From positions 98,003 through 162,002 of the forward strand of contig JAFUEH010000009.1 of NCBI GenBank assembly GCA_017463985.1: a DNA stretch of 64,000 nucleotides. The letters run 5' to 3'. The position numbers and the translations under genes are program-made. Origin of the DNA: Eubacterium sp. (GTDB lineage: Bacteria > Bacillota > Clostridia > Oscillospirales > Acutalibacteraceae). The stretch's first letter is position 1. The number at the start of each line of letters is the position of its first letter. The notes under the pieces were generated by a model, which was not told the DNA's origin, did no database searches, and saw nothing but the letters and a program-made list of their open reading frames with translations. Shown here piece after piece: positions 1 to 64,000 of this stretch.

Positions 1-2
1 AG

Positions 3-2195
3 TATAAAGAGCAGAAGGTACAGCGCGGCCACATATTCGCCATCGTCGACGAGGTTGACTCGATCCTGATCGACGAGGCAAGAACACCGTTGATTATCAG
101 CGGTAAGGGCGAGGCCTCTACCGACCTGTACCGTCAGGCGAACCAGTTTGCCGAATCCCTGACCATGGTCAAGGTTGCCAAGACGGATGACAAGGAAGAC
201 GCCGAGGATAATTACGAGGGCGATTACCTTGTTGATGAGAAGGCCAAGACGGCCACCCTGCTGCAGAGCGGTGTTGAAAAGGCAGAGGCCTTCTTCCACA
301 TTGAAAATCTGCAGGATATTGAGCACACCACCCTGCGTCATCATATCGACCAGGCGATCAAGGCGCACGGCGTCATGACCAGAGATATCGACTACGTTGT
401 GAAGGACGGTCAGGTTAAGATCGTTGACGAATTCACCGGCCGTATCATGGAAGGCCGTCGTTACAACGAGGGTCTGCATCAGGCGCTGGAGGCAAAGGAA
501 GGCGTTAAGGTGGAGCACGAGAGCAAGACGCTCGCTACCATCACCTTCCAGAACTACTTCCGTCTGTACAAGAAGCTGTCCGGTATGACCGGTACCGCCG
601 CAACGGAAGCGCGCGAATTTGATGAGATCTATAAGCTCGATGTTGTCGAGATCCCGACCAACAAGCCGATGATCCGTGACGACAAGCCGGATGTGATTTT
701 TGCTACCGAGAAGGGCAAGTTCAACGCCGTGATCAAGCAGATCAAGGAATGTCATGAAAAAGGTCAGCCGGTACTGGTCGGCACGATCAGCATTGAGAAG
801 AGCGAATACCTCTCCCGTCTGCTGAAGAAGGAAGGTATTGCGCACAACGTACTCAACGCAAAGAACCATGAAAAGGAAGCTGCGATCATCGCGCAGGCCG
901 GTAAGTACGGCGCCGTTACCATTTCTACGAACATGGCCGGCCGTGGTACCGATATTATGCTCGGCGGTAACGCTGAATTCCTGGCCAAGGCACAGATGAA
1001 GAAGATGAAGTTCCAGAATTACGAGATCAACGAGGCCACCGGCTTTGGCGACACCGACGACGCAAGAATTTTGGAAGCCAGACAAACCTTCATCGACCTG
1101 GAAAAGAAGTACAGAGAAGAAATCAAGGAAGAGGCTGACAAGGTACGCGAGGCAGGCGGTTTGTTTATCCTCGGTACCGAGCGTCACGACGCTAGACGTA
1201 TCGATAACCAGCTGCGCGGCCGTTCCGGCCGTCAGGGCGACCCGGGCGCCAGCCAGTTCTACCTCTCCTGTGAAGACGATCTGATGCGTCTCTTCGGCGG
1301 CGACAGAATGCAGGCCATGATGACCCGCTTCAACCAGGACGAGGATGAGCCGATCGTCTCCAAGTTCATCTCCAAGACCGTGGAATCCTCCCAGAAGAAG
1401 GTCGAGGGACGGAACTTTGAAATCAGAAAGAACACCCTTAACTACGATGACGTTATGAACCGCCAGAGAGAGCTGATCTACAAGCAGCGTGATCAGGTAC
1501 TGGACGGCATCGACCTTTCCGAAACCATTAAGAAGATGGTTGACAGAAACATTGAGGAAACGGTTGCCAATTACTTCTCCGGCGACTCTAAGGAAGATTG
1601 GAACGTAGAAGGTCTGAAAGAGAAGTACAAGAGCTGGGGCATCGCCACCGACGATGACTTTGAGGATACAGACGACCTGACGATCGAGGATACCACCGAG
1701 CTGTTACAGGACAGAGCCGCCAAGATCCTCGAGAAGAAGGAGGAAATCCTCGGCACAGATATGTTCCAGGATCTGGAAAGAATGATCCTGCTGCGCAACG
1801 TAGACACCTACTGGATGGATCATATCGACGCGATGGACGATCTCAAGAAGGGTATCCACCTGCGCTCCTACGCACAGCGTGATCCGGTTGTCGCGTACCG
1901 TATGGAATCCTACGATATGTTCGACGAAATGACGGCCGCTATCCGTGAAGATACCGCAAAGGACATCCTGATCCTGATGCCGCGTCACAGAACGGACGTA
2001 CAGAGAAAGGCTGTTGCCCGCGTTACCTCCACCTCCGCAGAGGAAACCGAAACCAATGCGAAGCAGGTTACCGTCCGCAAGGAAAAGAAAATCGGCCCGA
2101 ACGAGCTTTGCCCGTGCGGCAGCGGCAAGAAGTATAAGAAGTGCCACGGCGCTCCCGGCTGCACAACGCCGATCGATCAGCCTATTGAGGACTAA
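3..2195 (+). CDS. secA: Protein translocase subunit SecA (5'-truncated by window edge)
   Basis: SecA is the ATPase motor that pushes preproteins through SecYEG. The reading frame is open from the window edge, so the N-terminus lies outside. The first visible residues contain the DEVDSILIDEARTPLI motif of nucleotide-binding domain 1. Then come the preprotein-crosslinking region, NBD2 (MAGRGTDIMLGG, and QLRGRSGRQGDPG), the helical scaffold/wing domains, and a C-terminal zinc-binding tail with CPCGSGKKYKKCHG, the SecB/ribosome-contacting motif of the family. An apparent internal TTG start at 90 is not the true start because the upstream codons also match SecA. A strong terminator follows 20 bp after the stop. 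Confidence 0.97.
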   Translation, partial: YKEQKVQRGHIFAIVDEVDSILIDEARTPLIISGKGEASTDLYRQANQFAESLTMVKVAKTDDKEDAEDNYEGDYLVDEKAKTATLLQSGVEKAEAFFHIENLQDIEHTTLRHHIDQAIKAHGVMTRDIDYVVKDGQVKIVDEFTGRIMEGRRYNEGLHQALEAKEGVKVEHESKTLATITFQNYFRLYKKLSGMTGTAATEAREFDEIYKLDVVEIPTNKPMIRDDKPDVIFATEKGKFNAVIKQIKECHEKGQPVLVGTISIEKSEYLSRLLKKEGIAHNVLNAKNHEKEAAIIAQAGKYGAVTISTNMAGRGTDIMLGGNAEFLAKAQMKKMKFQNYEINEATGFGDTDDARILEARQTFIDLEKKYREEIKEEADKVREAGGLFILGTERHDARRIDNQLRGRSGRQGDPGASQFYLSCEDDLMRLFGGDRMQAMMTRFNQDEDEPIVSKFISKTVESSQKKVEGRNFEIRKNTLNYDDVMNRQRELIYKQRDQVLDGIDLSETIKKMVDRNIEETVANYFSGDSKEDWNVEGLKEKYKSWGIATDDDFEDTDDLTIEDTTELLQDRAAKILEKKEEILGTDMFQDLERMILLRNVDTYWMDHIDAMDDLKKGIHLRSYAQRDPVVAYRMESYDMFDEMTAAIREDTAKDILILMPRHRTDVQRKAVARVTSTSAEETETNAKQVTVRKEKKIGPNELCPCGSGKKYKKCHGAPGCTTPIDQPIED

Positions 2196-2214
2196 TCAAT
2201 CAAACAGGCATAAC

Positions 2215-2246
2215 AAGAGGCTATCTCCCAGCGAGATAGCCTCTTT
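2215..2246 (+). terminator. Rho-independent terminator of secA
   Basis: Perfect 13-bp stem (AAGAGGCTATCTC, loop CCAGC) followed by a short T run. A similar hairpin with a GGCTGCCTCCC arm sits at the same edge of the second MITE-like copy near 63.92 kb, so this hairpin may be part of, or a preferred insertion neighbour of, that element. Confidence 0.85.
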
Positions 2247-2480
2247 GAGACTTTCGAAAAAGCGCATAACCACGCCGGGTTCTTGAAGGTGCTAGGTAAA
2301 TGCTCGTAAGACCAAACGACAAACAAATTTATATTACACAACGATCCAACTATTTTAAAAGCCTTGCAAGCATCGAGCTTGCAAGGCTTTTGGCGTTTTC
2401 CGTCTTTTGCTCGGGGGCGGTACCAATGTACAGCTCCCGCTCGCAAAAAACGAAATTCTGCATCTTTTTCAAAAGTCTCC
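2247..2480 (+). mobile_element. MITE-like 234-bp dispersed repeat, copy 1
   Basis: Non-coding element with imperfect terminal inverted repeats. The left end starts GAGACTTTCGAAAAAGCGCA; the right end, read in reverse complement, starts GGAGACTTTTGAAAAAGATG. A second copy of exactly the same length lies inverted at 63673-63906; by eye the copies are close to 90% identical, and the last 90 bp differ at one position. An internal 15-bp hairpin (2357-2391) is preserved in the other copy through compensatory changes. A short open frame starting at 2300 is conserved only as a by-product. No transposase is present, so movement would need a helper in trans. Confidence 0.75.
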
Positions 2481-2525
2481 TAGGTGTGTTTATCAATCCG
2501 TTAAACCTTTCAATACCGTCACAGC

Positions 2526-3113
2526 TCACTTGCTCTTGGTGCGGTAACGCATGACAAACCAAAGGATCACAATGATCTGGAACACGGCGCAGATGATGAT
2601 CAGGTACAGCACCTTCGCAATTGGGAAGGTCAGTAGCACTGACACGAACACGCCCCAAATAATGCCGCTGACGCTGACGCACCGCGCCAACAGGTCAAAC
2701 CACAGCGTACTGAACACCGTGGCAATAATAAACGAAACCGGAATGGCATAGATGAAGGAAAGCCACTCCTTCGGCAGTGTCGGCACCAACACCTTCAGCA
2801 GAAAGAATACCACAGAGGCAGTCAGCCACGCGAGCCCGACGGAAAGCACCGGCACAAACCGTCTGCGTTCCTTCGTTTTATCCGCCTTCACCGGATCGCT
2901 TTCGCTGATCAGGTCGTTCACAGTAACGCCGAAATAATCGGCTATTTTATACAGCACATACGCGTCCGGCAGGCCGTCGCCGCGCTCCCACTTGGACACG
3001 GATTTATCAGAATAACTCAATACCTCCGCCAGCTGTCCCTGGGTCAGTCCTGCCTTTTTACGGTAATAGGCGATCTTCCCTGCGACGGTGTTTTTAAATT
3101 CCTGTTCGTTCAT
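2526..3113 (-). CDS. XRE-family transcriptional regulator with membrane-spanning C-terminus
   Basis: About 195 residues. Residues 5-60 form a Cro/CI-type helix-turn-helix (IAYYRKKAGLTQGQLAEVLS, KSVSKWERGDGLPD, IADYFGVTVNDL). The rest contains about four hydrophobic helices and ends in a basic tail (RYRTKSK), a layout seen in membrane-attached XRE regulators of Clostridia. ATG at 3113 is chosen over an upstream TTG because GAGGTG lies 7 nt before it. The gene is divergent from the hemolysin III gene, which it may control; its ligand is unknown. Confidence 0.85.
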   Translation of the reverse strand: MNEQEFKNTVAGKIAYYRKKAGLTQGQLAEVLSYSDKSVSKWERGDGLPDAYVLYKIADYFGVTVNDLISESDPVKADKTKERRRFVPVLSVGLAWLTASVVFFLLKVLVPTLPKEWLSFIYAIPVSFIIATVFSTLWFDLLARCVSVSGIIWGVFVSVLLTFPIAKVLYLIIICAVFQIIVILWFVMRYRTKSK

Positions 3114-3140
3114 TTTACACCTCAAAAACCGCGAGATTTA

Positions 3141-3171
3141 GCCATTCCTACTCACAGTAGAATGGCTTTTT
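3141..3171 (+). other. Hairpin with T run in the divergent intergenic region
   Basis: GCCATT and AATGGC arms plus a CTAC/GTAG inner stem around a TCACA loop, followed by TTTTT on the plus strand. No plus-strand gene ends just upstream, so it may block read-through or form an operator for the adjacent XRE gene. Function is unclear. Confidence 0.35.
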
Positions 3172-3202
3172 CGCTTAGTAGAGTCCTGTTTTTTACAGTA
3201 GG

Positions 3203-3231
3203 TTGAAGCTCATTCGGTAACATTATATAAT
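3203..3231 (+). promoter_or_regulatory. Promoter of the hemolysin III family gene
   Basis: TTGAAG, 17-bp spacer, TATAAT, ending 30 bp before the ATG. The spacer contains the 10-mer ATTCGGTAAC, which recurs upstream of xpt at 4080. Confidence 0.7.
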
Positions 3232-3261
3232 CAAACCGAAAAAAACACAAGGGGTGATTTG

Positions 3262-3966
3262 ATGTCAAGAACGAAGCTGGACGATCGGCAGCTGCCGAAC
3301 TACACGAGGGGCGAGGAGATCGCCAATATGACAACGCATATCGTAGGCGGTGCCTTCGGCGTCGTTGCGCTGGTGCTGTGTATTGTCTTTTCATTAATAA
3401 AACATAATTATTGGGGCTTTGCCGGCGGACTGGTATACGGTATCATGATGATCTATCTTTATACGATTTCCAGTATTTATCACGGGCTGATCCCCGAACG
3501 GCCGAAAAAGGTGTTTCAGGTGCTGGATCATTGCTCAATCTTTGCGATGATCCTCGGCTCTTATGTACCGATCCTGCTGACCGGTGTGCGCGAGCAAAAT
3601 TTCGTGATATTTATTATCGTAGCGGTTTTAGTCGTGGCCGGCTGCGCGGTATGTGTTCCCCTGACAGCTATTGATCTGAAAAAATATGCAGCCGTCTCCA
3701 TGACCGGTTACTTTGTGATCGGCTGGGCAGCGCTGCTGATGCTGTACCCGCTGTATAAGGCTTACGGGATCGAAATGGTGGCGTGGCTGGTAGCTGGCGG
3801 CGCCGCCTATACGCTGGGCATTATCTTTTATGCCAAGGGTCGGAAAAAGCGCTACTACCACAGTATTTTTCACCTGTTTATCCTGCTGGGCAGCGCACTG
3901 CAGTTTGTGGCGATCTTTAAATTCTGCATTCTCGGCAGCTTTACGCCGGTCTTTTTCGGCGCATAA
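3262..3966 (+). CDS. Hemolysin III / PAQR family membrane protein
   Basis: A 234-residue protein with seven predicted membrane helices. Family hallmarks are EEIANMTTHIVGG at the N-terminus, SSIYHG after helix 2, LDHCSIFAMILGSYVP, and HSIFHLFILLGS in the last helix. The putative zinc ligands of PAQR proteins (His of SSIYH, Asp of LDH, two His of HxxxH) are all present. A further His common after the last motif is Gln here. ATG at 3262 is preferred over TTG at 3259 because of the GGGGTGATT ribosome-binding site. The biochemical activity of bacterial members is poorly known; a lipid hydrolase/ceramidase-like role is inferred from PAQR receptors. Confidence 0.88.
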   Translation: MSRTKLDDRQLPNYTRGEEIANMTTHIVGGAFGVVALVLCIVFSLIKHNYWGFAGGLVYGIMMIYLYTISSIYHGLIPERPKKVFQVLDHCSIFAMILGSYVPILLTGVREQNFVIFIIVAVLVVAGCAVCVPLTAIDLKKYAAVSMTGYFVIGWAALLMLYPLYKAYGIEMVAWLVAGGAAYTLGIIFYAKGRKKRYYHSIFHLFILLGSALQFVAIFKFCILGSFTPVFFGA

Positions 3967-4018
3967 GGCGCAATTATATTTTTATTACTATATTAATTAC
4001 TATTTAAATGTGGTAATA

Positions 4019-4060
4019 ATGAACAACAATCTATCATTGAACCGTCGCGTAATTGTTCAT
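4019..4060. repeat. Inverted repeat ATGAACAA...TTGTTCAT upstream of xpt
   Basis: Two perfect 8-bp arms separated by 26 bp in an AT-rich 200-bp gap. It could be a regulator site or a weak hairpin. No purine-riboswitch core is visible between the hemolysin III gene and xpt. Confidence 0.4.
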
Positions 4061-4104
4061 GAAATAGAAAATGTTTAAAATTCGGTAACGATTTAAAATA
4101 ATTG

Positions 4105-4133
4105 TTGAAATTTGTTTTCTGTTTTATTATTAT
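4105..4133 (+). promoter_or_regulatory. Promoter of xpt
   Basis: TTGAAA, 17-bp spacer, TATTAT, about 42 bp before the start codon. The shared 10-mer ATTCGGTAAC lies just upstream at 4080-4089. Confidence 0.65.
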
Positions 4134-4174
4134 ATTCGTGTGATTGAAATTTTCTATTTTTGGCGGTGAGTGCG

Positions 4175-4753
4175 ATGGATCTCCTCAAACAGAAAATCCT
4201 CAACGAGGGCGAAGTTTACGAAGGTAATATCTTAAAAGTAGACTGTTTTCTGAACCACCAGATAGATTGCGTGTTTTTGCGCGAAATCGCGAAAGAATTT
4301 CATAGGCTTTTTAAGGATGAGGGCGTCAACAAGGTTCTGACAATCGAAGCATCGGGTATCGCAATCGGTGCAATGGTTGCCGAAGAGTTTGAATGCCCTT
4401 TAGTTTTTGCCAAAAAAAGCAAGACAAAAAACATTGCGCCGGATGTATACAGCGCTGCGGTGGACTCCTATACGCACGGAACGACCTCGAACGTGATGGT
4501 CTCTAAGCGTTTTCTGAATGAAGGGGATCGGGTGCTGATCATCGATGACTTTTTGGCGCTCGGTAATGCGCTCAAGGGGCTGATCGATATTGTTCATCAG
4601 AGCGGCGCCTCCCTCGCCGGCTGCGGCACCGTCATTGAAAAGGGCTATCAGCACGGCGGCGACGAGCTGCGCGCGCAGGGCATTAAGGTAGAAAGCCTGG
4701 CCATCGTGGAAAGCATGAGCCACGAAACGGGCGAGGTCACCTTCAGGGACTAG
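4175..4753 (+). CDS. xpt: Xanthine phosphoribosyltransferase
   Basis: Converts xanthine and PRPP to XMP in cytosolic purine salvage. The 192-residue product matches Xpt in length and sequence: MDLLKQKILNEG start, FLNHQID, IEASGIA, FAKKSK, and the PRPP-binding loop VLIIDDFLALGNAL. ATG at 4175 is used because the Xpt N-terminus begins there and GGTGAG precedes it. It lies upstream of a nucleoside ABC importer and hpt, so the region appears devoted to purine recovery. Confidence 0.95.
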   Translation: MDLLKQKILNEGEVYEGNILKVDCFLNHQIDCVFLREIAKEFHRLFKDEGVNKVLTIEASGIAIGAMVAEEFECPLVFAKKSKTKNIAPDVYSAAVDSYTHGTTSNVMVSKRFLNEGDRVLIIDDFLALGNALKGLIDIVHQSGASLAGCGTVIEKGYQHGGDELRAQGIKVESLAIVESMSHETGEVTFRD

Positions 4754-4813
4754 GTTATCACGGCAACCGCCGTATAATATAAACCATTCAATAAATTTAT
4801 GGAGGGAAAACAA

Positions 4814-6052
4814 ATGAAAAACATCAAAAAAATCATTGCTGTTCTCCTCGCAGTTGTGCTGGCAGCAGTTGCTTTTGCAGCTTGCTCTAAGAATGCAGCT
4901 AACAACGGCGAGGAAGCCGAAAGCAACAGCGCACAGGCAGCTGCTTCTGACGTCAAGGTTGGTTTCATCTTCTTACACGATGAAAACTCCACCTACGACC
5001 TCAACTTCATCAACGCTGCTAAGGAAGCTTGCGAAGAGCTTGGCGTTGAGTACATCCTCAAGACCAACATTCCTGAGGGCAACGAGTGCTACGAAGCTGC
5101 AGCAGAGCTGGTTGACGAAGGCTGCAACATCGTATTTGCTGACTCCTTCGGTCATGAGGACTTCATGATTCAGGCAGCTAAGGAATTCCCGGACGTTGAA
5201 TTCTGCCACGCTACCGGTACAAAGGCTCACACTGAGAACCTTGCTAACTATCACAATGCGTTCGCTTCTATCTACGAAGGCAGATACCTTGCCGGTATCG
5301 CCGCTGGCTTAAAGCTCAACGAGATCAAGGAAGCCGGCCAGCTGAAGGGCGACGTTCCGAAGATGGGTTATGTAGGCGCTTACACCTACGCTGAGGTTAT
5401 CTCCGGTTACACTTCCTTCTATCTTGGCGCAAAGAGCGTATGCTCTGACGTAGTGATGGACGTTCGTTTCACCGGTTCTTGGTATGACGAGACCGCCGAG
5501 AAGGAAGCTGCTCAGGCGCTGATCGACAGCGGTTGCGATCTGATTTCTCAGCACGCAGACTCCATGGGCGCTCCGACCGCTTGCGAAGCGGCAGGTATCC
5601 CTGACGTTTCTTACAACGGCTCCACCGTTGAGGCTTGCCCGAACACCTTTATCGTATCTTCCAGAATCAACTGGGCTCCGTACTTCAAGTACATCATCGG
5701 TTGCGTAAGCGAAGGCAAAGCGATCGACGCTGACTGGACCGGCACCATCGCTACCGGTTCTGTTGAACTGACTGCTGTTAACGAGAAGGCTGCTGCTGCA
5801 GGTACGCAGGAGAAGATCGACGAAGCAAAGGCTCAGCTTGAGGCTGGTACGCTGCACGTATTCGACACCGCTACCTTCACCGTAGGCGGCGCTCCGCTGG
5901 ATACCTACATGGCTGACGTTGACACTGACGAAGCTTTCACACCGGACACCGAGGCGATCAAGGACGGTTACTTTGACGAGTCCGCTTCCCGTTCCGCTCC
6001 GTACTTCGATGTACAGATCGACGGTATCACGCTTCTTAACGAGGCATTCTAA
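4814..6052 (+). CDS. BMP-family nucleoside-binding lipoprotein (ABC importer)
   Basis: Extracytoplasmic substrate-binding protein of a purine nucleoside ABC importer (BmpA/PnrA/NupN type). A lipoprotein signal peptide ends in FAAC at about residue 24, followed by an Asn/Glu/Ala-rich linker. The mature part has BMP-family features: VKVGFIFLHDENSTYDLNF, NIVFADSFGHEDFM, and YNGSTVEACP. ATG at 4814 follows GGAGGG; an earlier in-frame ATG at 4799 overlaps that site and is not used. It is followed by a hairpin and then the ATPase and two permeases, the standard gene order. Confidence 0.93.
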   Translation: MKNIKKIIAVLLAVVLAAVAFAACSKNAANNGEEAESNSAQAAASDVKVGFIFLHDENSTYDLNFINAAKEACEELGVEYILKTNIPEGNECYEAAAELVDEGCNIVFADSFGHEDFMIQAAKEFPDVEFCHATGTKAHTENLANYHNAFASIYEGRYLAGIAAGLKLNEIKEAGQLKGDVPKMGYVGAYTYAEVISGYTSFYLGAKSVCSDVVMDVRFTGSWYDETAEKEAAQALIDSGCDLISQHADSMGAPTACEAAGIPDVSYNGSTVEACPNTFIVSSRINWAPYFKYIIGCVSEGKAIDADWTGTIATGSVELTAVNEKAAAAGTQEKIDEAKAQLEAGTLHVFDTATFTVGGAPLDTYMADVDTDEAFTPDTEAIKDGYFDESASRSAPYFDVQIDGITLLNEAF

Positions 6053-6085
6053 GGCTAAGTCTTAGCGAATTCATAAACACTGACG

Positions 6086-6115
6086 CCGTGGCCGTGTTTT
6101 CGCGGCCACGGTTTT
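6086..6115 (+). terminator. Hairpin between binding protein and transporter genes
   Basis: CCGTGGCCG/CGGCCACGG 9-bp stem followed by TTTT. Probably a partial terminator or RNA-stabilising hairpin that keeps the binding protein in excess over the membrane components. Confidence 0.75.
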
Positions 6116-6153
6116 GACTTTAACTGCACACCCTTATGTAACGGAGGTATATC

Positions 6154-7707
6154 ATGAGCGAAAATATAGCACTCGAATTAAAAGGTATTACCAAAGCCTT
6201 CGGAAAAAAAGTAGTTGCCAATAAGAACGTTGACCTGACGGTTTATAAAGGGGAGATTTTGGCCATTCTCGGTGAGAACGGCAGCGGCAAAACCACCCTG
6301 ATGAACATGGTGTCAGGCATCTATTTCCCGGACGAGGGAAAAATTTATGTGGACGGCGAGGAGGCCGTGATCGGCTCTCCCAAGGACGCTTTCCGTTATA
6401 AAATCGGCATGATCCACCAGCATTTTAAACTGGTCGACATTTTCTCAGCGGCAGAAAATATTGTCCTTGGCATTGACGACGGACAAAAGTTCAACCTCAA
6501 AGAGGCGAAAAAAAGAATACAACAAATCACGGACCAATACGGCTTTATCATTGACCTGGACAAAAAGGTTTACGAAATGTCTGTTTCCGAAAAGCAGACG
6601 GTTGAAATCGTCAAGGTGCTTTACCGCGGCGCCGATATTCTGATTCTGGACGAGCCTACCGCCGTATTGACCCCACAGGAAACCAGAAAATTATTCGATG
6701 TCCTGCGCAACATGAAGCAAGACAATAAATCGATTATTATAATTACCCACAAGCTCCACGAGGTGCTCGAAATTTCTGACCGCGTCAGCATTTTGCGCAA
6801 GGGCGAGCACGTGGGTACTGTCCTCACCGCAGAGGCAACCGAGCAGTCCCTCACCGACGCCATGGTAGGCGAAAAGGTTTCGCTGAACATCGAGCGTACC
6901 GCGCCGGTCGATCCGGAGGTGCGCCTGGTCGTCAAGCGGCTGAATGTCAAGAACCGCGACGGCTCTGACGCGCTGACCAACATGAACTTCAAGGTCAACA
7001 GCGGCGAGATCTTTGGCATCGCCGGCATTTCCGGTTCCGGCCAAAAGGAGCTGCTGGAGGCGATCGCCGGTCTGCAAAAGTGCGAAAAAGGCTCCAGCAT
7101 CCTGTTCACCGACCATGACGACGTGGAGCAGCAGCTGGTGGGCAAAACACCGCGCGAGATCCGCAAGCTCGGCGTAGCCATGTCCTTTGTACCGGAGGAC
7201 CGACTGGGTATGGGTCTTGTCGGCAATATGGACATTACGGACAACATGATGTTGCGTTCCTACAAGAGCGGCAAAAGCGAATTTTTGGACAGAAAGAAGC
7301 CCAAAAAGCTGGCTGAAGACATTATTGAGGAATTAGAGGTCGTCACCCCCGGTACCAGTACACCGGTACGCCGTCTTTCCGGCGGTAATGTACAAAAGGT
7401 GCTGGTCGGCAGAGAGATCGCCCTGGAGCCGCGCCTGCTGATGGTGGCTTATCCGGTCAGAGGTCTGGACATCAACTCCTCCTACACCATTTATAACCTG
7501 CTCAACGAACAAAAGGAAAAGGGCGTCGCTATCATCTTTGTTGGTGAGGACTTGGACGTTTTGATTGAGCTGTGCGATAAAATCATGGTCATCAATTCCG
7601 GCCATATTACCGGTATTGTTGACGGCAGAACCGCTAAAAAAGACGAGCTTGGTCTGTTAATGACCAAGAGCATTGATACAGAGGAGGTGTCAAGGGATGA
7701 GCACTAA
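6154..7707 (+). CDS. Nucleoside ABC transporter ATP-binding protein (two ABC domains)
   Basis: A 517-residue tandem ATPase of the NupO/RbsA type. The N-terminal domain has Walker A GENGSGKT, signature-like MSVSEKQTVEIVKVL and Walker B LILDEPTAVLTP. The C-terminal domain has a degenerate Walker A (GISGSGQK), LSGGNVQKVLVGREIA and a replaced Walker B (LLMVAYPVRGLD), so only the first site is likely fully catalytic. It powers uptake with the two permeases downstream, and its 3' end overlaps the first permease by 11 nt. Confidence 0.94.
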   Translation: MSENIALELKGITKAFGKKVVANKNVDLTVYKGEILAILGENGSGKTTLMNMVSGIYFPDEGKIYVDGEEAVIGSPKDAFRYKIGMIHQHFKLVDIFSAAENIVLGIDDGQKFNLKEAKKRIQQITDQYGFIIDLDKKVYEMSVSEKQTVEIVKVLYRGADILILDEPTAVLTPQETRKLFDVLRNMKQDNKSIIIITHKLHEVLEISDRVSILRKGEHVGTVLTAEATEQSLTDAMVGEKVSLNIERTAPVDPEVRLVVKRLNVKNRDGSDALTNMNFKVNSGEIFGIAGISGSGQKELLEAIAGLQKCEKGSSILFTDHDDVEQQLVGKTPREIRKLGVAMSFVPEDRLGMGLVGNMDITDNMMLRSYKSGKSEFLDRKKPKKLAEDIIEELEVVTPGTSTPVRRLSGGNVQKVLVGREIALEPRLLMVAYPVRGLDINSSYTIYNLLNEQKEKGVAIIFVGEDLDVLIELCDKIMVINSGHITGIVDGRTAKKDELGLLMTKSIDTEEVSRDEH

Positions 7708-8806
7708 AACCGAAAAGAAGCACGAACCGCGGTTTCATATCGTCAAGCGTGAAGGCATCCCTACACTACAGGCAACGCTTTACCGGCTTGGCGCAGTGGT
7801 GGCCGCTCTGATCGTTTGCGCCATCGTTACGATGGCGCTCACCGGTGAAAATCCGCTGCGTGTTTACGGTACCATGATTCAGGGTGCTTTTGGCACCGTG
7901 CGTAAGTTCTGGAACCTGCTGCAATCGCTCGCGATGCTGCTTTGCGTTTCGCTGGCCGTTACACCGGCGTTTAAAATGCGCTTTTGGAATATCGGCGCAG
8001 AGGGCCAAGTGCTGGTCGGCGGCTTAGCCTCCGCAGCTTGCATGATTTTATTTGGCAACAGCCTTCCGAACGGCGTACTGCTGCTCACGATGCTGCTGGC
8101 CAGTATGCTGGCAGGCGCGATTTGGGCCGTGATCCCGGCCGTGTTTAAAGCAACGCTGAACACCAACGAAACGCTGTTTACCCTGATGATGAACTATGTC
8201 GGCATCCAGCTGGTTGCCTACTTTGCAAGAGTGTGGGAAAACCCAAAGGGCTCCGGCACGATCGGCATCATCAACGCCGCCACGGAAAAGGGCTGGCTAC
8301 CGGCGATCGGCGGCCAGAAATACCTGCTGAACATCCTGATCGTGCTGGCGCTGACGATCTTCATGTATGTCTATCTGAAATATAGCAAGCACGGCTATGA
8401 GATCGCGGTGGTCGGTGAGTCACAGAACACCGCCAGGTATATCGGCATCAACGTCAAGAAGGTCATTATCCGAACCATGCTCTTCTCCGGCGCCGTATGC
8501 GGCATCGCCGGTCTGCTGCTGGTAGGCGGCACCAGTCATACCATTACGACGGAAACCGCCGGCGGCAGAGGCTTTACCGCTATCATGGTTTCCTGGCTGG
8601 CAAAATTCAATCCGCTGATGATGATCCTGACTGCCTTCCTGCTCTCCTTCCTGGAGGCCGGCGCACAGCAGATCGCTACCGATTTTGGCTTGAACAAAAG
8701 CTTTTCGGATATTCTGACCGGTATCATTCTGTTCTTTATTATCGGCAGTGAATTCTTCATTAATTACCAGATCAAGCTGAACAAATCACACGGGGAGGTT
8801 GAGTAA
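7697..8806 (+). CDS. Nucleoside ABC transporter permease, subunit 1
   Basis: About 369 residues with 8-10 membrane helices of the NupP/BPD_transp_2 type. Features include FKMRFWNIGAEGQVLVGG (the family's NIGAEGQ motif), TLMMNYVGIQL and GRGFTAIMVSWLAKFNP. The ATG at 7697 sits 7 nt after GAGGAGGTG and lies inside the end of the ATPase gene, indicating translational coupling. It pairs with the next gene to form the membrane channel. Confidence 0.93.
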   Translation: MSTKTEKKHEPRFHIVKREGIPTLQATLYRLGAVVAALIVCAIVTMALTGENPLRVYGTMIQGAFGTVRKFWNLLQSLAMLLCVSLAVTPAFKMRFWNIGAEGQVLVGGLASAACMILFGNSLPNGVLLLTMLLASMLAGAIWAVIPAVFKATLNTNETLFTLMMNYVGIQLVAYFARVWENPKGSGTIGIINAATEKGWLPAIGGQKYLLNILIVLALTIFMYVYLKYSKHGYEIAVVGESQNTARYIGINVKKVIIRTMLFSGAVCGIAGLLLVGGTSHTITTETAGGRGFTAIMVSWLAKFNPLMMILTAFLLSFLEAGAQQIATDFGLNKSFSDILTGIILFFIIGSEFFINYQIKLNKSHGEVE

Positions 8807-8807
8807 T

Positions 8808-9809
8808 ATGGCATTTTTAAGCACACTTGTTTCGTTTTTCCCCCGCGCCGTTATGCAGGGCGTGCCGATTTTATACGGCGCCACCGGAGAGATCCTGACC
8901 GAAAAATCCGGTAACCTGAACCTCGGTATCCCCGGTATCATGTACATGGGCGGCATCAGCGGCGTCATCGGCGCCTTCCTGTATGAAAATGCTGTCGGTG
9001 CCGGCAATGCGCTGCATCCGTTTTGGGCACTGTTTATTCCGCTGATCTGTACGATCATCGGCTCGCTGATCGCCGGTCTGATCTACTGCTTCCTGACCGT
9101 ATCGCTCAGAGCTAACCAAAACGTAACCGGTCTGGCGCTGACGACCTTCGGCGTCGGCTTCGGTAACTTCTTCGGCGCCTCCCTGATCAAGCTGGTAGAC
9201 AGCGACGTTCCGTCTGTCGCCCTTTCCAGAACCAGCGCCTTCTTTTCCAAAAAGCTGCCGATTGCTGAGACAACCGGCGTATTCGGCAAGCTGTTTCTGT
9301 CCTACGGCTTCTTGGCTTATTTCGCCATTATCGTTGCGATTGTTGCAGCCTATTTCCTGAGCCGCACACGCGGCGGGCTGCACCTGCGCGCCGTCGGTGA
9401 AAATCCGGCCACCGCAGACGCTGCCGGCATTAATGTTAACCGTTCAAAGTACCTGGCCACCTGTATTGGCTCTGTGATTGCCGGCCTCGGCGGTCTGTAC
9501 TACGTCATGGACTATGCGAACGGCGTTTGGTCTAATGAGGGCTTTGGCGACAGAGGCTGGCTCGCGATCGCACTGGTAATCTTTGCGATTTGGCGGCCGA
9601 ACCTCGGCATTTTTGCCTCCGTCATTTTCGGTGGACTGTATATTGTACATCTCTTTACCCCAGGCCTTTCGCTGAAGGCACAGGAGCTGTTCAAAATGCT
9701 GCCGTACGTCGTAACAATCATTGTACTTGTCTTCGTTTCGGCAAGAAAGAAGAAGGAAAATCAGCCGCCGGCTTCGCTGGGACTGTCCTATTTCAGAGAA
9801 GATAGATAA
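8808..9809 (+). CDS. Nucleoside ABC transporter permease, subunit 2
   Basis: A 333-residue membrane protein of the NupQ type. It has GATGEILTEKSGNLNLGIPGIMYMGG, ENPATADAAGINVNRSKY and GFGDRGWLAIALVIFAIWRP, all typical of this family. ATG at 8808 follows GGGGAGG. It closes the transporter operon and is followed by a hairpin. Confidence 0.93.
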   Translation: MAFLSTLVSFFPRAVMQGVPILYGATGEILTEKSGNLNLGIPGIMYMGGISGVIGAFLYENAVGAGNALHPFWALFIPLICTIIGSLIAGLIYCFLTVSLRANQNVTGLALTTFGVGFGNFFGASLIKLVDSDVPSVALSRTSAFFSKKLPIAETTGVFGKLFLSYGFLAYFAIIVAIVAAYFLSRTRGGLHLRAVGENPATADAAGINVNRSKYLATCIGSVIAGLGGLYYVMDYANGVWSNEGFGDRGWLAIALVIFAIWRPNLGIFASVIFGGLYIVHLFTPGLSLKAQELFKMLPYVVTIIVLVFVSARKKKENQPPASLGLSYFREDR

Positions 9810-9820
9810 TGCAAAGCATC

Positions 9821-9841
9821 AAGGGCGGCGCGTCCGCCCTT
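9821..9841 (+). terminator. Terminator after the nucleoside transporter operon
   Basis: AAGGGCGG/CCGCCCTT stem with a 5-nt loop and a weak T-rich tail. Read-through into hpt is possible. Confidence 0.6.
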
Positions 9842-9869
9842 CTGTTATTCCACAGGTTTGAGGTTTATT

Positions 9870-10442
9870 ATGGCTAATATCAACATTCATGAGGACGTGG
9901 AACGCATCCTCGTCACGGAAGAAGAATTAAGAGAAATCAACCGCCGTCTCGGTAAAAAGATCACCGAAGATTATAAGGATAAAAAGCTGTTCATCGTCGG
10001 TATTCTGAAAGGCTCGATCTATTTCATGACTGATTTGACGCGCAATATCGACCTGCCGCTGGAAATCGACTTTCTCGGCGTATCCAGCTACGGCAGCAGT
10101 ACCCGTACCTCCGGTCAGGTCAAGATCATCAAGGACCTTGACAAGTCCATCGCCGGCTATGACGTGCTTTTGATCGAGGATATTCTCGACACCGGCAGAA
10201 CGCTGTCCTACGTCAGCAATATGCTGCAGTCACGCGGCGCCAATTCGATCGCCGTCTGCACCCTGCTGGATAAGCCGGAGCGCCGTGCGCCGGACGTAAC
10301 GCTCGTGCCGGAATACGTCGGCTGCGACGTACCGAATGCGTTTGTGATCGGTTACGGACTTGACTATGACCAAAAATACCGCAACCTGCCCTACATCGGC
10401 GTAATCAAGGAGAGCGCCATCAAGCCGGAGGACCGTGATTAA
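9870..10442 (+). CDS. hpt: Hypoxanthine phosphoribosyltransferase
   Basis: Makes IMP or GMP from hypoxanthine or guanine and PRPP. The 190-residue protein has VGILKGSIYFMTDL, the flexible-loop region SSYGSSTRTSGQV, the PRPP-binding motif VLLIEDILDTGRTL, and LLDKPERR. ATG at 9870 follows GAGGT. It continues the purine salvage theme set by xpt and the nucleoside importer; a TTG-started membrane gene follows after 2 nt. Confidence 0.95.
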   Translation: MANINIHEDVERILVTEEELREINRRLGKKITEDYKDKKLFIVGILKGSIYFMTDLTRNIDLPLEIDFLGVSSYGSSTRTSGQVKIIKDLDKSIAGYDVLLIEDILDTGRTLSYVSNMLQSRGANSIAVCTLLDKPERRAPDVTLVPEYVGCDVPNAFVIGYGLDYDQKYRNLPYIGVIKESAIKPEDRD

Positions 10443-10444
10443 TC

Positions 10445-11110
10445 TTGAAGAAGATCAAATTTCCGCGTGAGCTGAGCTTTGTGCTGGCGATGCTGGTCAT
10501 GCCCTTTGCGATCGCGCTGATGACGAAGGCGAATCTTGGCCTGTCCATGATCGCAGCGCCAACCTATATTATCAGCGAAAAGGTCCCCTTTTTGACCTAC
10601 GGCCAGACAGAATATATTTTTCAGGCGCTGGTGCTGGTCGTGATGTGCCTGACGGTCAGCAAGTTCCGTTTGACGTATCTGACCTCCTTTCTGACCGCCA
10701 TCCTCTACGGCAGCATCCTCGACCTTTTTATTTGGCTGCTGTCGCCTGTCAGCATGGACGCACTGTGGCAACGGATCATTGCGTTTCTGTGCGGTATGCT
10801 GTTGACCTCGCTGGGCGTGGCGCTGTTTATGAACACCTACCTGGCGCCGTGCGCTTATGACTATTTTGTACGCACCGTGGTACAGGAAAAACAGCTCGAT
10901 CTGCGCAGGTTTAAACTCGGCTTTGATGCTGTATTTCTGCTGATCAGTACCGCGCTGACCCTGCTGTTATTCCGCCGCTTCATCGGCATCACCTGGGGTA
11001 CGCTGGTGATCGTCGTGTGTAACGGCAATATCATTGCTTTCCTCAACAAGCAGATGAACCGGCACTTTGAATTTTTCGACCTGTTCCCAAAGCTCTCAAA
11101 GCATTTTTGA
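10445..11110 (+). CDS. YitT/YczE-like integral membrane protein (DUF6198-like)
   Basis: A 221-residue protein with about five hydrophobic helices, beginning ELSFVLAMLVMPFAIALMTKANLGLSM. That opening resembles the YczE/YitT-type membrane family annotated as DUF6198 in Clostridia. The start appears to be TTG at 10445, 2 nt after hpt, with GGAGG within the hpt end; the first internal Met is inside the first helix. It is probably co-transcribed with hpt. No catalytic motif is evident and the function is unknown. Confidence 0.75.
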   Translation: MKKIKFPRELSFVLAMLVMPFAIALMTKANLGLSMIAAPTYIISEKVPFLTYGQTEYIFQALVLVVMCLTVSKFRLTYLTSFLTAILYGSILDLFIWLLSPVSMDALWQRIIAFLCGMLLTSLGVALFMNTYLAPCAYDYFVRTVVQEKQLDLRRFKLGFDAVFLLISTALTLLLFRRFIGITWGTLVIVVCNGNIIAFLNKQMNRHFEFFDLFPKLSKHF

Positions 11111-11114
11111 AAAA

Positions 11115-11156
11115 CCGCCGCAACCGGCTGAGTGCCGCGCGGCGGCCTTCTCTTTT
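11115..11156 (+). terminator. Terminator after the hpt operon
   Basis: CCGCCGC/GCGGCGG outer stem with an inner CGGC/GCCG stem, then a CTTCTCTTTT tail. Confidence 0.7.
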
Positions 11157-11162
11157 AATTCA

Positions 11163-11180
11163 TTTTGATATTTATCAAAA
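11163..11180. promoter_or_regulatory. Palindromic operator TTTTGATA-TT-TATCAAAA
   Basis: A perfect 8-bp inverted repeat with a 2-bp centre, 6 bp upstream of the -35 box of the ArsR-containing operon. A half-site-like TTGATAT also overlaps the promoter spacer at 11204. Likely bound by the operon's own ArsR-type regulator (inference). Confidence 0.6.
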
Positions 11181-11186
11181 TAGTTA

Positions 11187-11215
11187 TTGACTTTTTACTG
11201 TGATTGATATACAAT
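11187..11215 (+). promoter_or_regulatory. Promoter of the ArsR/DUF2087 operon
   Basis: TTGACT, 17-bp spacer, TACAAT, 27 bp before the first start codon and next to the palindrome. Confidence 0.75.
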
Positions 11216-11242
11216 TACATCAAACCGTATAAGGAGGAATTC

Positions 11243-11611
11243 ATGATGACAAAAATCGAAAAAGCAACGGCTTTCCTGGATGAAAAGCTGGCCGCCTCAA
11301 AAGAGACGGAGGAACGCCTGCGTGCAGAGGGCAGAGAGGACGAAGCGGTACTGGAAAAGATCAGCGGCAATATCTACGGTATTTTCAGAACCGTGCTGCT
11401 GACAGCCAAAAAGGCGAAGCACACCGAGGAAGACCAGCTCACCTTTATTAAGAGCAACCTGTCGAACATTCCGCGTGGCTGGAAGATCGCGCTGGAACAG
11501 GCGCAAAAGGCCGGCGACGCCGTCAGAGAAAAGCACGAGCAAGTCAAGCTGGAAGCACTGACCGCGATCGAAAAGCGTTTTGCGGAGATCTGGGAGGACA
11601 ACCATGACTGA
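11243..11611 (+). CDS. Small cytosolic helical protein of unknown function
   Basis: About 122 residues, rich in Lys/Glu/Ala and predicted mostly alpha-helical, with no signal peptide or membrane segment. The start is one of two consecutive ATGs (11243 or 11246) after AAGGAGG. It overlaps the ArsR/DUF2087 gene by 8 nt, so the two are co-translated and may act together. I do not recognise the family. Confidence 0.75.
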   Translation: MMTKIEKATAFLDEKLAASKETEERLRAEGREDEAVLEKISGNIYGIFRTVLLTAKKAKHTEEDQLTFIKSNLSNIPRGWKIALEQAQKAGDAVREKHEQVKLEALTAIEKRFAEIWEDNHD

Positions 11612-12164
11612 AATGGAGGCCATCGCGCTGTTTAAATGCCTGGCAGACCGTTCGCGGCTGCAGATCGTCAAATCACTGGCACGCGAGGATACGTATGTAG
11701 AGCTGTTGGCGGAGCGGCTGGGGCTCACGCCTTCCACCGTTTCCTTCCATCTGAAAAAGCTGGCGCAGCTCGGTGCTGTTACCGCCTACAAAGCGCAGTA
11801 TTATACGATGTATTCCCTTTGCAGCGACATCTTCGACGTATCACTGCTGGAGATCCTGCACGAGGAATCGGACGACGCTCAGCTGCAAGCCGAGCGCGAG
11901 CAGGCCTACCGCAGCAAAGTGCTCGAGGCTTTCTTTGAATTCGGCAAGCTCAAGGCGATTCCTGCGCAGCGCAAAAAAGAGCGCATTATTTTAGAAGAAA
12001 TCGCCAAGTCTTTCGCGCCGGAAAGGGATTATACCGAGCGCGAGGTCAACCTCATCATTGCGGATTTTTACGACGACTTCTGCACCCTGCGCCGCGACAT
12101 GATTGCGGAAGGCCTGATGACGCGACGTAACGGCATCTACCGCCGCACGGAGGCAGTGTCCTGA
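11604..12164 (+). CDS. ArsR-type winged-helix regulator with DUF2087 domain
   Basis: About 186 residues. Residues 1-80 form an ArsR/SmtB winged helix (LFKCLADRSRLQIVKSLA, LTPSTVSFHLKKLAQLGAV). The C-terminal 80 residues match DUF2087: LKAIPAQRKKERIILEEIAK, YTEREVNLIIADF, LRRDMIAEGLMTR. There is no obvious Cys metal site, so it may not be a metal sensor. It starts inside the preceding gene after GGAGG and likely regulates its own operon through the palindrome at 11163. Confidence 0.88.
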   Translation: MTEMEAIALFKCLADRSRLQIVKSLAREDTYVELLAERLGLTPSTVSFHLKKLAQLGAVTAYKAQYYTMYSLCSDIFDVSLLEILHEESDDAQLQAEREQAYRSKVLEAFFEFGKLKAIPAQRKKERIILEEIAKSFAPERDYTEREVNLIIADFYDDFCTLRRDMIAEGLMTRRNGIYRRTEAVS

Positions 12165-12172
12165 AACGCAAC

Positions 12173-12210
12173 AAAAGCATACCGCCAATTTAAATAAGCG
12201 GTATGCTTTT
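12173..12210 (+). terminator. Terminator after the ArsR/DUF2087 operon
   Basis: Perfect 13-bp stem AAAAGCATACCGC/GCGGTATGCTTTT with a 12-nt AT-rich loop. Confidence 0.85.
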
Positions 12211-12309
12211 ATATCTAATTATTAAATATTTGATAAATCTTTTCCAAACCGGTTGCAAAAAACTGCCTGTCCGTGTAAGGTAAAAGTAATACGGCAACAG
12301 GAGGCGCTT

Positions 12310-12855
12310 ATGAAAAAACAGCTGGCAAATATTATTTCATCCTCGCGCATTGCAGCAGCGATCGCGTTATACTTTTTTTCAACCGTCACGGCACCCTTCT
12401 TAGTGCTGTATGCCTTTTGCGGCCTGACCGACGCCATCGACGGTCCGGTTGCCCGAAAAACGAACAGCACCAGCGAGCTGGGCGCTACACTGGATACCAT
12501 CGGTGACGTGGCTACGTATGTGGCGATCGCCAAGATCCTGATTGCCGCACACCTGGTACCGCTGTGGGTGCTGCTTTGGTTCATCGGCAGCGCTGTCGCT
12601 ATTATTGCATCCGGCTTTGTCGCCCACAAGCGCTTTGGAAAGTTTTATATCGTTCATTCCCTGTTTGGCAAAATTATGGGCGTCTTTGCCTTTACGCTGC
12701 CCTTTGCCTTTTATTTCAATCTGCTGGTATATTGCTACTGTGCACTCTGCACCTCAGCCAGCATTTCTGCACTGGAATCGAATATCATCCAGCTGAAGCT
12801 CAAGGAATACGACCCGCACGTCATGGCCCTGTGGCAGCTGAAAAAGCATAAATAA
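12310..12855 (+). CDS. CDP-alcohol phosphatidyltransferase family protein
   Basis: A 181-residue membrane enzyme that transfers a phosphatidyl group from a CDP-activated lipid to an alcohol. The signature DGxxARx8GxxxDxxxD is intact (DGPVAR, then G, D and D in ELGATLDTIGDV). Several hydrophobic helices follow. ATG at 12310 lies 5 nt after AGGAGG. The acceptor (glycerol phosphate, inositol, serine or another) cannot be told from sequence. It is monocistronic, with terminators on both sides. Confidence 0.85.
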   Translation: MKKQLANIISSSRIAAAIALYFFSTVTAPFLVLYAFCGLTDAIDGPVARKTNSTSELGATLDTIGDVATYVAIAKILIAAHLVPLWVLLWFIGSAVAIIASGFVAHKRFGKFYIVHSLFGKIMGVFAFTLPFAFYFNLLVYCYCALCTSASISALESNIIQLKLKEYDPHVMALWQLKKHK

Positions 12856-12870
12856 AATAAGAAAAAATAC

Positions 12871-12905
12871 GGCGGCAGCCCTTTTCGGGGTTGCCGCCTT
12901 GTTTT
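12871..12905. terminator. Bidirectional terminator between convergent genes
   Basis: GGCGGCAGCCC/GGGGTTGCCGCC stem with one G-T pair and a TTTTC loop, A-rich on one side and T-rich on the other. It serves the CDP-alcohol transferase gene and hypB. Confidence 0.8.
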
Positions 12906-12907
12906 AT

Positions 12908-13576
12908 TTATGCGTTCCACGTGTCGATCTGATTGCGCAACCAGTCGCACCAAGCGTCAACGCCTTCGCCGGTCCTGGCCGAGATAAAGAAGATGGCTGC
13001 ATTGGGGTTGAGCTTTTTAATACGCGCCACCACCGCGTCGTCATCAAATTCAAACACAGACTTCGTGTCGATCTTATTAATCAAAACCGCGTCACAGATC
13101 GAGAACATCAACGGGTATTTCAGCGGCTTGTCGTCGCCCTCAGGCACCGAAAGGATCATCGCATTCTTGCTGGCGCCGGTATCAAACTCCGCCGGACAAA
13201 CCAAATTGCCGACGTTTTCCAGCACAACAAAATCAAACGCGTCAGCGTCGATGTTGTCCAGACCCTGCTTCGTCATACCGGCATCCAGATGACACATGCC
13301 GCCGGTATGGAGCTGAATGGACTGCACGCCGGTCGCGGCAATCGTTTTTGCGTCGACGTCAGAATCAATATCGGCCTCCATCACGCCGATTTTATATTCG
13401 TCCTTCAGGCGTGCAATCGTCGCCTTAAGCGTCGTGGTCTTGCCGCTGCCCGGAGAGGACATCAGGTTCAGCAAAAAGGTTTTGTCCTTTTTCAGCTGTT
13501 CGCGGAGCTTATCTGCTTCCCTGTCATTATTTTCAAATACCGATTTTTTGATTTCAATTACCTTATAATCACTCAT
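12908..13576 (-). CDS. hypB: Nickel-incorporation GTPase HypB
   Basis: A SIMIBI-class GTPase that helps insert nickel into [NiFe]-hydrogenase (or urease). The 222-residue protein has the P-loop SSPGSGKTT, MEADIDSDVDA, the nickel/zinc-site region GGMCHLDA, ENVGNLVCPAEFDTGA and the guanine-specificity motif NKID. There is no His-rich N-terminal nickel store. No other hyp, hydrogenase or urease genes are in the window, so its client is not evident here. ATG at 13576 follows AAAGGG. Confidence 0.92.
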   Translation of the reverse strand: MSDYKVIEIKKSVFENNDREADKLREQLKKDKTFLLNLMSSPGSGKTTTLKATIARLKDEYKIGVMEADIDSDVDAKTIAATGVQSIQLHTGGMCHLDAGMTKQGLDNIDADAFDFVVLENVGNLVCPAEFDTGASKNAMILSVPEGDDKPLKYPLMFSICDAVLINKIDTKSVFEFDDDAVVARIKKLNPNAAIFFISARTGEGVDAWCDWLRNQIDTWNA

Positions 13577-13682
13577 CTTTTTCCCTTTCTTACGGTGAGA
13601 TTTATCCTTATTGTATGCTTTACACGCCGTTCTGTCAAGCCCCCGAAGGGGATATCCGCCGCAATATTTTTAAAAATTTTTC

Positions 13683-13711
13683 TTACGAAAAAAAGCGAAT
13701 TATGCTATAAT
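13683..13711 (+). promoter_or_regulatory. Extended -10 promoter of carD
   Basis: TTACGA, 17-bp spacer, TGC-TATAAT; the -35 is weak but the extended -10 is perfect. Confidence 0.65.
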
Positions 13712-13727
13712 TAATTTGGTGATAACA

Positions 13728-14231
13728 ATGCAAAACAAGCAATTGTCAATAGGCGATCTGGTGGTTTACTCCACCAAGGGGATCTGCAGGGTAACAGAGG
13801 TTGTACAGAAAATCTTTGACCGAGAGGTAAGGGATTATTACGTTCTGTCACCCATCTATGACAACCGTTCTACCTACTTTATTCCGGTGGATTACGACAG
13901 CGACAAGGTTCATATCAAGGACGCACTGCAGCCGGACGAAGCGAAAGCGCTGCTGCAATTTGCCAAAACGGCAAAGCCGCTGGACTGGATCGCTAACCCG
14001 AATGAGCGCCGCCAGCAGTTTGACCGCGTCTATAAGGCGGAACCGCGCCGGGAAAAGATCAAGCTGATCAAGGCGTTGAAAGCGCACGAACGGCAGCAAA
14101 AGGCGCACGGTAAACAGCTATATGCCGCCGACTCGCGTATCTTATCCGGCTGTGAAGCCCTCATCGTTGACGAGCTGGCACACGTACTGAACCTGCCGCA
14201 GGCGGATATCCTCCCCTATTTAGAACCTTAA
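13728..14231 (+). CDS. CarD-family transcriptional regulator
   Basis: A 167-residue homologue of CarD/CdnL, which binds the RNA polymerase beta subunit and stabilises open promoter complexes. The N-terminal RNAP-interaction domain is clear (SIGDLVVYSTKGICRVTEV, YYVLSPIYDNRSTYFIPVD). The C-terminal half is helical, as in family members. ATG at 13728 is preferred to upstream TTG/GTG codons because GGTGAT precedes it. Monocistronic with its own promoter. Confidence 0.9.
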   Translation: MQNKQLSIGDLVVYSTKGICRVTEVVQKIFDREVRDYYVLSPIYDNRSTYFIPVDYDSDKVHIKDALQPDEAKALLQFAKTAKPLDWIANPNERRQQFDRVYKAEPRREKIKLIKALKAHERQQKAHGKQLYAADSRILSGCEALIVDELAHVLNLPQADILPYLEP

Positions 14232-14315
14232 GCATTGGAGATGCGAACCGGACAGCCTAAAATCGCTGAAAATGGCATAAGTGCACATTTTTCTTCTGGA
14301 CATACCGTAAAACAG

Positions 14316-14346
14316 AGGCAGCCTCACTATTTTTGTGAGGCTGCCT
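14316..14346. terminator. Bidirectional terminator overlapping the end of birA
   Basis: AGGCAGCCTCAC/GTGAGGCTGCCT 12-bp stem with loop TATTTTT. The stop codon of birA lies in the loop and its last codons form one arm. It also terminates carD. Confidence 0.8.
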
Positions 14347-15085
14347 TTCTGACAGAAATTTCACCGCTGCGCAGCACCGCAAACGAACCGTCCCCGTGCA
14401 GCACTGTCAGTCCGCCGGAGGCGTCGATGTCCACCGCCAGCGCCGTGCGCTGCTCACCGCTATGAACATACACAATTTCTTCACCCAAGAGCAGCGAACG
14501 CGCGCGGTATTCCTCTGCAAAATCGGCAAAGCGCCTCGACAACAGCTCGCTTAGCGCGTTGGAGACCGCTGCTACCAACTGCTCACGGCCAACCGCCACG
14601 TCAAGCGCACCGCCGTTTTCTACTGTCGACGGGAAGTCGGCAGTGCTGATATTGATCCCGATACCGATCACCACGGCGTCTGCATTGGCAGACCGGCTGC
14701 TGCGCACCGCCTCCGCCAAAATACCGGCCACCTTTTTACCGTTCAGGTAAATATCGTTTACCCATTTGATTTTCGGCTTTAGCGGCGTCAGCTGCTCGAT
14801 CGCGCGGCAAACCGCTACTGCCACCGCCGTCGTGACCGATACCTCGCTATCCGCCGGCTGATAAGGCAGCACGAGCGAAAAGTACACGCCGGTGTCCGCC
14901 GGCGAATAAAAGCGTTTTCCCTGACGTCCGCGGCCAGCCGTCTGTTCGTCCGCCGCCAGCAGCAGTACGCCGCTCATTCCCTGTGCCAGCAGGCGCTTCG
15001 CCTCGTTGTTGGTGGAGTCGACGGTGGGATAGGTAAATACCGTCGCCGGAAACCGGATTAAATTTTGAAGCAGCTGCTTATCCAT
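14327..15085 (-). CDS. birA: Biotin--[acetyl-CoA carboxylase] ligase
   Basis: Activates biotin as biotinyl-AMP and attaches it to carboxylase carrier domains. The 252-residue form lacks the N-terminal DNA-binding domain of bifunctional BirA. Catalytic features include STNNEAKRLL, the biotin loop AGRGRQGKRF, KIKWVNDIYLNGKKVAGIL and GIGINIS. A C-terminal SH3-like domain follows. ATG at 15085 has TAGGA upstream; an earlier ATG at 15103 lacks a ribosome-binding site. Confidence 0.94.
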   Translation of the reverse strand: MDKQLLQNLIRFPATVFTYPTVDSTNNEAKRLLAQGMSGVLLLAADEQTAGRGRQGKRFYSPADTGVYFSLVLPYQPADSEVSVTTAVAVAVCRAIEQLTPLKPKIKWVNDIYLNGKKVAGILAEAVRSSRSANADAVVIGIGINISTADFPSTVENGGALDVAVGREQLVAAVSNALSELLSRRFADFAEEYRARSLLLGEEIVYVHSGEQRTALAVDIDASGGLTVLHGDGSFAVLRSGEISVRKAASQK

Positions 15086-15112
15086 GTTTAGTCCTACAAC
15101 CATCTATAACCA

Positions 15113-15135
15113 AAAAGGAGCCGATGGCTCCTTTT
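15113..15135 (-). terminator. Terminator between a surface protein gene and birA
   Basis: AAAAGGAGCC/GGCTCCTTTT with a 3-nt loop, T-rich on the minus strand; it overlaps the stop codon of the upstream gene. Confidence 0.8.
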
Positions 15136-16411
15136 ATTTTGTGCCGAAGTTAATTTCGATCGTTTCAATTTCGTCCTTGGCGTACGTCCTGTCAAAGGTG
15201 ATCGTCAGGGTGTCGCCGCTTTCGTTCAGCTCACACGTGTAAGCAATATCATACGGCGTTCCCTCCGTGTTCTCATTGATCACCACAGAATACTGCGCAC
15301 TGTTCGCCACCTGCTCAGAAAAACGGCAGCCGGCCTTCGCTTTCAGCACCACGCCCGATTCCGTCAGCGTAATAACAGACACGCCGCCGAGATCGCCCAG
15401 CTCATCGGTAACATCAACGGTCTGCGTGAGCGTCTGCTCGTCCAGCTTCATGTTGTGCTTGATCCATTTCATCTCCGCTACCGGTGCAGCCGACGTCAGA
15501 TTTTCCGTATACGACCACGCCGCCGCGGCCGTCATCTGCGGCTCCGCAACAAGATAGGCGCTGTTGGGAGTAAACTGAATGCTTTTTGCGGCGATGGTAT
15601 ACTCTGTATTCGAGACCAGCGCAATGTCGAAGGACAGTGTGCCGGCCTGCTGAATTTCCGTGGTGCCGTCATAAGAAACGTCTACGTCAATATCCACGCT
15701 GATTGTGCCGTCGTCGGCCACAGAGTAGATACCGCGACCTCTGTCCCACATTGCGACGGTAAGATACTGTCCGTTTTCATCCTGCAGCGCGCGGAAATAG
15801 CCCGTGTGCGCGTCGATCGCAATACCGGTGGCTTCGTCTAGCCGCAGGACGTTGCCCTTGCTGTTCGCGACCATCGCCAGCTGTACGATTTTTTTGCAGT
15901 TATTCAGCTGTCCGAGCGCGGCAAGGATATTTTTCTCTACCAAGCTACGCCAAGCGGCCTCGTTGAGCACCGCAACCTCAAAGCCATTCTCGCTCTCCGG
16001 CGCGCGATTGACCACATAGACCGTATAGATATAGCTGTTGCTCATCTCGTCGTAGTTGGCTACGCCCTTAATAATCAGCTCATCCTCTGCGTCGTCGTCA
16101 ATATTCGCCAGCACCATCTGCGGCGGTTCCAGGTCGATGTCCTGGCTCCAGCCGGAAAACTCGTAGCGTTTTCCCTGATACTCCAGTATTATCAGGTCGC
16201 CGCTTTTGTACAGAATATAGTCGCCTTCACGCCCGAGCGTGCTAAGCGCGGCGTATTTTTCTGTCACCGGCGGTTTGCTGACAGTCGTCAGCTGATACTG
16301 ACTGTCACCGCCAAGAAAGGCCGGTCGGTTACCGGTCGTATAATAATACATCCCCAGCACCGTCAGCGCCGCCAGCACCAGCACTAATAGAATTTTTAAA
16401 AAATACTTCAT
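15134..16411 (-). CDS. Membrane-anchored extracytoplasmic protein with FG-GAP-like motif
   Basis: A 425-residue protein. Residues 4-25 form a signal anchor (FLKILLVLVLAALTVLGMYYY) without a clear cleavage site. The exported part is beta-rich. ANIDDDAEDELIIKG (about residues 100-115) resembles the Asp-rich calcium loop of FG-GAP/VCBS repeats. The C-terminal half carries alternating beta-strand segments (SLSFDIALVSNTEYTIA, TITFDRTYAKDEIETIEI). I do not recognise a named family. It precedes birA, separated by a terminator. Confidence 0.75.
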   Translation of the reverse strand: MKYFLKILLVLVLAALTVLGMYYYTTGNRPAFLGGDSQYQLTTVSKPPVTEKYAALSTLGREGDYILYKSGDLIILEYQGKRYEFSGWSQDIDLEPPQMVLANIDDDAEDELIIKGVANYDEMSNSYIYTVYVVNRAPESENGFEVAVLNEAAWRSLVEKNILAALGQLNNCKKIVQLAMVANSKGNVLRLDEATGIAIDAHTGYFRALQDENGQYLTVAMWDRGRGIYSVADDGTISVDIDVDVSYDGTTEIQQAGTLSFDIALVSNTEYTIAAKSIQFTPNSAYLVAEPQMTAAAAWSYTENLTSAAPVAEMKWIKHNMKLDEQTLTQTVDVTDELGDLGGVSVITLTESGVVLKAKAGCRFSEQVANSAQYSVVINENTEGTPYDIAYTCELNESGDTLTITFDRTYAKDEIETIEINFGTK

Positions 16412-16446
16412 GGCTCGTCACTTGTCCCAAAGGGCGCAGTTCTTAT

Positions 16447-16944
16447 TTATACCTTGTCCTCGTCAAAGGAAACCGTAATCGTTTTGTCGCTATGGAAATG
16501 GGTCAGCTTCACACCGGCTGCTGCAAACATTTTTTTGCTGGCGAGCGTGGAGGGCGTGTTGCCGTATTTATCGGATATGTAAATGACCTCTTTGATACCG
16601 CTTTGAATGATCGCCTTCGCGCATTCATTGCACGGGAACAGCGCTACGAAGATCCTGGCGCCGCGGAGATCCTGTCCGCCGGCGTTCAGGATGGCGTTCA
16701 GCTCCGCATGGCACACAAAGGGATATTTTGTATCGTTCGCCTCGTCAGCGCTGCGCTCCCACGGAAAATCATCGTCGCTGCAGCCGCGCGGGAAGCCGTT
16801 ATAGCCCACAGCCATAATTTTATTTTCATTGGATACAATACAGGCGCCCACCTGCGTGCTCGGGTCTTTGCTGCGCATCGACGACAGCAGCGAAACACCC
16901 ATAAAATATTCATCCCAGCTGATATAATCCTCGCGCTTTGGCAT
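16447..16944 (-). CDS. dCMP deaminase family protein
   Basis: Zinc-dependent deaminase, probably converting dCMP to dUMP for dTTP synthesis (ComEB-like). The 165-residue protein has the zinc signature CHAELNAILN (His, catalytic Glu) and PCNECAK (two Cys), plus STQVGACIVS and GYNGFPRGC typical of dCMP deaminases. ATG at 16944 is preceded by AAGGAG. It lies just downstream of the Mrp-like gene on the same strand, probably the same operon. Confidence 0.9.
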   Translation of the reverse strand: MPKREDYISWDEYFMGVSLLSSMRSKDPSTQVGACIVSNENKIMAVGYNGFPRGCSDDDFPWERSADEANDTKYPFVCHAELNAILNAGGQDLRGARIFVALFPCNECAKAIIQSGIKEVIYISDKYGNTPSTLASKKMFAAAGVKLTHFHSDKTITVSFDEDKV

Positions 16945-16964
16945 ATTCGCTTCTCCTTTATCCG

Positions 16965-17783
16965 TTATTTTAATGCGTCAATAAATTCATCCAGCTCGGT
17001 CGCCTCAATGTCCTCTACCCTTCCGGCGTCGACCAGCGCAGCATTCGCCGGATCCAGCGGCAGCTTTGCCAACACCGGCAAATTCAGCTCTGCTGCGGTA
17101 GCGTCGATCTGTGACGCACCGAACAGACTGTGGCGCTTACCGCAGTCCGGACACAGGAAATAGCTCATGTTTTCCACTAAGCCCAGCACCGGCACATTCA
17201 TCATCTGCGCCATATTATAAGCCTTATTGACGATCATTTTTACGAGATCCTGCGGTGTGGAAACGATCACAATGCCGTCTACCGGCAGCGACTGGAAAAC
17301 AGTCAGCGCTACGTCACCCGTCCCCGGCGGCATATCTACAAACAGCACGTCCAGCTCACCCCAGGTGACGTCGGTCCAAAACTGCTGGATCACGCCGCTG
17401 ATCACAGGTCCGCGCCATACGACCGGCGCATTGACATCCTCCAGCAGCAGGTTGATGCTCATCAGCTTGATGCCGCTTTCTGTCACGGTCGGCAGCAGGC
17501 CGTTATCGTCCTGCAGGGCATGGCTCGTTACGCCAAAGGATTTCGGCACGGACGGACCGGTAATATCCGCGTCCAGAATACCGACCTTCAGGCCTGCCTT
17601 GCGCGCCTTCGACGCCAGCAGGCAGGTCACCAGGCTTTTGCCGACGCCGCCCTTACCGGATACGACGCCGATCACCTTTTTAATATTGGATAGCTTGTTC
17701 ATCGGCTGCAAAAAGCTCTGCGGCCGGGTTCTGTCGCTGCAGCTCTGTGAACAGCTGGAGCAGTCGTGTGTGCATTCGCTCAT
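16965..17783 (-). CDS. Mrp/NBP35-type Fe-S carrier P-loop ATPase
   Basis: A 272-residue ATPase of the Mrp/ApbC/NBP35 class, which carries or assembles iron-sulfur clusters. An N-terminal cysteine cluster (CTHDCSSCSQSC, residues 4-15) resembles the NBP35 ferredoxin-like site. The deviant Walker A is SGKGGVGKS; DADITGPS, FVDMPPGTGDVALT and STPQDLVKMIV follow. The bridging CPDC motif is near residue 215. The short spacing to the dCMP deaminase gene suggests co-transcription. Confidence 0.92.
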   Translation of the reverse strand: MSECTHDCSSCSQSCSDRTRPQSFLQPMNKLSNIKKVIGVVSGKGGVGKSLVTCLLASKARKAGLKVGILDADITGPSVPKSFGVTSHALQDDNGLLPTVTESGIKLMSINLLLEDVNAPVVWRGPVISGVIQQFWTDVTWGELDVLFVDMPPGTGDVALTVFQSLPVDGIVIVSTPQDLVKMIVNKAYNMAQMMNVPVLGLVENMSYFLCPDCGKRHSLFGASQIDATAAELNLPVLAKLPLDPANAALVDAGRVEDIEATELDEFIDALK

Positions 17784-17852
17784 GTTAATAATCTCCTGAA
17801 AACAGTTATTTTGACCCTGTTATCATATCACAACAGCAATCAATTATCAATA

Positions 17853-18449
17853 TTATCCTTCGTAATTCCGGATCAAATATACCAGCCTGCCGAGGATCGC
17901 CAGCTCGTCCACGATGATCGGGGCATAGCTGTCGTTCTCCGGCTGCAGGCGAAAATGCCCGTCCTCCTTATAAAACCGCTTGAGCGTCGCCTCGTCGTCG
18001 ATCAGCGCCACAACGATCTCGCCGTTTTCAGCGGTCGGCGTCTGCTCGATCACGGCAATATCGCCGTCCAAAATTGCCGCGTTGATCATTGAATCACCGC
18101 GTACACGCAGCGCAAACAGCTCGCGGCCGCGTGGCGCGATCGGCACGGGGATGTAATCCTCAATACTCTCCACCGCCAAAATCGGCATACCGGCCGTCAC
18201 CGTGCCTAAGAGCGGTACATGATAAGGACGGATACCATTTTTCACGATACGGATCGTGCGCTTGAGCTGTGAATCACGCTCAATATAGCCGGCCTTTTCC
18301 AGCGCGTTCAGATTGTACTGCACGGTAGAGGTAGAGCGCAGCCCCACGGCTGCGCCGATCTCACGAACGGACGGCGCCACGCCGCGCGCGTCGATCACCT
18401 CTTTAATATAGTCAAATACCCTTTGCTGCGTTTTTGTCAATTTTTCCAC
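17853..18449 (-). CDS. lexA: LexA repressor (SOS response)
   Basis: Represses DNA-damage genes and self-cleaves when RecA is activated. The 198-residue protein has an N-terminal winged helix (TKTQQRVFDYIKEVI, APSVREIGAAVGL), the Ala-Gly scissile bond in LLGTVTAGMPI, catalytic Ser in RGDSM and Lys in ATLKRF. The start is GTG at 18449, 7 nt after GAGGAGGG. Its promoter overlaps a probable LexA operator, consistent with autoregulation. Confidence 0.96.
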   Translation of the reverse strand: MEKLTKTQQRVFDYIKEVIDARGVAPSVREIGAAVGLRSTSTVQYNLNALEKAGYIERDSQLKRTIRIVKNGIRPYHVPLLGTVTAGMPILAVESIEDYIPVPIAPRGRELFALRVRGDSMINAAILDGDIAVIEQTPTAENGEIVVALIDDEATLKRFYKEDGHFRLQPENDSYAPIIVDELAILGRLVYLIRNYEG

Positions 18450-18478
18450 AGAAAGCCCTCCTCAGTATTATTATATTT

Positions 18479-18518
18479 ATAATATCATATTCTTCATCAG
18501 ATGTCAAACGTATGTGCT
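18479..18518 (-). promoter_or_regulatory. lexA promoter with overlapping SOS box
   Basis: On the minus strand: TTGACA (18507-18502), 17-bp spacer, TATTAT (18484-18479). Immediately upstream and overlapping the -35 is GCACATACGTTTG, which matches the Gram-positive SOS consensus CGAAC-N4-GTTCG at about 10 of 14 positions. Confidence 0.65.
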
Positions 18519-18564
18519 ACTGTTTAACGGGCAAAAACAGCAAAAAAGGAAATTAAAAAAACTC

Positions 18565-18593
18565 TTGACATTTGTTGTTTTATATTATATAAT
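18565..18593 (+). promoter_or_regulatory. Consensus tRNA promoter
   Basis: TTGACA, 17-bp spacer, TATAAT: a perfect sigma-A promoter 17 bp before the first tRNA. Confidence 0.92.
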
Positions 18594-18610
18594 TTTTCTT
18601 GCTTTGATAT

Positions 18611-18687
18611 GGCTTTATAGCTCAGTTGGCTAGAGCATTCGGTTCATACCCGGAGTGTCACTGGTTCGAATCCAGTTAAAGCCACCA
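18611..18687 (+). tRNA. tRNA-Met (anticodon CAT)
   Basis: A 77-nt cloverleaf with encoded CCA. The acceptor GGCTTTA pairs with TAAAGCC; the anticodon loop is TTCATAC. The first base pair is G-C and the anticodon stem is not the three-GC initiator type, so this is an elongator tRNA. A lysidine-modified tRNA-Ile2 cannot be excluded from the anticodon alone. Confidence 0.95.
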
Positions 18688-18689
18688 GC

Positions 18690-18764
18690 GGCCCGGTGGT
18701 CAAGCGGTTAAGACACCGCCCTTTCACGGCGGTAACACGGGTTCAAATCCCGTCCGGGTCACCA
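18690..18764 (+). tRNA. tRNA-Glu (anticodon TTC)
   Basis: A 75-nt cloverleaf with encoded CCA; acceptor GGCCCGG, anticodon loop CTTTCAC within a CCGCC/GGCGG stem, T-loop GGTTCAAAT. It is 2 nt after tRNA-Met and shares its promoter. Confidence 0.96.
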
Positions 18765-18768
18765 AATG

Positions 18769-18804
18769 AAAACAGATACCCTTTTGGGTGTCTGTTTTTA
18801 TTTT
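18769..18804 (+). terminator. Terminator of the tRNA operon
   Basis: AAAACAGATACCC/GGGTGTCTGTTTT with a TTTT loop and a long T-rich tail. Confidence 0.9.
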
Positions 18805-18811
18805 ATCATTT

Positions 18812-19047
18812 GGGCAGGACGGATTTGAAACGAAACACCGATTAGCCAGCCCATAAGGGCGCAGCTCATCGGGAGAAAAGGTCCGGTGCTTCGTTTGCGA
18901 CCGCTGCCGGTGGCAGAGGAAGGGAGCAAAAAGAAGTCAGTAGCGGTCTGAATTTTGGAGGGGCATTTATACCATGAACAAAATTCAGGGCACCGCCCTG
19001 CGTATCCTTTCGATAGTTGAGAAGAAAATCCCGTCCGATTCATCAAA
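18812..19047. repeat. Non-coding segment bounded by tRNA-3'-end-like inverted ends
   Basis: The left edge carries GGACGGATTTGAAA, the reverse of a tRNA T-arm/acceptor end. The right edge carries AAATCCCGTCCG, a 12-nt match to the end of the neighbouring tRNA-Glu (18745-18756). The edges are thus an imperfect inverted repeat around about 235 bp. An internal GACCGCT/AGCGGTC stem lies at about 18899-18948. I see no convincing gene here. It may be a tRNA-targeting miniature element or an old integration scar. Confidence 0.45.
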
Positions 19048-19083
19048 AAAGTCTGTGTAAGCTTTGTAAACACAGGCTTTTTC
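19048..19083 (+). terminator. Hairpin after the tRNA-like fragment
   Basis: AAAGTCTGTGT/ACACAGGCTTT stem followed by TTTC; it resembles the tRNA-operon terminator in position relative to the tRNA-end-like sequence. Confidence 0.55.
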
Positions 19084-19126
19084 ATATATTTGTACTGAAT
19101 AAAACCGGTCTGTAGTTTGTTCGGCT

Positions 19127-19588
19127 TTATTTGAATACCATGATTTGCTCGCAATAGGGGCAAAGCATGCTGCCGCTCATCACATCCATCGCTGAAACGC
19201 TCACGGTTTCATGGCAGTAAGGGCAAGGATAATCCCGATACTCATCGCTGAGATCCTCGTCAGCCTTCTCATCCGTTTCTTCTTCCGGCAGAACCGTTTT
19301 GTCCCGGACCGCGTTTTTGTTGGCTGCGACAGTGATTTTTGTCGCTTCAAAGCGCTCCTTGAGTAAATCGTTCTGCTCTTGCAACAATTTAATAATCTCA
19401 CTGAAGCCAATGAACACCATGCCGGACACAAAAGAAATCACCGCAATCGCGATGCAGGTACCAAAACCGGCAAGCCCGTTATCCAGCACACTCGCCATTA
19501 CAATCCACGTAATAACGCCGCCGAGCAGACCCAACCCGAACATTACACATCCGATAATTTTTAATATTTTCGCAATGGAATTATTCAT
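19127..19588 (-). CDS. Two-helix membrane protein with coiled coil and C-terminal zinc ribbon
   Basis: A 153-residue protein. Two hydrophobic helices (about residues 8-33 and 43-64) are followed by a short coiled coil (FSEIIKLLQEQNDLLKERFE), an acidic linker and a cytosolic zinc ribbon (CPYC and CPYC, about 20 residues apart). ATG at 19588 follows AGGAGG. It resembles a group of uncharacterised small Firmicutes membrane proteins; no function can be assigned. Confidence 0.75.
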   Translation of the reverse strand: MNNSIAKILKIIGCVMFGLGLLGGVITWIVMASVLDNGLAGFGTCIAIAVISFVSGMVFIGFSEIIKLLQEQNDLLKERFEATKITVAANKNAVRDKTVLPEEETDEKADEDLSDEYRDYPCPYCHETVSVSAMDVMSGSMLCPYCEQIMVFK

Positions 19589-19704
19589 CAATCATCCTCC
19601 TGTTCTTTGCCTTGATAAATGGGTATAATCTATTATATTATAGATGTTATTTTTTGCAAAATCTATAAGCCGACAGCTGACTTTTTCTTTTTTTGGTCAG
19701 GTTC

Positions 19705-19733
19705 TTTACAAACCGGCGGACTTGTCTTATAAT
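19705..19733 (+). promoter_or_regulatory. Promoter of the zinc-ribbon/HTH/kinase operon
   Basis: TTTACA, 17-bp spacer, TATAAT, 31 bp before the ATG. Confidence 0.75.
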
Positions 19734-19764
19734 GGATGTAATCACGTAATTCTGAGGTTCAGCT

Positions 19765-20598
19765 ATGACAAAAAAGTGTCCGCATTGCGGTGCGGAAATG
19801 CCGGAGGAAAGCCGGTTTTGCCTGCAGTGTATGCAATACGCCGTGGCGCCGGAGAAGCCGGTATTACGCACGGAGCACAGCCGAAAACGGCTGCTGCCGT
19901 ATCTGGCGGCATTGCTGGCAGTGGTACTGCTGCTAACATCGGTGGCTGCCGTCTACGGTGTTCAAAAAAGACATATTGCGATAGCGCCGGAACCGTCTGC
20001 ACCGGTGAGCGACACGGCGACGCCATCCGTCGCGGCCGTTGAAGCCAGTGAGCAGATGGCAGACGAGGAGACAGCCTCGGCGCCGCCGGAGGCGTCTTCG
20101 GAAGCCGATACCGACATCAGTGCCGGTGACACGACTGCGCCAAGCGCCGGCGGAATCGCTGCCGGAGCTGCTGTCGGTACCACGGTCGGTACGACGGCTG
20201 CCGCCGCTACGCGCTCTGCTACCGAAAGCGCCACAACGAAGCAGAACACCACGGCCGCCAAAACGACCGCCGCGCCAACGACGGCGAAGAACACCACCGC
20301 CGCTACCGAACCGGCGGACAGCATTGAAATTACAAACGGTGTATTACGGCATTATCCGTCCGGCTTTACTGCCAGCCGCTACACCATTCCGAAAAACGTA
20401 ACAAAAATTGCAAACAACGCATTTTCCGGCAACCGGTATATTACGGAGCTGGAATTCAGCGACCGGGAGGAGCTGGACTGTAATTATGCTAATCTGTTCG
20501 CCAGCTTGCCGAATTTAAAAACCATCTATATATATCCGGGCACGGGACCGGATCTTGAAGGAAAGAACTATTTTACGGGAAAGGTTGTTTATCTGTAA
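19765..20598 (+). CDS. Zinc-ribbon membrane protein with extracytoplasmic leucine-rich repeat
   Basis: A 277-residue protein. The cytosolic zinc ribbon (CPHCGAEMPEESRFCLQC, residues 5-22) is followed by one membrane helix (LLPYLAALLAVVLLLTSVAAVYGV) and a long Ala/Thr/Pro-rich spacer of about 110 residues. It ends in an LRR_5/BspA-like unit (TIPKNVTKIANNAFSGNRYITELEF). The layout suggests a surface sensor linked to a cytosolic zinc finger. It is the first gene of an operon with a helix-turn-helix protein and a Ser/Thr kinase; the stop is 1 nt before the next start. Confidence 0.8.
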   Translation: MTKKCPHCGAEMPEESRFCLQCMQYAVAPEKPVLRTEHSRKRLLPYLAALLAVVLLLTSVAAVYGVQKRHIAIAPEPSAPVSDTATPSVAAVEASEQMADEETASAPPEASSEADTDISAGDTTAPSAGGIAAGAAVGTTVGTTAAAATRSATESATTKQNTTAAKTTAAPTTAKNTTAATEPADSIEITNGVLRHYPSGFTASRYTIPKNVTKIANNAFSGNRYITELEFSDREELDCNYANLFASLPNLKTIYIYPGTGPDLEGKNYFTGKVVYL

Positions 20599-20599
20599 C

Positions 20600-21037
20600 A
20601 TGGATGAAAATTTGAGGAAAAAGACAGATGAGCTGATTCAGCAGCTATCGCGCGACAACGTGGATTTTGAGCAGTATATTCAGGAGAATCAGGATTCGCT
20701 GATCGCTGTCAACCTGCGTGACTTTTGGAGCGCATTAATCAAAAGGACCGGTATGTCCAACTCCGATATTATCAACAAAAGCGAGATGTCCTACTATTAT
20801 TTTTACGAAGTCATCAACGGCAAAAAGGTGCCGTCTGTGGACAAGATCGTTTCGCTGATACTGGCCACGCACCTTACGCTCGAGGACTGCCAGACCGCGC
20901 TCAAATACTGCGGCAAGGCGCCGCTTTATCCGAAGCTGCTGCGCGACAGCGTTTTTATCTACGCCATCACACACGAGCTGACCCTGAGCGAAACGAATAA
21001 GCTGCTGGTTCAGTCGGGATTGGATAAGCTGAAATGA
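20600..21037 (+). CDS. Helix-turn-helix (XRE-like) protein paired with a kinase
   Basis: A 145-residue protein. Residues 38-90 resemble an XRE helix-turn-helix (LIKRTGMSNSDIINKSEMSY, YEVINGKKVPSVDKIVSLIL). A helical C-terminal domain follows (LTLEDCQTALKYCGKAPLY). ATG at 20600 begins directly after the previous stop (TAACATG) with no close ribosome-binding site, implying coupled translation. Its last codons overlap the kinase start by 4 nt. A DNA-binding adaptor or kinase substrate is plausible (inference). Confidence 0.78.
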   Translation: MDENLRKKTDELIQQLSRDNVDFEQYIQENQDSLIAVNLRDFWSALIKRTGMSNSDIINKSEMSYYYFYEVINGKKVPSVDKIVSLILATHLTLEDCQTALKYCGKAPLYPKLLRDSVFIYAITHELTLSETNKLLVQSGLDKLK

Positions 21038-21774
21038 GCGAGCTGAAAGAGTATTTATTCCGCCACCTGGACAGTGCGTTCACCGAGCTGGAAACGCTAT
21101 CCGAAAATGCTATCAGCCGCCTGGTGCTTTACCAAAACCGGCAGACAGGCGAAAAGGTACTGCTCCTCAAAACCCTGAACAGAAACGATAGTGTATTTCG
21201 ACAGCTGAATGCAACCGATGTGATGGGCTATCTGCCGAAGGTATATATTGTTGCTTCTGACGACGACGCGCTGTATGTGTTGCTGGAATATGTCGAGGGG
21301 CAGTCGGCGGCGGCGCTGATCGGCTGCGGAGACTATGACGCGGTGCTCGGTTACATGACGGATGTTTGCCAAGCGTTGGCGTTACTCCATTCGCTCGGTA
21401 TTATTCACCGCGATGTGAAGCCCGACAACGTGATCATTAAGCCGGACGGTCACGCGGCGCTGATTGACCTGAGCATCGCCAAAACCGCCGGCGAGGGGAA
21501 CAGCGATACCGTGACGCTCGGCACCGTCGGCTATGCGGCACCGGAGCAGTTCGGGCTGATGGCCAGCCGCGTGGAAACAGATATTTATGCGCTCGGCGTA
21601 ACGATGAATATTCTGCTGACAGGCGTGCATCCGATGCAGGATATTCCCGACAATCGGGTCGGCAAGATCATCAAAAAATGCACCAGCCTGCGCATTGCCG
21701 ACCGTTATGCAGACGTCGGACAGCTGATGGCGGACCTGCAGCGCGTCGGCCGGCGACGTTCTAAAATAAAATAA
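21034..21774 (+). CDS. Small Ser/Thr protein kinase (Hanks type)
   Basis: A 246-residue cytosolic kinase domain with no membrane helix or PASTA repeats. It has the beta-3 lysine (EKVLLLKTL), catalytic loop HRDVKPDN, and the activation-segment end GTVGYAAPEQF with DIYALG. Two features are odd. The glycine-rich loop is not recognisable (SENAISRLVLYQ), and the metal-binding DFG is DLS (ALIDLSIAK). The catalytic Asp, Asn and Lys are kept, so activity is still likely. It overlaps the HTH gene by 4 nt and ends at a strong terminator. Confidence 0.9.
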   Translation: MSELKEYLFRHLDSAFTELETLSENAISRLVLYQNRQTGEKVLLLKTLNRNDSVFRQLNATDVMGYLPKVYIVASDDDALYVLLEYVEGQSAAALIGCGDYDAVLGYMTDVCQALALLHSLGIIHRDVKPDNVIIKPDGHAALIDLSIAKTAGEGNSDTVTLGTVGYAAPEQFGLMASRVETDIYALGVTMNILLTGVHPMQDIPDNRVGKIIKKCTSLRIADRYADVGQLMADLQRVGRRRSKIK

Positions 21775-21808
21775 AACGGATACCGCAGCAAAACGGTATC
21801 CGTTTTTT
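21773..21808. terminator. Bidirectional terminator between convergent genes
   Basis: Perfect 13-bp stem AAAACGGATACCG/CGGTATCCGTTTT with an 8-nt loop and T run. It ends the kinase operon and the minus-strand secreted protein gene. Confidence 0.9.
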
Positions 21809-21830
21809 GTTTTCAGGTCTTTGAAAATGC

Positions 21831-23591
21831 CTATTTCACGAAGGTAGGCTGCCACGTGCTGCTAACCGCCATCGGTATGCTCCACGGAGACACGGTGTAC
21901 GCCTCTCCGCCGTCGCATGCGATCACCTGACAGACCCTGATCCGTACAAACCAGCCGGTTTTTCCGGCGAGCATTGCTCTTTGGAACGGATTCTCCGGCA
22001 GACGGACAGAGACACTGTTCAGCGTGCCATCGTCCACCGTCACCGTACGCGTGTTCTTTGAAAAATCCCAAGCCGTGGACAGCTCCAGCTCGTAGCCGGC
22101 GGCGTTGGCCGCAGGCGTCCACTGCACCGTGACCGTTCCGCCTGTCTTGACGGCAGCGACAGGCGCAATACTGTGCGGCTTAACGGAAAAATACAAATCC
22201 TTGGTGCCGCTGTAATCGTTCTGAAAAGCTACGCGCAGCTTATACTGACCGACATCCCTGACGGTTTTCGACGTGCTCCCGTCTGCACGGGAAACACAAG
22301 TGACCGTGTAGTTGTCCGCACTGACCGCGTGTCCCTCCGCATCAAGCACCGTAACCGGCGGCGCCTGCTGCTCGCTGCCGCTATACACCAGCGACTTGCT
22401 CGTCAGCGTAATACTGTCGATCGCGCGGATCTTCTCCGTTGACAGCACCTCGCCGCAACCGGCGCACACCGTTTGACGGAGCCCGTCCAGCTGCTGCGCA
22501 GCCGGCTTCGTCACCCGCGACAGCGTGTTTTCGTGGGTACACGGCAACGGTTCCGCGGTGTCTGCCGTCAGCGATACCAGCGCGCGGCTGTCCAGCGTCA
22601 GACACGGGCGAACGCCCTCCACGTACGTAACATCACCGACAGTGCGATAGCTGAACTCGCTGCTTCCCTTCACCATGCAAGCCTTGGTTTCTGTCTCGCC
22701 GGCATTCACAAAAACGCTTCTCATCCAAAAGTCCGCGCTGGCATAGTTTTTGTTGCTAGCATAGACGCCCTGGCAGCAGGCATAATCGGTCGGCACCGCC
22801 TGCAGCTTCGTTCGCTCCACCGTAACACCGCCTGTCGGTAGCTTAACAGTGCGATTGCCGAAGCCGTTTTCATCTGTCAGATCGCTGAAATCTAACGACC
22901 ATAGCAGGTCCAGTGTATCATCGGAATAGCCGATATAATTACCGCCGTCGGGGTTGCCGGGATTCGGTACAACAGACAGCAGCAGCTTTGTTTTTTCGTT
23001 CTCGCTGAACAGCGTATCGGCCATCGTGGTATTCATCCATTCGCGGAGATCGGCGTCAGCCCAAAGCAGGTTTTCCGCCGGCGCATTTTGAAACGGCTGA
23101 CCGTCCAGCAGTCCCTTTGTCAGCGCCGTAACGCCTGCCTCTGTGTTGGCAATCACCTGCCATTTTACCGGCTCCCACAAAAACCAGTAGGACTGGTTCA
23201 GGGCGTAATTCATTTCCTCAAAAATCACCTGTGCGTCAAAGCCGTTGCGTCTGTCACCCGTGGCACGCGGCCGATAGGTATTGCCGATCTGAACCTTACG
23301 GTAACGGTTGCCCTGATAGATCACGTCACCGTACGTCATCCCAACGTCCTCGGTAGAATTGACCAGATAGCCGTAGCTCTGCATTGAAATGTTCAGCTGA
23401 TTTAAGGCAACGATCAGCTTCTTATCCGTCACAAGGCTTTGCGGATACGAGCCCAGATAAAATTCATCGTCCGTTTGCAGCTCACTGACAGGCACCGTGT
23501 CCTTCGACGGTTCGTCGGCGTAGCTCAGCGTGGCTTGTCCGCCGGTCACGAGCAGGATCACTGCCGCAAGGATCGCTAAAATTCTTTTCAT
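21831..23591 (-). CDS. Secreted multidomain protein with DUF6273-like and Ig/FN3-like domains
   Basis: A 586-residue exported protein. The signal peptide is MKRILAILAAVILLVTGGQATLSYA. Residues about 40-335 resemble the DUF6273 domain of Clostridia surface proteins: FYLGSYPQS, WEPVKWQVIAN, LREWMNTT and FSENEKTKLLLSV. A Cys-containing segment follows (CTHENTLSRVTKPA, CAGCGE), then an Ig-like domain and an FN3-like module (VQWTPAANAAGYELELS). There is no wall anchor. ATG at 23591 follows GGGGGCG; the longer upstream frame is not needed. It is divergent from the sialidase. Confidence 0.82.
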   Translation of the reverse strand: MKRILAILAAVILLVTGGQATLSYADEPSKDTVPVSELQTDDEFYLGSYPQSLVTDKKLIVALNQLNISMQSYGYLVNSTEDVGMTYGDVIYQGNRYRKVQIGNTYRPRATGDRRNGFDAQVIFEEMNYALNQSYWFLWEPVKWQVIANTEAGVTALTKGLLDGQPFQNAPAENLLWADADLREWMNTTMADTLFSENEKTKLLLSVVPNPGNPDGGNYIGYSDDTLDLLWSLDFSDLTDENGFGNRTVKLPTGGVTVERTKLQAVPTDYACCQGVYASNKNYASADFWMRSVFVNAGETETKACMVKGSSEFSYRTVGDVTYVEGVRPCLTLDSRALVSLTADTAEPLPCTHENTLSRVTKPAAQQLDGLRQTVCAGCGEVLSTEKIRAIDSITLTSKSLVYSGSEQQAPPVTVLDAEGHAVSADNYTVTCVSRADGSTSKTVRDVGQYKLRVAFQNDYSGTKDLYFSVKPHSIAPVAAVKTGGTVTVQWTPAANAAGYELELSTAWDFSKNTRTVTVDDGTLNSVSVRLPENPFQRAMLAGKTGWFVRIRVCQVIACDGGEAYTVSPWSIPMAVSSTWQPTFVK

Positions 23592-23739
23592 CACATTTTC
23601 GCCCCCATACCTATTCAGTATAACGGTATTCCGCCGTTTTGTCAATTCTGCGTTTCTGCCAAAAACGCCGCGGTGTGTTGCCTTGCTACGCAGTCAGTTT
23701 ACCCTATATCCTTCCCTGCCGCAAGACGGCAAAGGAGCA

Positions 23740-23768
23740 TTGACAAACGGGCATAATCATGCTACGCT
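23740..23768 (+). promoter_or_regulatory. Promoter of the sialidase gene
   Basis: TTGACA, 17-bp spacer, TGC-TACGCT (extended -10), 29 bp before the start. Confidence 0.65.
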
Positions 23769-23797
23769 GAGGGTAGAAAAACACGAACGGAGGCATT

Positions 23798-25336
23798 ATG
23801 ATGAAGCGACTGGCGGCTTTCATGACAGGAACGGTATTGGCGCTGACGGCAGTGCTTTGCACCGCCACCGGCACAGCAGCGGCATCGGCAGAGACAAACG
23901 GCCCGTTCGCGCGCGGCACACTGAGCTGCAGTGAATTCCGTATTCCGGCGCTGCTGACGCTGCAGGACGGCGCGGTAGTCGCCTCGGCGGATATGCGCTG
24001 GGGCCACGGGGCGGATTCCCCTCAGAATATTGACACCGGCTTTGCCCGTTCCATTGACGGGCTTGGCAACTGGGAACACAGCATCGTCAATCACTTTGAC
24101 GATTACGCCGACGGCGCGGACAGCACAGACAGCGCCTCCTTCATCGACAGCGCGTTAGTACAGTCACAGGACGGCACGCTGTTTTTGATCACAGAGGCGT
24201 ATGCCTCCGGTATCGGGATCCGCAATACTGAGCAGGGTAACGGCTGCATAGAATATCAAGGAGAAACCTATATTGCCTTGGCTGAACGGGACAGCGAGGA
24301 TTACCGCTACCACATTGCCGACTTTGAAAACGGATTTGCACCGGTGATGGACGGCGACGCAGCGACCGACTACAGCGTCGATACAGAATACAGGCTCTAC
24401 CAAAACGGCACCCTGCTGACCCAGCCGCAGCGCGGTACTGACGGCGAGCCAAACGGCAGTACCGTCGCGCAAAGCATTTTCTACAAGGAGGCGGCGCTGC
24501 ACGTATTCCCCACCCCGTTCCTTTGGCTGCGCAGCAGCCGCGACGGCGGCGTTACCTGGAGCGCGCCGCAGGTGCTTAACCCGGCTGTTGGTCTTGACAC
24601 CGACTGTTTCCTCGGCGTTTGTCCCGGCAGAGGCCTTGCATTCGATTGGAATGGCGGCGAGCGCCTGCTCTTTGCGCTCTATCTTTCCGACGCCGGCAAG
24701 AACGAGCAAGCGCTTTGCATCTATTCTGACGACGGCGGCCAAACCTGGCAACGCGGCGAGGCCGTTCAGCACGCCGCTATGCTGAAAAAGACCAGCGAAT
24801 CACAGCCGGTGCTGCTGCCAGACGGCCGACTGCGGCTGTTTTCGCGCAACAGCTCCCGTTACGTGGCCTGCTGCGACAGCACGGACGGCGGCCAAACCTG
24901 GACAAAAGCCCGACCCGTTGAGGCGCTGCGCGGCCGCGCCAGCTGCATGATTTCTGCGCTCACCCTTCCACAGCCGGACGGCACGACCGTTGTGCTTTGC
25001 GCGATGCCGGGCGACAGTAGCGCCCGCGCTGACGGTGTACTGCGTGCCGGCACGGCAGACGAAGCCGGCAACATCACGTGGAACGACGAGCTCCCTGTCA
25101 ACGACGGCTTTTTTGCCTATTCCTGCATGACAGCGCTATCGGACGGCAGTATCGCCCTCCTATACGAGGACGAGGCGTCGCACTTTGCTTATTGCCGGAT
25201 GACGGTCGACGGCGAGGGTAAGCTTGCCGCAGCCGACGGCAACACCGTTACCGTCCAAAAGAAAAACAGCCTGCGCGACACGCTGACACGCGCGTGGGAT
25301 CAGGTGCTGCTCTTTTTTGAGCGTTTGTCGGCATAA
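23798..25336 (+). CDS. Secreted exo-alpha-sialidase (GH33-like)
   Basis: A 512-residue exported neuraminidase likely to release sialic acid from host mucin glycans. A signal peptide covers about residues 1-31. The mature enzyme has the FRIP motif with the first catalytic-triad Arg (EFRIPALLTLQDG), an R/D-rich early segment (ADMRWGHGADS) and three Asp-box repeats (SSRDGGVTWS, YSDDGGQTWQ, DSTDGGQTWT). No carbohydrate-binding module or sortase motif is seen. The start is one of two ATGs (23798, 23801) after GGAGG. No sialic-acid catabolic genes are nearby. Confidence 0.9.
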   Translation: MMKRLAAFMTGTVLALTAVLCTATGTAAASAETNGPFARGTLSCSEFRIPALLTLQDGAVVASADMRWGHGADSPQNIDTGFARSIDGLGNWEHSIVNHFDDYADGADSTDSASFIDSALVQSQDGTLFLITEAYASGIGIRNTEQGNGCIEYQGETYIALAERDSEDYRYHIADFENGFAPVMDGDAATDYSVDTEYRLYQNGTLLTQPQRGTDGEPNGSTVAQSIFYKEAALHVFPTPFLWLRSSRDGGVTWSAPQVLNPAVGLDTDCFLGVCPGRGLAFDWNGGERLLFALYLSDAGKNEQALCIYSDDGGQTWQRGEAVQHAAMLKKTSESQPVLLPDGRLRLFSRNSSRYVACCDSTDGGQTWTKARPVEALRGRASCMISALTLPQPDGTTVVLCAMPGDSSARADGVLRAGTADEAGNITWNDELPVNDGFFAYSCMTALSDGSIALLYEDEASHFAYCRMTVDGEGKLAAADGNTVTVQKKNSLRDTLTRAWDQVLLFFERLSA

Positions 25337-25398
25337 CCTACGCTCTGCCGCCGTTACTGAACAAAAACGGCTTCGGCGGTGGAATTTGGCAATTTCGG

Positions 25399-25456
25399 TT
25401 GACAAATACCCTGCAAAGTTGTATGATTTTTAAAAAATAGTATATTTTAATTATAC
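25399..25456 (+). promoter_or_regulatory. Promoter and possible operator of the MacB-like ABC gene
   Basis: TTGACA (25399), 17-bp spacer, TATGAT (ends 25427). Downstream, GTATA-N7-TATAC (25440-25456) forms an inverted repeat in the expected leader, where a repressor could bind. Confidence 0.65.
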
Positions 25457-25478
25457 AAAATGTAATCACGGTGATATT

Positions 25479-28058
25479 ATGCTGGAATTAAAAAATATTC
25501 ATAAAAAATACTACACTGACGAAAGCAGCGTAGAAGCGCTCAAGGGCGTCTCCATCGCCTTTCGCAGCAACGAATTTGTGTCTGTTCTCGGTCCGTCCGG
25601 CGGCGGCAAGACAACGCTGCTGAACATTATCGGCGGACTGGACCATTACACGGAGGGCGATCTGATCATCAACGGTAAATCCACGAAGCGCTTTTTAGAC
25701 GCGGATTGGGACGCTTACCGCAACCATTCCGTGGGTTTTGTGTTTCAATCCTACAATCTGATTCCGCACCAGACGGTACTGGCCAACGTAGAGCTGGCGC
25801 TCACGCTGAGCGGCGTCAACAAAACGGAGCGCCGCGAGCGCGCTGTCAAGGCGCTGGAGTCCGTCGGTCTGGGCGATCAGCTGAAAAAGAAGCCGGGTGA
25901 AATGTCCGGCGGACAGATGCAGCGCGTAGCGATCGCACGCGCACTGGTAAACGATCCGGAGATCCTGCTGGCCGACGAGCCTACCGGCGCGCTGGACACG
26001 CAGACCTCTGTACAAGTCATGGACCTGCTCAAGGAAATTGCGAAGGACCGGCTGGTCATCATGGTCACGCACAATCCGGAGCTGGCGGAGGCGTACTCCA
26101 CCCGTATCGTCAAGCTGCGCGACGGCGAAATCATTGACGACAGCAACCCTTATGAGGTAACGGAGGAGGAAACGGCGGCCAGCGCACCGACGACCGGTAA
26201 AAAGCATCCTTCAATGAGCTTTTTCACCGCGCTGTCGCTATCGCTCAACAATCTTTTGACGAAAAAGACCCGCACCCTGCTGACCGCGCTGGCAGGCTCA
26301 ATCGGGATCATCGGTATTGCGCTGATCCTGTCGCTGTCTACCGGTATCACGGATTACATCAACGACATCCAGCAGGACGCCATGGACTCCTTCCCGCTGA
26401 CCGTCGACAAGCAGGCGTTCGATATATCCTCGCTGATGTCCAGTATGCCAACGCAGAGTATGTCCGCCAAAAACAAGCACAATGACGGAAAGGTATACTC
26501 CAACACCTCCATGGTACAGCAGGCGAGCGCGATGAGCGGCAGCATGAAGCAAAACAGCATGGCCGACTTTAAGAAATACCTGGATAACCCCTCCTCTGAA
26601 ATCCAAAAATACCTCGGCAGCAACGGCGTGGTATATTCCTATAAGGCCGGCTTTGATATCTTTGCGATCGACGACGAGGGCACACTGATCAACACGGACG
26701 GCACCACCTTTGTCAACGACAACGCGGCTGCGCAGATCATGATGAACAACGATCTGTTCAACGTGAGCGACGTGATGGATATGATGAACGCCAGCGGCAG
26801 CGTAGGCAACTTCGTGAACTGCTTTATCCAGCTGCCGTCGCAGCCGGACGGCACCGGTATCAGCGACGCGGTCACCACGCAGTACGACCTTATATACGGC
26901 ACTTGGCCGCAGGAATATAACGAGGTGGTGCTGGCACTGGACGCCAACGGCGAGATCATGAGCAACTACCTGTATATGATGGGTCTGCTCCCTGCCTCGC
27001 AGTACAACGACATCGTGAACCGTGTGCAGGCAGGCGAAACCGTTGAGGAGGAGGTTGCCAGCTGGACGTACGAGGATATCTGTAATGCAGAATTTTACCT
27101 CATCCCCACCTGTGACCAATACCGCCAAAACAGCGAAGGCTACTATGATTACCTCGGCGCCAGCGCCAACGAGGTCATGGCGCTGACCGAAAACGGTATC
27201 ACGCTGAAAATCGCCGGTATCATTCAGGTCAAGGACGACAACGTAGCGATCCCGACCATTCCGGCGATCGGCTACACAAAGGCGCTGTCTGACTATGTGA
27301 TCGACTATGCCGCGCAAAGCGAAATCGTGCAGGCGCAAACAGCGGATACCGAAAACGACCTGCTGACCGGCAAGCCGTTTGCCGCGGAGGGCGAAAGCCT
27401 ACTGGCTAAGTTAGTGCCGGCCATGTCCGCACTGGTGCCGAAAAAAAGCTATGAGGGTAACTTGGAAAAGCTCGGGGTCGTCAACAAGGACGAGCCGACC
27501 TCGATCGCGATTTACGCCGACACGTTCGAGGATAAGGAACAGGTGATCAAGTGCATTGAGGCCTATAACGACAGCGTCAGCGAGGAGAAAAAAATCGTAT
27601 ATACCGACTATGTCGGCGTGATCATGTCCTCGGTATCGAGCATCATCAAGGCAGTTTCTATCGTGCTGATGGGGTTTGTGGGCGTATCGCTGGTGGTATC
27701 GTCTATCATGATCGGCATTATCACCTATATCTCTGTGCTGGAGAGAAAGAAGGAGATCGGTATCCTGCGCGCCATCGGCGCCTCCAAGCGCGATGTTTCG
27801 CGCGTGTTCAAAGCCGAAACGTTTATTGTCGGCCTGACCGCCGGTGCACTGGGCGTCGGCATTACCGCGTTGCTGCTGTTGCCGATCAACGGACTGCTGC
27901 ACCACTTTGTGACCTCCGTCTATATCAGCGCCGCCTTCCCGGGAACCGGCGCAATCATCCTGGTGGTGCTCAGCGTTGTCTTAACGCTGATCGCCGGTCT
28001 GATCCCGTCAGGCATCGCCTCACGCAAGGATCCGGTCGAAGCGCTCCGCTCAGAATAA
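25479..28058 (+). CDS. MacB-type fused ATPase-permease ABC exporter
   Basis: An 859-residue fusion. The N-terminal ATPase (residues 1-225) has Walker A GPSGGGKT, signature MSGGQMQRVAIARAL and Walker B LLADEPTGALD. A permease follows, with one membrane helix near residue 265 (LAGSIGIIGIALILSLSTGI), a roughly 420-residue extracytoplasmic domain, and three FtsX-type helices at the end including LERKKEIGILRAIGAS. MacB-type transporters act by mechanotransmission and export or shield against peptides or lipids. The large extracellular domain is longer than in classical MacB. It has its own promoter. Confidence 0.93.
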   Translation: MLELKNIHKKYYTDESSVEALKGVSIAFRSNEFVSVLGPSGGGKTTLLNIIGGLDHYTEGDLIINGKSTKRFLDADWDAYRNHSVGFVFQSYNLIPHQTVLANVELALTLSGVNKTERRERAVKALESVGLGDQLKKKPGEMSGGQMQRVAIARALVNDPEILLADEPTGALDTQTSVQVMDLLKEIAKDRLVIMVTHNPELAEAYSTRIVKLRDGEIIDDSNPYEVTEEETAASAPTTGKKHPSMSFFTALSLSLNNLLTKKTRTLLTALAGSIGIIGIALILSLSTGITDYINDIQQDAMDSFPLTVDKQAFDISSLMSSMPTQSMSAKNKHNDGKVYSNTSMVQQASAMSGSMKQNSMADFKKYLDNPSSEIQKYLGSNGVVYSYKAGFDIFAIDDEGTLINTDGTTFVNDNAAAQIMMNNDLFNVSDVMDMMNASGSVGNFVNCFIQLPSQPDGTGISDAVTTQYDLIYGTWPQEYNEVVLALDANGEIMSNYLYMMGLLPASQYNDIVNRVQAGETVEEEVASWTYEDICNAEFYLIPTCDQYRQNSEGYYDYLGASANEVMALTENGITLKIAGIIQVKDDNVAIPTIPAIGYTKALSDYVIDYAAQSEIVQAQTADTENDLLTGKPFAAEGESLLAKLVPAMSALVPKKSYEGNLEKLGVVNKDEPTSIAIYADTFEDKEQVIKCIEAYNDSVSEEKKIVYTDYVGVIMSSVSSIIKAVSIVLMGFVGVSLVVSSIMIGIITYISVLERKKEIGILRAIGASKRDVSRVFKAETFIVGLTAGALGVGITALLLLPINGLLHHFVTSVYISAAFPGTGAIILVVLSVVLTLIAGLIPSGIASRKDPVEALRSE

Positions 28059-28079
28059 AGCCTCACAAAAAACGAAAAG

Positions 28080-28119
28080 AAAGGTTTGCTCTATTATTTA
28101 TTAAGGGCAAACCTTTTTT
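28080..28119. terminator. Bidirectional terminator
   Basis: AAAGGTTTGC/GCAAACCTTT stem with T run. It overlaps the stop codon of the convergent ATP-grasp gene and terminates the ABC exporter gene. Confidence 0.82.
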
Positions 28120-28823
28120 ATGTAGTCACAATATTGTTTCAAAATATCTCTATCGCTGGTGGCATAAACCATGCGCGCGCCGACGGTGTCCTCCAGCTCA
28201 TTAAAGACGATTTGACCGCGGTGAAACACAAAATCGATCCCGTAGTAATCGCCGTCTACCAGTGCCGTAATGCGGTTGACCAGCTGCGTTTCCGCCTCGC
28301 TGAGGCAGTACGGAACCGCCTTGCCGCCGAGGCAGAAGTTGGAGCGGAAATCGGTTTCACTGACGCGCAGCACAGCTGTAACGATCTCACCGCCCAGCAC
28401 CCAGACGCGCAGATCCTTGCCAAGGTCGGACGCCGGTTGCTGACAAACCATTGCCCCGTCATACGCCGCAGCGTTGTCGCACCACACCACGCCTTGTCCT
28501 CCGTGGCCGTCCCGCGGCTTTTTCACAAACGGTGGCGTACGGTAGCGCGTCGGCATGATCGGAATCGCATGCTGCTCCATAAAATCATAGCACGCCTGCT
28601 TGTCATTCGCGAGCCGCGAAAAGGCTGACGGATTGAACACCCGAATACCGCGCTTTTCAAAGCGCTCCGCCACACGCCAGTCATTCGTGCGGTTGATCAC
28701 ATACGACGCTTCGCCGTCATAGTCCGGCGTTACCGGCTGCGCACCGAGCAAGGTGCAGAAACGGTTCACCGCGAACGCGTTGCGCGCCGCCTCTTCCTTT
28801 GTATAAATAACGATCGGCTTCAT
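28101..28823 (-). CDS. RimK-like ATP-grasp ligase, second of a tandem pair
   Basis: A 240-residue ATP-grasp protein; such enzymes join a carboxylate to an amine or thiol through an acylphosphate. Visible features are FVKKPRDGHGGQGVVW (glycine-rich loop), QPASDLGKDLRVWVLGG, AVLRVSETDFRSNFCLGG and GIDFVFHRGQIVFNELED, with metal-binding acidic residues. Its start overlaps the stop of the preceding ATP-grasp gene by 4 nt (ATGA). The substrate is unknown; the NELED motif differs from the usual NExN. Confidence 0.85.
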   Translation of the reverse strand: MKPIVIYTKEEAARNAFAVNRFCTLLGAQPVTPDYDGEASYVINRTNDWRVAERFEKRGIRVFNPSAFSRLANDKQACYDFMEQHAIPIMPTRYRTPPFVKKPRDGHGGQGVVWCDNAAAYDGAMVCQQPASDLGKDLRVWVLGGEIVTAVLRVSETDFRSNFCLGGKAVPYCLSEAETQLVNRITALVDGDYYGIDFVFHRGQIVFNELEDTVGARMVYATSDRDILKQYCDYIKKVCP

Positions 28824-29638
28824 AGCTTTTTCCGTATACCGTCAAATATGAGCGGCGCAATATCCACGCCCGTCACGTTCATCAGGTTGATAATATGCGC
28901 GTTGGAATTGACCTCGCAGACGGCGCCGTTTTTCAGCAGATCCACGCCGCCGAAGGTCAAACCGAGCGCCGCGCAGGCTTTCAGCGCCGTTTCCTTTTCT
29001 GCCTCGGTCGGCTGGTAGGGCTGCGCTGTGCCGCCGTTCGTCAGATTCGCACGAAAATCCTGCGCGTTCGTCCGGCGCATCGCAGCAACGCACTGTCCGT
29101 CAACAACCTCGATCCGCACGTCCTCTCCGGCACTTTCCGACACAAATTGCTGCAGCAAAAACGGCTTACCGTTCAGGTGAGACTGAATTTCCGTCACCGT
29201 GCGGCAAAGATACACCTGCTCCCCAAACGAGCCGTAGCGTTCCTTATACACCAGCGGCAGCCCCAGCTGCGCTACTGCCTGCGCAATAAAGCGGCTGTAA
29301 TCTGTTTTTTCAAAAAAGGAGAGAGGCGCCGCCAGCGTGGCAGGCTGCGGCACCGTGCCGAGCAGGGTCAAATAGGTTTTTGCTTTATCGTCGCACCGCG
29401 CGATCGAAGCAGCGCTGTTGAACACCGGTACGCCTCGCTGCTCGAGCAGGCGCGCCACGGTCACGTCCTTGTCCCAAAACAGGACAAAATCAGGCGATTC
29501 CTGTGTAAACAGCATTTCCTCGTTCGTCCTGACAGACAGCGTGATCCCCTGCTGCATGGCGCTTTTTATTAAATGCGCGTGCAGCGCGTCGAACTTTTCA
29601 CTTTTGAGATAGGCATTTACCACTAAAAAACCGGTCAT
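28820..29638 (-). CDS. RimK-like ATP-grasp ligase, first of a tandem pair
   Basis: A 272-residue ATP-grasp enzyme. An N-terminal preATP-grasp domain (MTGFLVVNAYLKSEKF) is followed by LPLVYKERYGSFGEQVYLC, LLQQFVSESAGEDVRIEVV, MRRTNAQDFRANLTNGG and the metal-binding GVDLLKNGAVCEVNSNAH. The last segment matches RimK-type alpha-L-glutamate ligases (E-x-N). It is divergent from the AICAR transformylase gene, and their promoters overlap. The two ligases probably act in sequence on one small molecule or peptide (inference). Confidence 0.87.
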   Translation of the reverse strand: MTGFLVVNAYLKSEKFDALHAHLIKSAMQQGITLSVRTNEEMLFTQESPDFVLFWDKDVTVARLLEQRGVPVFNSAASIARCDDKAKTYLTLLGTVPQPATLAAPLSFFEKTDYSRFIAQAVAQLGLPLVYKERYGSFGEQVYLCRTVTEIQSHLNGKPFLLQQFVSESAGEDVRIEVVDGQCVAAMRRTNAQDFRANLTNGGTAQPYQPTEAEKETALKACAALGLTFGGVDLLKNGAVCEVNSNAHIINLMNVTGVDIAPLIFDGIRKKL

Positions 29639-29671
29639 TTTTTCACCAACTTTGTATGGGTTAACACAATA

Positions 29672-29700
29672 ATTATAGCAAGATATATTGCATTTTTCAA
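29672..29700 (-). promoter_or_regulatory. Promoter of the ATP-grasp pair
   Basis: Minus strand: TTGAAA (29700-29695), 17-bp spacer, TGC-TATAAT (29677-29672). Its -35 region overlaps the -35 of the opposing promoter. Confidence 0.78.
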
Positions 29701-29716
29701 TGAAGTATTGTAAAAT
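29688..29716 (+). promoter_or_regulatory. Promoter of the AICAR transformylase gene
   Basis: TTGCAT, 17-bp spacer, TAAAAT; overlaps the divergent promoter of the ATP-grasp pair, so the two likely compete for polymerase. Confidence 0.68.
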
Positions 29717-29768
29717 ATTGTAGGTTCAAAAGGAACAAACACAAAATATAGATTCGGAGGACAATGGT

Positions 29769-30944
29769 ATGAAGGAATACACGCTTAAATACGGATGCAA
29801 CCCCAATCAGAACCCTGCACGCATTCACCGCAACGGAGAGGAGCTGCCGTTTCAGATCTTAAACGGTGCTGCCGGTTATATCAATCTGCTGGATGCGTTC
29901 AACGCATGGCAGCTTGTCAAGGAGCTGAAGGAGGCAACCGGTCTGCCGAGCGCCGCGTCCTTCAAGCACGTATCCCCCGCCGGCGCTGCGGTAGCACAGC
30001 CGCTGAGCGAAATCGACCGCAAGGTCTGCATGGTGCCGGACGGATTAACGCTGTCCCCGATCGGTGAGGCGTATGCCAGAGCAAGAAGCTGCGACCGTCA
30101 GTCCTCCTTCGGTGATTTCGCCGCGTTGTCCGACGTCTGCGACGCGTCCGTTGCCAAGTTCCTGCAAAAGGAGGTCAGCGACGGTATTATTGCACCGGGC
30201 TATACCGACGAAGCGTTGGAAATATTAAAGAGCAAGCGCCGCGGCGGTTATCTTGTGATTCAAATCGACCCGAACTATGTACCCGAGGAGATGGAGACAA
30301 AGCAGGTGTTCGGTATCAGCTTTGAGCAAAAGCGCAACAACGCCAAGCTCACGATGAGCCTGTTCGACGATATGCCGACAAAGGTGAAGGAAATTCCGGA
30401 AATCGCCAAGATCGACCTGCTGATCTCCATGATCACGCTGAAATATACACAGTCCAACTCCGTCGTTTACGCGCAAGGCGGTCAGACGCTTGGCGTCGGC
30501 GCCGGTCAGCAGAGCCGCATCCTGTGCACCAGAATGGCCGGCAACAAGGCGGATATGCTGTGGCTGAGAAGAAACGAAAAGGTCCTGAACCTGCCGTTCA
30601 TTGAGGGCGTACGCAAGTGCGACGCGGACAACGCGATCGACCTATATATCAGCGACGATTACGAGGAGCTGCTGCAGGACGGCGTATGGCAGCGCTATTT
30701 CACGGAAAAGCCGGTGCCGTTCACTGCAGAGGAAAAGGCCGCTTGGCATGAAAAGATGGACAACGTAGCCCTTGGCTCCGACGCCTTCTTCCCGTTCGAG
30801 GATAACATTGAGCGCGCCGTGAAGTCCGGCGTAAAGTATATTGCGCAGCCGGGCGGCTCTGTACGCGATCAAAACGTCATTGACTGCTGCGACAAATACG
30901 GCATCGCCATGACAATGACCGGCATCCGCCTGTTCCATCACTAA
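29769..30944 (+). CDS. Stand-alone AICAR formyltransferase
   Basis: Catalyses the ninth step of purine synthesis, formylating AICAR with 10-formyl-THF. At 391 residues it corresponds to the transformylase part of PurH without the IMP cyclohydrolase domain, a form common in Clostridia. Motifs are KYGCNPNQNPARI, the catalytic Lys-His in SFKHVSPAGAAV, SSFGDFAAL, YTQSNSVVYAQGGQTLGVG and AQPGGSVRD. ATG at 29769 follows GGAGG. The IMP cyclohydrolase step must be encoded elsewhere. purA follows. Confidence 0.92.
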   Translation: MKEYTLKYGCNPNQNPARIHRNGEELPFQILNGAAGYINLLDAFNAWQLVKELKEATGLPSAASFKHVSPAGAAVAQPLSEIDRKVCMVPDGLTLSPIGEAYARARSCDRQSSFGDFAALSDVCDASVAKFLQKEVSDGIIAPGYTDEALEILKSKRRGGYLVIQIDPNYVPEEMETKQVFGISFEQKRNNAKLTMSLFDDMPTKVKEIPEIAKIDLLISMITLKYTQSNSVVYAQGGQTLGVGAGQQSRILCTRMAGNKADMLWLRRNEKVLNLPFIEGVRKCDADNAIDLYISDDYEELLQDGVWQRYFTEKPVPFTAEEKAAWHEKMDNVALGSDAFFPFEDNIERAVKSGVKYIAQPGGSVRDQNVIDCCDKYGIAMTMTGIRLFHH

Positions 30945-31058
30945 GACGCTAACCGTTAAACGCTACGGAAACATTTTAGCATTTCGCAAAAAATATCAAC
31001 GTACAGTTAGATACTGTTAGCCATATCAATATAACCTATTAAGGAGAATCTATCTATT

Positions 31059-32336
31059 ATGGTAAGAGCAATCGTAGGCGCAAACTGGGGAGACGAAGGC
31101 AAAGGCAAGATCACTGATATGTTTGCCGAGCAGAGTGACATCGTCATCCGCTTTCAGGGCGGCGCCAACGCAGGACATACAATTATTAACGAGCACGGCC
31201 GCTTTGCGCTGCACCTGATGCCCTCGGGCGTGTGCTATGACCACACGACCTGCATCATCGGCAACGGCGTTGCGCTGGATATTAACAAATTTATTAACGA
31301 GCTGGAGCAGGTAAAGCAGGCCGGTCTGCGGCCGCATCTGCTGGTGTCGGAACGGGCGCAAATACTGATGCCATACCACATCAAGCTGGACGAATACGAG
31401 GAGGAACGCCTCGGCAAAAACGCCTTTGGCTCTACCAAGAGCGGTATTGCGCCGTTTTTTGCGGACAAATATTCCAAGATCGGCATCCAGGTCAACGAGC
31501 TGTTTGACGAGGAAACGCTGCGAGCTAAGCTGAAAAATATCTGCACGCTGAAGAACTTAACGCTGGAGCACGTCTATCACAAGCCGCTGCTCGACGAGGA
31601 AGAGCTCTTTGCCACCTGTATGGAATATAAAGAAAAGATCGCGCCTTATGTTTGCGATACGCATCAGTACCTGAGCGACGCGCTCAAGGCCGGTAAGAAC
31701 ATCTTATTGGAGGGTCAGCTCGGCACGCTCAAGGATCCTGATTTCGGTATCTATCCGATGGTGACCTCCAGCTCGACGCTCGCCGGCTACGGTGCGGTCG
31801 GCGCCGGTATTCCGCCTCACAAGATTGAGGACATCGTAGTGGTCACCAAAGCCTATTCTTCTGCTGTCGGTGCCGGCGAATTCGTCTCTGAAATCTTTGG
31901 CGACGAGGCGCAGGAGCTGCGTATTCACGGCGGCGACAAGGGTGAGTTCGGCGCCACCACCGGCCGGCCGAGACGCGTCGGCTGGTTCGACTGCGTTGCC
32001 TCGCGTTACGGCATTGAATGTCAAGGCGCTACGCAGGTGGTCATGACCGCGCTCGACTGCCTGAGCTACCTGGAGGAGATCAAGGTTTGCGTCGGCTACG
32101 AGATCGACGGCAAAATCACCAAGGACTTCCCAACAACACCGGCGCTGAAGCGTGCGAAGCCGGTGCTGAAAACGCTCAAGGGATGGCACTGCGACATCCG
32201 CGGTATCAGAAATTACGACGAGCTGCCGCAGGAGACCCGTGATTACGTGGAATTCATCGAAGCAGAAATGGGATGTAATATCACCATGGTCAGCAACGGT
32301 CCCGAGCGCGAAGCCATTATTTATAGGAATAAATAA
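31059..32336 (+). CDS. purA: Adenylosuccinate synthetase
   Basis: Joins aspartate to IMP using GTP, the first step to AMP. The 425-residue protein has the N-terminal GTP-binding loop GANWGDEGKGK, FQGGANAGHT, STKSGIAP, EGQLGTLKDPDFG(I)YP and ATTGRPRRVGWFD. AAGGAG lies about 13 nt before the ATG. It follows the AICAR transformylase gene, consistent with a purine pair, and ends at a strong terminator. Confidence 0.96.
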   Translation: MVRAIVGANWGDEGKGKITDMFAEQSDIVIRFQGGANAGHTIINEHGRFALHLMPSGVCYDHTTCIIGNGVALDINKFINELEQVKQAGLRPHLLVSERAQILMPYHIKLDEYEEERLGKNAFGSTKSGIAPFFADKYSKIGIQVNELFDEETLRAKLKNICTLKNLTLEHVYHKPLLDEEELFATCMEYKEKIAPYVCDTHQYLSDALKAGKNILLEGQLGTLKDPDFGIYPMVTSSSTLAGYGAVGAGIPPHKIEDIVVVTKAYSSAVGAGEFVSEIFGDEAQELRIHGGDKGEFGATTGRPRRVGWFDCVASRYGIECQGATQVVMTALDCLSYLEEIKVCVGYEIDGKITKDFPTTPALKRAKPVLKTLKGWHCDIRGIRNYDELPQETRDYVEFIEAEMGCNITMVSNGPEREAIIYRNK

Positions 32337-32350
32337 TTCATAAAAACCGA

Positions 32351-32386
32351 AGCGGCTGTCTCAGAAACGTGAGACAGCCGCTCTTT
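32351..32386. terminator. Terminator between purA and ilvE
   Basis: Perfect 13-bp stem AGCGGCTGTCTCA/TGAGACAGCCGCT with a GAAACG loop and T run. The GGCTGTCTC core recurs in the hairpins around the MITE-like elements. Confidence 0.88.
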
Positions 32387-32422
32387 GTTATGTTTACCTC
32401 TTTTATGACGGTTGCAATCGAA

Positions 32423-33451
32423 TCAGTCGATTTCTACGATCCAGCCCTCGGGGGCTTCGATTCTGCCCATCTGGATACCGGTCAAGGTATCGTAAAGCTT
32501 CTTTGTGATCGGGCCCATTTCCTCCATACCGGACGGGAAGCAGATCTCCTCGCCGTCGTTGACGATCTTGCCGACCGGAGAAATCACAGCAGCGGTACCG
32601 CAAAGACCGCATTCTGCCATATCCTTCACCTCTTCCAAGGTGACCTCGCGGTGCTCCACCTTCAGGCCAAGATATTTTTCAGCCACGATCATCAGGGAGC
32701 GACGGGTAATAGAAGGCAGGATCGAATCGGACTTCGGCGTAACAACGGTGCCGTCCTTTGTGACGAACAGGAAGTTCGCGCCGCCAGTCTCCTCTACCTT
32801 CGTTCTGGTAGCCGGATCAAGATACATATTTTCGTCAAAGCCGTTGTTGTGCGCGTCAACGATATTATGCAGGCTCATGGCATAGTTCAGGCCGGCCTTG
32901 ATATGACCGGTGCCGCGCGGCGCTGCACGGTCAAGGTGCGACACACGGATCGTAATCGGCTTAGCGCCGCCCTTGAAGTACGGGCCGACCGGCGTTACGA
33001 GAATTCTGAACTGATACTCATCCGCCGGCTTTACGCCGATCACAGCGTTAGAGCCGAACATATACGGTCTGATATACAGCGTTGCGCCGCTGCCGTAGGG
33101 CGGAACCCAAGCGGCATTGGCCTTAACAACCGCTTTCACAGCCTCAATGAATTTATCCTCCGGGAACACCGGCATTTCGAGCACACGGCAGGAATCCGCC
33201 ATACGGGAGGCGTTGAGGTCAGGACGGAAGCAAACGATCTTGCCGTCCTCGGTGGTGTACGCCTTTAAGCCCTCAAAGCAGGTCTGGGCATACTGCAGTA
33301 CGCCGGCGCACTCCGTCATCGTCACCGTCGGGTCGGTAGTGAGCGCGCCTTCGTCCCACTGACCGTCCTTAAAATTCGCAACAAAACGGTAATCCGTAGG
33401 CATATACGCAAAGCTCAGGGATCCCCAGTCAATATTTTTCTTTTCCATCAT
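32423..33451 (-). CDS. ilvE: Branched-chain amino-acid aminotransferase
   Basis: PLP-dependent class IV aminotransferase for Leu, Ile and Val. The 342-residue protein has QYAQTCFEGLKAY, LYIRPYMFGS, the PLP lysine in GHIKAGLNYA, the glycine-rich EETGGANFLFV and SDSILPSITRRSL. It belongs to the longer (BCAT2-like) bacterial type. Two adjacent ATGs (33451, 33448) follow GGAG. No other branched-chain genes are adjacent. Confidence 0.95.
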   Translation of the reverse strand: MMEKKNIDWGSLSFAYMPTDYRFVANFKDGQWDEGALTTDPTVTMTECAGVLQYAQTCFEGLKAYTTEDGKIVCFRPDLNASRMADSCRVLEMPVFPEDKFIEAVKAVVKANAAWVPPYGSGATLYIRPYMFGSNAVIGVKPADEYQFRILVTPVGPYFKGGAKPITIRVSHLDRAAPRGTGHIKAGLNYAMSLHNIVDAHNNGFDENMYLDPATRTKVEETGGANFLFVTKDGTVVTPKSDSILPSITRRSLMIVAEKYLGLKVEHREVTLEEVKDMAECGLCGTAAVISPVGKIVNDGEEICFPSGMEEMGPITKKLYDTLTGIQMGRIEAPEGWIVEID

Positions 33452-33542
33452 AACATCTCCTTCAGTTTGTAATGCTAAATTTTATTATAGCACGTTAACA
33501 GAATTTTGCAATAACAAATTCCGCCGATCACTGACAGGACGG

Positions 33543-34154
33543 TTATGCTCTATTTTTTCCGTTTCCGTGCAGCAGCGGAGAAAGCGGCTTATAAATCAGC
33601 ATAGAAATGATAACGCACAAAATGGCCTTGATAAAGGTGAACGGCACGTTGAAAACCAGCAGTGCCTGCTCAATGCCGGTCATGGAAGGAACAATCGCCT
33701 GATAGGCCTGAAGCACAACTTCCTTCGGCATAAAATTATAATAAAACGGATAAACAATAAACAAGTTAGACGGAAAGCTAACGGCGGCCATGCATACTGC
33801 TCCGACAATACCTCCGACGAGGGCGCTTTTCATAGTTTTGTTTTTTTGATAAATCAGGCCCGCCACGCCCGCAAAAACTGCGCCGAGTATAAAATTGGAC
33901 AGCTCCCCGATATAGCCGCTCTGGCTGACAGCAAGATGAATCAGATTTTTCACCAGCGCAATGACAATGCCGGCCAACGGCCCGTAGGCAAAAGCGCCCA
34001 GCAGCTCCGGCAGGTCCGAAAAGTCCAGCTTAATAAAGCTGGGAATAAACGGAATCGGAAATTCCAGATACTGCAGCACGACAGCCGCCGCGGTCAGCAT
34101 ACCGCAGCCGGCAATCACTCTTACTTTGTTGATGTTCTTTTGTTGTGTAGACAT
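33543..34154 (-). CDS. ribU: Riboflavin ECF transporter S component RibU
   Basis: A 203-residue membrane protein with six helices that captures riboflavin and works with the shared ECF module. Motifs include FIPSFIKLDFSDLPELLGAFAYGPLAG and VKNLIHL, typical of RibU. ATG at 34154 follows GGAG; the longer frame runs into the terminator of the riboswitch and is not translated. Expression is controlled by the upstream FMN riboswitch. Confidence 0.94.
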   Translation of the reverse strand: MSTQQKNINKVRVIAGCGMLTAAAVVLQYLEFPIPFIPSFIKLDFSDLPELLGAFAYGPLAGIVIALVKNLIHLAVSQSGYIGELSNFILGAVFAGVAGLIYQKNKTMKSALVGGIVGAVCMAAVSFPSNLFIVYPFYYNFMPKEVVLQAYQAIVPSMTGIEQALLVFNVPFTFIKAILCVIISMLIYKPLSPLLHGNGKNRA

Positions 34155-34180
34155 AATTCTTCTCCTTTTCTTGGGGAGCA

Positions 34181-34210
34181 AAAGAGAAGCCCCGACGCGA
34201 ACGTCGGGGC
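34181..34210 (-). terminator. Riboswitch expression-platform terminator
   Basis: GCCCCGAC/GTCGGGGC 8-bp stem followed on the minus strand by TTCTCTTTT, between the FMN aptamer and ribU. FMN binding should favour this hairpin. Confidence 0.85.
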
Positions 34211-34235
34211 GGTGTTGCATGAACCATACAAACAT

Positions 34236-34362
34236 TTCTCTCATCCGGACTCATGTCGTCTGACAAATACCGTCGGTTACGGAATTGCACCGTATCAGTC
34301 CCTGCCTTCACAGGGAGTCGTGGACTGTTACCACCGGTGGGGAATCGCACCCCGCCCCGAAA
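34236..34362 (-). ncRNA. FMN riboswitch (RFN element)
   Basis: On the minus strand the conserved blocks occur in order: TTCGGGGCGGGGTGCGATTC, CCCACCGGTGGTAACAGTCC, the variable P3/P4 arms, ATTCCGTAACCGACGGTA and AGTCCGGATGAGAGA. This is the full RFN consensus. It sits directly upstream of a terminator and ribU, so high FMN should shut off riboflavin uptake. Confidence 0.96.
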
Positions 34363-34508
34363 TATTTTGTTGATAGTGTTCTATCAAGGCTATTATATTC
34401 CTCTGCTGCCGTTTGTCAACAATTTTTCAGTAAATAAACATATTTTACCATTCTGTCCATTAATTTATGACAATTGTTCGTCAAAATGACCAAAAAGCGC
34501 CGGAAAAA

Positions 34509-34539
34509 TTGACAATTCTAACAAAACGTGTTATAACAC
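34509..34539 (+). promoter_or_regulatory. Promoter with palindromic -10 region
   Basis: TTGACA (34509), 17-bp spacer, TATAAC. The -10 is the centre of a perfect 12-bp palindrome GTGTTATAACAC (34528-34539), a possible repressor site. It drives the FN3 protein gene. Confidence 0.72.
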
Positions 34540-34607
34540 ATAGTACACGGCCTGTTACAAAACGGTAACAATTGTGAATAATTTAAGAACAAAAAGGAGA
34601 CGTTATT

Positions 34608-35738
34608 ATTCGTAGATCAGCGATCAAAGGCATTGCCCTGTGGCTGTGTGTGCTGTTTGTACTCAGCTCCGGCTATTGCGCTTATGCGCAAAGCAGCAGC
34701 AACGACGTTTACGGCATCACCCTGGGCAGCATGACCGGCCAACCGACACCGGCTTACGAAGCGATCCCCGTACCGGAGAGCGCTACCGTGCACCAGGCGG
34801 AGGTGACGCTGCGCGTCAGCGACATTACGCCGAACAGCGCGGTAATCAGCTGGAGCAGCGAGGTAACCTATATTACGTACACCCTTCTCAAGTTTAATGT
34901 GTTCACGAACACCTATCAGGAAGTTCTTTCCACTACCGAAACGACTGTTCAGCTGACCGATTTGGCCGAGGATACCGACTATCAATTTGCATTAATCAGC
35001 AACAATACCAGCCTGCTGGGTGAAACGGAATTCACTACCGGCGTGGAAAAGGCCGCTATCACGGTAGATAAGGTCTCGTCCTCTGCCGTAGAATTAAGCC
35101 TGCAGCATTCGGTTAATACCTCGTCGCTGGTGCTGTACAGAAGCACTGACGGCGAAAACTACACCGAGCTTGCCACACTGGACGGCGATTCCTATACCGA
35201 TACGGACGTAGCGGAAGCCACCACCTATTACTATCAGGCAAAATGTGTTGTCACCCGCGGCGACAAGACCAGCGAGAGCCAGCTGTCTGCTCCGGTGCAG
35301 GCAACCACGATGAAAAGCTTTGGGCTGCCGGCCGTCAGCGGCGCTACCAAAACCTACGCCTATTACACCGCCGTCACAGCGAGAAGCTCGCCGCAGTACA
35401 AGCTGCTGCGGTCCGACGCCTGCTACACCGATCCGGAAACCGGTATCCGTATGGTAGACGGTCGCTACTGCGTAGCGCTTGGCTCGTATTACGGCACAAA
35501 AATCGGCACAAAATACCGCATTACACTGGAGGGCGGCAAGGAGCTGGAGGTCATTCTTTGCGACCAAAAGAGCGACCGCCACACGGACGCCAATCACCAG
35601 TATGCCGTGAATAATCAGGACATCCTTGAATTTTATATTGAAAAAAGCAAGCTGCCGCGCGGTATCCGCGGCAATTACGGCACCCTGCCGCAGTTCAGCG
35701 GCGCCGTGGTTGCGATTGAGCAGTACGTAGAGGATTAA
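34608..35738 (+). CDS. Secreted protein with two FN3-like domains (apparent ATT start)
   Basis: A 376-residue exported protein if read from ATT at 34608. That start lies 7 nt after AAGGAGA and gives a full signal peptide (RRSAIKGIALWLCVLFVLSS, cleavage near AYA-QSSS). The first conventional start, GTG at 34650, would lose the basic n-region and has no ribosome-binding site. Two FN3-like domains (about residues 60-145 and 150-240) precede a conserved-looking C-terminal domain (about 260-370: RMVDGRYCVALGSYYG, LEVILCDQKSDRHTD). No anchor is visible. The role is unknown. Confidence 0.78.
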   Translation: MRRSAIKGIALWLCVLFVLSSGYCAYAQSSSNDVYGITLGSMTGQPTPAYEAIPVPESATVHQAEVTLRVSDITPNSAVISWSSEVTYITYTLLKFNVFTNTYQEVLSTTETTVQLTDLAEDTDYQFALISNNTSLLGETEFTTGVEKAAITVDKVSSSAVELSLQHSVNTSSLVLYRSTDGENYTELATLDGDSYTDTDVAEATTYYYQAKCVVTRGDKTSESQLSAPVQATTMKSFGLPAVSGATKTYAYYTAVTARSSPQYKLLRSDACYTDPETGIRMVDGRYCVALGSYYGTKIGTKYRITLEGGKELEVILCDQKSDRHTDANHQYAVNNQDILEFYIEKSKLPRGIRGNYGTLPQFSGAVVAIEQYVED

Positions 35739-35759
35739 TCAAAAAGCAATACGAAACGC

Positions 35760-35796
35760 AACACCGCAGGTGACAGACCTGCGGTGTTCTTTTTTG
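35760..35796. terminator. Bidirectional terminator
   Basis: Perfect 12-bp stem AACACCGCAGGT/ACCTGCGGTGTT with a GACAG loop and a T run; between the FN3 protein gene and convergent yqfD. Confidence 0.9.
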
Positions 35797-35799
35797 CTT

Positions 35800-36990
35800 T
35801 CACGGCGAAGCAGCCTCCTCCTGGCGGCTCAACGGAACCGTCTCGCCAATGCTTTCACGGCAAAGCAGCGTACCGCTGACAGTGGCGTTGTCCGCGCGGA
35901 GCACCGTTTCCAGCTGACGACTGAGCACCTCGGCATCGCGGTACTGCGCGGCGATCTCTGCTTCCGCAGTGGCGGCGGCCAGCGCTTCCAGCTCACTGTC
36001 GCTTAGCGTTCGCTCCTCCACGGTATAAGGCGTTACGGTCATGATCTCTGTGCCGATCGGCAGCCGCTGACCGTTCAGCGTAACATAGCGGTAATCCTCT
36101 GTCACCGTGGCGTCGTTGGTAGTCGGCGTACCGAAGTACAGCGGCAATTTTAGCCCGAAGAACAGCAACGACCGGTATTCCTGCGCCGGCTGCGGTACTT
36201 GCGCTTGCTGGGTACGGCTGACGGTAAGCGAAAACGGCTCCTCTACATCAGCCAGCACCTCCCCGTCGGCGTGGGCAAACAGGTTTTCCTCCGCCGCCTC
36301 ACTTTCGTAAACGCCGCTCACCAGCAGATCGCCCTTCACGACGCCCTCGCCCTCACGTACTGCCTGCCAGCCGCTCAGCACCGTCACCTGTACCACGGTG
36401 CCGCTTTTCGCCGCCTTTAAGTTGGCAGGCGCCGTATTGGTATGCATCGGCGGCTTGGCAACGCTTTCTCCGATTTCCACGAGCGCATTGGTGCCGTCAC
36501 GGTTGATATGTACCCAGGCGCACTCGTCAAAGCTGGCCATCAACAGGCTTTCGTAGTAGTTAACCTCCGCTGCGCGCCAATGCACGCCTTCATGAAAGCC
36601 GTTCTGCGCCAGAAAGGACTGCACCTCTTCCGCCGGCAACGAGGCAGTACCGGTCACCTCTATGTGCCAAATAAAGCCGCTCAGGTACCCAGTCAGCGCC
36701 GCACACACCACGAGGCCGACCAGCAGACCCCAGCGACCCTTCAGCGGCTGCAGCTTAAACGGCAGACCCCACCGCCGGACTAGATGAAGCCGGCCACCGT
36801 TTTGTCTTGCAAGCGGTCGCAGCAGGCGGTACATCACCGCCGGACAGTCGGCATATAACGTACCGCCGCGGTACTGTATATTCGATATCGCCAACCGATG
36901 CTGCCGGCAGGCATTCAGAAAGCCCTCGCCAAAACCGCCTTGAAAGGTAAAGGTAACATAGCCCACGAGCCACTTTGCCAGCCTAAGCAT
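35800..36990 (-). CDS. yqfD: Sporulation protein YqfD
   Basis: A 396-residue membrane protein of the YqfD family, a sigma-E-dependent sporulation protein in Bacillus. Features are the N-terminal LRLAKWLVGYVTFTFQGGF, a membrane helix near residue 90 (GLLVGLVVCAALTGYLSGFIW), VNYYESLLMASFDECAWVHI, and GTVVQVTVLSGWQAVREGEGVVKGDLLVSG. ATG at 36990 overlaps the end of yqfC by 8 nt. Its presence suggests a spore-forming ancestor or capability. Confidence 0.9.
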   Translation of the reverse strand: MLRLAKWLVGYVTFTFQGGFGEGFLNACRQHRLAISNIQYRGGTLYADCPAVMYRLLRPLARQNGGRLHLVRRWGLPFKLQPLKGRWGLLVGLVVCAALTGYLSGFIWHIEVTGTASLPAEEVQSFLAQNGFHEGVHWRAAEVNYYESLLMASFDECAWVHINRDGTNALVEIGESVAKPPMHTNTAPANLKAAKSGTVVQVTVLSGWQAVREGEGVVKGDLLVSGVYESEAAEENLFAHADGEVLADVEEPFSLTVSRTQQAQVPQPAQEYRSLLFFGLKLPLYFGTPTTNDATVTEDYRYVTLNGQRLPIGTEIMTVTPYTVEERTLSDSELEALAAATAEAEIAAQYRDAEVLSRQLETVLRADNATVSGTLLCRESIGETVPLSRQEEAASP

Positions 36991-37237
36991 TGCTCTCAAA
37001 CTCCACGGAAACGATCGTTCCTTCTATGATCGCGCCGGCCGGCGAAAAGGAGTTGATATACAACCCGTCGCCGTAAAAGCAAACGGCATATTTGCCCAAG
37101 CTCATTTTGATCTTATCCGCCGTATATTCGCTGATGCCCTGCAAGCCGTCCACCAGACAGCGCGTATTGCCGACTAGCTCCAAATGCGGCCGGCCGGTAT
37201 AGGCGAGCAGGCTGTCATTTTCTGTTTTTCTTTTCAT
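36983..37237 (-). CDS. yqfC: Sporulation protein YqfC
   Basis: An 84-residue protein of the YabP/YqfC family (PHLELVGNTRCLVDGLQGISEYTADKIKMSLGKYAVCFYGDGLYI). In Bacillus, yqfC-yqfD form a sigma-E operon. ATG at 37237 gives the standard length; the longer open frame upstream is not conserved-looking. GGTGAT precedes the start. Confidence 0.9.
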   Translation of the reverse strand: MKRKTENDSLLAYTGRPHLELVGNTRCLVDGLQGISEYTADKIKMSLGKYAVCFYGDGLYINSFSPAGAIIEGTIVSVEFESNA

Positions 37238-37251
37238 GGTATCACCGGTTA

Positions 37252-37280
37252 AGTATATGCCGGAACAGGAAAAACCATGA
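37252..37280 (-). promoter_or_regulatory. Possible sigma-E-type promoter of yqfCD
   Basis: Minus strand: TCATGGT (37280-37274), 14-bp spacer, CATATACT (37259-37252). This fits the Bacillus sigma-E consensus kmATAtt-N14/15-CATAcanT at most positions. The leader to the ATG would be very short (under 10 nt), which weakens the call. Confidence 0.4.
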
Positions 37281-37350
37281 CGTATACGCACTGCCAAAAA
37301 AAGGGGCATATTGCGGCACAAAAGGTAATATAAATAATATGGAATAATTA

Positions 37351-37378
37351 TTGACAAAATTTTTCTATTTGCTATAAT
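37351..37378 (+). promoter_or_regulatory. Promoter of the wall-binding VanW protein gene
   Basis: TTGACA, 16-bp spacer, TGC-TATAAT, 57 bp before the ATG. Confidence 0.82.
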
Positions 37379-37435
37379 CATAGTGGATTAGCTTCACAGC
37401 AAGAAAATACCACATATTGAAGCGAGGTAACAATT

Positions 37436-38884
37436 ATGAAAAAACTCATCTCTATCCTGCTGGCAGCAGCCATGCTGTTCAGCGTCACCTGCGGCATGAA
37501 CCTGTCCGCCTTTGCGGACGATTGCGCCCACGCCAACACGCACCTTGTGAACGACAAGGCTGCCACCGCCACTGAGCCGGGCTATACCGGCGACGTTGTT
37601 TGCGACGACTGCGGCGAGGTTATTGAAACCGGCGAAGAGATTCCGGTAATACTTACCGGCTGGCAGACGGACGCAGCCGGCAACCGGTACTATTATAACG
37701 AGAGCGGCACAGCGGTAAAGTATTGGCAGCAGATCGACGGCAAGTGGTACTATTTCCGCGGCGACACGACGCTGTATCTCGGCTGGCTGAAGGCAAGCGG
37801 CAAATGGTATTATATGGGCACCGACGGCGCTATGAAGACCGGCTGGCAGAAGATCGGCGGCAAGTATTATTATTTTGACAGCCAGGGCGTTATGCAGACC
37901 GGCTGGAAAAAGCTGAACGGCAAATGGTACTATCTCAACAGCTCCGGCGCTATGCTCACCGGCTGGCAAAAGATCAACAACAAGTGGTATTACATGAACG
38001 GCAGCGGCGTCATGCTCACCGGCTGGCGCTATATCGGCAAAAAGTGGTATTACTTCAACACCTCCGGCGCGATGCAGACAAAGTGGCTCAAGCAGGACGG
38101 CAAGTGGTACTTCCTCGGCTCCGACGGCGCGATGCGTACCGGCTGGTTCAAGGACGGCAGCAGCTGGTATTACGCCAACAAGTCCGGCGTGATGCAGACG
38201 GGCTGGATCAAGCTCGGCGGCTCCTGGTATTATCTGGAGACCAGCGGCAAGATGGCGACCGGCTGGAAACAAATTGACGGCAAGTCGTACTATTTCAACG
38301 CCTCCGGCGTATGGACCTCCGGCTTTGTCAATGTCTACGCCTCTTACACCTCTAAGTATTCCAACAATGCCAACAGAACGACCAACCTGCGCGTATCCAG
38401 CGCAGCGATCAACGGTACGATCCTGAACCCGGGCGACACCTTTGACTTCAACAGCGTCGTCGGCTGGAGAACGGCAGCCAGAGGCTACAAAGAAGCGCCG
38501 GTATTCCTTGGCCCGACCGAGCACGGCTTAGGTCTTGGCGGCGGTGTTTGTCAGACCTCCTCCACCGTTTTCAACGCCGCACTGCTGGCGAACCTGGAAA
38601 TCGTTGAGCGCCACCAGCATTCTCAGAAGGTAACGTATGTGCCTTACGGCAGAGACGCGGCGATCTCCGGCTCAGAAAAGAATATGCGCTTCAAAAACAC
38701 CTCTCCCTACACCATCAAGATCGAAATGACGGTAGAGGGCGGCTACATCACCTGTAAGCTGCTGACCGTGGAGCACGTATCACCTCCGTCGATATCGATC
38801 GACGTTTCTAAGAGCGGCAGCACCTATACCATGCGCCGCTACGTCAACGGCAGCTGCAACTACACCACCAAGAGTACTTATTAA
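37436..38884 (+). CDS. Secreted cell-wall-binding repeat protein with VanW domain
   Basis: A 482-residue exported protein. The signal peptide is MKKLISILLAAAMLFSVTCG and onward to about residue 27. A Cys-containing segment (CVVCDDCGE-like) follows. Residues 76-295 hold eleven 20-residue aromatic cell-wall-binding repeats (W-x3-GKWYY-x4-GxMxTG). The C-terminal 150 residues are a VanW domain (ILNPGDTFDFNSVVGWRTAARGYKEA, GGGVCQTSSTVFNAALLA, GRDAAI). The VanW function is not established. The repeats likely tether it to choline or polysaccharide on the envelope. Confidence 0.92.
   Translation: MKKLISILLAAAMLFSVTCGMNLSAFADDCAHANTHLVNDKAATATEPGYTGDVVCDDCGEVIETGEEIPVILTGWQTDAAGNRYYYNESGTAVKYWQQIDGKWYYFRGDTTLYLGWLKASGKWYYMGTDGAMKTGWQKIGGKYYYFDSQGVMQTGWKKLNGKWYYLNSSGAMLTGWQKINNKWYYMNGSGVMLTGWRYIGKKWYYFNTSGAMQTKWLKQDGKWYFLGSDGAMRTGWFKDGSSWYYANKSGVMQTGWIKLGGSWYYLETSGKMATGWKQIDGKSYYFNASGVWTSGFVNVYASYTSKYSNNANRTTNLRVSSAAINGTILNPGDTFDFNSVVGWRTAARGYKEAPVFLGPTEHGLGLGGGVCQTSSTVFNAALLANLEIVERHQHSQKVTYVPYGRDAAISGSEKNMRFKNTSPYTIKIEMTVEGGYITCKLLTVEHVSPPSISIDVSKSGSTYTMRRYVNGSCNYTTKSTY
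37661..38320 (+). repeat. Eleven tandem 60-bp coding repeats
   Basis: In-frame repeats with a 60-bp period and 11 units, each coding WxxxxGKWYYxxxSGxMxTG. Neighbouring units share long near-identical runs (CAAGTGGTA, TCCGGC), so recombination could change copy number. This is a protein repeat, not a CRISPR array. Confidence 0.9.
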
Positions 38885-38902
38885 TTCAATCCATTATGAA
38901 AC

Positions 38903-38939
38903 GGAGACCGTCTCGCTTTCGCGGGGCGGCCTCCTTTTG
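38903..38939 (+). terminator. Terminator after the VanW protein gene
   Basis: GGAGACCGTCTCGC/GCGGGGCGGCCTCC stem with one mismatch and two G-T pairs, loop TTTC, tail TTTTG. Confidence 0.75.
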
Positions 38940-38972
38940 TGTCCCAATTTTTGTACCATGTTTTCGTTGTTG

Positions 38973-39001
38973 TTTACTTTCCGACGGCGGCGTGATATAG
39001 T
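38973..39001 (+). promoter_or_regulatory. Promoter of the HAD-family gene
   Basis: TTTACT, 17-bp spacer, TATAGT, 60 bp before the GTG start. Confidence 0.6.
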
Positions 39002-39060
39002 GAGCTTGTAAGAAAAAAACAGACGAATAACAAAGCCATTAAGAAAGTGAAAGGACTACG

Positions 39061-39627
39061 GTGAACGGTATGAAAAAGTTTTTCTTTGATATGGACGGTG
39101 TGCTGGCAGAATATAAAAGAGGCTGCGATGAAAACGATCTTTCAAAAAAGGGATATTTCCGCAATCTCCTGCCGGAAGAAAATATGATCAAGGCGCTGCA
39201 GATGCTGCTGGAAAACAGCGAAGCACTCGGGCTGCGGCTGTGCGTGCTGACAAAGGTATATCCCAGCCGTTTTCCCTATAGCTTGCGCGAAAAGGAGGAA
39301 TGGCGGCAGGCGTTCTTGCCCGACCTGTATGACAGCGAATTCATCATGGTGAACGGCGAAGAATGTGAAAAGAGCGAAGCCATCACTGCCCTGCTCGGCG
39401 CCGGACTGAATCAGGATTACTTTTTGATTGACGATTATAATCCGAATCTGGCCGAATGGGCGGCTGCCGGCGGCACACCGGTCAAATATGTCAACGCCAT
39501 CAACGATACGCACCGGTCCTTTGTTGGCAACCGGCTGAGCTATCAGATGACGCCGCAGGAGATCTATGACGCTATTTTAACCATGGCCGGTATCCTGACA
39601 CCGGCACCGGCAGGCGCTGCTGCATAA
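39061..39627 (+). CDS. HAD-family phosphatase, 5'(3')-deoxyribonucleotidase-like
   Basis: A 188-residue cytosolic HAD hydrolase. The nucleophile motif is FFFDMDGVLAEY (residues 6-17). VLTKVYPS is motif II-like, and LIDDYNPNLAEWAAAGGTPVKY is motif IV with two acidic residues. The layout resembles NT5C-type nucleotidases that dephosphorylate deoxynucleoside monophosphates, but the substrate is not certain. GTG at 39061 is chosen because AAGGA lies 5 nt upstream; ATG at 39070 is too far from it. Monocistronic. Confidence 0.8.
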   Translation: MNGMKKFFFDMDGVLAEYKRGCDENDLSKKGYFRNLLPEENMIKALQMLLENSEALGLRLCVLTKVYPSRFPYSLREKEEWRQAFLPDLYDSEFIMVNGEECEKSEAITALLGAGLNQDYFLIDDYNPNLAEWAAAGGTPVKYVNAINDTHRSFVGNRLSYQMTPQEIYDAILTMAGILTPAPAGAAA

Positions 39628-39633
39628 ATAATA

Positions 39634-39670
39634 CCGCTGTGGACGGCACAGGCTGTCCACAGCGGCTTTT
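39634..39670 (+). terminator. Terminator after the HAD gene
   Basis: CCGCTGTGGAC/GTCCACAGCGG perfect 11-bp stem and CTTTTTC tail. Confidence 0.85.
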
Positions 39671-39703
39671 TCTGTTTATATTGCTATTACGAAAAGGATA
39701 CCT

Positions 39704-40540
39704 TTACGGCTGCCACGGCTTTTGATTGCCGAACTGGTCCACACTATCATTTGGGGTCTGATAGGGGGTGTTCTGCTGATAAGGCAGCGGCGGAATCGTA
39801 TTCGCCGTCTGGTTTGAGGACACCTTGCTTCTTCTGACTAACCATACGATCAACAGCGCCAGCAACGCCAGCAGCACTGCGCCGATCAGGATCGGCAGCC
39901 ACAGCGGAAACCATCTGCCAAACAGGCTAATGCCGCCCGGCGCACCGTAACCGCCAGATGTGCTACCGTAGTCGCCGGCATCATAAGTACCTGATCTGTC
40001 ATCAGCACTGTCAGCATAGCCACTGCTGCCGGCTGTGTCGCTGACAACCGGTGTATCATACGTTATTTTCACACTGATCGTTTGACCGTTATGATCATCA
40101 TCCCAATAACCGTAACCCCAAAGATATACTAAATAATAAGAACCGGCTGGAAGCGTAAACTGATGCGTGAACGTATAAACGCCGTAAGCATCATTATATC
40201 CGTCCTCCCCATCAACATCTGTAAAATCGAAAATCGAGTTGTTTACGTCGTCAAAAGAGTAAACGCTATACGTGTTCATTCCGTCTAGCCTCAACAACTT
40301 TTTATCGGCAGACTCCGCATAAAGGGTTACCTTTGTATTGTCTGCCGGAACATTAAACGTATAAACAGCATAAAGCGCTTGGTTGTCTTCCCCGTAAAAC
40401 GTGGTGGTGGTCATTACATCCGGCTCCAACGCTTGCGGGGTTTCACTCAGCCAGCCGTCTGCGAAAGCAACCGTGCTGAGTCCGCACGTTACGCCGACCA
40501 TCAGCATCAGCGATAACAATAAACTAATTACTTTTTTCAT
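39704..40540 (-). CDS. Type I membrane protein with P/Q/N-rich cytoplasmic tail
   Basis: A 278-residue protein. The signal peptide MKKVISLLLSLMLMVGVTCG (cleavage near AFA-DGW) resembles that of the nearby VanW protein. A beta-rich extracytoplasmic domain (residues 30-165) contains FTLPAGSYYLVYLWGYGYWD, akin to pre-peptidase C-terminal-like folds. A Gly/Ser/Tyr linker and one membrane helix (LPILIGAVLLALLALLIVWLV) follow. The cytoplasmic tail is rich in Pro, Gln, Asn and Tyr. ATG at 40540 follows GGAGG. The family is unknown. Confidence 0.78.
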   Translation of the reverse strand: MKKVISLLLSLMLMVGVTCGLSTVAFADGWLSETPQALEPDVMTTTTFYGEDNQALYAVYTFNVPADNTKVTLYAESADKKLLRLDGMNTYSVYSFDDVNNSIFDFTDVDGEDGYNDAYGVYTFTHQFTLPAGSYYLVYLWGYGYWDDDHNGQTISVKITYDTPVVSDTAGSSGYADSADDRSGTYDAGDYGSTSGGYGAPGGISLFGRWFPLWLPILIGAVLLALLALLIVWLVRRSKVSSNQTANTIPPLPYQQNTPYQTPNDSVDQFGNQKPWQP

Positions 40541-40665
40541 AAATACCTCCAATAAATAATAGATTTGCAATTCTATTTTACGGCATCAAGGCGCAAAAAA
40601 CAATCTGCTGGCAGCTGACTTTTGCGCAAAGACGGTCGTTTTTCGTCAGGTCGGGCTGTTTTTTG

Positions 40666-40694
40666 TTTACTTCATAAAATGAATATGCTATAAT
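40666..40694 (+). promoter_or_regulatory. Promoter of the membrane-protein pair
   Basis: TTTACT, 17-bp spacer, TGC-TATAAT, 30 bp before the ATG. Confidence 0.75.
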
Positions 40695-40724
40695 TTAAAA
40701 AGAGAAGTATGAGGAGAACGCACC

Positions 40725-41810
40725 ATGAACAATTCCTATCCCAATAACGGAAACCCGTACGGCAACGGAAATCCGTACGGCAATGTGCCGCCGGCAAACA
40801 ACTACGGCAGCTACGGCGCTGCAGGCTATCCCAACCAGCCGCGGTCGTCGCCTTATGGCGCACCTTACGGCGCGCCGGGCGGTATGCCGGCTCCACCGCA
40901 GGGACCGCCGCCGAAGAAGAGCAGGCTCGGACTGATTCTCGGCATTGTCGGCGGTGTGCTGGCGCTGCTGGTGATCGCCGGTATCATTCTCTTTTTTGTC
41001 CTGCGCGGCAGCACAGGCGTACCGGTAGAGGACCCGACCACTGCTACAGCAGCATCTTCCGTCAGCGAAGCAGCATCCTCACCGGACATGGCGTCTGCAC
41101 CGGATGTGCCGTCCGGCGCGGAGGCGACGACGGCCGCGCCGAGTGAGCTGGAGAGGCGGTTGCTGAGCGACGATTATATTAATCTGGAAGTGCTGACCAA
41201 CACCTACGGAGAGGTAAGTCGCATACTCTCGTTCAACGCTGACGGCACTGCGCACAGCACCTTGCGGAATGAAATGGACGTGTATGAGGCAGACAGCACT
41301 TATACAGTAGAAGGAGACAGTGTTTCTGTTCATTTTGACGACGGATATTCTGTTATTGATTATACGATTTCACTGCTCCCGAATTCCATCATGCTCCACA
41401 CCCATCAAACCGTATCCTACTATGATAGCGAGCCTTATGAAGAAGAGGGCTTCCTGCTGCCGGAGTCGCAATATATCAACGAAGGCGCCGATATCTATGA
41501 TGCACTGGACAGCACGGAATGGATTTCCGGTCATATCGGGCAGTATGATAACTGGGACGATGAGGGCACGCTGTGGTTCTTCAGCGACGACAGCGGCACT
41601 AGCTTTACCGGTGAACTGACCGTAACACACCACACCTCAGAGCTATATGGCTATGCCGTTGCGGACACGATCGCCTATTTTGAGATACCGATCTGGAGCT
41701 ACGACGCCTGTCTGTATGTGGAACGCTACAACAATAAAACCTACGCCTATTTTTACAGCCTTGAGCTGGACGAATACGTGGCAGAGGAGCTAATAGAGGA
41801 TAATAATTAA
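40725..41810 (+). CDS. Membrane protein with N/Y/P/G-rich cytoplasmic N-terminus
   Basis: A 361-residue type II membrane protein. Residues 1-62 are low complexity (repeats of NPYGNG and PYGAPYGAP). A basic stop and a membrane helix (LGLILGIVGGVLALLVIAGIILFFVL, about 68-93) follow, then an Ala/Ser/Thr/Pro linker. The exported domain (about 140-361) is acidic and rich in Tyr; its FNADGTAHSTL and DSTYTVEGDSVSVHFDDG segments resemble lipocalin-like DUFs. The spacing to the next gene is 13 nt, so they are one operon. Confidence 0.8.
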   Translation: MNNSYPNNGNPYGNGNPYGNVPPANNYGSYGAAGYPNQPRSSPYGAPYGAPGGMPAPPQGPPPKKSRLGLILGIVGGVLALLVIAGIILFFVLRGSTGVPVEDPTTATAASSVSEAASSPDMASAPDVPSGAEATTAAPSELERRLLSDDYINLEVLTNTYGEVSRILSFNADGTAHSTLRNEMDVYEADSTYTVEGDSVSVHFDDGYSVIDYTISLLPNSIMLHTHQTVSYYDSEPYEEEGFLLPESQYINEGADIYDALDSTEWISGHIGQYDNWDDEGTLWFFSDDSGTSFTGELTVTHHTSELYGYAVADTIAYFEIPIWSYDACLYVERYNNKTYAYFYSLELDEYVAEELIEDNN

Positions 41811-41823
41811 AAGGAGCGCGAAC

Positions 41824-43722
41824 ATGAATTGTAACCATTGTGGATACCCCTTGATGGGTGGAGAGGAATATTGCCCGTTTTGCAACAGCCCGGTCGCGGT
41901 GAACACACCGGAACAGGAGCCGGAAACAGAACCGGCAGCGGACACAGCGCCTGCCACCGACGACAACGGCAGTACTGACAGAAATAACGACTCGTACGCT
42001 GCACCGCAGCCGGTGAACGGCAGCGGAGATGCCCCTGACCCGACCGCCAGTACACCGGCAGAACCGCCGGTCGACAATAGCCAGACGGGCTACGGCAACG
42101 CCAACGGCTATGAAGCGCCGCCGCAGGCTAACCAAGACTATGCGCAGCCTGCCGCCAACCAAGGCTACGGTCCGCAGGCAGGTCAGGGCTACGGCCAGCC
42201 GATCAAGCGAGAATACGCCCAGCAGCCCGCCCAAGGCTATGCGCCGCAGCCTAACCAGGGTTATGCCCAGCCGGGTGCTCAGGGCTACGGTCCGCAGATC
42301 AACCAAGGCTATGTCCAACAGGGCTACGGTCCGCAGGTCGGACAAGGAGCCGTACCGCCGGGGAAACCGGGTAAGCCCGTGCAGCCAAAGCAAAAAAATA
42401 AAAAGAAAACCGTGACCGTGCTGGTGCTGGTCGGTGTGGCGATCGTGCTGATCGTGGCAGCCGTGCTGGCGTTTGTCATCGCGTCTAAGGCACAGCTGCG
42501 CAAGCCGATCGAGGTCAATCTGAACGATTACATCAGCAGCGAATACTATAACGACGCCAAGCTCACCGACTATTACGGCTATGCGATCGACGGCGTAGTA
42601 GACGAAACGGACTATTACGAGGACGGCACCGACGGCACTTATGTGAACTACCCCTACGGCGCCGGGCTGGTCGTCAAGGGCTATAACGGCTATGGCAATG
42701 TTTATGAGAGCACACTGTACAATGTAATTGACTGGAAACGGCTGGAGAACGACGTCAACACCGCACTCGACAAGAAAAACGGTTATGGGCATCTGTCATT
42801 TTTCGACTTCTATGATGTCGATGACTTTACGTTCACTGCCAGCAAGACAGAGGGTGTCGCTAACGGCGACAGCATTACCGTTACTGTAACGCCCGAGCGT
42901 TATTCTGCGTCGAAAAGAGAGGTCACGATTGAGCTGACGGCGGCAGCGGAGAAGGTTTATACCGTGGACGGTATGGAGACGGTTCAGGTAATAGATCCGT
43001 TCGAGTATGTTGACCTGGTGGCGTATGGCGCTAACGGCGGCGCAACGCTGGAGCCGGTTGTTTCAGAGGAGCTCAACACCACGATCGAGGGACTGGACGG
43101 CTTCAGCGTTGAATACAATGAAACGAATACCGCTGCAATCCTGAAGGACGGCTTCATCGTTGCCTATCTTTACTATGATCTGGACTATGAGGACGACCAT
43201 TACGAACACAAAAACGGCGAAACCGTTACACTCTACTGCTACTGCGGCGAGCAGGAAACGCTCATCAGCCAGTATAAAATCTACATTGCATCTAACCAAA
43301 AGATGTATAAGGTAGACGGTCTTGGAGAATACATCGACAGCAACTATACTCTCAGCAGTGACGATCTGGAGCGGTTCAAGACACACGCCGCGAATCTTTT
43401 GAAGAACGATGTACTGAGTAGCGACTACTATTCCAACATCCAGTTCGCAGAGGCATATCTTGTATTTGACAAGGACAAGACAACGGACTACTCCAGTATT
43501 TACAGCGCGCTGGTGCTGGTATATTCCTACGACGAAGCCTTCTGGACCGACACGGAGCATTATTACGCCGCTGTTACTTACCTGGATCTGATCGCCGCAG
43601 ACGGCGCCATCAGCTATTCGCCGGACTATTATTACGACGATTACTCGACCTACAACGACACCGTTGAGGAGGCCCGCACGGACTACTATAACGATACAAA
43701 TTACGTTTTCATAAAACAATAA
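41824..43722 (+). CDS. Zinc-ribbon membrane protein with QGY-repeat cytoplasmic linker
   Basis: A 632-residue protein. A zinc ribbon (CNHCGYPLMGGEEYCPFC) is at the N-terminus. An acidic Pro/Thr segment is followed by 8-10 degenerate repeats of NQGYGPQ/GQGYGQP (about residues 95-180), a prion-like composition. A basic patch (KQKNKKK) and a membrane helix (VTVLVLVGVAIVLIVAAVLAFVI, about 198-220) follow. The outer part (410 residues) is Tyr/Asp-rich, and the segment around DSITVTVTPERYSASKREV resembles a repeat found in Clostridia zinc-ribbon membrane proteins. No enzymatic motif is seen. Confidence 0.8.
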   Translation: MNCNHCGYPLMGGEEYCPFCNSPVAVNTPEQEPETEPAADTAPATDDNGSTDRNNDSYAAPQPVNGSGDAPDPTASTPAEPPVDNSQTGYGNANGYEAPPQANQDYAQPAANQGYGPQAGQGYGQPIKREYAQQPAQGYAPQPNQGYAQPGAQGYGPQINQGYVQQGYGPQVGQGAVPPGKPGKPVQPKQKNKKKTVTVLVLVGVAIVLIVAAVLAFVIASKAQLRKPIEVNLNDYISSEYYNDAKLTDYYGYAIDGVVDETDYYEDGTDGTYVNYPYGAGLVVKGYNGYGNVYESTLYNVIDWKRLENDVNTALDKKNGYGHLSFFDFYDVDDFTFTASKTEGVANGDSITVTVTPERYSASKREVTIELTAAAEKVYTVDGMETVQVIDPFEYVDLVAYGANGGATLEPVVSEELNTTIEGLDGFSVEYNETNTAAILKDGFIVAYLYYDLDYEDDHYEHKNGETVTLYCYCGEQETLISQYKIYIASNQKMYKVDGLGEYIDSNYTLSSDDLERFKTHAANLLKNDVLSSDYYSNIQFAEAYLVFDKDKTTDYSSIYSALVLVYSYDEAFWTDTEHYYAAVTYLDLIAADGAISYSPDYYYDDYSTYNDTVEEARTDYYNDTNYVFIKQ

Positions 43723-43797
43723 GTCAAGCAGCACAAGTGAAATCCGCCCTATTAAACCGTGTTTTGATTTTACTTATCTGCTGAAAGGGAGACGACC

Positions 43798-44982
43798 ATG
43801 AACGAAATTAAATGCCCCAAGTGCGGCGAGGTGTTCCGCGTGGACGCCTCCGGCTATGCGGCCATCGTCAAGCAGGTGCGCGACCGCGAATTCGGCAAGG
43901 AAATCGAAGCCAGAACCGCAGGGCTGGAAAAGGAAAAGGACGCTGCCGTAGCGCTCGCAAAGGCCGAGACAGAAAAGGACCTGCGCGCACAGCTGGCGGA
44001 AAAGGAGCGTGCGCTCGCCGCCCTGCAGGCCAAGCTGGCCGCCGCCGAAGCGGACAAGCAGCTGGCAGTCCTCGCCGCCGGCACGGAAAAGGAGAAAGAG
44101 ATTACGGCGCTGCAATTTCAGCTGGACAGCAAGGAGCAGGAACGCCTGCTGAGCGAAAAAGCGCTGCGCGAGCAATATGAGCAGGAGCTACGGCTCAAGC
44201 AGGAGCAGGTGGAGCTGTACCGCGATTTTAAAACGCGGCAATCCACCAAAATGCTGGGTGAAAGCCTGGAGCAGCACTGTCTCATTGAGTTTAACCGTCT
44301 GCGCGCCACCGGCTTTCAAAACGCCTATTTTGAAAAGGACAACGACGCGCGCACCGGCTCTAAGGGCGACTTCATCTTCCGCGACTATGATGAAAACGGG
44401 CTGGAGTTTATCTCCATCATGTTTGAGATGAAAAATGAAGCGGACGCCACCAAAACGAAGCACAAAAACGAGGATTTCTTCAAAGAGCTGGACAAGGACC
44501 GCCGCGAAAAGGGCTGTGAGTACGCCGTACTGGTAACGCTTTTAGAGGGTGACAGCGAGCTATATAACGCCGGCATTGTTGACGTCTCGTACCGTTATGA
44601 AAAGATGTATGTTATCCGTCCGCAGTTCTTCATTCCACTGATTACCGTGCTGCGTAACGCCGCGCTCCACTCGCTAGCCTATCAGCAGGAGCTGGCCGTG
44701 ATTCGTGAGCAAAACGTAGATATCACGCATTTTGAAGAAAATATTGAGGCCTTTAAAAAGGGCTTCGCGCGGAACTATGAGCTGGCCCGCGGACAGTTTG
44801 CTACCGCCATCGAGGAAATCGACAAATCCATTCTTCACCTGCAGAAGATCAAGGAAAATCTGCAAAAAAGCGAAAACAATCTGCGCCTTGCCAACAACAA
44901 GGCAGAGGACCTGACGATCAAGCGGCTGACCAAAAACAATCCCACCATGGCGGCCAGATTTGAGGCACTGAAAAAGGATTAA
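43798..44982 (+). CDS. DUF2130 family protein
   Basis: A 394-residue cytosolic protein. The N-terminus has a CPKCGEVF half zinc ribbon. Residues 25-145 form a long Lys/Glu/Ala coiled coil. The DUF2130 core follows: KMLGESLEQHCLIEFN, ARTGSKGDFIFRDYDENGLEFISIMFEMKNEAD, KNEDFFKELDKDRREKGCEYAVLVTLLE. That core has the fold of restriction-endonuclease-like proteins (acidic residue before ExK-like FEMKN). A second coiled coil ends the protein. The function is not established; a nucleic-acid role is inferred. Confidence 0.88.
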   Translation: MNEIKCPKCGEVFRVDASGYAAIVKQVRDREFGKEIEARTAGLEKEKDAAVALAKAETEKDLRAQLAEKERALAALQAKLAAAEADKQLAVLAAGTEKEKEITALQFQLDSKEQERLLSEKALREQYEQELRLKQEQVELYRDFKTRQSTKMLGESLEQHCLIEFNRLRATGFQNAYFEKDNDARTGSKGDFIFRDYDENGLEFISIMFEMKNEADATKTKHKNEDFFKELDKDRREKGCEYAVLVTLLEGDSELYNAGIVDVSYRYEKMYVIRPQFFIPLITVLRNAALHSLAYQQELAVIREQNVDITHFEENIEAFKKGFARNYELARGQFATAIEEIDKSILHLQKIKENLQKSENNLRLANNKAEDLTIKRLTKNNPTMAARFEALKKD

Positions 44983-44987
44983 CGAAA

Positions 44988-45028
44988 AAAGACCGTTTCA
45001 CGGACGCCCGTGAAACGGTCTTTCTCTT
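44988..45028. terminator. Bidirectional terminator
   Basis: Perfect 15-bp stem AAAGACCGTTTCACG/CGTGAAACGGTCTTT with a 6-nt loop; between DUF2130 and the convergent symporter gene. Confidence 0.92.
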
Positions 45029-45034
45029 TCAATT

Positions 45035-46549
45035 TTATTCGGCAACCGTGAAGCCCTCGGCCTCGCGCTTGGCAGCCAGCTCCTCTTGTACCTTCTTCTT
45101 GTTTTCGCCCGAAAGCTTATAGAAGAACATCGGAATCGAGCACAGCAGCATACTGATACCGGGAACCAAGGAAACCAGTGAGAACATCGCAAAGTTCTGC
45201 GTTCTTGCCAACTCGGTCGCCGGACGGATCGCCTCGTTGCTGAGCATTTCCTCCGGCTTGAAGCCGATGAACATATACATCACGATAATACCGCAGGTAG
45301 AAAACGCCGAACCGAACTTATTGATCAGGCCCTGGCAGGCAGAGCCCAGCGCGTTGTCGCGGTGGCCGGTTTTCAGCTCCATATAGTCCAAACAGTCATA
45401 GATCATCGCAATGGACAGCGTGTTGATAACGCCGAGCGGAATGCACTGAATCAGAATGAACGGAATACAGGCGTACAGATTATTGGTAAACCAGCCGATC
45501 AGCGTCGTAAAGATACTGGCGACAAAGCCGGCCAGGCAGGTTGTGATGAGCAGCTTTTTATAATCGAATTTCTGCATCAGCTTCGGCATCAGGATCGTCG
45601 CGCCGAACATACCGACGACGGCGCACATCTGGAAAATCGTCTTAACGGTAGAAACCGACTTCGTCACGGCCTCGTTGATCGCCTCCTGTGAGGTAAGCGT
45701 TGAAAGATCCGGTCCAATGTAAAACGCATAACGGGCAACGTGGATCGCCGCAGCCTGTACCATGTACCGGCCGCTGGAAAGGATACCCATGGCAATAATG
45801 AGCATCAGCGGCTTGCAGGTGAACACGCGCTTGAGTGTAGACGGCTCGCCGGGGATCTTTTTCGTCGGCGGCGGCACGGCTCTTTCTTTAATATGGAAAT
45901 AGGAATTCACATACAGCACGGTTCCGATCACGACCACGGTAATCGCCAGTACGCGGTACGTGGTTTTGGTGTATTCCAGACCCTCGTTCGTACCGACAAA
46001 CAGCGGCAGAATAAACGGCAGTACGAAGAAAATAACCTCCGGCAGGGCAGAGCCGACGGAATTCCAAATCTTTGAGAAGGACACTACGTGGCTGCGCTCC
46101 TCGTTATTCGGCGTGATCACGTTCGGGATGCTCCAGAAGGGTACGTCCGCCATCGTATAGATCATACCCCATGCAACATAAACGATTGCGGAATAGATCA
46201 TCAGCTGCTTTTGCTGCAGGCTGGGGCTGATATACATCAATACGGTCAGGATCGCAATAAACGGTGCGGCAAAAAGAATATACGGCTTCAGCTTGCCCCA
46301 CTTCGTTTCGTGACGGTCAACGATTACACCCATGAGCGGGTCATTGATCGCGTCCCAAACACGGGCGAGCAGCATCAACAGCAACACAAACGCAAGCGGC
46401 AGCTGCAGCACGTTAACATAATAGTCGCTGATGTAGCTGGACATCATGGCATAGATCATGCCCTGACCCATGGCGCCGAGGGAAAACATCCACAGCTCCT
46501 TCTTGCCAACATAGGTCTGAGCAGAAAGACCGGTAGCTTTGGTAGACAT
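45035..46549 (-). CDS. GPH-family sugar:cation symporter (MFS)
   Basis: A 504-residue transporter with about 12 helices. Family motifs are SYISDYYVNVLQLP, ARVWDAINDPLMGVIVDRHETKWGKLKPYI (the GPH signature region), DVPFWSIPNVITPNNEER and ALGSACQGLINKFGSA. GPH members import glycosides, pentosides or hexuronides with Na+ or H+. No glycoside hydrolase is adjacent, so the substrate is open. Has its own promoter. Confidence 0.92.
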   Translation of the reverse strand: MSTKATGLSAQTYVGKKELWMFSLGAMGQGMIYAMMSSYISDYYVNVLQLPLAFVLLLMLLARVWDAINDPLMGVIVDRHETKWGKLKPYILFAAPFIAILTVLMYISPSLQQKQLMIYSAIVYVAWGMIYTMADVPFWSIPNVITPNNEERSHVVSFSKIWNSVGSALPEVIFFVLPFILPLFVGTNEGLEYTKTTYRVLAITVVVIGTVLYVNSYFHIKERAVPPPTKKIPGEPSTLKRVFTCKPLMLIIAMGILSSGRYMVQAAAIHVARYAFYIGPDLSTLTSQEAINEAVTKSVSTVKTIFQMCAVVGMFGATILMPKLMQKFDYKKLLITTCLAGFVASIFTTLIGWFTNNLYACIPFILIQCIPLGVINTLSIAMIYDCLDYMELKTGHRDNALGSACQGLINKFGSAFSTCGIIVMYMFIGFKPEEMLSNEAIRPATELARTQNFAMFSLVSLVPGISMLLCSIPMFFYKLSGENKKKVQEELAAKREAEGFTVAE

Positions 46550-46583
46550 AACAATAGCTCCTTTAGATTTTATTTACATTTTT

Positions 46584-46612
46584 ATTATACATAGAACCGC
46601 GCCATTTTTCAA
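46584..46612 (-). promoter_or_regulatory. Promoter of the GPH symporter gene
   Basis: Minus strand: TTGAAA, 17-bp spacer, TATAAT, 34 bp before the start. Confidence 0.78.
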
Positions 46613-46620
46613 CAATTTAT

Positions 46621-47598
46621 TTATACAGTAAAGGTAACGGCCGCGCCGGGGTTGCTGTCGTCGATATATTTTCCTTCCCCGAACACGCGCGCACGCACGG
46701 TGATCCGGTTACCGTGCACGGTCAATACTAAGCCCTGTGCAAAGGCGTCGCAGTCGCCATGGTTGATCACGCCGACCGTCGGCACATTGATCGCATGAAA
46801 CCGCCCGATCTTTTCATAAAGATAACGGCTGGTGCCGTAATGCAGGTGACCGGTAATATACACGGCGTTACCGTACTTCTCCAAAATAACGCGCAGCTTG
46901 TCGGATTCTCTGCCGACGGAGCCGCGCCAGTCGCCGCGGCCAAGAAAGGTTTTCGGCAGGCCGTTGGTGTATTTGAGCGGCTGATGGTTCACCACAAACA
47001 CCGGCTTGTCCGGATCCGCCGCAGCCAGCGCCTCGTCCAGTTTACACAGCTGCGCGTCGCTCAGATAGGAGGCCTCAAAGCTGCTTCTGTCTGCGCCGAG
47101 CAGCACAAAGCGGCAGCCCTTCCTGTCCACGGTACGGAAATAGCCCTCCCCCTTCAGACGAACGGCACCTTGCACGCTGCCTAAAAACCGGTCAAACACA
47201 CGCACCTGATTGCGGTATTTGCGCAGACGGATGTCGTGGTTCCCCGGCACCGCCAGCACGCTGTCAACACGCTGCGCCACGGTTTTCAGCAAATCAGACA
47301 GCAGCTTATATTCACAGACCATGCCGTATTCCGTGAGATCGCCGGCAAGAATCAGGGCGTCGTAACGCCCCTTAGCACGTCGGACGTCCTTACAGGCGCA
47401 TGCCACACGCGCCGCACGCAGCGGCGACAGCGCCGAGATCTGCGGATCGGCCCAAACGAGCAGGTTCAGGTCGGCCGATTCGTCCGGCTGCAGCGGCTCT
47501 GCGGCAGCATACGGCGGCAGCGCATCGCTGCGCAGCACTTTGCCAAGCGCCTTGACCATCTGCTTATAGATTATTTTTGTCAGCTTTTTTCTCATCAT
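46621..47598 (-). CDS. Calcineurin-like metallophosphoesterase
   Basis: A 325-residue metal-dependent phosphoesterase. Motifs in order are WADPQI (motif I; the usual D-x-H has Gln in place of His), LAGDLTE, VPGNHDIR, VNHQPL and ITGHLHYG. There is no signal peptide, but a basic, helical N-terminus may contact membrane or nucleic acid. Two ATGs (47598, 47595) start it 3 nt after the DUF218 gene, so it is co-transcribed with the AAA+ protease locus upstream. Substrate unknown. Confidence 0.88.
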   Translation of the reverse strand: MMRKKLTKIIYKQMVKALGKVLRSDALPPYAAAEPLQPDESADLNLLVWADPQISALSPLRAARVACACKDVRRAKGRYDALILAGDLTEYGMVCEYKLLSDLLKTVAQRVDSVLAVPGNHDIRLRKYRNQVRVFDRFLGSVQGAVRLKGEGYFRTVDRKGCRFVLLGADRSSFEASYLSDAQLCKLDEALAAADPDKPVFVVNHQPLKYTNGLPKTFLGRGDWRGSVGRESDKLRVILEKYGNAVYITGHLHYGTSRYLYEKIGRFHAINVPTVGVINHGDCDAFAQGLVLTVHGNRITVRARVFGEGKYIDDSNPGAAVTFTV

Positions 47599-47601
47599 TT
47601 T

Positions 47602-48063
47602 TCACCAAATTATGCCAAAAAAGGCTAAGGGCCGCAAAAAGCACTCACGAATTCTGAACGAAAGAGAGTGCGCACCGTTCGGCGCTGCCAGCGGCTGATA
47701 ATTGACACCTGCCTTACGGCAGATCCGGCAGCTGCGCCAGATATGAAACCGGTTGGTGACAAAGGTCACCTGTGCGTCCGGCTCTACCAACTGCTTCGTA
47801 TATTCAAAATTCTGCAGCGTGGTCAGCGCCTGCTCCTCCAGGATAATTCTGTCCTCTGCTACGCCGCGCGCCAGCAAGGCCTTTTTCATGATCTGCGCCT
47901 CGCTCAGGCGCTGCGTTTCGCCCTTGATGCCGCCGCTGACAACGGCCTTGGCGGACGGGTGAGCCGCCAAAAACGCTGCGCCCGTCTCTATTCTTTCTGT
48001 TAGCAGCGGACTGGGCAGGTCGCCCTCGATCGGTCCGCCTAAAATCAAAACGTATTCCGCCAT
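47602..48063 (-). CDS. DUF218 / YdcF-like protein
   Basis: A 153-residue protein of the SanA/ElyC/YdcF family: LILGGPIEGDLPSPLLTERIETG, AVVSGGIKGE, SEAQIMKKALLARGV, EEQALTTLQNFEYTK and VTNRFHIWRS. It lacks the N-terminal membrane helix of SanA-type members, so it is probably cytosolic. Related proteins affect envelope integrity; YdcF binds S-adenosylmethionine. It starts 3 nt after the Clp-FtsH gene and is tightly linked to it. Confidence 0.88.
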   Translation of the reverse strand: MAEYVLILGGPIEGDLPSPLLTERIETGAAFLAAHPSAKAVVSGGIKGETQRLSEAQIMKKALLARGVAEDRIILEEQALTTLQNFEYTKQLVEPDAQVTFVTNRFHIWRSCRICRKAGVNYQPLAAPNGAHSLSFRIRECFLRPLAFFGIIW

Positions 48064-48066
48064 CGC

Positions 48067-51000
48067 TTACGCATCCTCTTCTTCGGCGGTGAACAGTGCA
48101 TCAATTTCCTCACCGTTCAGGTGCGTTTTTTCCATCAGCACTGCCACAAACCGATCCAACAGCGCTCGGTTTTCCGCGATCAGCTGCTTTGCGTTCTCCA
48201 GCTCTTCCTCCAGCAGTGCATTCACTGCGGACCGGATCTCCGGCACCAGTGAGCCGTCACGGCTGTACGGATTAGTGACTGCCATGCCGAAATCCTTGCT
48301 CATACCGTAGCAACAGAGCATATAGGCCGCGGTGCGTGTAGCGTTCTGCAGGTCACTGCTCGGTCCGGTGGTAACGCCGTCGATATCGCCGTAATACACC
48401 AGCTCCGCCGCCCTGCCGCCGAGCGCAATACGCACCGAATTCAGCAGGTCGGTTTTGGAATAGCTGCCCTTGTTATCCTCCGTATCACGCAGCACATAAC
48501 CGCCGTAATCACCGCGGGACACCACCGTAATATAGGACGGCTTTTCACCGGTTTTCCAGCAGACAAAGGCATGACCGGCCTCATGACGCGCCGTGCGCAG
48601 GAGGCTCTCCTCACTCCAGGTATGCTCCTCGCCGCTCTTAAACTCCTCAAACGCATCCTCAAAGGCCTCGTCGTCCACCGCTTCACGGCGTTGACGCAGG
48701 GCGGCGCGCTTTGCCATTTCGATCACGGACGCCAGCTGCGCCAGGCTCATGCCGACGGAGCGCTGCGCCAGATTTTTATAGAGTGTATCGGAGAGAGAGA
48801 ACAGCTTATCGCGCGTCATCAGGCGCAGGTATTGCTGCCGCTCCTCCTGATCCGGCAGATCAATCTTAATGCGCCTGTCAAAGCGCCGCAAAAAGGCAGG
48901 ATCCAAGCCTCTGCCCTCGCCGGTGCTTTCCGACTCTACGCCAAAATTGGTGGCGGCCAGCACAAAAACAGGGCGCTTTTTATCAACATGGAACCCATCC
49001 ATTTCTGTCAGCAGTGCATTCAGCACCTGCTCCTCCACGTGCGTAAATTCCGAGCCGGTACGCTTCTTCGCGATCGCGTCGATCTCATCGATAAAGATGA
49101 CCGCCGGCGCATACTTGCGCGCCTTGGCAAACAGCCGGTGAACACTGGCCGGACTTTCGCCTACATATTGCTTGAGGAAGCTGCCGCCGTCCGCTGCAAT
49201 AAAGGTTACGCCGGATTCGCCGGCCAACGCCTTGGCAAGCATGGTTTTGCCGGTTCCCGGAGGGCCGTACAGCAGGATGCCTTTTGGTGCGCTCACGCCG
49301 CTCGACAGGAATTTTTTCGGATTTTTCAAAAAGTCCACAAAATATTGCAGCTCGTCCTTCGCGTCCTTGGCGCCGATCACATCATCAAAGCGCACATTCG
49401 GCTTGGAGGTATCGCTCAGAATATCTGCCGCGTCCTCCGAATCTACCGCTGTTTCCAGCTTAAAATCGAACAGCTCAACAACAGCAGCACCGTCGGCAGC
49501 GTAATATTGACCCGTTTCGTAGGTGACTAGCTTACCGGCGCGCGCCAGCTCGTTCATGCTCTCCTGCCAGTGTGCATTTTCGCTGATCGTCTTCATCGCA
49601 GCGTCAAACGCCATGCTTTCCGTTGACAGCGGCACGATGTCGCGAATGCCGCGTCGGAAGAGCGAAATCCGCTCCTCTGTATCATAGAACTCCTCGTCTG
49701 TCTGCAAAAAGTATACCGGAACCTCCGGGAACTTTTCCTTGATAGCAAGGAAGAAATCCCTGCCGACAGAGATCGTGTCCTCGTCGTTCATATATTTTGT
49801 ATCCGTCTGTGCGCCGTATCCAAAATCGATCAGCGCCAGCTTATAATCATTGGTATACAGGCTTTCCAGCGCGGCATCGATATCCGTATAGCCGTCAAAC
49901 GAAACGTCGAGGCACTGCGCCGTGCAGCGACGGCAGACCTCCTTGGCCGCAAACACCAGCACGCGCGGCACGTCCTCGTTTTTGAACAGCTTGCGAATCG
50001 CGTCATCCTTCTCCGGTACTACGGCATTCACGCGGATACCGGTCGGCGCCGGTGTGCCGTCCGTTCTGCCCAGCAGGCGATACAGCTCATACAGCTCAGT
50101 ATTCACAAAGCTTTCTGCTCTGGCGCGGATCGTGCGCGCGTCTGCACGGCCGCCCTCCGCAAACAGCAGTGCGGTATAAACATTTTCGTCCACATCAATC
50201 GACAGACCCAGCGCCTTGCGCGTATTCTCTGTCTGCTTTTCGATCTCGGTTTTGGCAATGGTGCGCAGGTTATGCGCCTCTATGTAATTGAACATCACCA
50301 CATTGCCTGCATCAAAGCGCGAGCAGATGGCCGGCGGAAAATAGGCTTCGCCGCGCCGGTCGGTATCTGTTCGCAGCGCATTCATAATGACCTTGCGCGA
50401 TACACCGGAAAAGTCTGTCGTGCCGTAATCCTCATACAGATTTCTGCCGGCATTGGTGGTAAAGATCAGGATCGTGTCCTTAAAGGAAACGCCTTTGCTG
50501 CCGCCCAGCCGACCGGCATCCAGTACCTGCAGGAAGGTCTGGATTACCTCCGGATGCGCCTTTTCCAGCTCGTCAAACAGGATTACACTCTGGGGATTGC
50601 GCTCTACATAGCGCTGCAGCGTATCGTCAATGCGCTTGCCGCTGTATTCCGTCATGTCAAAACGGGTATACGGCAGCGCCAGCAGCTTGGCGGCACTTTC
50701 GGCAAGATAGGTTTTACCGACGCCGGAGGGACCGGCAAACAGGAAGGTTGCCTTCGGGCGCACACGCTCGCTGTCGGTCAGCGCTGTGTATTCGCCGCGG
50801 AACAGACCGGTGGTCAGCACGTCGATCGCATGATTTTGGCCAAACACGGTCTGCAACAGGCTGTCACGGATGGCGTTCACCCGTTTCACCAACCGACTGA
50901 TTGGGTCGCCGCCGTCATCGCCGTCAGGCTCCGGCGGCGCGGCAGGCGGTGCAGCCGGTTCGCTCTCCTTGCCGTCGTAGGCCTCCACCTGTGCGCCGAT

Positions 51001-51519
51001 CCAGCTAAAGGGGCTGTCGGTCTCCTTTGGTGCAGCCTCCTTTTTTTCGTCTGTGCCTTCAAAGGCGGACAGCTGTTCAGACAGCCACGAAAGGCCCTTC
51101 TTTTCCTCTTGCTTCGGCGCGGCCTTCTGGGCGTCCAGACAGGATTTAATATTTTCGTTCGGGGCGTTCACGATCATGGACAGCACGGTGTCCAATCGGA
51201 TCTGCGTGCCTTCCTCGGCCTCTCTTCCGGCACGGCGCATAATTTCGTTGATATAGGTCTGCTGCACGGCCTCGTTCGCCTGCGTATCCTTCGTGGCTTG
51301 CTGCAGCTGCGAGCGGGCATCGGCCGCCAACGGAAAATACTGCTTGATCAAACGAGCGGTATTAGACAGCTCGCTGTCACGGCTGCTTTCCTGATTTTCT
51401 GTCACTAATGACAGGGTTGCGATGAGCAGCTTTTCGGCCGTCAGGACGCCCTTTGTACCCAGCTCCAGCTGGCGCGCCTCCATGATGGCGATTTCTAACA
51501 TTTTGCTGGTGTTGATCAT
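48067..51519 (-). CDS. Clp-type AAA+ / receiver-like / FtsH-M41 fusion protease
   Basis: A 1150-residue protein with an architecture I have not seen described. Residues 1-125: ClpN-like helices (ARQLELGTKGVLTAEKLLIA). Residues 215-500: ClpB D2-type AAA_2 with Walker A GPSGVGKT (263-270), Walker B VILFDELEKAHP (312-323) and sensor TTNAG. Residues 517-650: a receiver-like alpha/beta domain (RVLVFAAKEV, LALIDFGYG) lacking the acidic pair. Residues 705-960: an FtsH AAA+ with GPPGTGKT (752-759), pore loop QYVGES, FIDEIDAIAKKR and LRRFDRRI. Residues 965-1150: the M41 peptidase with HEAGH (979-983) and third ligand Asp in TTGPSSDLQNAT (about 1056). No transmembrane helix is present, unlike FtsH. Both ATPase sites and the zinc site look intact. 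Confidence 0.92.
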   Translation of the reverse strand: MINTSKMLEIAIMEARQLELGTKGVLTAEKLLIATLSLVTENQESSRDSELSNTARLIKQYFPLAADARSQLQQATKDTQANEAVQQTYINEIMRRAGREAEEGTQIRLDTVLSMIVNAPNENIKSCLDAQKAAPKQEEKKGLSWLSEQLSAFEGTDEKKEAAPKETDSPFSWIGAQVEAYDGKESEPAAPPAAPPEPDGDDGGDPISRLVKRVNAIRDSLLQTVFGQNHAIDVLTTGLFRGEYTALTDSERVRPKATFLFAGPSGVGKTYLAESAAKLLALPYTRFDMTEYSGKRIDDTLQRYVERNPQSVILFDELEKAHPEVIQTFLQVLDAGRLGGSKGVSFKDTILIFTTNAGRNLYEDYGTTDFSGVSRKVIMNALRTDTDRRGEAYFPPAICSRFDAGNVVMFNYIEAHNLRTIAKTEIEKQTENTRKALGLSIDVDENVYTALLFAEGGRADARTIRARAESFVNTELYELYRLLGRTDGTPAPTGIRVNAVVPEKDDAIRKLFKNEDVPRVLVFAAKEVCRRCTAQCLDVSFDGYTDIDAALESLYTNDYKLALIDFGYGAQTDTKYMNDEDTISVGRDFFLAIKEKFPEVPVYFLQTDEEFYDTEERISLFRRGIRDIVPLSTESMAFDAAMKTISENAHWQESMNELARAGKLVTYETGQYYAADGAAVVELFDFKLETAVDSEDAADILSDTSKPNVRFDDVIGAKDAKDELQYFVDFLKNPKKFLSSGVSAPKGILLYGPPGTGKTMLAKALAGESGVTFIAADGGSFLKQYVGESPASVHRLFAKARKYAPAVIFIDEIDAIAKKRTGSEFTHVEEQVLNALLTEMDGFHVDKKRPVFVLAATNFGVESESTGEGRGLDPAFLRRFDRRIKIDLPDQEERQQYLRLMTRDKLFSLSDTLYKNLAQRSVGMSLAQLASVIEMAKRAALRQRREAVDDEAFEDAFEEFKSGEEHTWSEESLLRTARHEAGHAFVCWKTGEKPSYITVVSRGDYGGYVLRDTEDNKGSYSKTDLLNSVRIALGGRAAELVYYGDIDGVTTGPSSDLQNATRTAAYMLCCYGMSKDFGMAVTNPYSRDGSLVPEIRSAVNALLEEELENAKQLIAENRALLDRFVAVLMEKTHLNGEEIDALFTAEEEDA

Positions 51520-51568
51520 GGTTTACGGTTCTCCTTCTCCTGTTTTCAATGCTATAAGAAAAGCGTAA

Positions 51569-51593
51569 AAGGCTGCCTTTCACCGGCAGCCTT
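51569..51593 (-). terminator. Hairpin between YbjN-like gene and the AAA+ protease gene
   Basis: AAGGCTGCC/GGCAGCCTT 9-bp stem with a 7-nt loop, then TTTTACGCTTTTC on the minus strand. The T run is interrupted, so it may only partly stop transcription and set protease dosage. Confidence 0.6.
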
Positions 51594-51604
51594 CGGCTAT
51601 CATA

Positions 51605-52105
51605 TTAATTTTCTTGCGGTGCTAACAACTCGGCAACGCTGAGCTTGCCGGTGTTAATCAAATAAAACACATCGTTATAATGGTCGATGATTCTCGTTGC
51701 GGTCTGCACCATATAGTGGAAAATGCCGCCGTCGATACGGTCGTTGTCGTAAGAGACAATCATTTTGAACCCGATCTGATTATTTTCCCGATCCAGATCA
51801 AAGCAGCCGTCAACCAATCCGGAGGAGGCATGGCAAACCGCCACCGCCAGCGAGGCCAGCTTGGTGCTGTCCGGCTCCACCGGTATCAGCGAATACAGAT
51901 GCAAAATATTGTTGTTCTCCCTCACTGAGATCTTGATCAGCATCGGGAAATCCTCTCCGCTGATCTTGAAGGAATAGGCCATCATATCCGGATCTTCGCC
52001 CAGCATTTCAAATTTTGCATCATTGTCGTTACGGTTATTGAGATACCGACCGAGCGCACTATAAACATCCAACGCCGCTTGGTGTCTGTTATTATCGTTA
52101 ATCAT
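51605..52105 (-). CDS. YbjN-like (type III secretion chaperone fold) protein, paralogue 2
   Basis: A 166-residue cytosolic acidic protein. KISGEDFPMLIKISVRENNNILHLYSLIP and AVAVCHASSGLVDGCFDLDRENNQIGFKMIVSYD match the YbjN pattern: two beta strands, an 'ENNNILHLYSLIP' strand and a helix-rich C-terminus. It is a diverged paralogue of the upstream gene (shared ENNNxLxLxSxxP, AxCHxxSxxxxGxFDxD). YbjN proteins resemble secretion chaperones and bind protein partners. Located between the sigma module and the AAA+ protease, it is a candidate adaptor (inference). Confidence 0.8.
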   Translation of the reverse strand: MINDNNRHQAALDVYSALGRYLNNRNDNDAKFEMLGEDPDMMAYSFKISGEDFPMLIKISVRENNNILHLYSLIPVEPDSTKLASLAVAVCHASSGLVDGCFDLDRENNQIGFKMIVSYDNDRIDGGIFHYMVQTATRIIDHYNDVFYLINTGKLSVAELLAPQEN

Positions 52106-52116
52106 TCCAAACCCTC

Positions 52117-52578
52117 CTATGAAACCTGTTCCGTAAACTGATCCAGCGTAATATACCCCTTGGACAGGGCAAACAGCTTGTCATTCAGGTCGTCGATCAT
52201 GCTGTTGGCAATACGCATCATATACCGCAGTGCGCCGGCGCCAAGCTCACCGTCACCGACAAAGTTATTCATTCTGAAGGTGATTTCGCCGGTTTTCACG
52301 TCAAAATCAAAGTACCCGTTGATATAGGTGCTGTTGATATGGCAGATCGCCAGCGCCATCTCCACGCGCTTATCCTCCGGTACCTTAAAGGGAAAGAAGG
52401 AAAGCAGGCGCAGCACGTTATTGTTTTCGTTAATCGTGATAAAAATTTCGACCGGCAGGTCGTCGCTCTCCATCTTATAGCGAACAAATTCTTTTTCGTC
52501 ATTGCGCTCGTAGTGCCAGTCGAAGCTGTCCAGCAGCGCACATATTTTTACAAAAGTGTTATGTGAGGTTGAAGACAT
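52117..52578 (-). CDS. YbjN-like (type III secretion chaperone fold) protein, paralogue 1
   Basis: A 153-residue protein with the same pattern as its neighbour: YKMESDDLPVEIFITINENNNVLRLLSFFP, LAICHINSTYINGYFDFDVKTGEITFRM and GALRYMMRIANSMIDDLNDKLFAL. It is separated from paralogue 2 by 11 nt. A consensus promoter lies just upstream inside the zf-HC2 gene, so the YbjN pair can be expressed apart from the sigma factor. The ATG follows AAGGAG. Confidence 0.82.
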   Translation of the reverse strand: MSSTSHNTFVKICALLDSFDWHYERNDEKEFVRYKMESDDLPVEIFITINENNNVLRLLSFFPFKVPEDKRVEMALAICHINSTYINGYFDFDVKTGEITFRMNNFVGDGELGAGALRYMMRIANSMIDDLNDKLFALSKGYITLDQFTEQVS

Positions 52579-52605
52579 ATAAATTTCTCCTTTCAGTTTA
52601 ATTTT

Positions 52606-52634
52606 ATTATAACTTACCGATCTCTGCTTGTCAA
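52606..52634 (-). promoter_or_regulatory. Internal consensus promoter ahead of the YbjN pair
   Basis: Minus strand: TTGACA (52634-52629), 17-bp spacer, TATAAT (52611-52606). It overlaps the last codons of the zf-HC2 gene. It is a perfect housekeeping promoter, not the pattern expected for an ECF sigma target. Confidence 0.85.
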
Positions 52635-52877
52635 TAAACGGTCGTCTCCGTCGCGCAGGGCAAAGCCGTCCTCTAACCGGCTTTCCTTAACGACCGGTGT
52701 GATGCCGTCACGCACCGCCTCTTTTATTTCCTGCAGTGCCTCATAGGTGCGGCGGCAATGCTCACAGGTAACCAGATGGCGGTTCACCTCCGCTGCCAGC
52801 GCCAGCAGCGTTTTGTCTGCCCGATCGGCATAAGCAAGCCTTGCCAGGTTTTCAGTAGAAATATGCTTTTCGATCAT
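52614..52877 (-). CDS. zf-HC2 anti-sigma-like protein
   Basis: An 87-residue protein with an N-terminal zinc finger of the anti-sigma type, H-x3-C-x2-C (NRHLVTCEHCRRTYEAL), followed by a short hydrophilic tail. No membrane helix is present, so it would be a soluble anti-sigma factor, possibly redox- or partner-controlled. The start lies inside the sigma gene (26-nt overlap), the usual arrangement for sigma/anti-sigma pairs. Confidence 0.82.
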   Translation of the reverse strand: MIEKHISTENLARLAYADRADKTLLALAAEVNRHLVTCEHCRRTYEALQEIKEAVRDGITPVVKESRLEDGFALRDGDDRLLTSRDR

Positions 52878-53685
52878 TGTTAATCAACTCCTTAAAGCGA
52901 CCCTTGATCCAGTTAGAGCTGTCCGTAATGGCGCGCGGCGTCATGTCAAACAGTCGGTTTTCGTACACGATTCCGTCCTTTTCCTCCGCCAGACGTGCGC
53001 GCAGCGTCGTGAAGATCCTGTCCGGCAGCGCCGTGTCCAGTGTGCGCTCCAGCTCGACCCTGGCGGCGGCGTAGATCACGCCGAGCCGTTTGCCGTGCAG
53101 CTGCTCAGCAATATAAGCAGTCTTGTTTTTAATAATACCGGCATAGTCGGCTAAAATGATTTTGTTGAAAAGGAAGGCAAGCATTTTGTCCGGCGCGGTG
53201 TTAACGGAAAGCAGCGCCTCCAGCACCGCGAACAGATGCGGCAGGTCTTCCTCCTCCAGCAGCAACAGCTCCCGCTGCTCCTGCGGAATATCGCGTTCCT
53301 CGCCGTCCTCACCGTCGAGCGCGCTGAGTGATATTTTGCGCCGCTGGGCCGTCTTGGCATCAGCGCCGTTGTCCGGCAAGGTCTTTTCCTCACGGTAATA
53401 GCTGCGCCAGAAATCGTTGATCCGCCGTTCCGCCAGCGTGCGCAGCCAGCTGTTACGCTGCGACGGACTCAACGTTTCGCTGTTCACAACAAACGACGCC
53501 AGATTCTGCAGCACAGCAATACAGATCTCCTGCAGCACGTCCTCTCGCTCTGTCTCCGGCACGCCATGCCTGGCGATCAGCGGTCTTACGTCAGCCAGCA
53601 CCGTCTCAAAAATCCGGTCATAGCCGGCGCCGCTGTACACCGCGGCCTTGACGGCCTGATAATTGGTTTGGGTTCCCCAGTTCAT
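52852..53685 (-). CDS. Sigma-70 family (ECF-like) RNA polymerase sigma factor
   Basis: A 277-residue sigma-like protein. Residues 15-100 resemble region 2 (ETEREDVLQEICIAVLQNL, SWLRTLAERRINDFWRSYYRE). A C-terminal segment with a helix-turn-helix-like pattern (IIKNKTAYIAEQLHGKRLGVIYAAARVELE) may be region 4. A roughly 70-residue acidic insert (DGEDGEERDIPQEQRELLLLEEED) separates them, and an extra C-terminal extension ends the protein, making it longer than a typical ECF factor. ATG at 53685 follows GGAGGAAAG. Confidence 0.78.
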   Translation of the reverse strand: MNWGTQTNYQAVKAAVYSGAGYDRIFETVLADVRPLIARHGVPETEREDVLQEICIAVLQNLASFVVNSETLSPSQRNSWLRTLAERRINDFWRSYYREEKTLPDNGADAKTAQRRKISLSALDGEDGEERDIPQEQRELLLLEEEDLPHLFAVLEALLSVNTAPDKMLAFLFNKIILADYAGIIKNKTAYIAEQLHGKRLGVIYAAARVELERTLDTALPDRIFTTLRARLAEEKDGIVYENRLFDMTPRAITDSSNWIKGRFKELINNDRKAYFY

Positions 53686-53725
53686 TCTTTCCTCCGAAAC
53701 AATGATAAATCTTCCATACCTTCTT

Positions 53726-53754
53726 ATTATAATAGAAGAACCGGCATATTGCAA
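53726..53754 (-). promoter_or_regulatory. Promoter of the sigma/anti-sigma operon
   Basis: Minus strand: TTGCAA (53754-53749), 17-bp spacer, TATAAT (53731-53726), 41 bp before the ATG. Confidence 0.8.
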
Positions 53755-53829
53755 GAAGCACAATGCTTTTTCGGAGGCTTCACTTTTATGATCGCTGCGC
53801 CGCGCAAAAAATCGGACAGGAAAGGTAAT

Positions 53830-53858
53830 TTGACATTTCTTTCAATTGAAGATATACT
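53830..53858 (+). promoter_or_regulatory. Promoter of the SDR/flavoprotein operon
   Basis: TTGACA, 17-bp spacer, TATACT, 31 bp before the ATG. Divergent from the sigma-factor promoter, about 75 bp away. Confidence 0.85.
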
Positions 53859-53889
53859 GTAATTAATAGATTTCGAAAGGACGGATAGT

Positions 53890-54684
53890 ATGATTACCAA
53901 TTCCAACATTGTGCTGACCGGTGCCTCCAGCGGTATCGGCTATGAGGTACTGAAGCTGCTGGTCAAGGGCGACGGCAACCGGATCCTGGCACCGGCACTT
54001 GACGCCGAGGAGCGGCTGGACGGTTTTTCCGAAAGCGTGATTCCGATGAACGTGGACGTCGGCTCTAAGGAGGGCGTGGACGCCATTTTTGACAAAGCGG
54101 CCGAGGTATTCGGCGGTGAAAAAATCGATATTTTTTATGCTAACGCCGGTTTTCCGTATTATGAAACGTTTGATTACGTAGACTGGGATCGTATTCAAAA
54201 GATCTTTGACGTCAATACCCTCTCCCCGATCTATACTTACGCCAAATACCGCGAGCACCTGAACGGCAGGAACGGTATCCTTGCCTATACCGTCTCCGCC
54301 ATCGGCCAGATGGCAATGCCGGGCTATGCGCTGTACAGCGCCAGTAAGTTCGGTCTGCAGGGCTTCCAGCAGGGTATTCGTTTAGAGGCGGCGAAAAACC
54401 TACAGATCACCTGTCTGTATCCGGTGGCAACTGACACTAATTTCTTTAAGGTAGCCAATGAGGTTTCCTTTGAAAAGCCGTTTCCGGTACAGCAGCCGGA
54501 CGTAGTGGCGCGCAAGATGGTCGCCGGCATTGAAAAGGGCAAAAAATTTGTTTCACCCTGCTCCCTGTTCGCGTTATCGAAGGTATTGATGGGCGTTTGC
54601 CCGCCGGTGCGGACCGTCTACTGGCAGCTGGAAAAGAACAAGTTAACAAGATTTCAAAAGAAATTAGAGGAGCTGAAAAAATAA
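53890..54684 (+). CDS. Short-chain dehydrogenase/reductase
   Basis: A 264-residue classical SDR: cofactor motif TGASSGIGYEV (residues 9-19), ANAGFPYYE, catalytic Ser in YTVSAIGQ and YALYSASKFG (Tyr and Lys). The Asp after the second strand is replaced (APALDAE), so NAD versus NADP preference is unclear. Its stop shares a base with the start of the flavoprotein gene (TAATG), so the two enzymes are co-expressed and may act on one substrate. Confidence 0.93.
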   Translation: MITNSNIVLTGASSGIGYEVLKLLVKGDGNRILAPALDAEERLDGFSESVIPMNVDVGSKEGVDAIFDKAAEVFGGEKIDIFYANAGFPYYETFDYVDWDRIQKIFDVNTLSPIYTYAKYREHLNGRNGILAYTVSAIGQMAMPGYALYSASKFGLQGFQQGIRLEAAKNLQITCLYPVATDTNFFKVANEVSFEKPFPVQQPDVVARKMVAGIEKGKKFVSPCSLFALSKVLMGVCPPVRTVYWQLEKNKLTRFQKKLEELKK

Positions 54685-56762
54685 TGGCATTTGATATGCT
54701 TTTTTCACCGATGAAAATCGGCACAATGGAGGTAAAGAACCGCGTGGTCATGACCGCCGCGGAATTTTCGCTCGGCCAGACGAACGGCGAACCGACGGAG
54801 CGCATGATGAATTATTATGAGGAACGCGCCAAGGGCGGCGTTGGCCTGATCATCCCGGGTATCTGCCGCGTTAACGACATGGCGGCCGCCTCTACGTTCA
54901 CCCAGCTGTCTATGAGCAGCGACCGCCACATTGAACCGATGAAGGAGCTGGTAAAGCGCGTTCATCGCCATGGCGCTAAGCTATGCATCCAGCTGCACCA
55001 TCCGGGCCGTCAGGGCTACTGCAGCTCCATCAACACGCTGCCGATGATCATTCCGATCACCGATCGTTTTCCGCAGGTACCGGCCATGCTGTTCAAGGCA
55101 ACGCCTGTACTGCTGGGCTTAGAAGCAAAAAAAGTGTGTATGTCACAGCAGGCGCCCAGCAAATGTGAGCTATCCGCACACGGCGCTATGCGTATCCATG
55201 CCATGACAAAGCACGAGGTACATAAATTAAGAGACGACTTTATTGCCGCGGCCGTACGCTGTCAAAAGGCAGGCGTGGACGCGGTAGAGCTGCACGCAAC
55301 GCACGGCTATATTCTGCAGCAGTTCCTGTCACCGAACACAAACCAGCGCAAGGATGAATACGGCGGCTCGTTCGACAACAGAATGCGGTTCATCACGGAG
55401 ATCATCCAAGGCATCAAGACGCAGTGCGGCAAGGACTATCCGCTGATCGTCCGCATGACGGCCGACGAGATGTATGACCGTATCGGTTTGGCCGGCAAGG
55501 GCTACAGCCTGTCCGTCGGCAAAGAGATCGCCAAGCGGTTGGAGGCACTCGGCGTAGACGCGCTCAACGTTTCCTCCGCCTGCTACGACGCCTATAACTA
55601 CTGGCTGGAGCCAACCTCCTTTGAACCGGGCTGGCGCGCTTATTTGGCCAAGGAGATCAAGTCGGTAGTCAGCATTCCGGTGATCGCCGCCAACTTTATC
55701 CGTTCCCCTGAGCAGGCGGAACGTCAGCTGGAGGAGGGCTACCAGGATTTTATCGGCTCTGCGCGTAACTTTATCTGCGATCCGTACTGGGCAAAAAAGG
55801 CGCAGGAGGGTCATCCGGAAACCATCCGCCGTTGCATCGGCTGTCTGCATTGCATTAAGTCGTTTATTGAGAACGCCGCCACGAAGGGCGCGCCGGGTGA
55901 ATGTGCGCTGAACCCCTCCGTCGGTATTGAAAAGGAATTTGCCGCTTTGCCTGACACCGGCAGAGGCTTTCCGATCGTGGTCGTCGGAGCCGGTCCTGCC
56001 GGCTTAACAGCCGCTATGACGCTCAAGCGCCGCGGCTATGATGTTACGGTGCTGGAAAAGGAAGCCGCGGCCGGCGGTCAGGTCAACATCGCCGCGGCCG
56101 GACCGTGCAAGGATAAGCTACACTGGGCGATCGAGGATATGCTCACCGAAGCAGCAGGCCTCGGCATCACCGTACAGACCGGCACGGAGGCGACGGCAGA
56201 GCTGCTGGCAGCAATGAAGCCGTACGCTGTTGTACTGGCTACCGGCGGCACGCCGATCAAGCCGCGTTCCATCGAGGGAATCGACCGCGAGACGGTTTTC
56301 ACTGCGCCGGAGATCCTGCTGGGCGAAAAGGAAATAAAGGACAGCCGCGTGGCCGTCATCGGCTCCGGCCTGACCGGACTGGAGACGACAGAAAAGCTCA
56401 ACGAGCTCGGCAACACCGTCACAGTGATCGAGATGGCGGACAAGGTAGCAGGCGCCGCCTGGTTCCAGTTTGTAGACGATTCCATGAGCCGCATAAAGCC
56501 TTATGGCACACGGTTTATGCTCAGCACCAAGCTGGTTTCAATCGAAGAACACGGTGTGACCGTTGAGGACGCTAAGACCGGTGTACAGCAAACCGTAGAC
56601 GCCGATTATGTCGTACTCTCTATGGGCGTACGGCCGAACAATGCGCTGCGGGAAGCGCTGGAAGCCGCCGGTATTAAGACCGTTACCGTCGGGGACGCTG
56701 ACCGCGGCGGCACGATCGGCAACGCTACCCAGTCGGCATTCCACAAAGCAATGGTATTGTAA
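54684..56762 (+). CDS. Old-Yellow-Enzyme/2,4-dienoyl-CoA reductase family flavoprotein
   Basis: A 692-residue flavoenzyme with the three-part layout of 2,4-dienoyl-CoA reductase, BaiCD/BaiH and related enoate reductases. Residues 1-350: FMN TIM barrel (FSPMKIGTMEVKNRVVM, ELHATHGYILQQFLSPNTNQ, DEYGGSFDNRMRF). Residues 370-395: [4Fe-4S] site CIGCLHC plus a later Cys. Residues 415-690: FAD/NAD-binding domain (VVVGAGPAGLTAAMTLKRRG, AVIGSGLTGLETTEKL). It likely reduces an activated C=C bond with NAD(P)H. The substrate may be a fatty acyl, bile acid or plant compound. Confidence 0.92.
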   Translation: MAFDMLFSPMKIGTMEVKNRVVMTAAEFSLGQTNGEPTERMMNYYEERAKGGVGLIIPGICRVNDMAAASTFTQLSMSSDRHIEPMKELVKRVHRHGAKLCIQLHHPGRQGYCSSINTLPMIIPITDRFPQVPAMLFKATPVLLGLEAKKVCMSQQAPSKCELSAHGAMRIHAMTKHEVHKLRDDFIAAAVRCQKAGVDAVELHATHGYILQQFLSPNTNQRKDEYGGSFDNRMRFITEIIQGIKTQCGKDYPLIVRMTADEMYDRIGLAGKGYSLSVGKEIAKRLEALGVDALNVSSACYDAYNYWLEPTSFEPGWRAYLAKEIKSVVSIPVIAANFIRSPEQAERQLEEGYQDFIGSARNFICDPYWAKKAQEGHPETIRRCIGCLHCIKSFIENAATKGAPGECALNPSVGIEKEFAALPDTGRGFPIVVVGAGPAGLTAAMTLKRRGYDVTVLEKEAAAGGQVNIAAAGPCKDKLHWAIEDMLTEAAGLGITVQTGTEATAELLAAMKPYAVVLATGGTPIKPRSIEGIDRETVFTAPEILLGEKEIKDSRVAVIGSGLTGLETTEKLNELGNTVTVIEMADKVAGAAWFQFVDDSMSRIKPYGTRFMLSTKLVSIEEHGVTVEDAKTGVQQTVDADYVVLSMGVRPNNALREALEAAGIKTVTVGDADRGGTIGNATQSAFHKAMVL

Positions 56763-56795
56763 TTCCTTTAAAACAGAAAATCTTATGAAAGTAAT

Positions 56796-56824
56796 AGGCT
56801 CGCAAGGAAAAACCTTGCGAGCCT
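56796..56824. terminator. Terminator between the flavoprotein gene and pnp
   Basis: Perfect 12-bp stem AGGCTCGCAAGG/CCTTGCGAGCCT with an A5 loop; weak T runs on both strands. Confidence 0.75.
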
Positions 56825-56847
56825 TAGTTTCGTTTTATGCAGTTTGC

Positions 56848-59046
56848 TTAGTCCTTTTTGCGGTTGTTGCGTCTCGGAGGTCTGTTGCCGCCCTTCTTGC
56901 GGGGCAGGTCGTCGATTTCGTTTTCCGCCTTCATGCCCTCCAGCTCGATCAATGCGTCGCGTCTGGAAAGGTCAATCTTGCCCTCGTCCGTGATGCCGAT
57001 GCATTTCACGATGACGGAGTCGCCCACGTTAACCACATCCTCTACCTTCTCGGTGCGCTTAACGTCCAGACGGCTGATGTGTACCAGCCCTTCCTTGCCC
57101 GGTGCGATCTCAACGAAAGCACCGAAGTTCATCAGTCTGGTCACGACGCCGTTGTAGAACGCGCCGATCTCCGGATCAGAAGCGATCAGGCGAACCATTT
57201 CGATCGCTGCCTTACACTTATCGGTATCCTGACCGGACACAAAGACATTGCCGTCCTCTTCGATCTCGATCTTAACGTCATAATCCACCTGCAGCTGCTG
57301 GATGATCTTGCCGCCCTTGCCGATGACGTCACCGATCTTGTCGGGATTGATGGCAACGGTCATCATCTTCGGCGCATACTTTGACAGCTCCTTGCGCGGC
57401 TCAGCAATCACCGGCAGCATAATCTCGTCAAGGATATAATTTCTGGCCTTATGGGTCTTTGCAAAAGCCTCTTTGATAATCTCCGGCGTCAGGCCGTGCA
57501 CCTTGAGGTCCATTTGGATCGCAGTGATACCCTTCTTTGTACCGGCAACCTTAAAGTCCATATCGCCGTAGAAGTCCTCGAGTCCCTGAATATCTACCAT
57601 GGTCATGAAGTCACCGTAAACGCCTTCGTCGCCGGTGATCAAGCCGCAGGAAATACCGGCAACCGGCGCTTTGATCGGCACGCCTGCCGCCATCAGCGCC
57701 AGCGTGGAACCGCAGATAGAGCCCTGTGAGGTAGAACCGTTAGAGGAAAGCACCTCGGACACCACGCGGATAGTATACGGGAATTCCTCCACAGACGGCA
57801 GTACCGGTACCAGCGCCTTTTCAGCCAGTGCGCCGTGGCCGATCTCACGTCTGCCCGGGCCTCTGGAGGGCTTCGTTTCGCCAACAGAATAGCTCGGGAA
57901 ATTATAATGATGGATGTACCTCTTTTCCGTTTGCTCGTCAATACCGTCAAGCGCCTGTGCGTCACGGATACCGCCAAGGGTGGCGATAGACAGCACCTGC
58001 GTCTGGCCTCTGGTGAACATACCGCAGCCGTGTACGCGCGGCAGCAGATCGATCTCTGCATTCAGCGGACGGATCTCGTCAATGCCTCTGCCGTCAACAC
58101 GCTTGTGCTCGTTCTTCAGCCAGTCGCGCACCACGTGCTTCTGCACCAGGTACATGATCTCGTCCAGCTTTTCGGTGTTATCCTCAAAGCGCTCGTCAAA
58201 GCGCTCGTGCACTGCCTCATAAATCGGCAGCAGGCGTTCGTCGCGGACGTTCTTATCGTCGGTATCGAGCGCCTTCTTGACATCCTCAATGCAGAACGCC
58301 TCGATCTCCGCCATGATTTCCGGATCCGGATTAGAGGACTCGTAAGCAAACTTCGGCTTACCAACCTCTTCCACGATGCCGTTGATAAACTGTACGATCT
58401 TCTTGTTTTCTTCATGACCGGCCATGATTGCGTTGAACATCGTGTCATCGTCGATCTCGTTACCGCCGGCCTCGATCATTGCCACCAGGTCGCCGGTGGA
58501 AGCCACGGTCAGCACCAGGTCGCTCTTTGCACGCTGCTCCAGCGTCGGGTTGATCACGATCTCACCGTCCACTAAACCGACGTTCACGCCGGAAATCGGA
58601 CCGTCCCACGGAATATCTGAAATCGCGATGGCTGCAGAAACGCCGATCATCGCGGTGATCTCAGGCGAGCAGTCGGGGTCAACGGACATCACGGTCGCCA
58701 CCACAGAGCAGTCGTTTCTTAAATCCTTCGGGAAGAGCGGACGGATCGGTCTGTCGATGCAGCGGGAGGCGAGGATTGCCTTTTCGCTCGGTCTGCTCTC
58801 ACGTCTCTGGAAGGAGCCGGGGATCCTGCCGACGGAATACATTTTTTCTTCAAAATCAACGGAGAGCGGGAAGAAATCAATCCCCTCTCTCGGCTTTGCG
58901 GACGCAGTGACGTTGCAAAGCACAGCGGTTTCGCCGTAGCGCGCCATGATAGACGCGTTGGCAAGACCTGCCATTTTACCGGTTTCGAGCGTCAGCTTTC
59001 TGCCGGCAAGCTCTGTTTCCCATACTTTAAAATTCTTGAAAAACAT
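56848..59046 (-). CDS. pnp: Polynucleotide phosphorylase (PNPase)
   Basis: A 3'-5' phosphorolytic exoribonuclease. The 732-residue protein has two RNase PH domains (YGETAVLCNVTAS, RRESRPSEKAILASR, and GRREIGHGALAEKALVPVLP, SNGSTSQGSICG), a linking helical domain, KH (IGDVIGKGGKIIQQL) and S1 (GVVTRLMNFGAFVEIAPGKEGLVHIS) domains, and a basic tail. It follows rpsO as in most bacteria. A long hairpin in the leader may be a processing/autoregulation site. ATG at 59046 follows GAGAGG. Confidence 0.97.
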   Translation of the reverse strand: MFFKNFKVWETELAGRKLTLETGKMAGLANASIMARYGETAVLCNVTASAKPREGIDFFPLSVDFEEKMYSVGRIPGSFQRRESRPSEKAILASRCIDRPIRPLFPKDLRNDCSVVATVMSVDPDCSPEITAMIGVSAAIAISDIPWDGPISGVNVGLVDGEIVINPTLEQRAKSDLVLTVASTGDLVAMIEAGGNEIDDDTMFNAIMAGHEENKKIVQFINGIVEEVGKPKFAYESSNPDPEIMAEIEAFCIEDVKKALDTDDKNVRDERLLPIYEAVHERFDERFEDNTEKLDEIMYLVQKHVVRDWLKNEHKRVDGRGIDEIRPLNAEIDLLPRVHGCGMFTRGQTQVLSIATLGGIRDAQALDGIDEQTEKRYIHHYNFPSYSVGETKPSRGPGRREIGHGALAEKALVPVLPSVEEFPYTIRVVSEVLSSNGSTSQGSICGSTLALMAAGVPIKAPVAGISCGLITGDEGVYGDFMTMVDIQGLEDFYGDMDFKVAGTKKGITAIQMDLKVHGLTPEIIKEAFAKTHKARNYILDEIMLPVIAEPRKELSKYAPKMMTVAINPDKIGDVIGKGGKIIQQLQVDYDVKIEIEEDGNVFVSGQDTDKCKAAIEMVRLIASDPEIGAFYNGVVTRLMNFGAFVEIAPGKEGLVHISRLDVKRTEKVEDVVNVGDSVIVKCIGITDEGKIDLSRRDALIELEGMKAENEIDDLPRKKGGNRPPRRNNRKKD

Positions 59047-59077
59047 AGTTTTACCTCTCTTTAAATTTATTTCAAAA

Positions 59078-59152
59078 GAAGGGTAAATTGTAATAAATTG
59101 AAACCATCAAAGCGCTTAATAGCTTCAATTTATCACAATTATTTATCCCTTC
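59078..59152 (-). promoter_or_regulatory. Long stem-loop in the pnp leader
   Basis: Arms GAAGGG...ATAAATTGAA (59078-59102) and TTCAATTTAT...CCCTTC (59124-59152) form a stem of about 22 bp with small bulges. It begins 32 bp upstream of the pnp start codon, where an RNase III-processed hairpin controls PNPase synthesis in E. coli. Confidence 0.6.
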
Positions 59153-59161
59153 TTTTTGATG

Positions 59162-59204
59162 GTGTAAAAACGACGAAAGCAGACGACACCGTGGCGTCGT
59201 CTGC
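59162..59204 (-). terminator. Terminator or attenuator after rpsO
   Basis: Minus strand: GCAGACGAC/GTCGTCTGC stem with inner pairs, then TTTCGTCGTTTTT. It can limit rpsO transcripts entering pnp. Confidence 0.75.
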
Positions 59205-59211
59205 CGGTTCA

Positions 59212-59508
59212 TTAGTTTTCAGTATCAGCCATATTGCGCTCGATGGTATTACGGATACCAAGCTTCGCAATCAGCTCACGGTACTGGTTAACGTCCTTCT
59301 TATAGATATAGGAAAGCAGGTTTCTTCTGTGACCTACCATCTTAAGAAGACCGCGGCGTGAGTGATGGTCCTTCTTGTGCACCTTGAGATGCTCCGTCAG
59401 TTCCTGAATTCTCTTTGTGAGAACAGCAACCTGAACCTGTGCAGAACCGGTATCACCCTCGTGAACAGCATACTCTTTGATAATCGCTTGCTTTTCTGCC
59501 TGTGTCAT
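59212..59508 (-). CDS. rpsO: 30S ribosomal protein S15
   Basis: Primary 16S rRNA-binding protein of the small subunit. Typical sequence: [52 protein letters not shown] and [11 protein letters not shown]. At 98 residues it has about nine residues beyond the usual end ([12 protein letters not shown]). It precedes pnp on the same strand. Confidence 0.97.
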
Positions 59509-59603
59509 ACAAATTTTCCACCTTTCATAATATTTGCCCTTGCGGAAAACACAGTAACGGGAAGGTGAACCCCAAAACCGAGTAATCCGTTTAAGCGTGA
59601 TGT

Positions 59604-59632
59604 ATTATAGCATAATCGATCGGATTTGTAAA
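59604..59632 (-). promoter_or_regulatory. Promoter of rpsO-pnp
   Basis: Minus strand: TTTACA, 17-bp spacer, TGC-TATAAT. The leader to rpsO is about 90 nt, long enough for an S15 feedback site, although no clear motif was recognised. Confidence 0.82.
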
Positions 59633-59646
59633 GAATTTTTTTATAC

Positions 59647-59675
59647 TTGATTTTTATAGCAGTTAATCATATAAT
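59647..59675 (+). promoter_or_regulatory. Promoter of the D-Asp cassette
   Basis: TTGATT, 17-bp spacer, TATAAT, 59 bp before the first gene; back to back with the rpsO promoter. Confidence 0.75.
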
Positions 59676-59734
59676 ATATTGTATCATAATTAATATGGAT
59701 TAGTATATCTTGTGTCAATAAAGCAGAGGAAAAA

Positions 59735-60949
59735 ATGATGAAATTTGAAGAGAGAGAATTTTTACCGGTTATTTTAGGCGCAGACATCACCGCGTATTCC
59801 CTGGCGCGCAGCTTTCATGAGGAATATCACATTAAGTCCCTGGTGCTGAGCATGAGCAAGGGCGGCTATATTGCCAATTCCGATATTATTGAAAACCGCG
59901 TCTTTCCCGGGTTGGAAAACAAGGAGGTGCTGGTAAAGCACCTGATCGAGGTCGGCAAGGAATTTGAAGGTAAAAAGAAGCTGATCGTGCTCGGCTGCGG
60001 CGACTGGTATGTGCGCGCGCTGATTGAAAGCAAAAAGGAATTAGAGCCGTACTACATCGTACCGTATATCGACGAGGAGCTGCTCAACCGCATCGTGCTC
60101 AAGGACAAGTTCTATGAAATTTTTGAGGAGCTGGGGCTGGATTATCCCAAGACCTACGTCTATGAGTGCGGCAAGGAAAATGATTTAAAATTTGATTTTG
60201 ATTATCCTGTGATCGCCAAGCCGGCGAACTCGGCCATGTATCACTATGCCAAGTTTGAGGGCAAAAAGAAGGTGTTCAGCTTTGATAATGAACAGGCGCT
60301 GCGCAATATGCTGGACAAGCTGGAGGGCTCAAGCTATGATTATAAGTTCCTGATCCAGGATAAAATCCCCGGCGACGACACCTATATGCACGTGCTCACC
60401 TGCTACTGTGATAAAAATTCAAAGGTGCGCTTTGCCTCGCTCGGCCGGACCCTGCTCGAGGATCACACGCCGACCGCGATCGGTAACCCTGTCGCGATCA
60501 TTAACGAGGTTAATCCGGACATCGTGGCCGCCGCGACCAAATTCTTAGAGCATATTGGCTATGTCGGCTTCGCGAATTTTGATATCAAGTACGACGAGCG
60601 CGACGGCAAGTACAAGTTCTTCGAGATCAACGTGCGTCTTGGCCGCAGCAATTTCTATGTCACCGGCAGCGGCTTCAACACCGTCAAGTGGATCGTGAAC
60701 GATTACATTTACGACAATTTAGAGGAGTATACGGTCGCTGACAATATCAACCTGTACTCCGTCGTGCCGAAGGGCGTGATCATGAAGTACGTTCCCGAGA
60801 GCGATTTTAAAGACCTGGCACGCAAGCTGTTTAAGGAAAAAAAGGTCACCTATCCCCTGCTCTATAAAGCGGACAAGAACCTGAAGCACAACTTCTATGC
60901 CAGAGCGGCGCTGCTTAACCAGTTCCGCAAATTCAAAAAATATTTTTAA
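59735..60949 (+). CDS. ATP-grasp carboxylate-amine ligase, D-aspartate ligase-like
   Basis: A 404-residue cytosolic ATP-grasp enzyme. An N-terminal preATP-grasp domain (LPVILGADITAYSLARSFHE) is followed by VLKDKFYEIFEELGLDYPKTYVYE, FDYPVIAKPANS and FLIQDKIPGDDTYMHVL. The metal/Mg-ATP motif is FFEINVRLGRSNFYVTGSGFN. This layout matches Aslfm-type enzymes that add D-Asp to the peptidoglycan precursor. It is followed by an aspartate racemase and an AsnB-type amidotransferase, which strongly supports D-Asp ligation. The start is one of two ATGs (59735, 59738). Confidence 0.85.
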   Translation: MMKFEEREFLPVILGADITAYSLARSFHEEYHIKSLVLSMSKGGYIANSDIIENRVFPGLENKEVLVKHLIEVGKEFEGKKKLIVLGCGDWYVRALIESKKELEPYYIVPYIDEELLNRIVLKDKFYEIFEELGLDYPKTYVYECGKENDLKFDFDYPVIAKPANSAMYHYAKFEGKKKVFSFDNEQALRNMLDKLEGSSYDYKFLIQDKIPGDDTYMHVLTCYCDKNSKVRFASLGRTLLEDHTPTAIGNPVAIINEVNPDIVAAATKFLEHIGYVGFANFDIKYDERDGKYKFFEINVRLGRSNFYVTGSGFNTVKWIVNDYIYDNLEEYTVADNINLYSVVPKGVIMKYVPESDFKDLARKLFKEKKVTYPLLYKADKNLKHNFYARAALLNQFRKFKKYF

Positions 60950-60961
60950 GAAGTGACCCTT

Positions 60962-61669
60962 ATGAAAGAAAAAACACTCGGTATTCTAGGTGGCGTCGGA
61001 CCGCTCGCGACGATCTATTTTGAGGAGCTGGTCATCCAGATGACAGACGCCGAAAGCGACCAGGAGCACATCCCGATGCTGGTGTATAACCATGCGCAGA
61101 TACCGGACCGAACGGCGTATATTCTCGACGACCGACAGCCAAATCCGCTGCCGGTCATGGAGGCGGATGCCAAGCTGCTGGAGCGCTGCGGCTGTGATTA
61201 TATCGTCATTCCGTGCAACACCGCACATTATTTTTACGACGATATTCAGCAATGCGTCAACGTGCCGATCATTAACATCCTGGAGGAGACCGTGAAATAC
61301 TGCAAGGAAACGATTCCCTCCCTGCGCAGTATCGGCGTGCTGGCCACCGAAGGCACCGTCCGGTCTCGGGCGTATCAAAATATCATCGAAGCGCACGGGC
61401 TGGAATGTATCCTGCCGGACGAAGCAGAGCAGGCAGTGCTGACGGATATTATCTACGGTCAGGTCAAGGCCGGTAAGCCGATAGACATCTACGGACTGTA
61501 CCGCCTGATCCGCAGCATGAAGCAGCGCGGCGCCGACGCCGTTGTGCTTGGCTGCACCGAGCTTTCTATTATTAAAAAGGATTTCAACATTGACCGCTAC
61601 GACGTGGTGGATTCCATGGAGTGTCTTGCACGAGCAAGCATTTTAGCGTGCGGGAAAAGGCTGCGCTGA
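60962..61669 (+). CDS. Aspartate/glutamate racemase
   Basis: A 235-residue PLP-independent racemase. Catalytic cysteines are in VIPCNTAHYFYDDI and VLGCTELSIIIKK-like (LGCTELS). N-terminal KTLGILGGVGPLATIYFEELV is typical of aspartate racemases rather than MurI. It would supply D-Asp to the ligase upstream. ATG at 60962 is chosen over GTG at 60953 because the family starts MKxKTLGILGG. The spacing to the ligase gene is 12 nt. Confidence 0.92.
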   Translation: MKEKTLGILGGVGPLATIYFEELVIQMTDAESDQEHIPMLVYNHAQIPDRTAYILDDRQPNPLPVMEADAKLLERCGCDYIVIPCNTAHYFYDDIQQCVNVPIINILEETVKYCKETIPSLRSIGVLATEGTVRSRAYQNIIEAHGLECILPDEAEQAVLTDIIYGQVKAGKPIDIYGLYRLIRSMKQRGADAVVLGCTELSIIKKDFNIDRYDVVDSMECLARASILACGKRLR

Positions 61670-61746
61670 CCGCGTCAGCCGATATAACGATGGGTTGGCG
61701 CACGGGGCGGCTGTCCCCTTGCCCACCGTCAGAACGAGGTAACGAT

Positions 61747-63591
61747 ATGTGTGGATTTGTAGGCTATATCAACGCCAAGAACGACGTTGAAGAAAACAGA
61801 AAAATCATCAAGGCCATGGCGGACAGAATTATCCACCGCGGTCCGGATCAGGACGATTACTACGTTGACGGCGACGTATCGCTCGGCTTCCGTCGGCTGT
61901 CGATCATTGATCTGGACGGCGGCAGCCAGCCGATCACCAACGCCGACGACACCAAGGTTTTGGTATTTAACGGCGAGATTTATAACTATCAGGAGCTGCG
62001 CGCTGAGCTGATCGAAAAAGGCTATGCGTTCAAAACAAAAACCGACTCCGAGGTGATCCTGCACGGCTATGAGGCTTACGGCAAAGAGATCTTAAACCGA
62101 CTGCGCGGTATGTTTGCCTTTGTGATCTGGGACGCCAACGAAAAGAAGCTGTTCGGCGCGCGCGATATTTTCGGTATCAAGCCCTTCTTCTATTATCTCA
62201 ACGAGGGCAACTTCCTGTTCGGCAGCGAAATCAAGGCGTTCCTGTCCAATCCGCTGTTCAAGAAGGAATTTAACGAGGCACGCTTGCCCGATTATCTTTG
62301 CTTTGAGTATATTCCGACCACGGAAACGATGTTCAAAAACGTGTACAAGCTGGAGCCCGGCGCCTATTTTGAATATGTGAACGGTGCATTTTCTACCGAC
62401 CGTTACTTCACACCGGAATACCGTATCGACGACACGCACGATATGGCCTACTGGGAGGACCTGATCGATGAGACCTTCAAGGGCTCTACCGTCGCGCACG
62501 GTATTGCCGACGTTGAGGTAGGCTGCTTCCTGTCGAGCGGCGTCGATTCCTCCTACGTTGTGCATGAAATGGCAAAGCGCAACGACGTGCGCACCTTCTC
62601 CGTCGGCTATGCAGAAAAGAAATATTCTGAGCTGGACCGCGCCGTTAATTTCGCCAAGCACGAGGGCGTGCGCAATTACACAAAGGAGATCACGGCGGAG
62701 GAATACTTTGCCGTTTCCCCCACCGTACAGTATTATATGGACGAGCCGCTGCCGAATCCTTCCGCCATCGCGCTCTACTTTTTAGCAGGGCTGGCCGCGG
62801 AGCAGGTCAAGGTCGTTCTGTCCGGCGAGGGTGCCGACGAGCTGTTCGGCGGCTATCACTATTACCGTGAACCGCTGGATTTTGAAAAATATATGAAACT
62901 GCCGCAGGGCGTGCGCAACCTGCTGGGCAATGTGGCAGAAAAGCTGCCCGCCTTCCACGGCAAGCGCTTTTTAACCAGAGGCCGTTACGGCATTGAAAAA
63001 CGCTTTATCCGCAACAACTATGTGTATAACCACAGCGAAGTGGACAAGGTGCTGGCGAAGAAGATCCCGAGCGAGGACCCCTCCGTTTACACGAAGCCGT
63101 TCTTTGACGAGGTCGCCGGCGAGGACGACATCACCAAAATGCAGTATGCTGACATCCGCACTTGGCTGGTGCAGGATATTCTGGTGAAGGCGGACCGCAT
63201 GAGCATGGCGCATTCGCTGGAGCTGCGCGTACCGTTCCTTGACAGAGAAATGCTGAAGATCGCCCTGCAGATCCCGGCCAAGTACCGCATCAACGACGAA
63301 ACAACAAAGGTCGCCCTGCGCGGCGCGGCGGCAAAGGAGCTGCCGGAGGAAACCTCTAAAATGAGAAAGACCGGCTTCCTCACGCCGCTGAATGACTGGC
63401 TGAAGCGCGACGAATTTTATACCATGGTGAAAGACAAATTCCAGTCTGACATTGCCAAGGAATATTTCAATACCGATTATATCATGAAGCTGCTCGACGA
63501 CCACAAGGCCGGCACCGCGCACAACATGAAAAAGATCTGGTCCGTCTATTCCTTCCTGCTGTGGTACGACAAATACTTTGTAGAAAACTAA
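61747..63591 (+). CDS. asnB: Asparagine synthase-like glutamine amidotransferase (AsnB/AsnH)
   Basis: A 614-residue enzyme with an N-terminal class II glutaminase and a C-terminal synthetase domain. The nucleophile is Cys2 after Met (MCGFVGYINA). Further motifs are IHRGPDQDDYY, VFNGEIYNY, LSSGVDSSYV (PP-loop ATP site), SGEGADELFGGY and DRMSMAHSLELRVPFLD. ATG at 61747 follows GAGGT; an apparent longer frame upstream is not needed. The context with D-Asp genes suggests amidation of a D-Asp cross-bridge to D-Asn, as reported for lactococcal AsnH; free Asn synthesis remains possible. Confidence 0.93.
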   Translation: MCGFVGYINAKNDVEENRKIIKAMADRIIHRGPDQDDYYVDGDVSLGFRRLSIIDLDGGSQPITNADDTKVLVFNGEIYNYQELRAELIEKGYAFKTKTDSEVILHGYEAYGKEILNRLRGMFAFVIWDANEKKLFGARDIFGIKPFFYYLNEGNFLFGSEIKAFLSNPLFKKEFNEARLPDYLCFEYIPTTETMFKNVYKLEPGAYFEYVNGAFSTDRYFTPEYRIDDTHDMAYWEDLIDETFKGSTVAHGIADVEVGCFLSSGVDSSYVVHEMAKRNDVRTFSVGYAEKKYSELDRAVNFAKHEGVRNYTKEITAEEYFAVSPTVQYYMDEPLPNPSAIALYFLAGLAAEQVKVVLSGEGADELFGGYHYYREPLDFEKYMKLPQGVRNLLGNVAEKLPAFHGKRFLTRGRYGIEKRFIRNNYVYNHSEVDKVLAKKIPSEDPSVYTKPFFDEVAGEDDITKMQYADIRTWLVQDILVKADRMSMAHSLELRVPFLDREMLKIALQIPAKYRINDETTKVALRGAAAKELPEETSKMRKTGFLTPLNDWLKRDEFYTMVKDKFQSDIAKEYFNTDYIMKLLDDHKAGTAHNMKKIWSVYSFLLWYDKYFVEN

Positions 63592-63604
63592 ATCAATCAC
63601 ACAC

Positions 63605-63672
63605 GGCTGTCTCATGGGAGTGAGGTAGCCTCAGCGTGTCGAAAAAGTCAGATAATCAATTTCGACACGCTG
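63605..63672 (+). terminator. Two hairpins after asnB
   Basis: First: GGCTGTCTCA/TGAGGTAGCC 10-bp stem (63605-63630) with two G-T pairs. Second: CAGCGTGTCGAAA/TTTCGACACGCTG perfect 13-bp stem (63632-63672), which abuts the MITE-like element. One or both likely end the D-Asp cassette. Confidence 0.6.
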
Positions 63673-63906
63673 GGAGACTTTTGAAAAAGATGCAGAATTT
63701 CGTTTTTTGCGAGCGGGAGCTGTACGTTGGTACCGCCCCCGAGCAAAAGACGGAAAACGCCAAAGGCCTTGCAAACTCGATGTTTGCAAGGCCTTTAATG
63801 TAGTTTGATCGTTGTACATTATGAATTTGTTTGTAGTATGTTCCTACGAGCACATGCCTAGCGTATTGAATAATCCGGCGCGGTTATGCGCTTTTTCGAC
63901 AGTCTC
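63673..63906 (-). mobile_element. MITE-like 234-bp dispersed repeat, copy 2 (inverted)
   Basis: Reverse-complement copy of the element at 2247-2480, same length, no indels seen by eye. Terminal inverted repeats are kept (GAGACTGTCGAAAAAGCGCA against GGAGACTTTTGAAAAAGATG). The hairpin at 63762-63796 has a 15-bp stem with two pairs exchanged relative to copy 1. Confidence 0.75.
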
Positions 63907-63943
63907 AGGCTGTCTCCCTTAACGGGAGGCAGCCTGTTTTTTT
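63906..63943 (+). terminator. Terminator at the outer edge of MITE-like copy 2
   Basis: CAGGCTGTCTCCC/GGGAGGCAGCCTG stem with a TTAAC loop and seven T residues; equivalent in place to the secA terminator beside copy 1. Confidence 0.75.
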
Positions 63944-63981
63944 GAAAAAATTTTCAAAAGTCAGCCGGCGGCAGATTGAAA

Positions 63982-64000
63982 TTATATATATATATATATA
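63982..64000. repeat. TA dinucleotide tract at the window edge
   Basis: A run of TA repeats continuing past the window. Nothing else is visible between 63944 and the edge. Confidence 0.8.

Follow-up and report, generated by a model that had tools for sequence, protein, structure and literature searches.

Five genes lie side by side on the minus strand between positions 53685 and 48067 of the window (the whole stretch of DNA analysed, 64,000 nucleotides), and they raise the question of whether a sigma-like factor, an anti-sigma-like protein, two YbjN proteins and a double-AAA protease make up one system and, if so, what that system does. An earlier note, made from the sequence alone, had proposed a new regulated-proteolysis system with a role in proteostasis. 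We found all five genes at the place described there, in the order ECF-like sigma, anti-sigma-like HC2, YbjN1, YbjN2 and Clp-FtsH fusion. The loci were re-annotated in six frames because some genes were hidden under longer antisense frames in the open reading frame calls. The features of the window's locus are as follows.

53726..53754, minus strand: sigma-70-type promoter match (10/12) before the sigma gene; consensus match only
52852..53685, minus strand: divergent ECF-like sigma factor of 277 aa with a C-terminal domain of its own; weak Pfam/NCBIfam matches, profile comparison
52614..52877, minus strand: soluble zf-HC2/ZAS-type anti-sigma-like protein, 87 aa; motif, RsrA model, co-occurrence
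52606..52634, minus strand: sigma-70-type promoter match (12/12) before YbjN1, TTGACA-17-TATAAT; consensus match only
52117..52578, minus strand: YbjN paralogue 1 (YbjN1), 153 aa; Pfam PF10722, 44.0 bits (cut-off 22), and alignment
51605..52105, minus strand: YbjN paralogue 2 (YbjN2), 166 aa; locus-type YbjN family model
48067..51519, minus strand: fusion protease, 1150 aa, AAA_2 + AAA + Peptidase_M41; Pfam
51085..51519, minus strand: fusion aa 1-145, ClpA-like N-domain; profile against solved chains
50161..50859, minus strand: fusion about aa 221-453, Clp ATPase module (AAA_2, second-ring type); Pfam AAA_2, E 1.7e-35
49420..50007, minus strand: fusion aa 505-700, receiver-like domain (putative pseudo-receiver) and linker; weak profile matches
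48067..49416, minus strand: fusion aa 702-1150, FtsH AAA ring and M41 zinc peptidase without a membrane anchor; TIGR01241

The fusion is followed at 3-nt gaps by a DUF218 gene and a metallophosphoesterase gene, exactly as described earlier, but neither belongs to the system: both are resident chromosome genes, which genomes of the genus without a fusion carry as well. Phosphoesterase homologues with 48-55% identity occur in eight such genomes, on which ground we rejected membership. At E 1e-20 the phosphoesterase is matched in 13 of 41 genomes of the genus (own genome included) and in none of the fusion-bearing genomes G008, G028 and G029. We fetched six stretches around these homologues (L154-L159). 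L155 has DUF218, phosphoesterase and a transporter side by side, ordered as in the window. In L154 and L159 the phosphoesterase and transporter are together with DUF218 reversed alongside, in L158 they are together with DUF218 6 kb away, and L156 and L157 contain the phosphoesterase alone.

The domain assignments of the fusion protease rest on profiles. A profile of 37 N-termini (the window's and those of 36 relatives) matches the ClpA N-domain (1mbu, 1k6k) at E 2.5e-5, and Pfam Clp_N is not among the best 25 families for 31 fusions. The NCBIfam ClpA model covers aa 213-452 at 131 bits, against a cut-off of 993; the fusion has a single Clp module, in which Walker A, Walker B and two arginines are invariant in 70/70 aligned fusions. 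The pore-loop-1 region of the window's Clp ring spans 7 residues versus 22 in 67 of the 70, so this ring is left without that region and its unfolding activity is uncertain. The C-terminal part matches TIGR01241 at E 1.1e-104 and 351.4 bits, which is below the NCBIfam equivalog cut-off of 600; its Walker A and B, HEAGH motif and aspartate (third) ligand are invariant in all 70 sequences, and Arg882 of the FtsH ring is kept in 68. A 19-residue hydrophobic scan of the window fusion gave no N-terminal transmembrane anchor (maximum 1.08), and the hydrophobic-segment score stays below 1.6 in 66 of the 70 fusions. The Clp-FtsH fusion is as the earlier note had read it, but the receiver is no more than receiver-like: the domain's profile matches response regulators weakly (E 0.095-0.83), Asp565 is kept in 69/70, and the consensus has no conserved acidic pair and no conserved Lys. 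From these residues, the domain is probably a pseudo-receiver.

Clp-FtsH fusions form a genuine family in gut Clostridia, though one of sporadic occurrence. The diagnostic region of the fusion has 241 related stretches, of which we kept 80; the partner counts given below refer to 84 fusion loci. Identity to the window fusion among the 70 aligned sequences is mostly 40-47%, with 33% in locus L023. The fusion is present in 3 of 36 other genomes of the same genus, and a draw of 391 genomes of the class yielded, besides the own genome, only a single further full-length match and a distant relative. Some match to the fusion query was recorded in 313 of these 391 genomes; the lower matches were not counted, as beyond the top three genomes nearly all of those among the matches listed correspond to a 40-residue linker common to ordinary FtsH. 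Fusions and their partners recur across several families of the order and in another order of the class. A phage or plasmid origin was rejected: no relative is encoded by any of the 28 viral pattern matches, there was no plasmid match, and the best 10 of the 293 phage records align with the FtsH part alone, with no record covering 80%.

Partner modules accompany the fusion in most loci. At least one lies within 4 kb in 71/84 loci, and in 39 of the 43 loci flanked on both sides by 4 kb or more; a partner stands less than 300 nt away on the same strand in 66/84. Within 4 kb we counted YbjN in 43 loci, membrane/Rossmann/RyR-like proteins in 29, CARF nucleases in 22 and RyR proteins in 21; the sigma/anti-sigma pair is present in 7 of the 84. 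On the fusion tree the minimum numbers of changes are 15 for YbjN, 10 for CARF, 14 for the membrane Rossmann/RyR-like proteins and 15 for RyR, which argues for a constant core with swapped modules. The five genes are not a fixed unit, the sigma/HC2 pair not being found in 77/84 loci. According to the earlier note, a fusion occurring widely without its neighbours would speak against the system; this is the situation for sigma and HC2, but 39/43 well-flanked loci have a recurrent partner. Chance neighbours or assembly artefacts, with no system behind them, might be suspected, given that the 80 loci kept are titled as assemblies of uncultured bacteria and many sit on short contigs. This explanation is hardly credible, because the grouping recurs in other genomes, with the same partners seen across divergent fusions (33-47% identity), in several families, in another order and in trans.

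YbjN, which had been proposed as part of the locus, proved to be a recurrent partner of the protease. To our knowledge, the function of YbjN proteins is unclear in most bacteria. YbjN2 has no YbjN match in Pfam; it is 24% identical to YbjN1 and fits the locus-type YbjN family model at E 4e-47, a model of which it is itself one of the rows. The family occurs in 6/7 fusion-bearing versus 2/53 fusion-free relatives (Fisher 3.8e-6), on another contig in two of the seven fusion-bearing genomes (G052 and G057). The idea that YbjN proteins act as adaptors gains weight because the N-domain of the protease matches that of ClpA. A guarded effector, in which YbjN would inhibit a toxic protease in the manner of an antitoxin until infection removes it, is consistent with YbjN being the commonest partner, often adjacent (less than 300 nt away and on the same strand in 35/84 loci), with at least two copies in 26 loci. 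We consider it improbable: YbjN is missing from the 4 kb around the fusion in 41/84 loci (10 of these have less than 1 kb and 17 less than 4 kb on one side, which could hide a YbjN gene), and YbjN is present without a fusion in genome G002.

The sigma-like gene starts with ATG at 53685 behind GGAGGAAAG and ends with a stop at 52852, its 3' end overlapping the HC2 gene by 26 nt. Its product scores below the cut-off in both Pfam Sigma70_r2 (E 2e-4, 21.6 bits; cut-off 24) and NCBIfam sigma70-ECF (E 9e-6, 25.4 bits; cut-off 42.9), and has no Pfam match to the region 4 (-35 binding) domain. Compared with a profile of the six sigma-like proteins from other fusion loci, from which the window's own protein had been left out, it matches at E 5e-5 with a probability of 67% over 199 columns, at 15-18% identity to the individual proteins. 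The same profile has five matches up to E 10 among solved chains, four of them ECF-type sigma factors (SigW 0.046, SigL 0.49, SigC 0.81, another 1.4) and the fifth not. The family shares a conserved C-terminal region of its own with an ISDW-type motif at its end. The HC2 protein has no Pfam zf-HC2 match and no transmembrane-like segment; it matches the NCBIfam RsrA-type anti-sigma model at E 2e-4 and 21.4 bits (cut-off 62.5), and its H-x3-C-x2-C motif is invariant in 7/7. The genes, their overlap and the soluble character of HC2 are as the earlier note had described them, but because the scores fall below curated cut-offs, both assignments depend on the motif, the overlap of the genes and comparison within the families.

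The pair is no accident of one genome, since it is found in 7/84 fusion loci, HC2 being present in all seven loci with sigma and in none of the other 77. The sigma family (SIG) occurs in 11/295 genomes of the order (own included), and HC2 adjoins it in 9/9 stretches fetched from other genomes, in two of them weakly. Sigma and HC2 could form an independent module that senses zinc or thiol redox through H-x3-C-x2-C and drives the operon, with the protease never acting on HC2. HC2 is a soluble protein with a ZAS motif and a resemblance to RsrA-type sensors, the sigma gene has its own promoter match, and the pair occurs without the fusion, which among the nine stretches is present in L171 alone (the same locus as L030). 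In stretches lacking the fusion, the pair can stand with CARF, YbjN, the membrane protein or an AAA ATPase of another kind, and one such stretch lies near a CAP12/Pycsar-type TIR gene. We regard an independent module as rather unlikely, as in five of the nine stretches (L171, L172, L173, L175 and L176) sigma/HC2 has as neighbour the fusion itself, partners of the fusion or some other AAA ATPase, which hints at coupling to an AAA protein; the contig of L176 equals that of fusion locus L040 in length, so a fusion may lie further along it. Our promoter scan of the region returned 16 sigma-70-type matches versus 6.4 expected. Given the full consensus match directly before YbjN1, the locus may comprise two transcription units.

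The CARF partner is found in relatives of the window's locus. All 17 aligned copies (of 22 found) keep G89-G90, N325/E326/D328 and S341/C342/K343, the invariant patterns being GG and N-E-x-D...S-C-K. Their profile matches VC1899 at E 5e-8 and Can2 at E 1.5e-6, and Pfam Card1_endonuc is below its cut-off in the two CARF partners scanned. By these motifs and its homology to solved members, the CARF partner is a predicted Card1/Can2-type nuclease. The family occurs in 4/7 fusion-bearing versus 2/53 fusion-free genomes, partly in trans; the gene adjoins the fusion in only one of the four CARF-positive fusion-bearing relatives. An accessory role in type III CRISPR was rejected for most CARF-bearing loci, with Cas10 above cut-off in 1/20 genomes tested (20 of 22 CARF loci; L022 was left out, and L035 is from the same genome as L026). 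Sub-cut-off Csm1 matches were seen in nine of the 20, several confined to the first 100 residues, and the Cas10 models exceeded their cut-offs in just 3 and 1 of the 14 genomes used as controls, so some of the 20 may yet encode a Cas10. The window's genome has no match to Cas10 or to the CARF family, and the window's locus has no RyR or TIR gene; a reading in terms of nucleotide signals or defence is therefore carried over from relatives.

We also surveyed the neighbourhood with Pfam and PADLOC, comparing 139 of 223 listed near proteins, hand-picked by nearness and strand, with 139 of 152 far proteins, in each case among the best 25 families per output. TIR_2 is the commonest Pfam family near the fusion (7/139, in five loci) and was found by phmmer in none of the 139 far proteins, an enrichment of p 0.014 when counted by protein, over five loci of a hand-picked near set. 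ADP_ribosyl_GH and NUDIX are each present in 2/139 near proteins. PADLOC families number 48 near versus 16 far, mostly with one protein each, and this comparison is not clean.

These partners bear on the proteostasis role favoured in the earlier note, in which sigma would sense protein or envelope stress, YbjN proteins would serve as chaperones or adaptors and the protease would clear damage, with no link to conflict. An AAA+ protease with a ClpA-like N-domain and YbjN partners, the housekeeping-type promoter match before YbjN1 and the 30/84 loci in which YbjN is the sole recognised partner are all compatible with such a role. It is nevertheless unlikely, and in its plain form we do not retain it: the fusion is accessory and rare, a further AAA frame in the window's genome, 725 aa long, is apparently that genome's own FtsH, and CARF nucleases, RyR proteins and a few TIR proteins would be odd partners for housekeeping and point to nucleotide signalling and conflict.

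Our comparisons establish the anatomy of the protease, the conservation of its catalytic residues and its recurrent, exchangeable neighbours. They support the earlier proposal of a new regulated-proteolysis system, with the fusion at its centre and YbjN as a recurrent partner. Our leading but tentative reading is that the locus could be one version of an undescribed accessory, modular, signal-gated proteolysis system of gut Clostridia, with phage defence or genetic conflict as its most likely purpose. Its hub would be a soluble double-ring AAA+ protease whose domains are observed and whose order of work we infer: the ClpA-like N-domain would dock adaptors, the Clp ring would begin unfolding, the pseudo-receiver would gate or couple both rings, and the FtsH ring and M41 peptidase would degrade the client. 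The YbjN pair probably binds marked or unfolded clients and passes them to the N-domain. The zinc anti-sigma protein would hold the dedicated sigma factor until the activated protease removes it, freeing sigma and switching on the response. As sigma/HC2 is present in only 7/84 loci, sigma release cannot serve as the output throughout the family. Other loci would receive their input from Card1/Can2-type CARF nucleases or RyR-domain proteins sensing nucleotide signals. More speculatively still, the family might constitute a new class of immune-type system, in which a Clp-FtsH executioner or relay is combined with exchangeable nucleotide sensors (CARF, RyR, membrane Rossmann/RyR-like, TIR), a sigma/anti-sigma switch in some loci, the window's among them, and YbjN adaptors that deliver clients. 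CARF would then answer a non-CRISPR signal, because no Cas10 was above cut-off in 19/20 CARF-bearing genomes tested.

Neither the Clp-FtsH architecture nor its gene set was found described among the best matches in the open-licence literature or in the family models searched. The Calp system of type III CRISPR comprises the SAVED-Lon protease CalpL, the anti-sigma factor CalpT and the sigma factor CalpS (PMC12751052, PMC11229360). The window's locus resembles it in having protease, anti-sigma protein and dedicated sigma in one locus, and related fusion loci contain Can2/Card1-type CARF proteins. It differs in that the protease is a Clp-FtsH fusion, with no SAVED or Lon among the best 25 of 45 families, in that Cas10 has no match in the window's genome and is above cut-off in 1/20 CARF-bearing genomes, and in its YbjN, RyR and membrane Rossmann partners, sigma being optional. 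In our reading the fusion system would work like Calp without being the CRISPR Calp. MoxR-vWA ternary conflict systems with FtsH are described as having an inactive FtsH-type first AAA domain (PMC7159879). An FtsH-type ring in a two-AAA protein and a modular, conflict-like gene set are common to both, whereas in the fusion the first AAA domain belongs to the Clp type and keeps its active residues invariant, and there is an M41 peptidase further along the chain. Neither MoxR nor vWA appears in the best 25 of 144 fusion-neighbour families. Canonical membrane FtsH (TIGR01241) shares the AAA and M41 core with HEAGH, but the fusion has no membrane anchor and adds a ClpA-like N-domain, an extra Clp ring and the receiver-like domain. 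As in ClpA/ClpC with their adaptors, there is a ClpA-like N-domain, a second-ring-type Clp module and co-encoded candidate adaptors; unlike in ClpA/ClpC, there is one Clp ring and the peptidase is a fused M41, not ClpP. ADP-ribose-centred conflict systems include TY-chaperones, one group of which has been unified with YbjN (PMC9503650). They share with the fusion loci YbjN-superfamily proteins in variable, conflict-like neighbourhoods, including ADP_ribosyl_GH and NUDIX; the main text of that paper contains no occurrence of FtsH or AAA+.

Here we describe two bacterial degradation machines joined in one soluble chain. The finding suggests that a protease can serve as the fixed centre of a modular signalling network in common gut Clostridia. 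If gating by nucleotides is true, signal-activated proteolysis would extend beyond CRISPR and YbjN proteins would gain a testable role as adaptors. Another question would then be what Card1-type nucleases respond to where the genome has no recognised Cas10.

Between 53685 and 48067 the minus strand of the window carries five genes, encoding in order a sigma-like factor, the soluble zf-HC2-type protein HC2, YbjN1, YbjN2 and a 1150-aa Clp-FtsH fusion protease. The sigma-like gene opens with an ATG behind a good ribosome-binding site, and its last 26 nt are shared with the HC2 gene. TTGACA-17-TATAAT is matched at every position in the final part of the HC2 gene, ahead of YbjN1, and a 10/12 match lies ahead of the sigma gene; from these matches, which are to the promoter consensus only, sigma/HC2 and YbjN-YbjN-fusion may be two separate transcription units. 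The DUF218 and metallophosphoesterase genes, which the earlier note listed after these five, are better left out: at 46621-48063 and 45035-46549, they and a GPH-type sugar transporter are resident genes of the genus. All three stand together in the fusion-free genome G015, and G002, G011 and G036 show part of this arrangement. The protease cassette lies directly upstream of DUF218, with a gap of 3 nt, and resembles an insertion in front of resident genes.

Other features of the window
34229-34368, minus strand: FMN riboswitch (95.8 bits)
18611-18764, plus strand: tandem tRNA-Met and tRNA-Glu

Pfam identified AAA_2, AAA and Peptidase_M41 in the window's fusion (31/31 fusions scanned), and the tested Walker and M41 residues are invariant in 70/70 aligned fusions. 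A profile of 37 N-termini matched the ClpA N-domain (E 2.5e-5), the part that docks the adaptor ClpS. For the middle region, receiver domains made up 8/11 chains listed up to E 10, matching weakly (E 0.095-0.83), and the other three were other or designed proteins. Since one aspartate is kept in 69/70 fusions without a conserved acidic pair or lysine in the consensus, this region is called a putative pseudo-receiver. A hydrophobicity scan detected no membrane anchor in the window's fusion, and a segment above threshold in 4/70 relatives. The best AAA match in the same genome is a separate 725-aa frame, presumably the canonical FtsH. The window's Clp ring is shorter by about 15 residues at 50617-50640 (fusion aa about 294-301; 7 residues vs 22 in 67/70), to an extent seen in this fusion alone among 70; its position suggests that the site is pore loop 1.

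The fusion is an accessory, sporadic gene. It occurs in 7/60 relatives: the window's own genome, 3/36 others of the genus and 3/23 from other families of the order. Among 391 genomes sampled from the class (own included), full-length matches came from the own genome and G405, and a distant relative from G433. Searching with the diagnostic region at one genome per species yielded 241 related stretches, the best 80 of which were kept for locus analysis (79/80 from Clostridia-type organisms by record title).

These 80, the window and three further fetched loci (L018, L022 and L023) gave 84 loci, in which the fusions of L026 and L035 are identical. Partner modules at ≤4 kb were YbjN (43, a count that omits L023, whose YbjN is divergent, with Pfam E 2e-14), a membrane Rossmann/RyR-like family (29), CARF nucleases (22) and RyR (21). 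A module lies <300 nt from the fusion on the same strand in 66/84 loci, and of the 43 loci flanked by 4 kb on either side, all but L065, L070, L077 and L101 have a module at ≤4 kb. In 32/33 members of the membrane family, at least two membrane-like segments lie close to the N-terminus (Pfam: TrkA_N 3/23, RyR 1/23); the family's RyR-like end was recognized from a common conserved motif and weak cross-matches of the two family models. YbjN was found in 6/7 fusion-bearing vs 2/53 fusion-free relatives, one of the latter weak (Fisher 3.8e-6); 7 of 11 YbjN matches adjoin the fusion, and the G052 and G057 copies are on another contig. CARF was found in 4/7 (one weak) vs 2/53 (p 0.001), and of the fusion-bearing relatives only G038 has its copy adjoining the fusion. 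Card1/Can2-type genes also occur in fetched stretches without the fusion, from G052 (L140, L142), G056 (L139), G028 (L141) and G011 (L143). On a quick fusion tree (61, 49, 50 and 49 rows), partner states require many changes, although contig ends may explain some absences.

In four loci (L017, L031, L039 and L047; L049 is the same locus as L017), the fusion is followed on its 3' side by a recurrent pair, a matrixin-like HExxH protein with a weakly TerB-like one. Giant proteins (1731-1823 aa) stand beside CARF or sigma/HC2 genes; that of L176 has a transglutaminase-like domain, and those of L029 and L057, encoded upstream of CARF, form one family with membrane-like N-termini. A gene near the fusion in L043, L101 and L104, which we take to resemble a conjugative coupling protein, hints at mobile elements.

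The fixed composition originally proposed is not supported, as other loci carry other modules and sigma/HC2 is present in only 7/84: the window and, by a six-member model, L022, L030, L034, L074, L075 and L090. HC2 accompanies sigma in all seven and is in no other locus; the frames overlap in 6/7 (exception L022; the L034 HC2 start is uncertain), and the pair lies >4 kb from the fusion in L034 and L090. L075, identical in sequence to the locus of G405 and thus from a different order within the class, shows the gene arrangement of the window (sigma-HC2-YbjN-YbjN-fusion), and its fusion is not nearest to the window's on the tree. The sigma family occurs in 11/295 genomes of the order, own and G038 included, and HC2 follows sigma in 9/9 stretches from the other nine (E about 1e-3 in L178 and L179). 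Their neighbours indicate that the pair is frequently accompanied by AAA machines and by these same sensors, whether or not the fusion is there; no partner-set gene was found near it in L174, L177, L178 (only 4 kb long) or L179. In L172, L173 and L175, a 659-671-aa protein stands in the protease's place with CARF or YbjN; the two scanned, of 659 aa (L172) and 665 aa (L173), are AAA ATPases with AAA_lid_6.

Neighbours and recurrent proteins in fetched stretches
L171 (same locus as L030): sigma/HC2 with fusion and membrane protein
L172: sigma/HC2 with CARF and, at 4583-6562, AAA ATPase
L173: sigma/HC2 with YbjN and, at 5853-7850, AAA ATPase; at 9820-11211, two genes upstream of sigma, CAP12/Pycsar-type TIR gene
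L175: sigma/HC2 with YbjN and, at 2303-4318, AAA ATPase look-alike
L176: sigma/HC2 with membrane protein; at 9357-14828, giant protein
L017: at 4549-6115, matrixin-like/TerB-like pair

The partners argue against the proteostasis role first suggested, since the alternatives to YbjN include CARF nucleases, RyR and TIR proteins. The CARF proteins match VC1899 and Can2 and keep the nuclease and GG residues; Can1, Can2 and Card1 are described in PMC11229360 as nucleases activated by cA4. Cas10 models exceeded the cut-off in only 1/20 CARF-bearing genomes, with weaker Csm1 matches in 9/20. According to PMC13232231, RyR-domain proteins of phages break down or sequester immune signals of the cyclic ADP-ribose type. 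Near the fusion, TIR_2 was the most frequent Pfam family (7/139 proteins, in L025, L036, L043, L053 and L057) and was not found among 139 far proteins (p 0.014 by protein). PADLOC families numbered 48 near vs 16 far, mostly one protein each, so the far set is not a clean control. PMC9503650 lists a conserved core, exchange of modules and fast evolution as hallmarks of conflict systems, in which YbjN-related chaperones are also placed.

The Clp-FtsH locus is real and recurrent, and the core idea of a new regulated-proteolysis locus stands, with the recurrent fusion at its centre and YbjN as a frequent partner. The system was not assigned to Calp, the type III CRISPR SAVED-Lon system, because neither SAVED nor Lon was matched in the fusion and Cas10 models found no match in the window's genome. 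As far as literature and family searches reach, it is undescribed; we place it among signal-gated proteolysis systems as a variant, with somewhat less than even odds that it forms a separate class. YbjN proteins would hand clients to the ClpA-like N-domain, and both AAA rings would then feed these into the M41 chamber. For the version in the window, the clients of consequence may include HC2, whose removal would free sigma.
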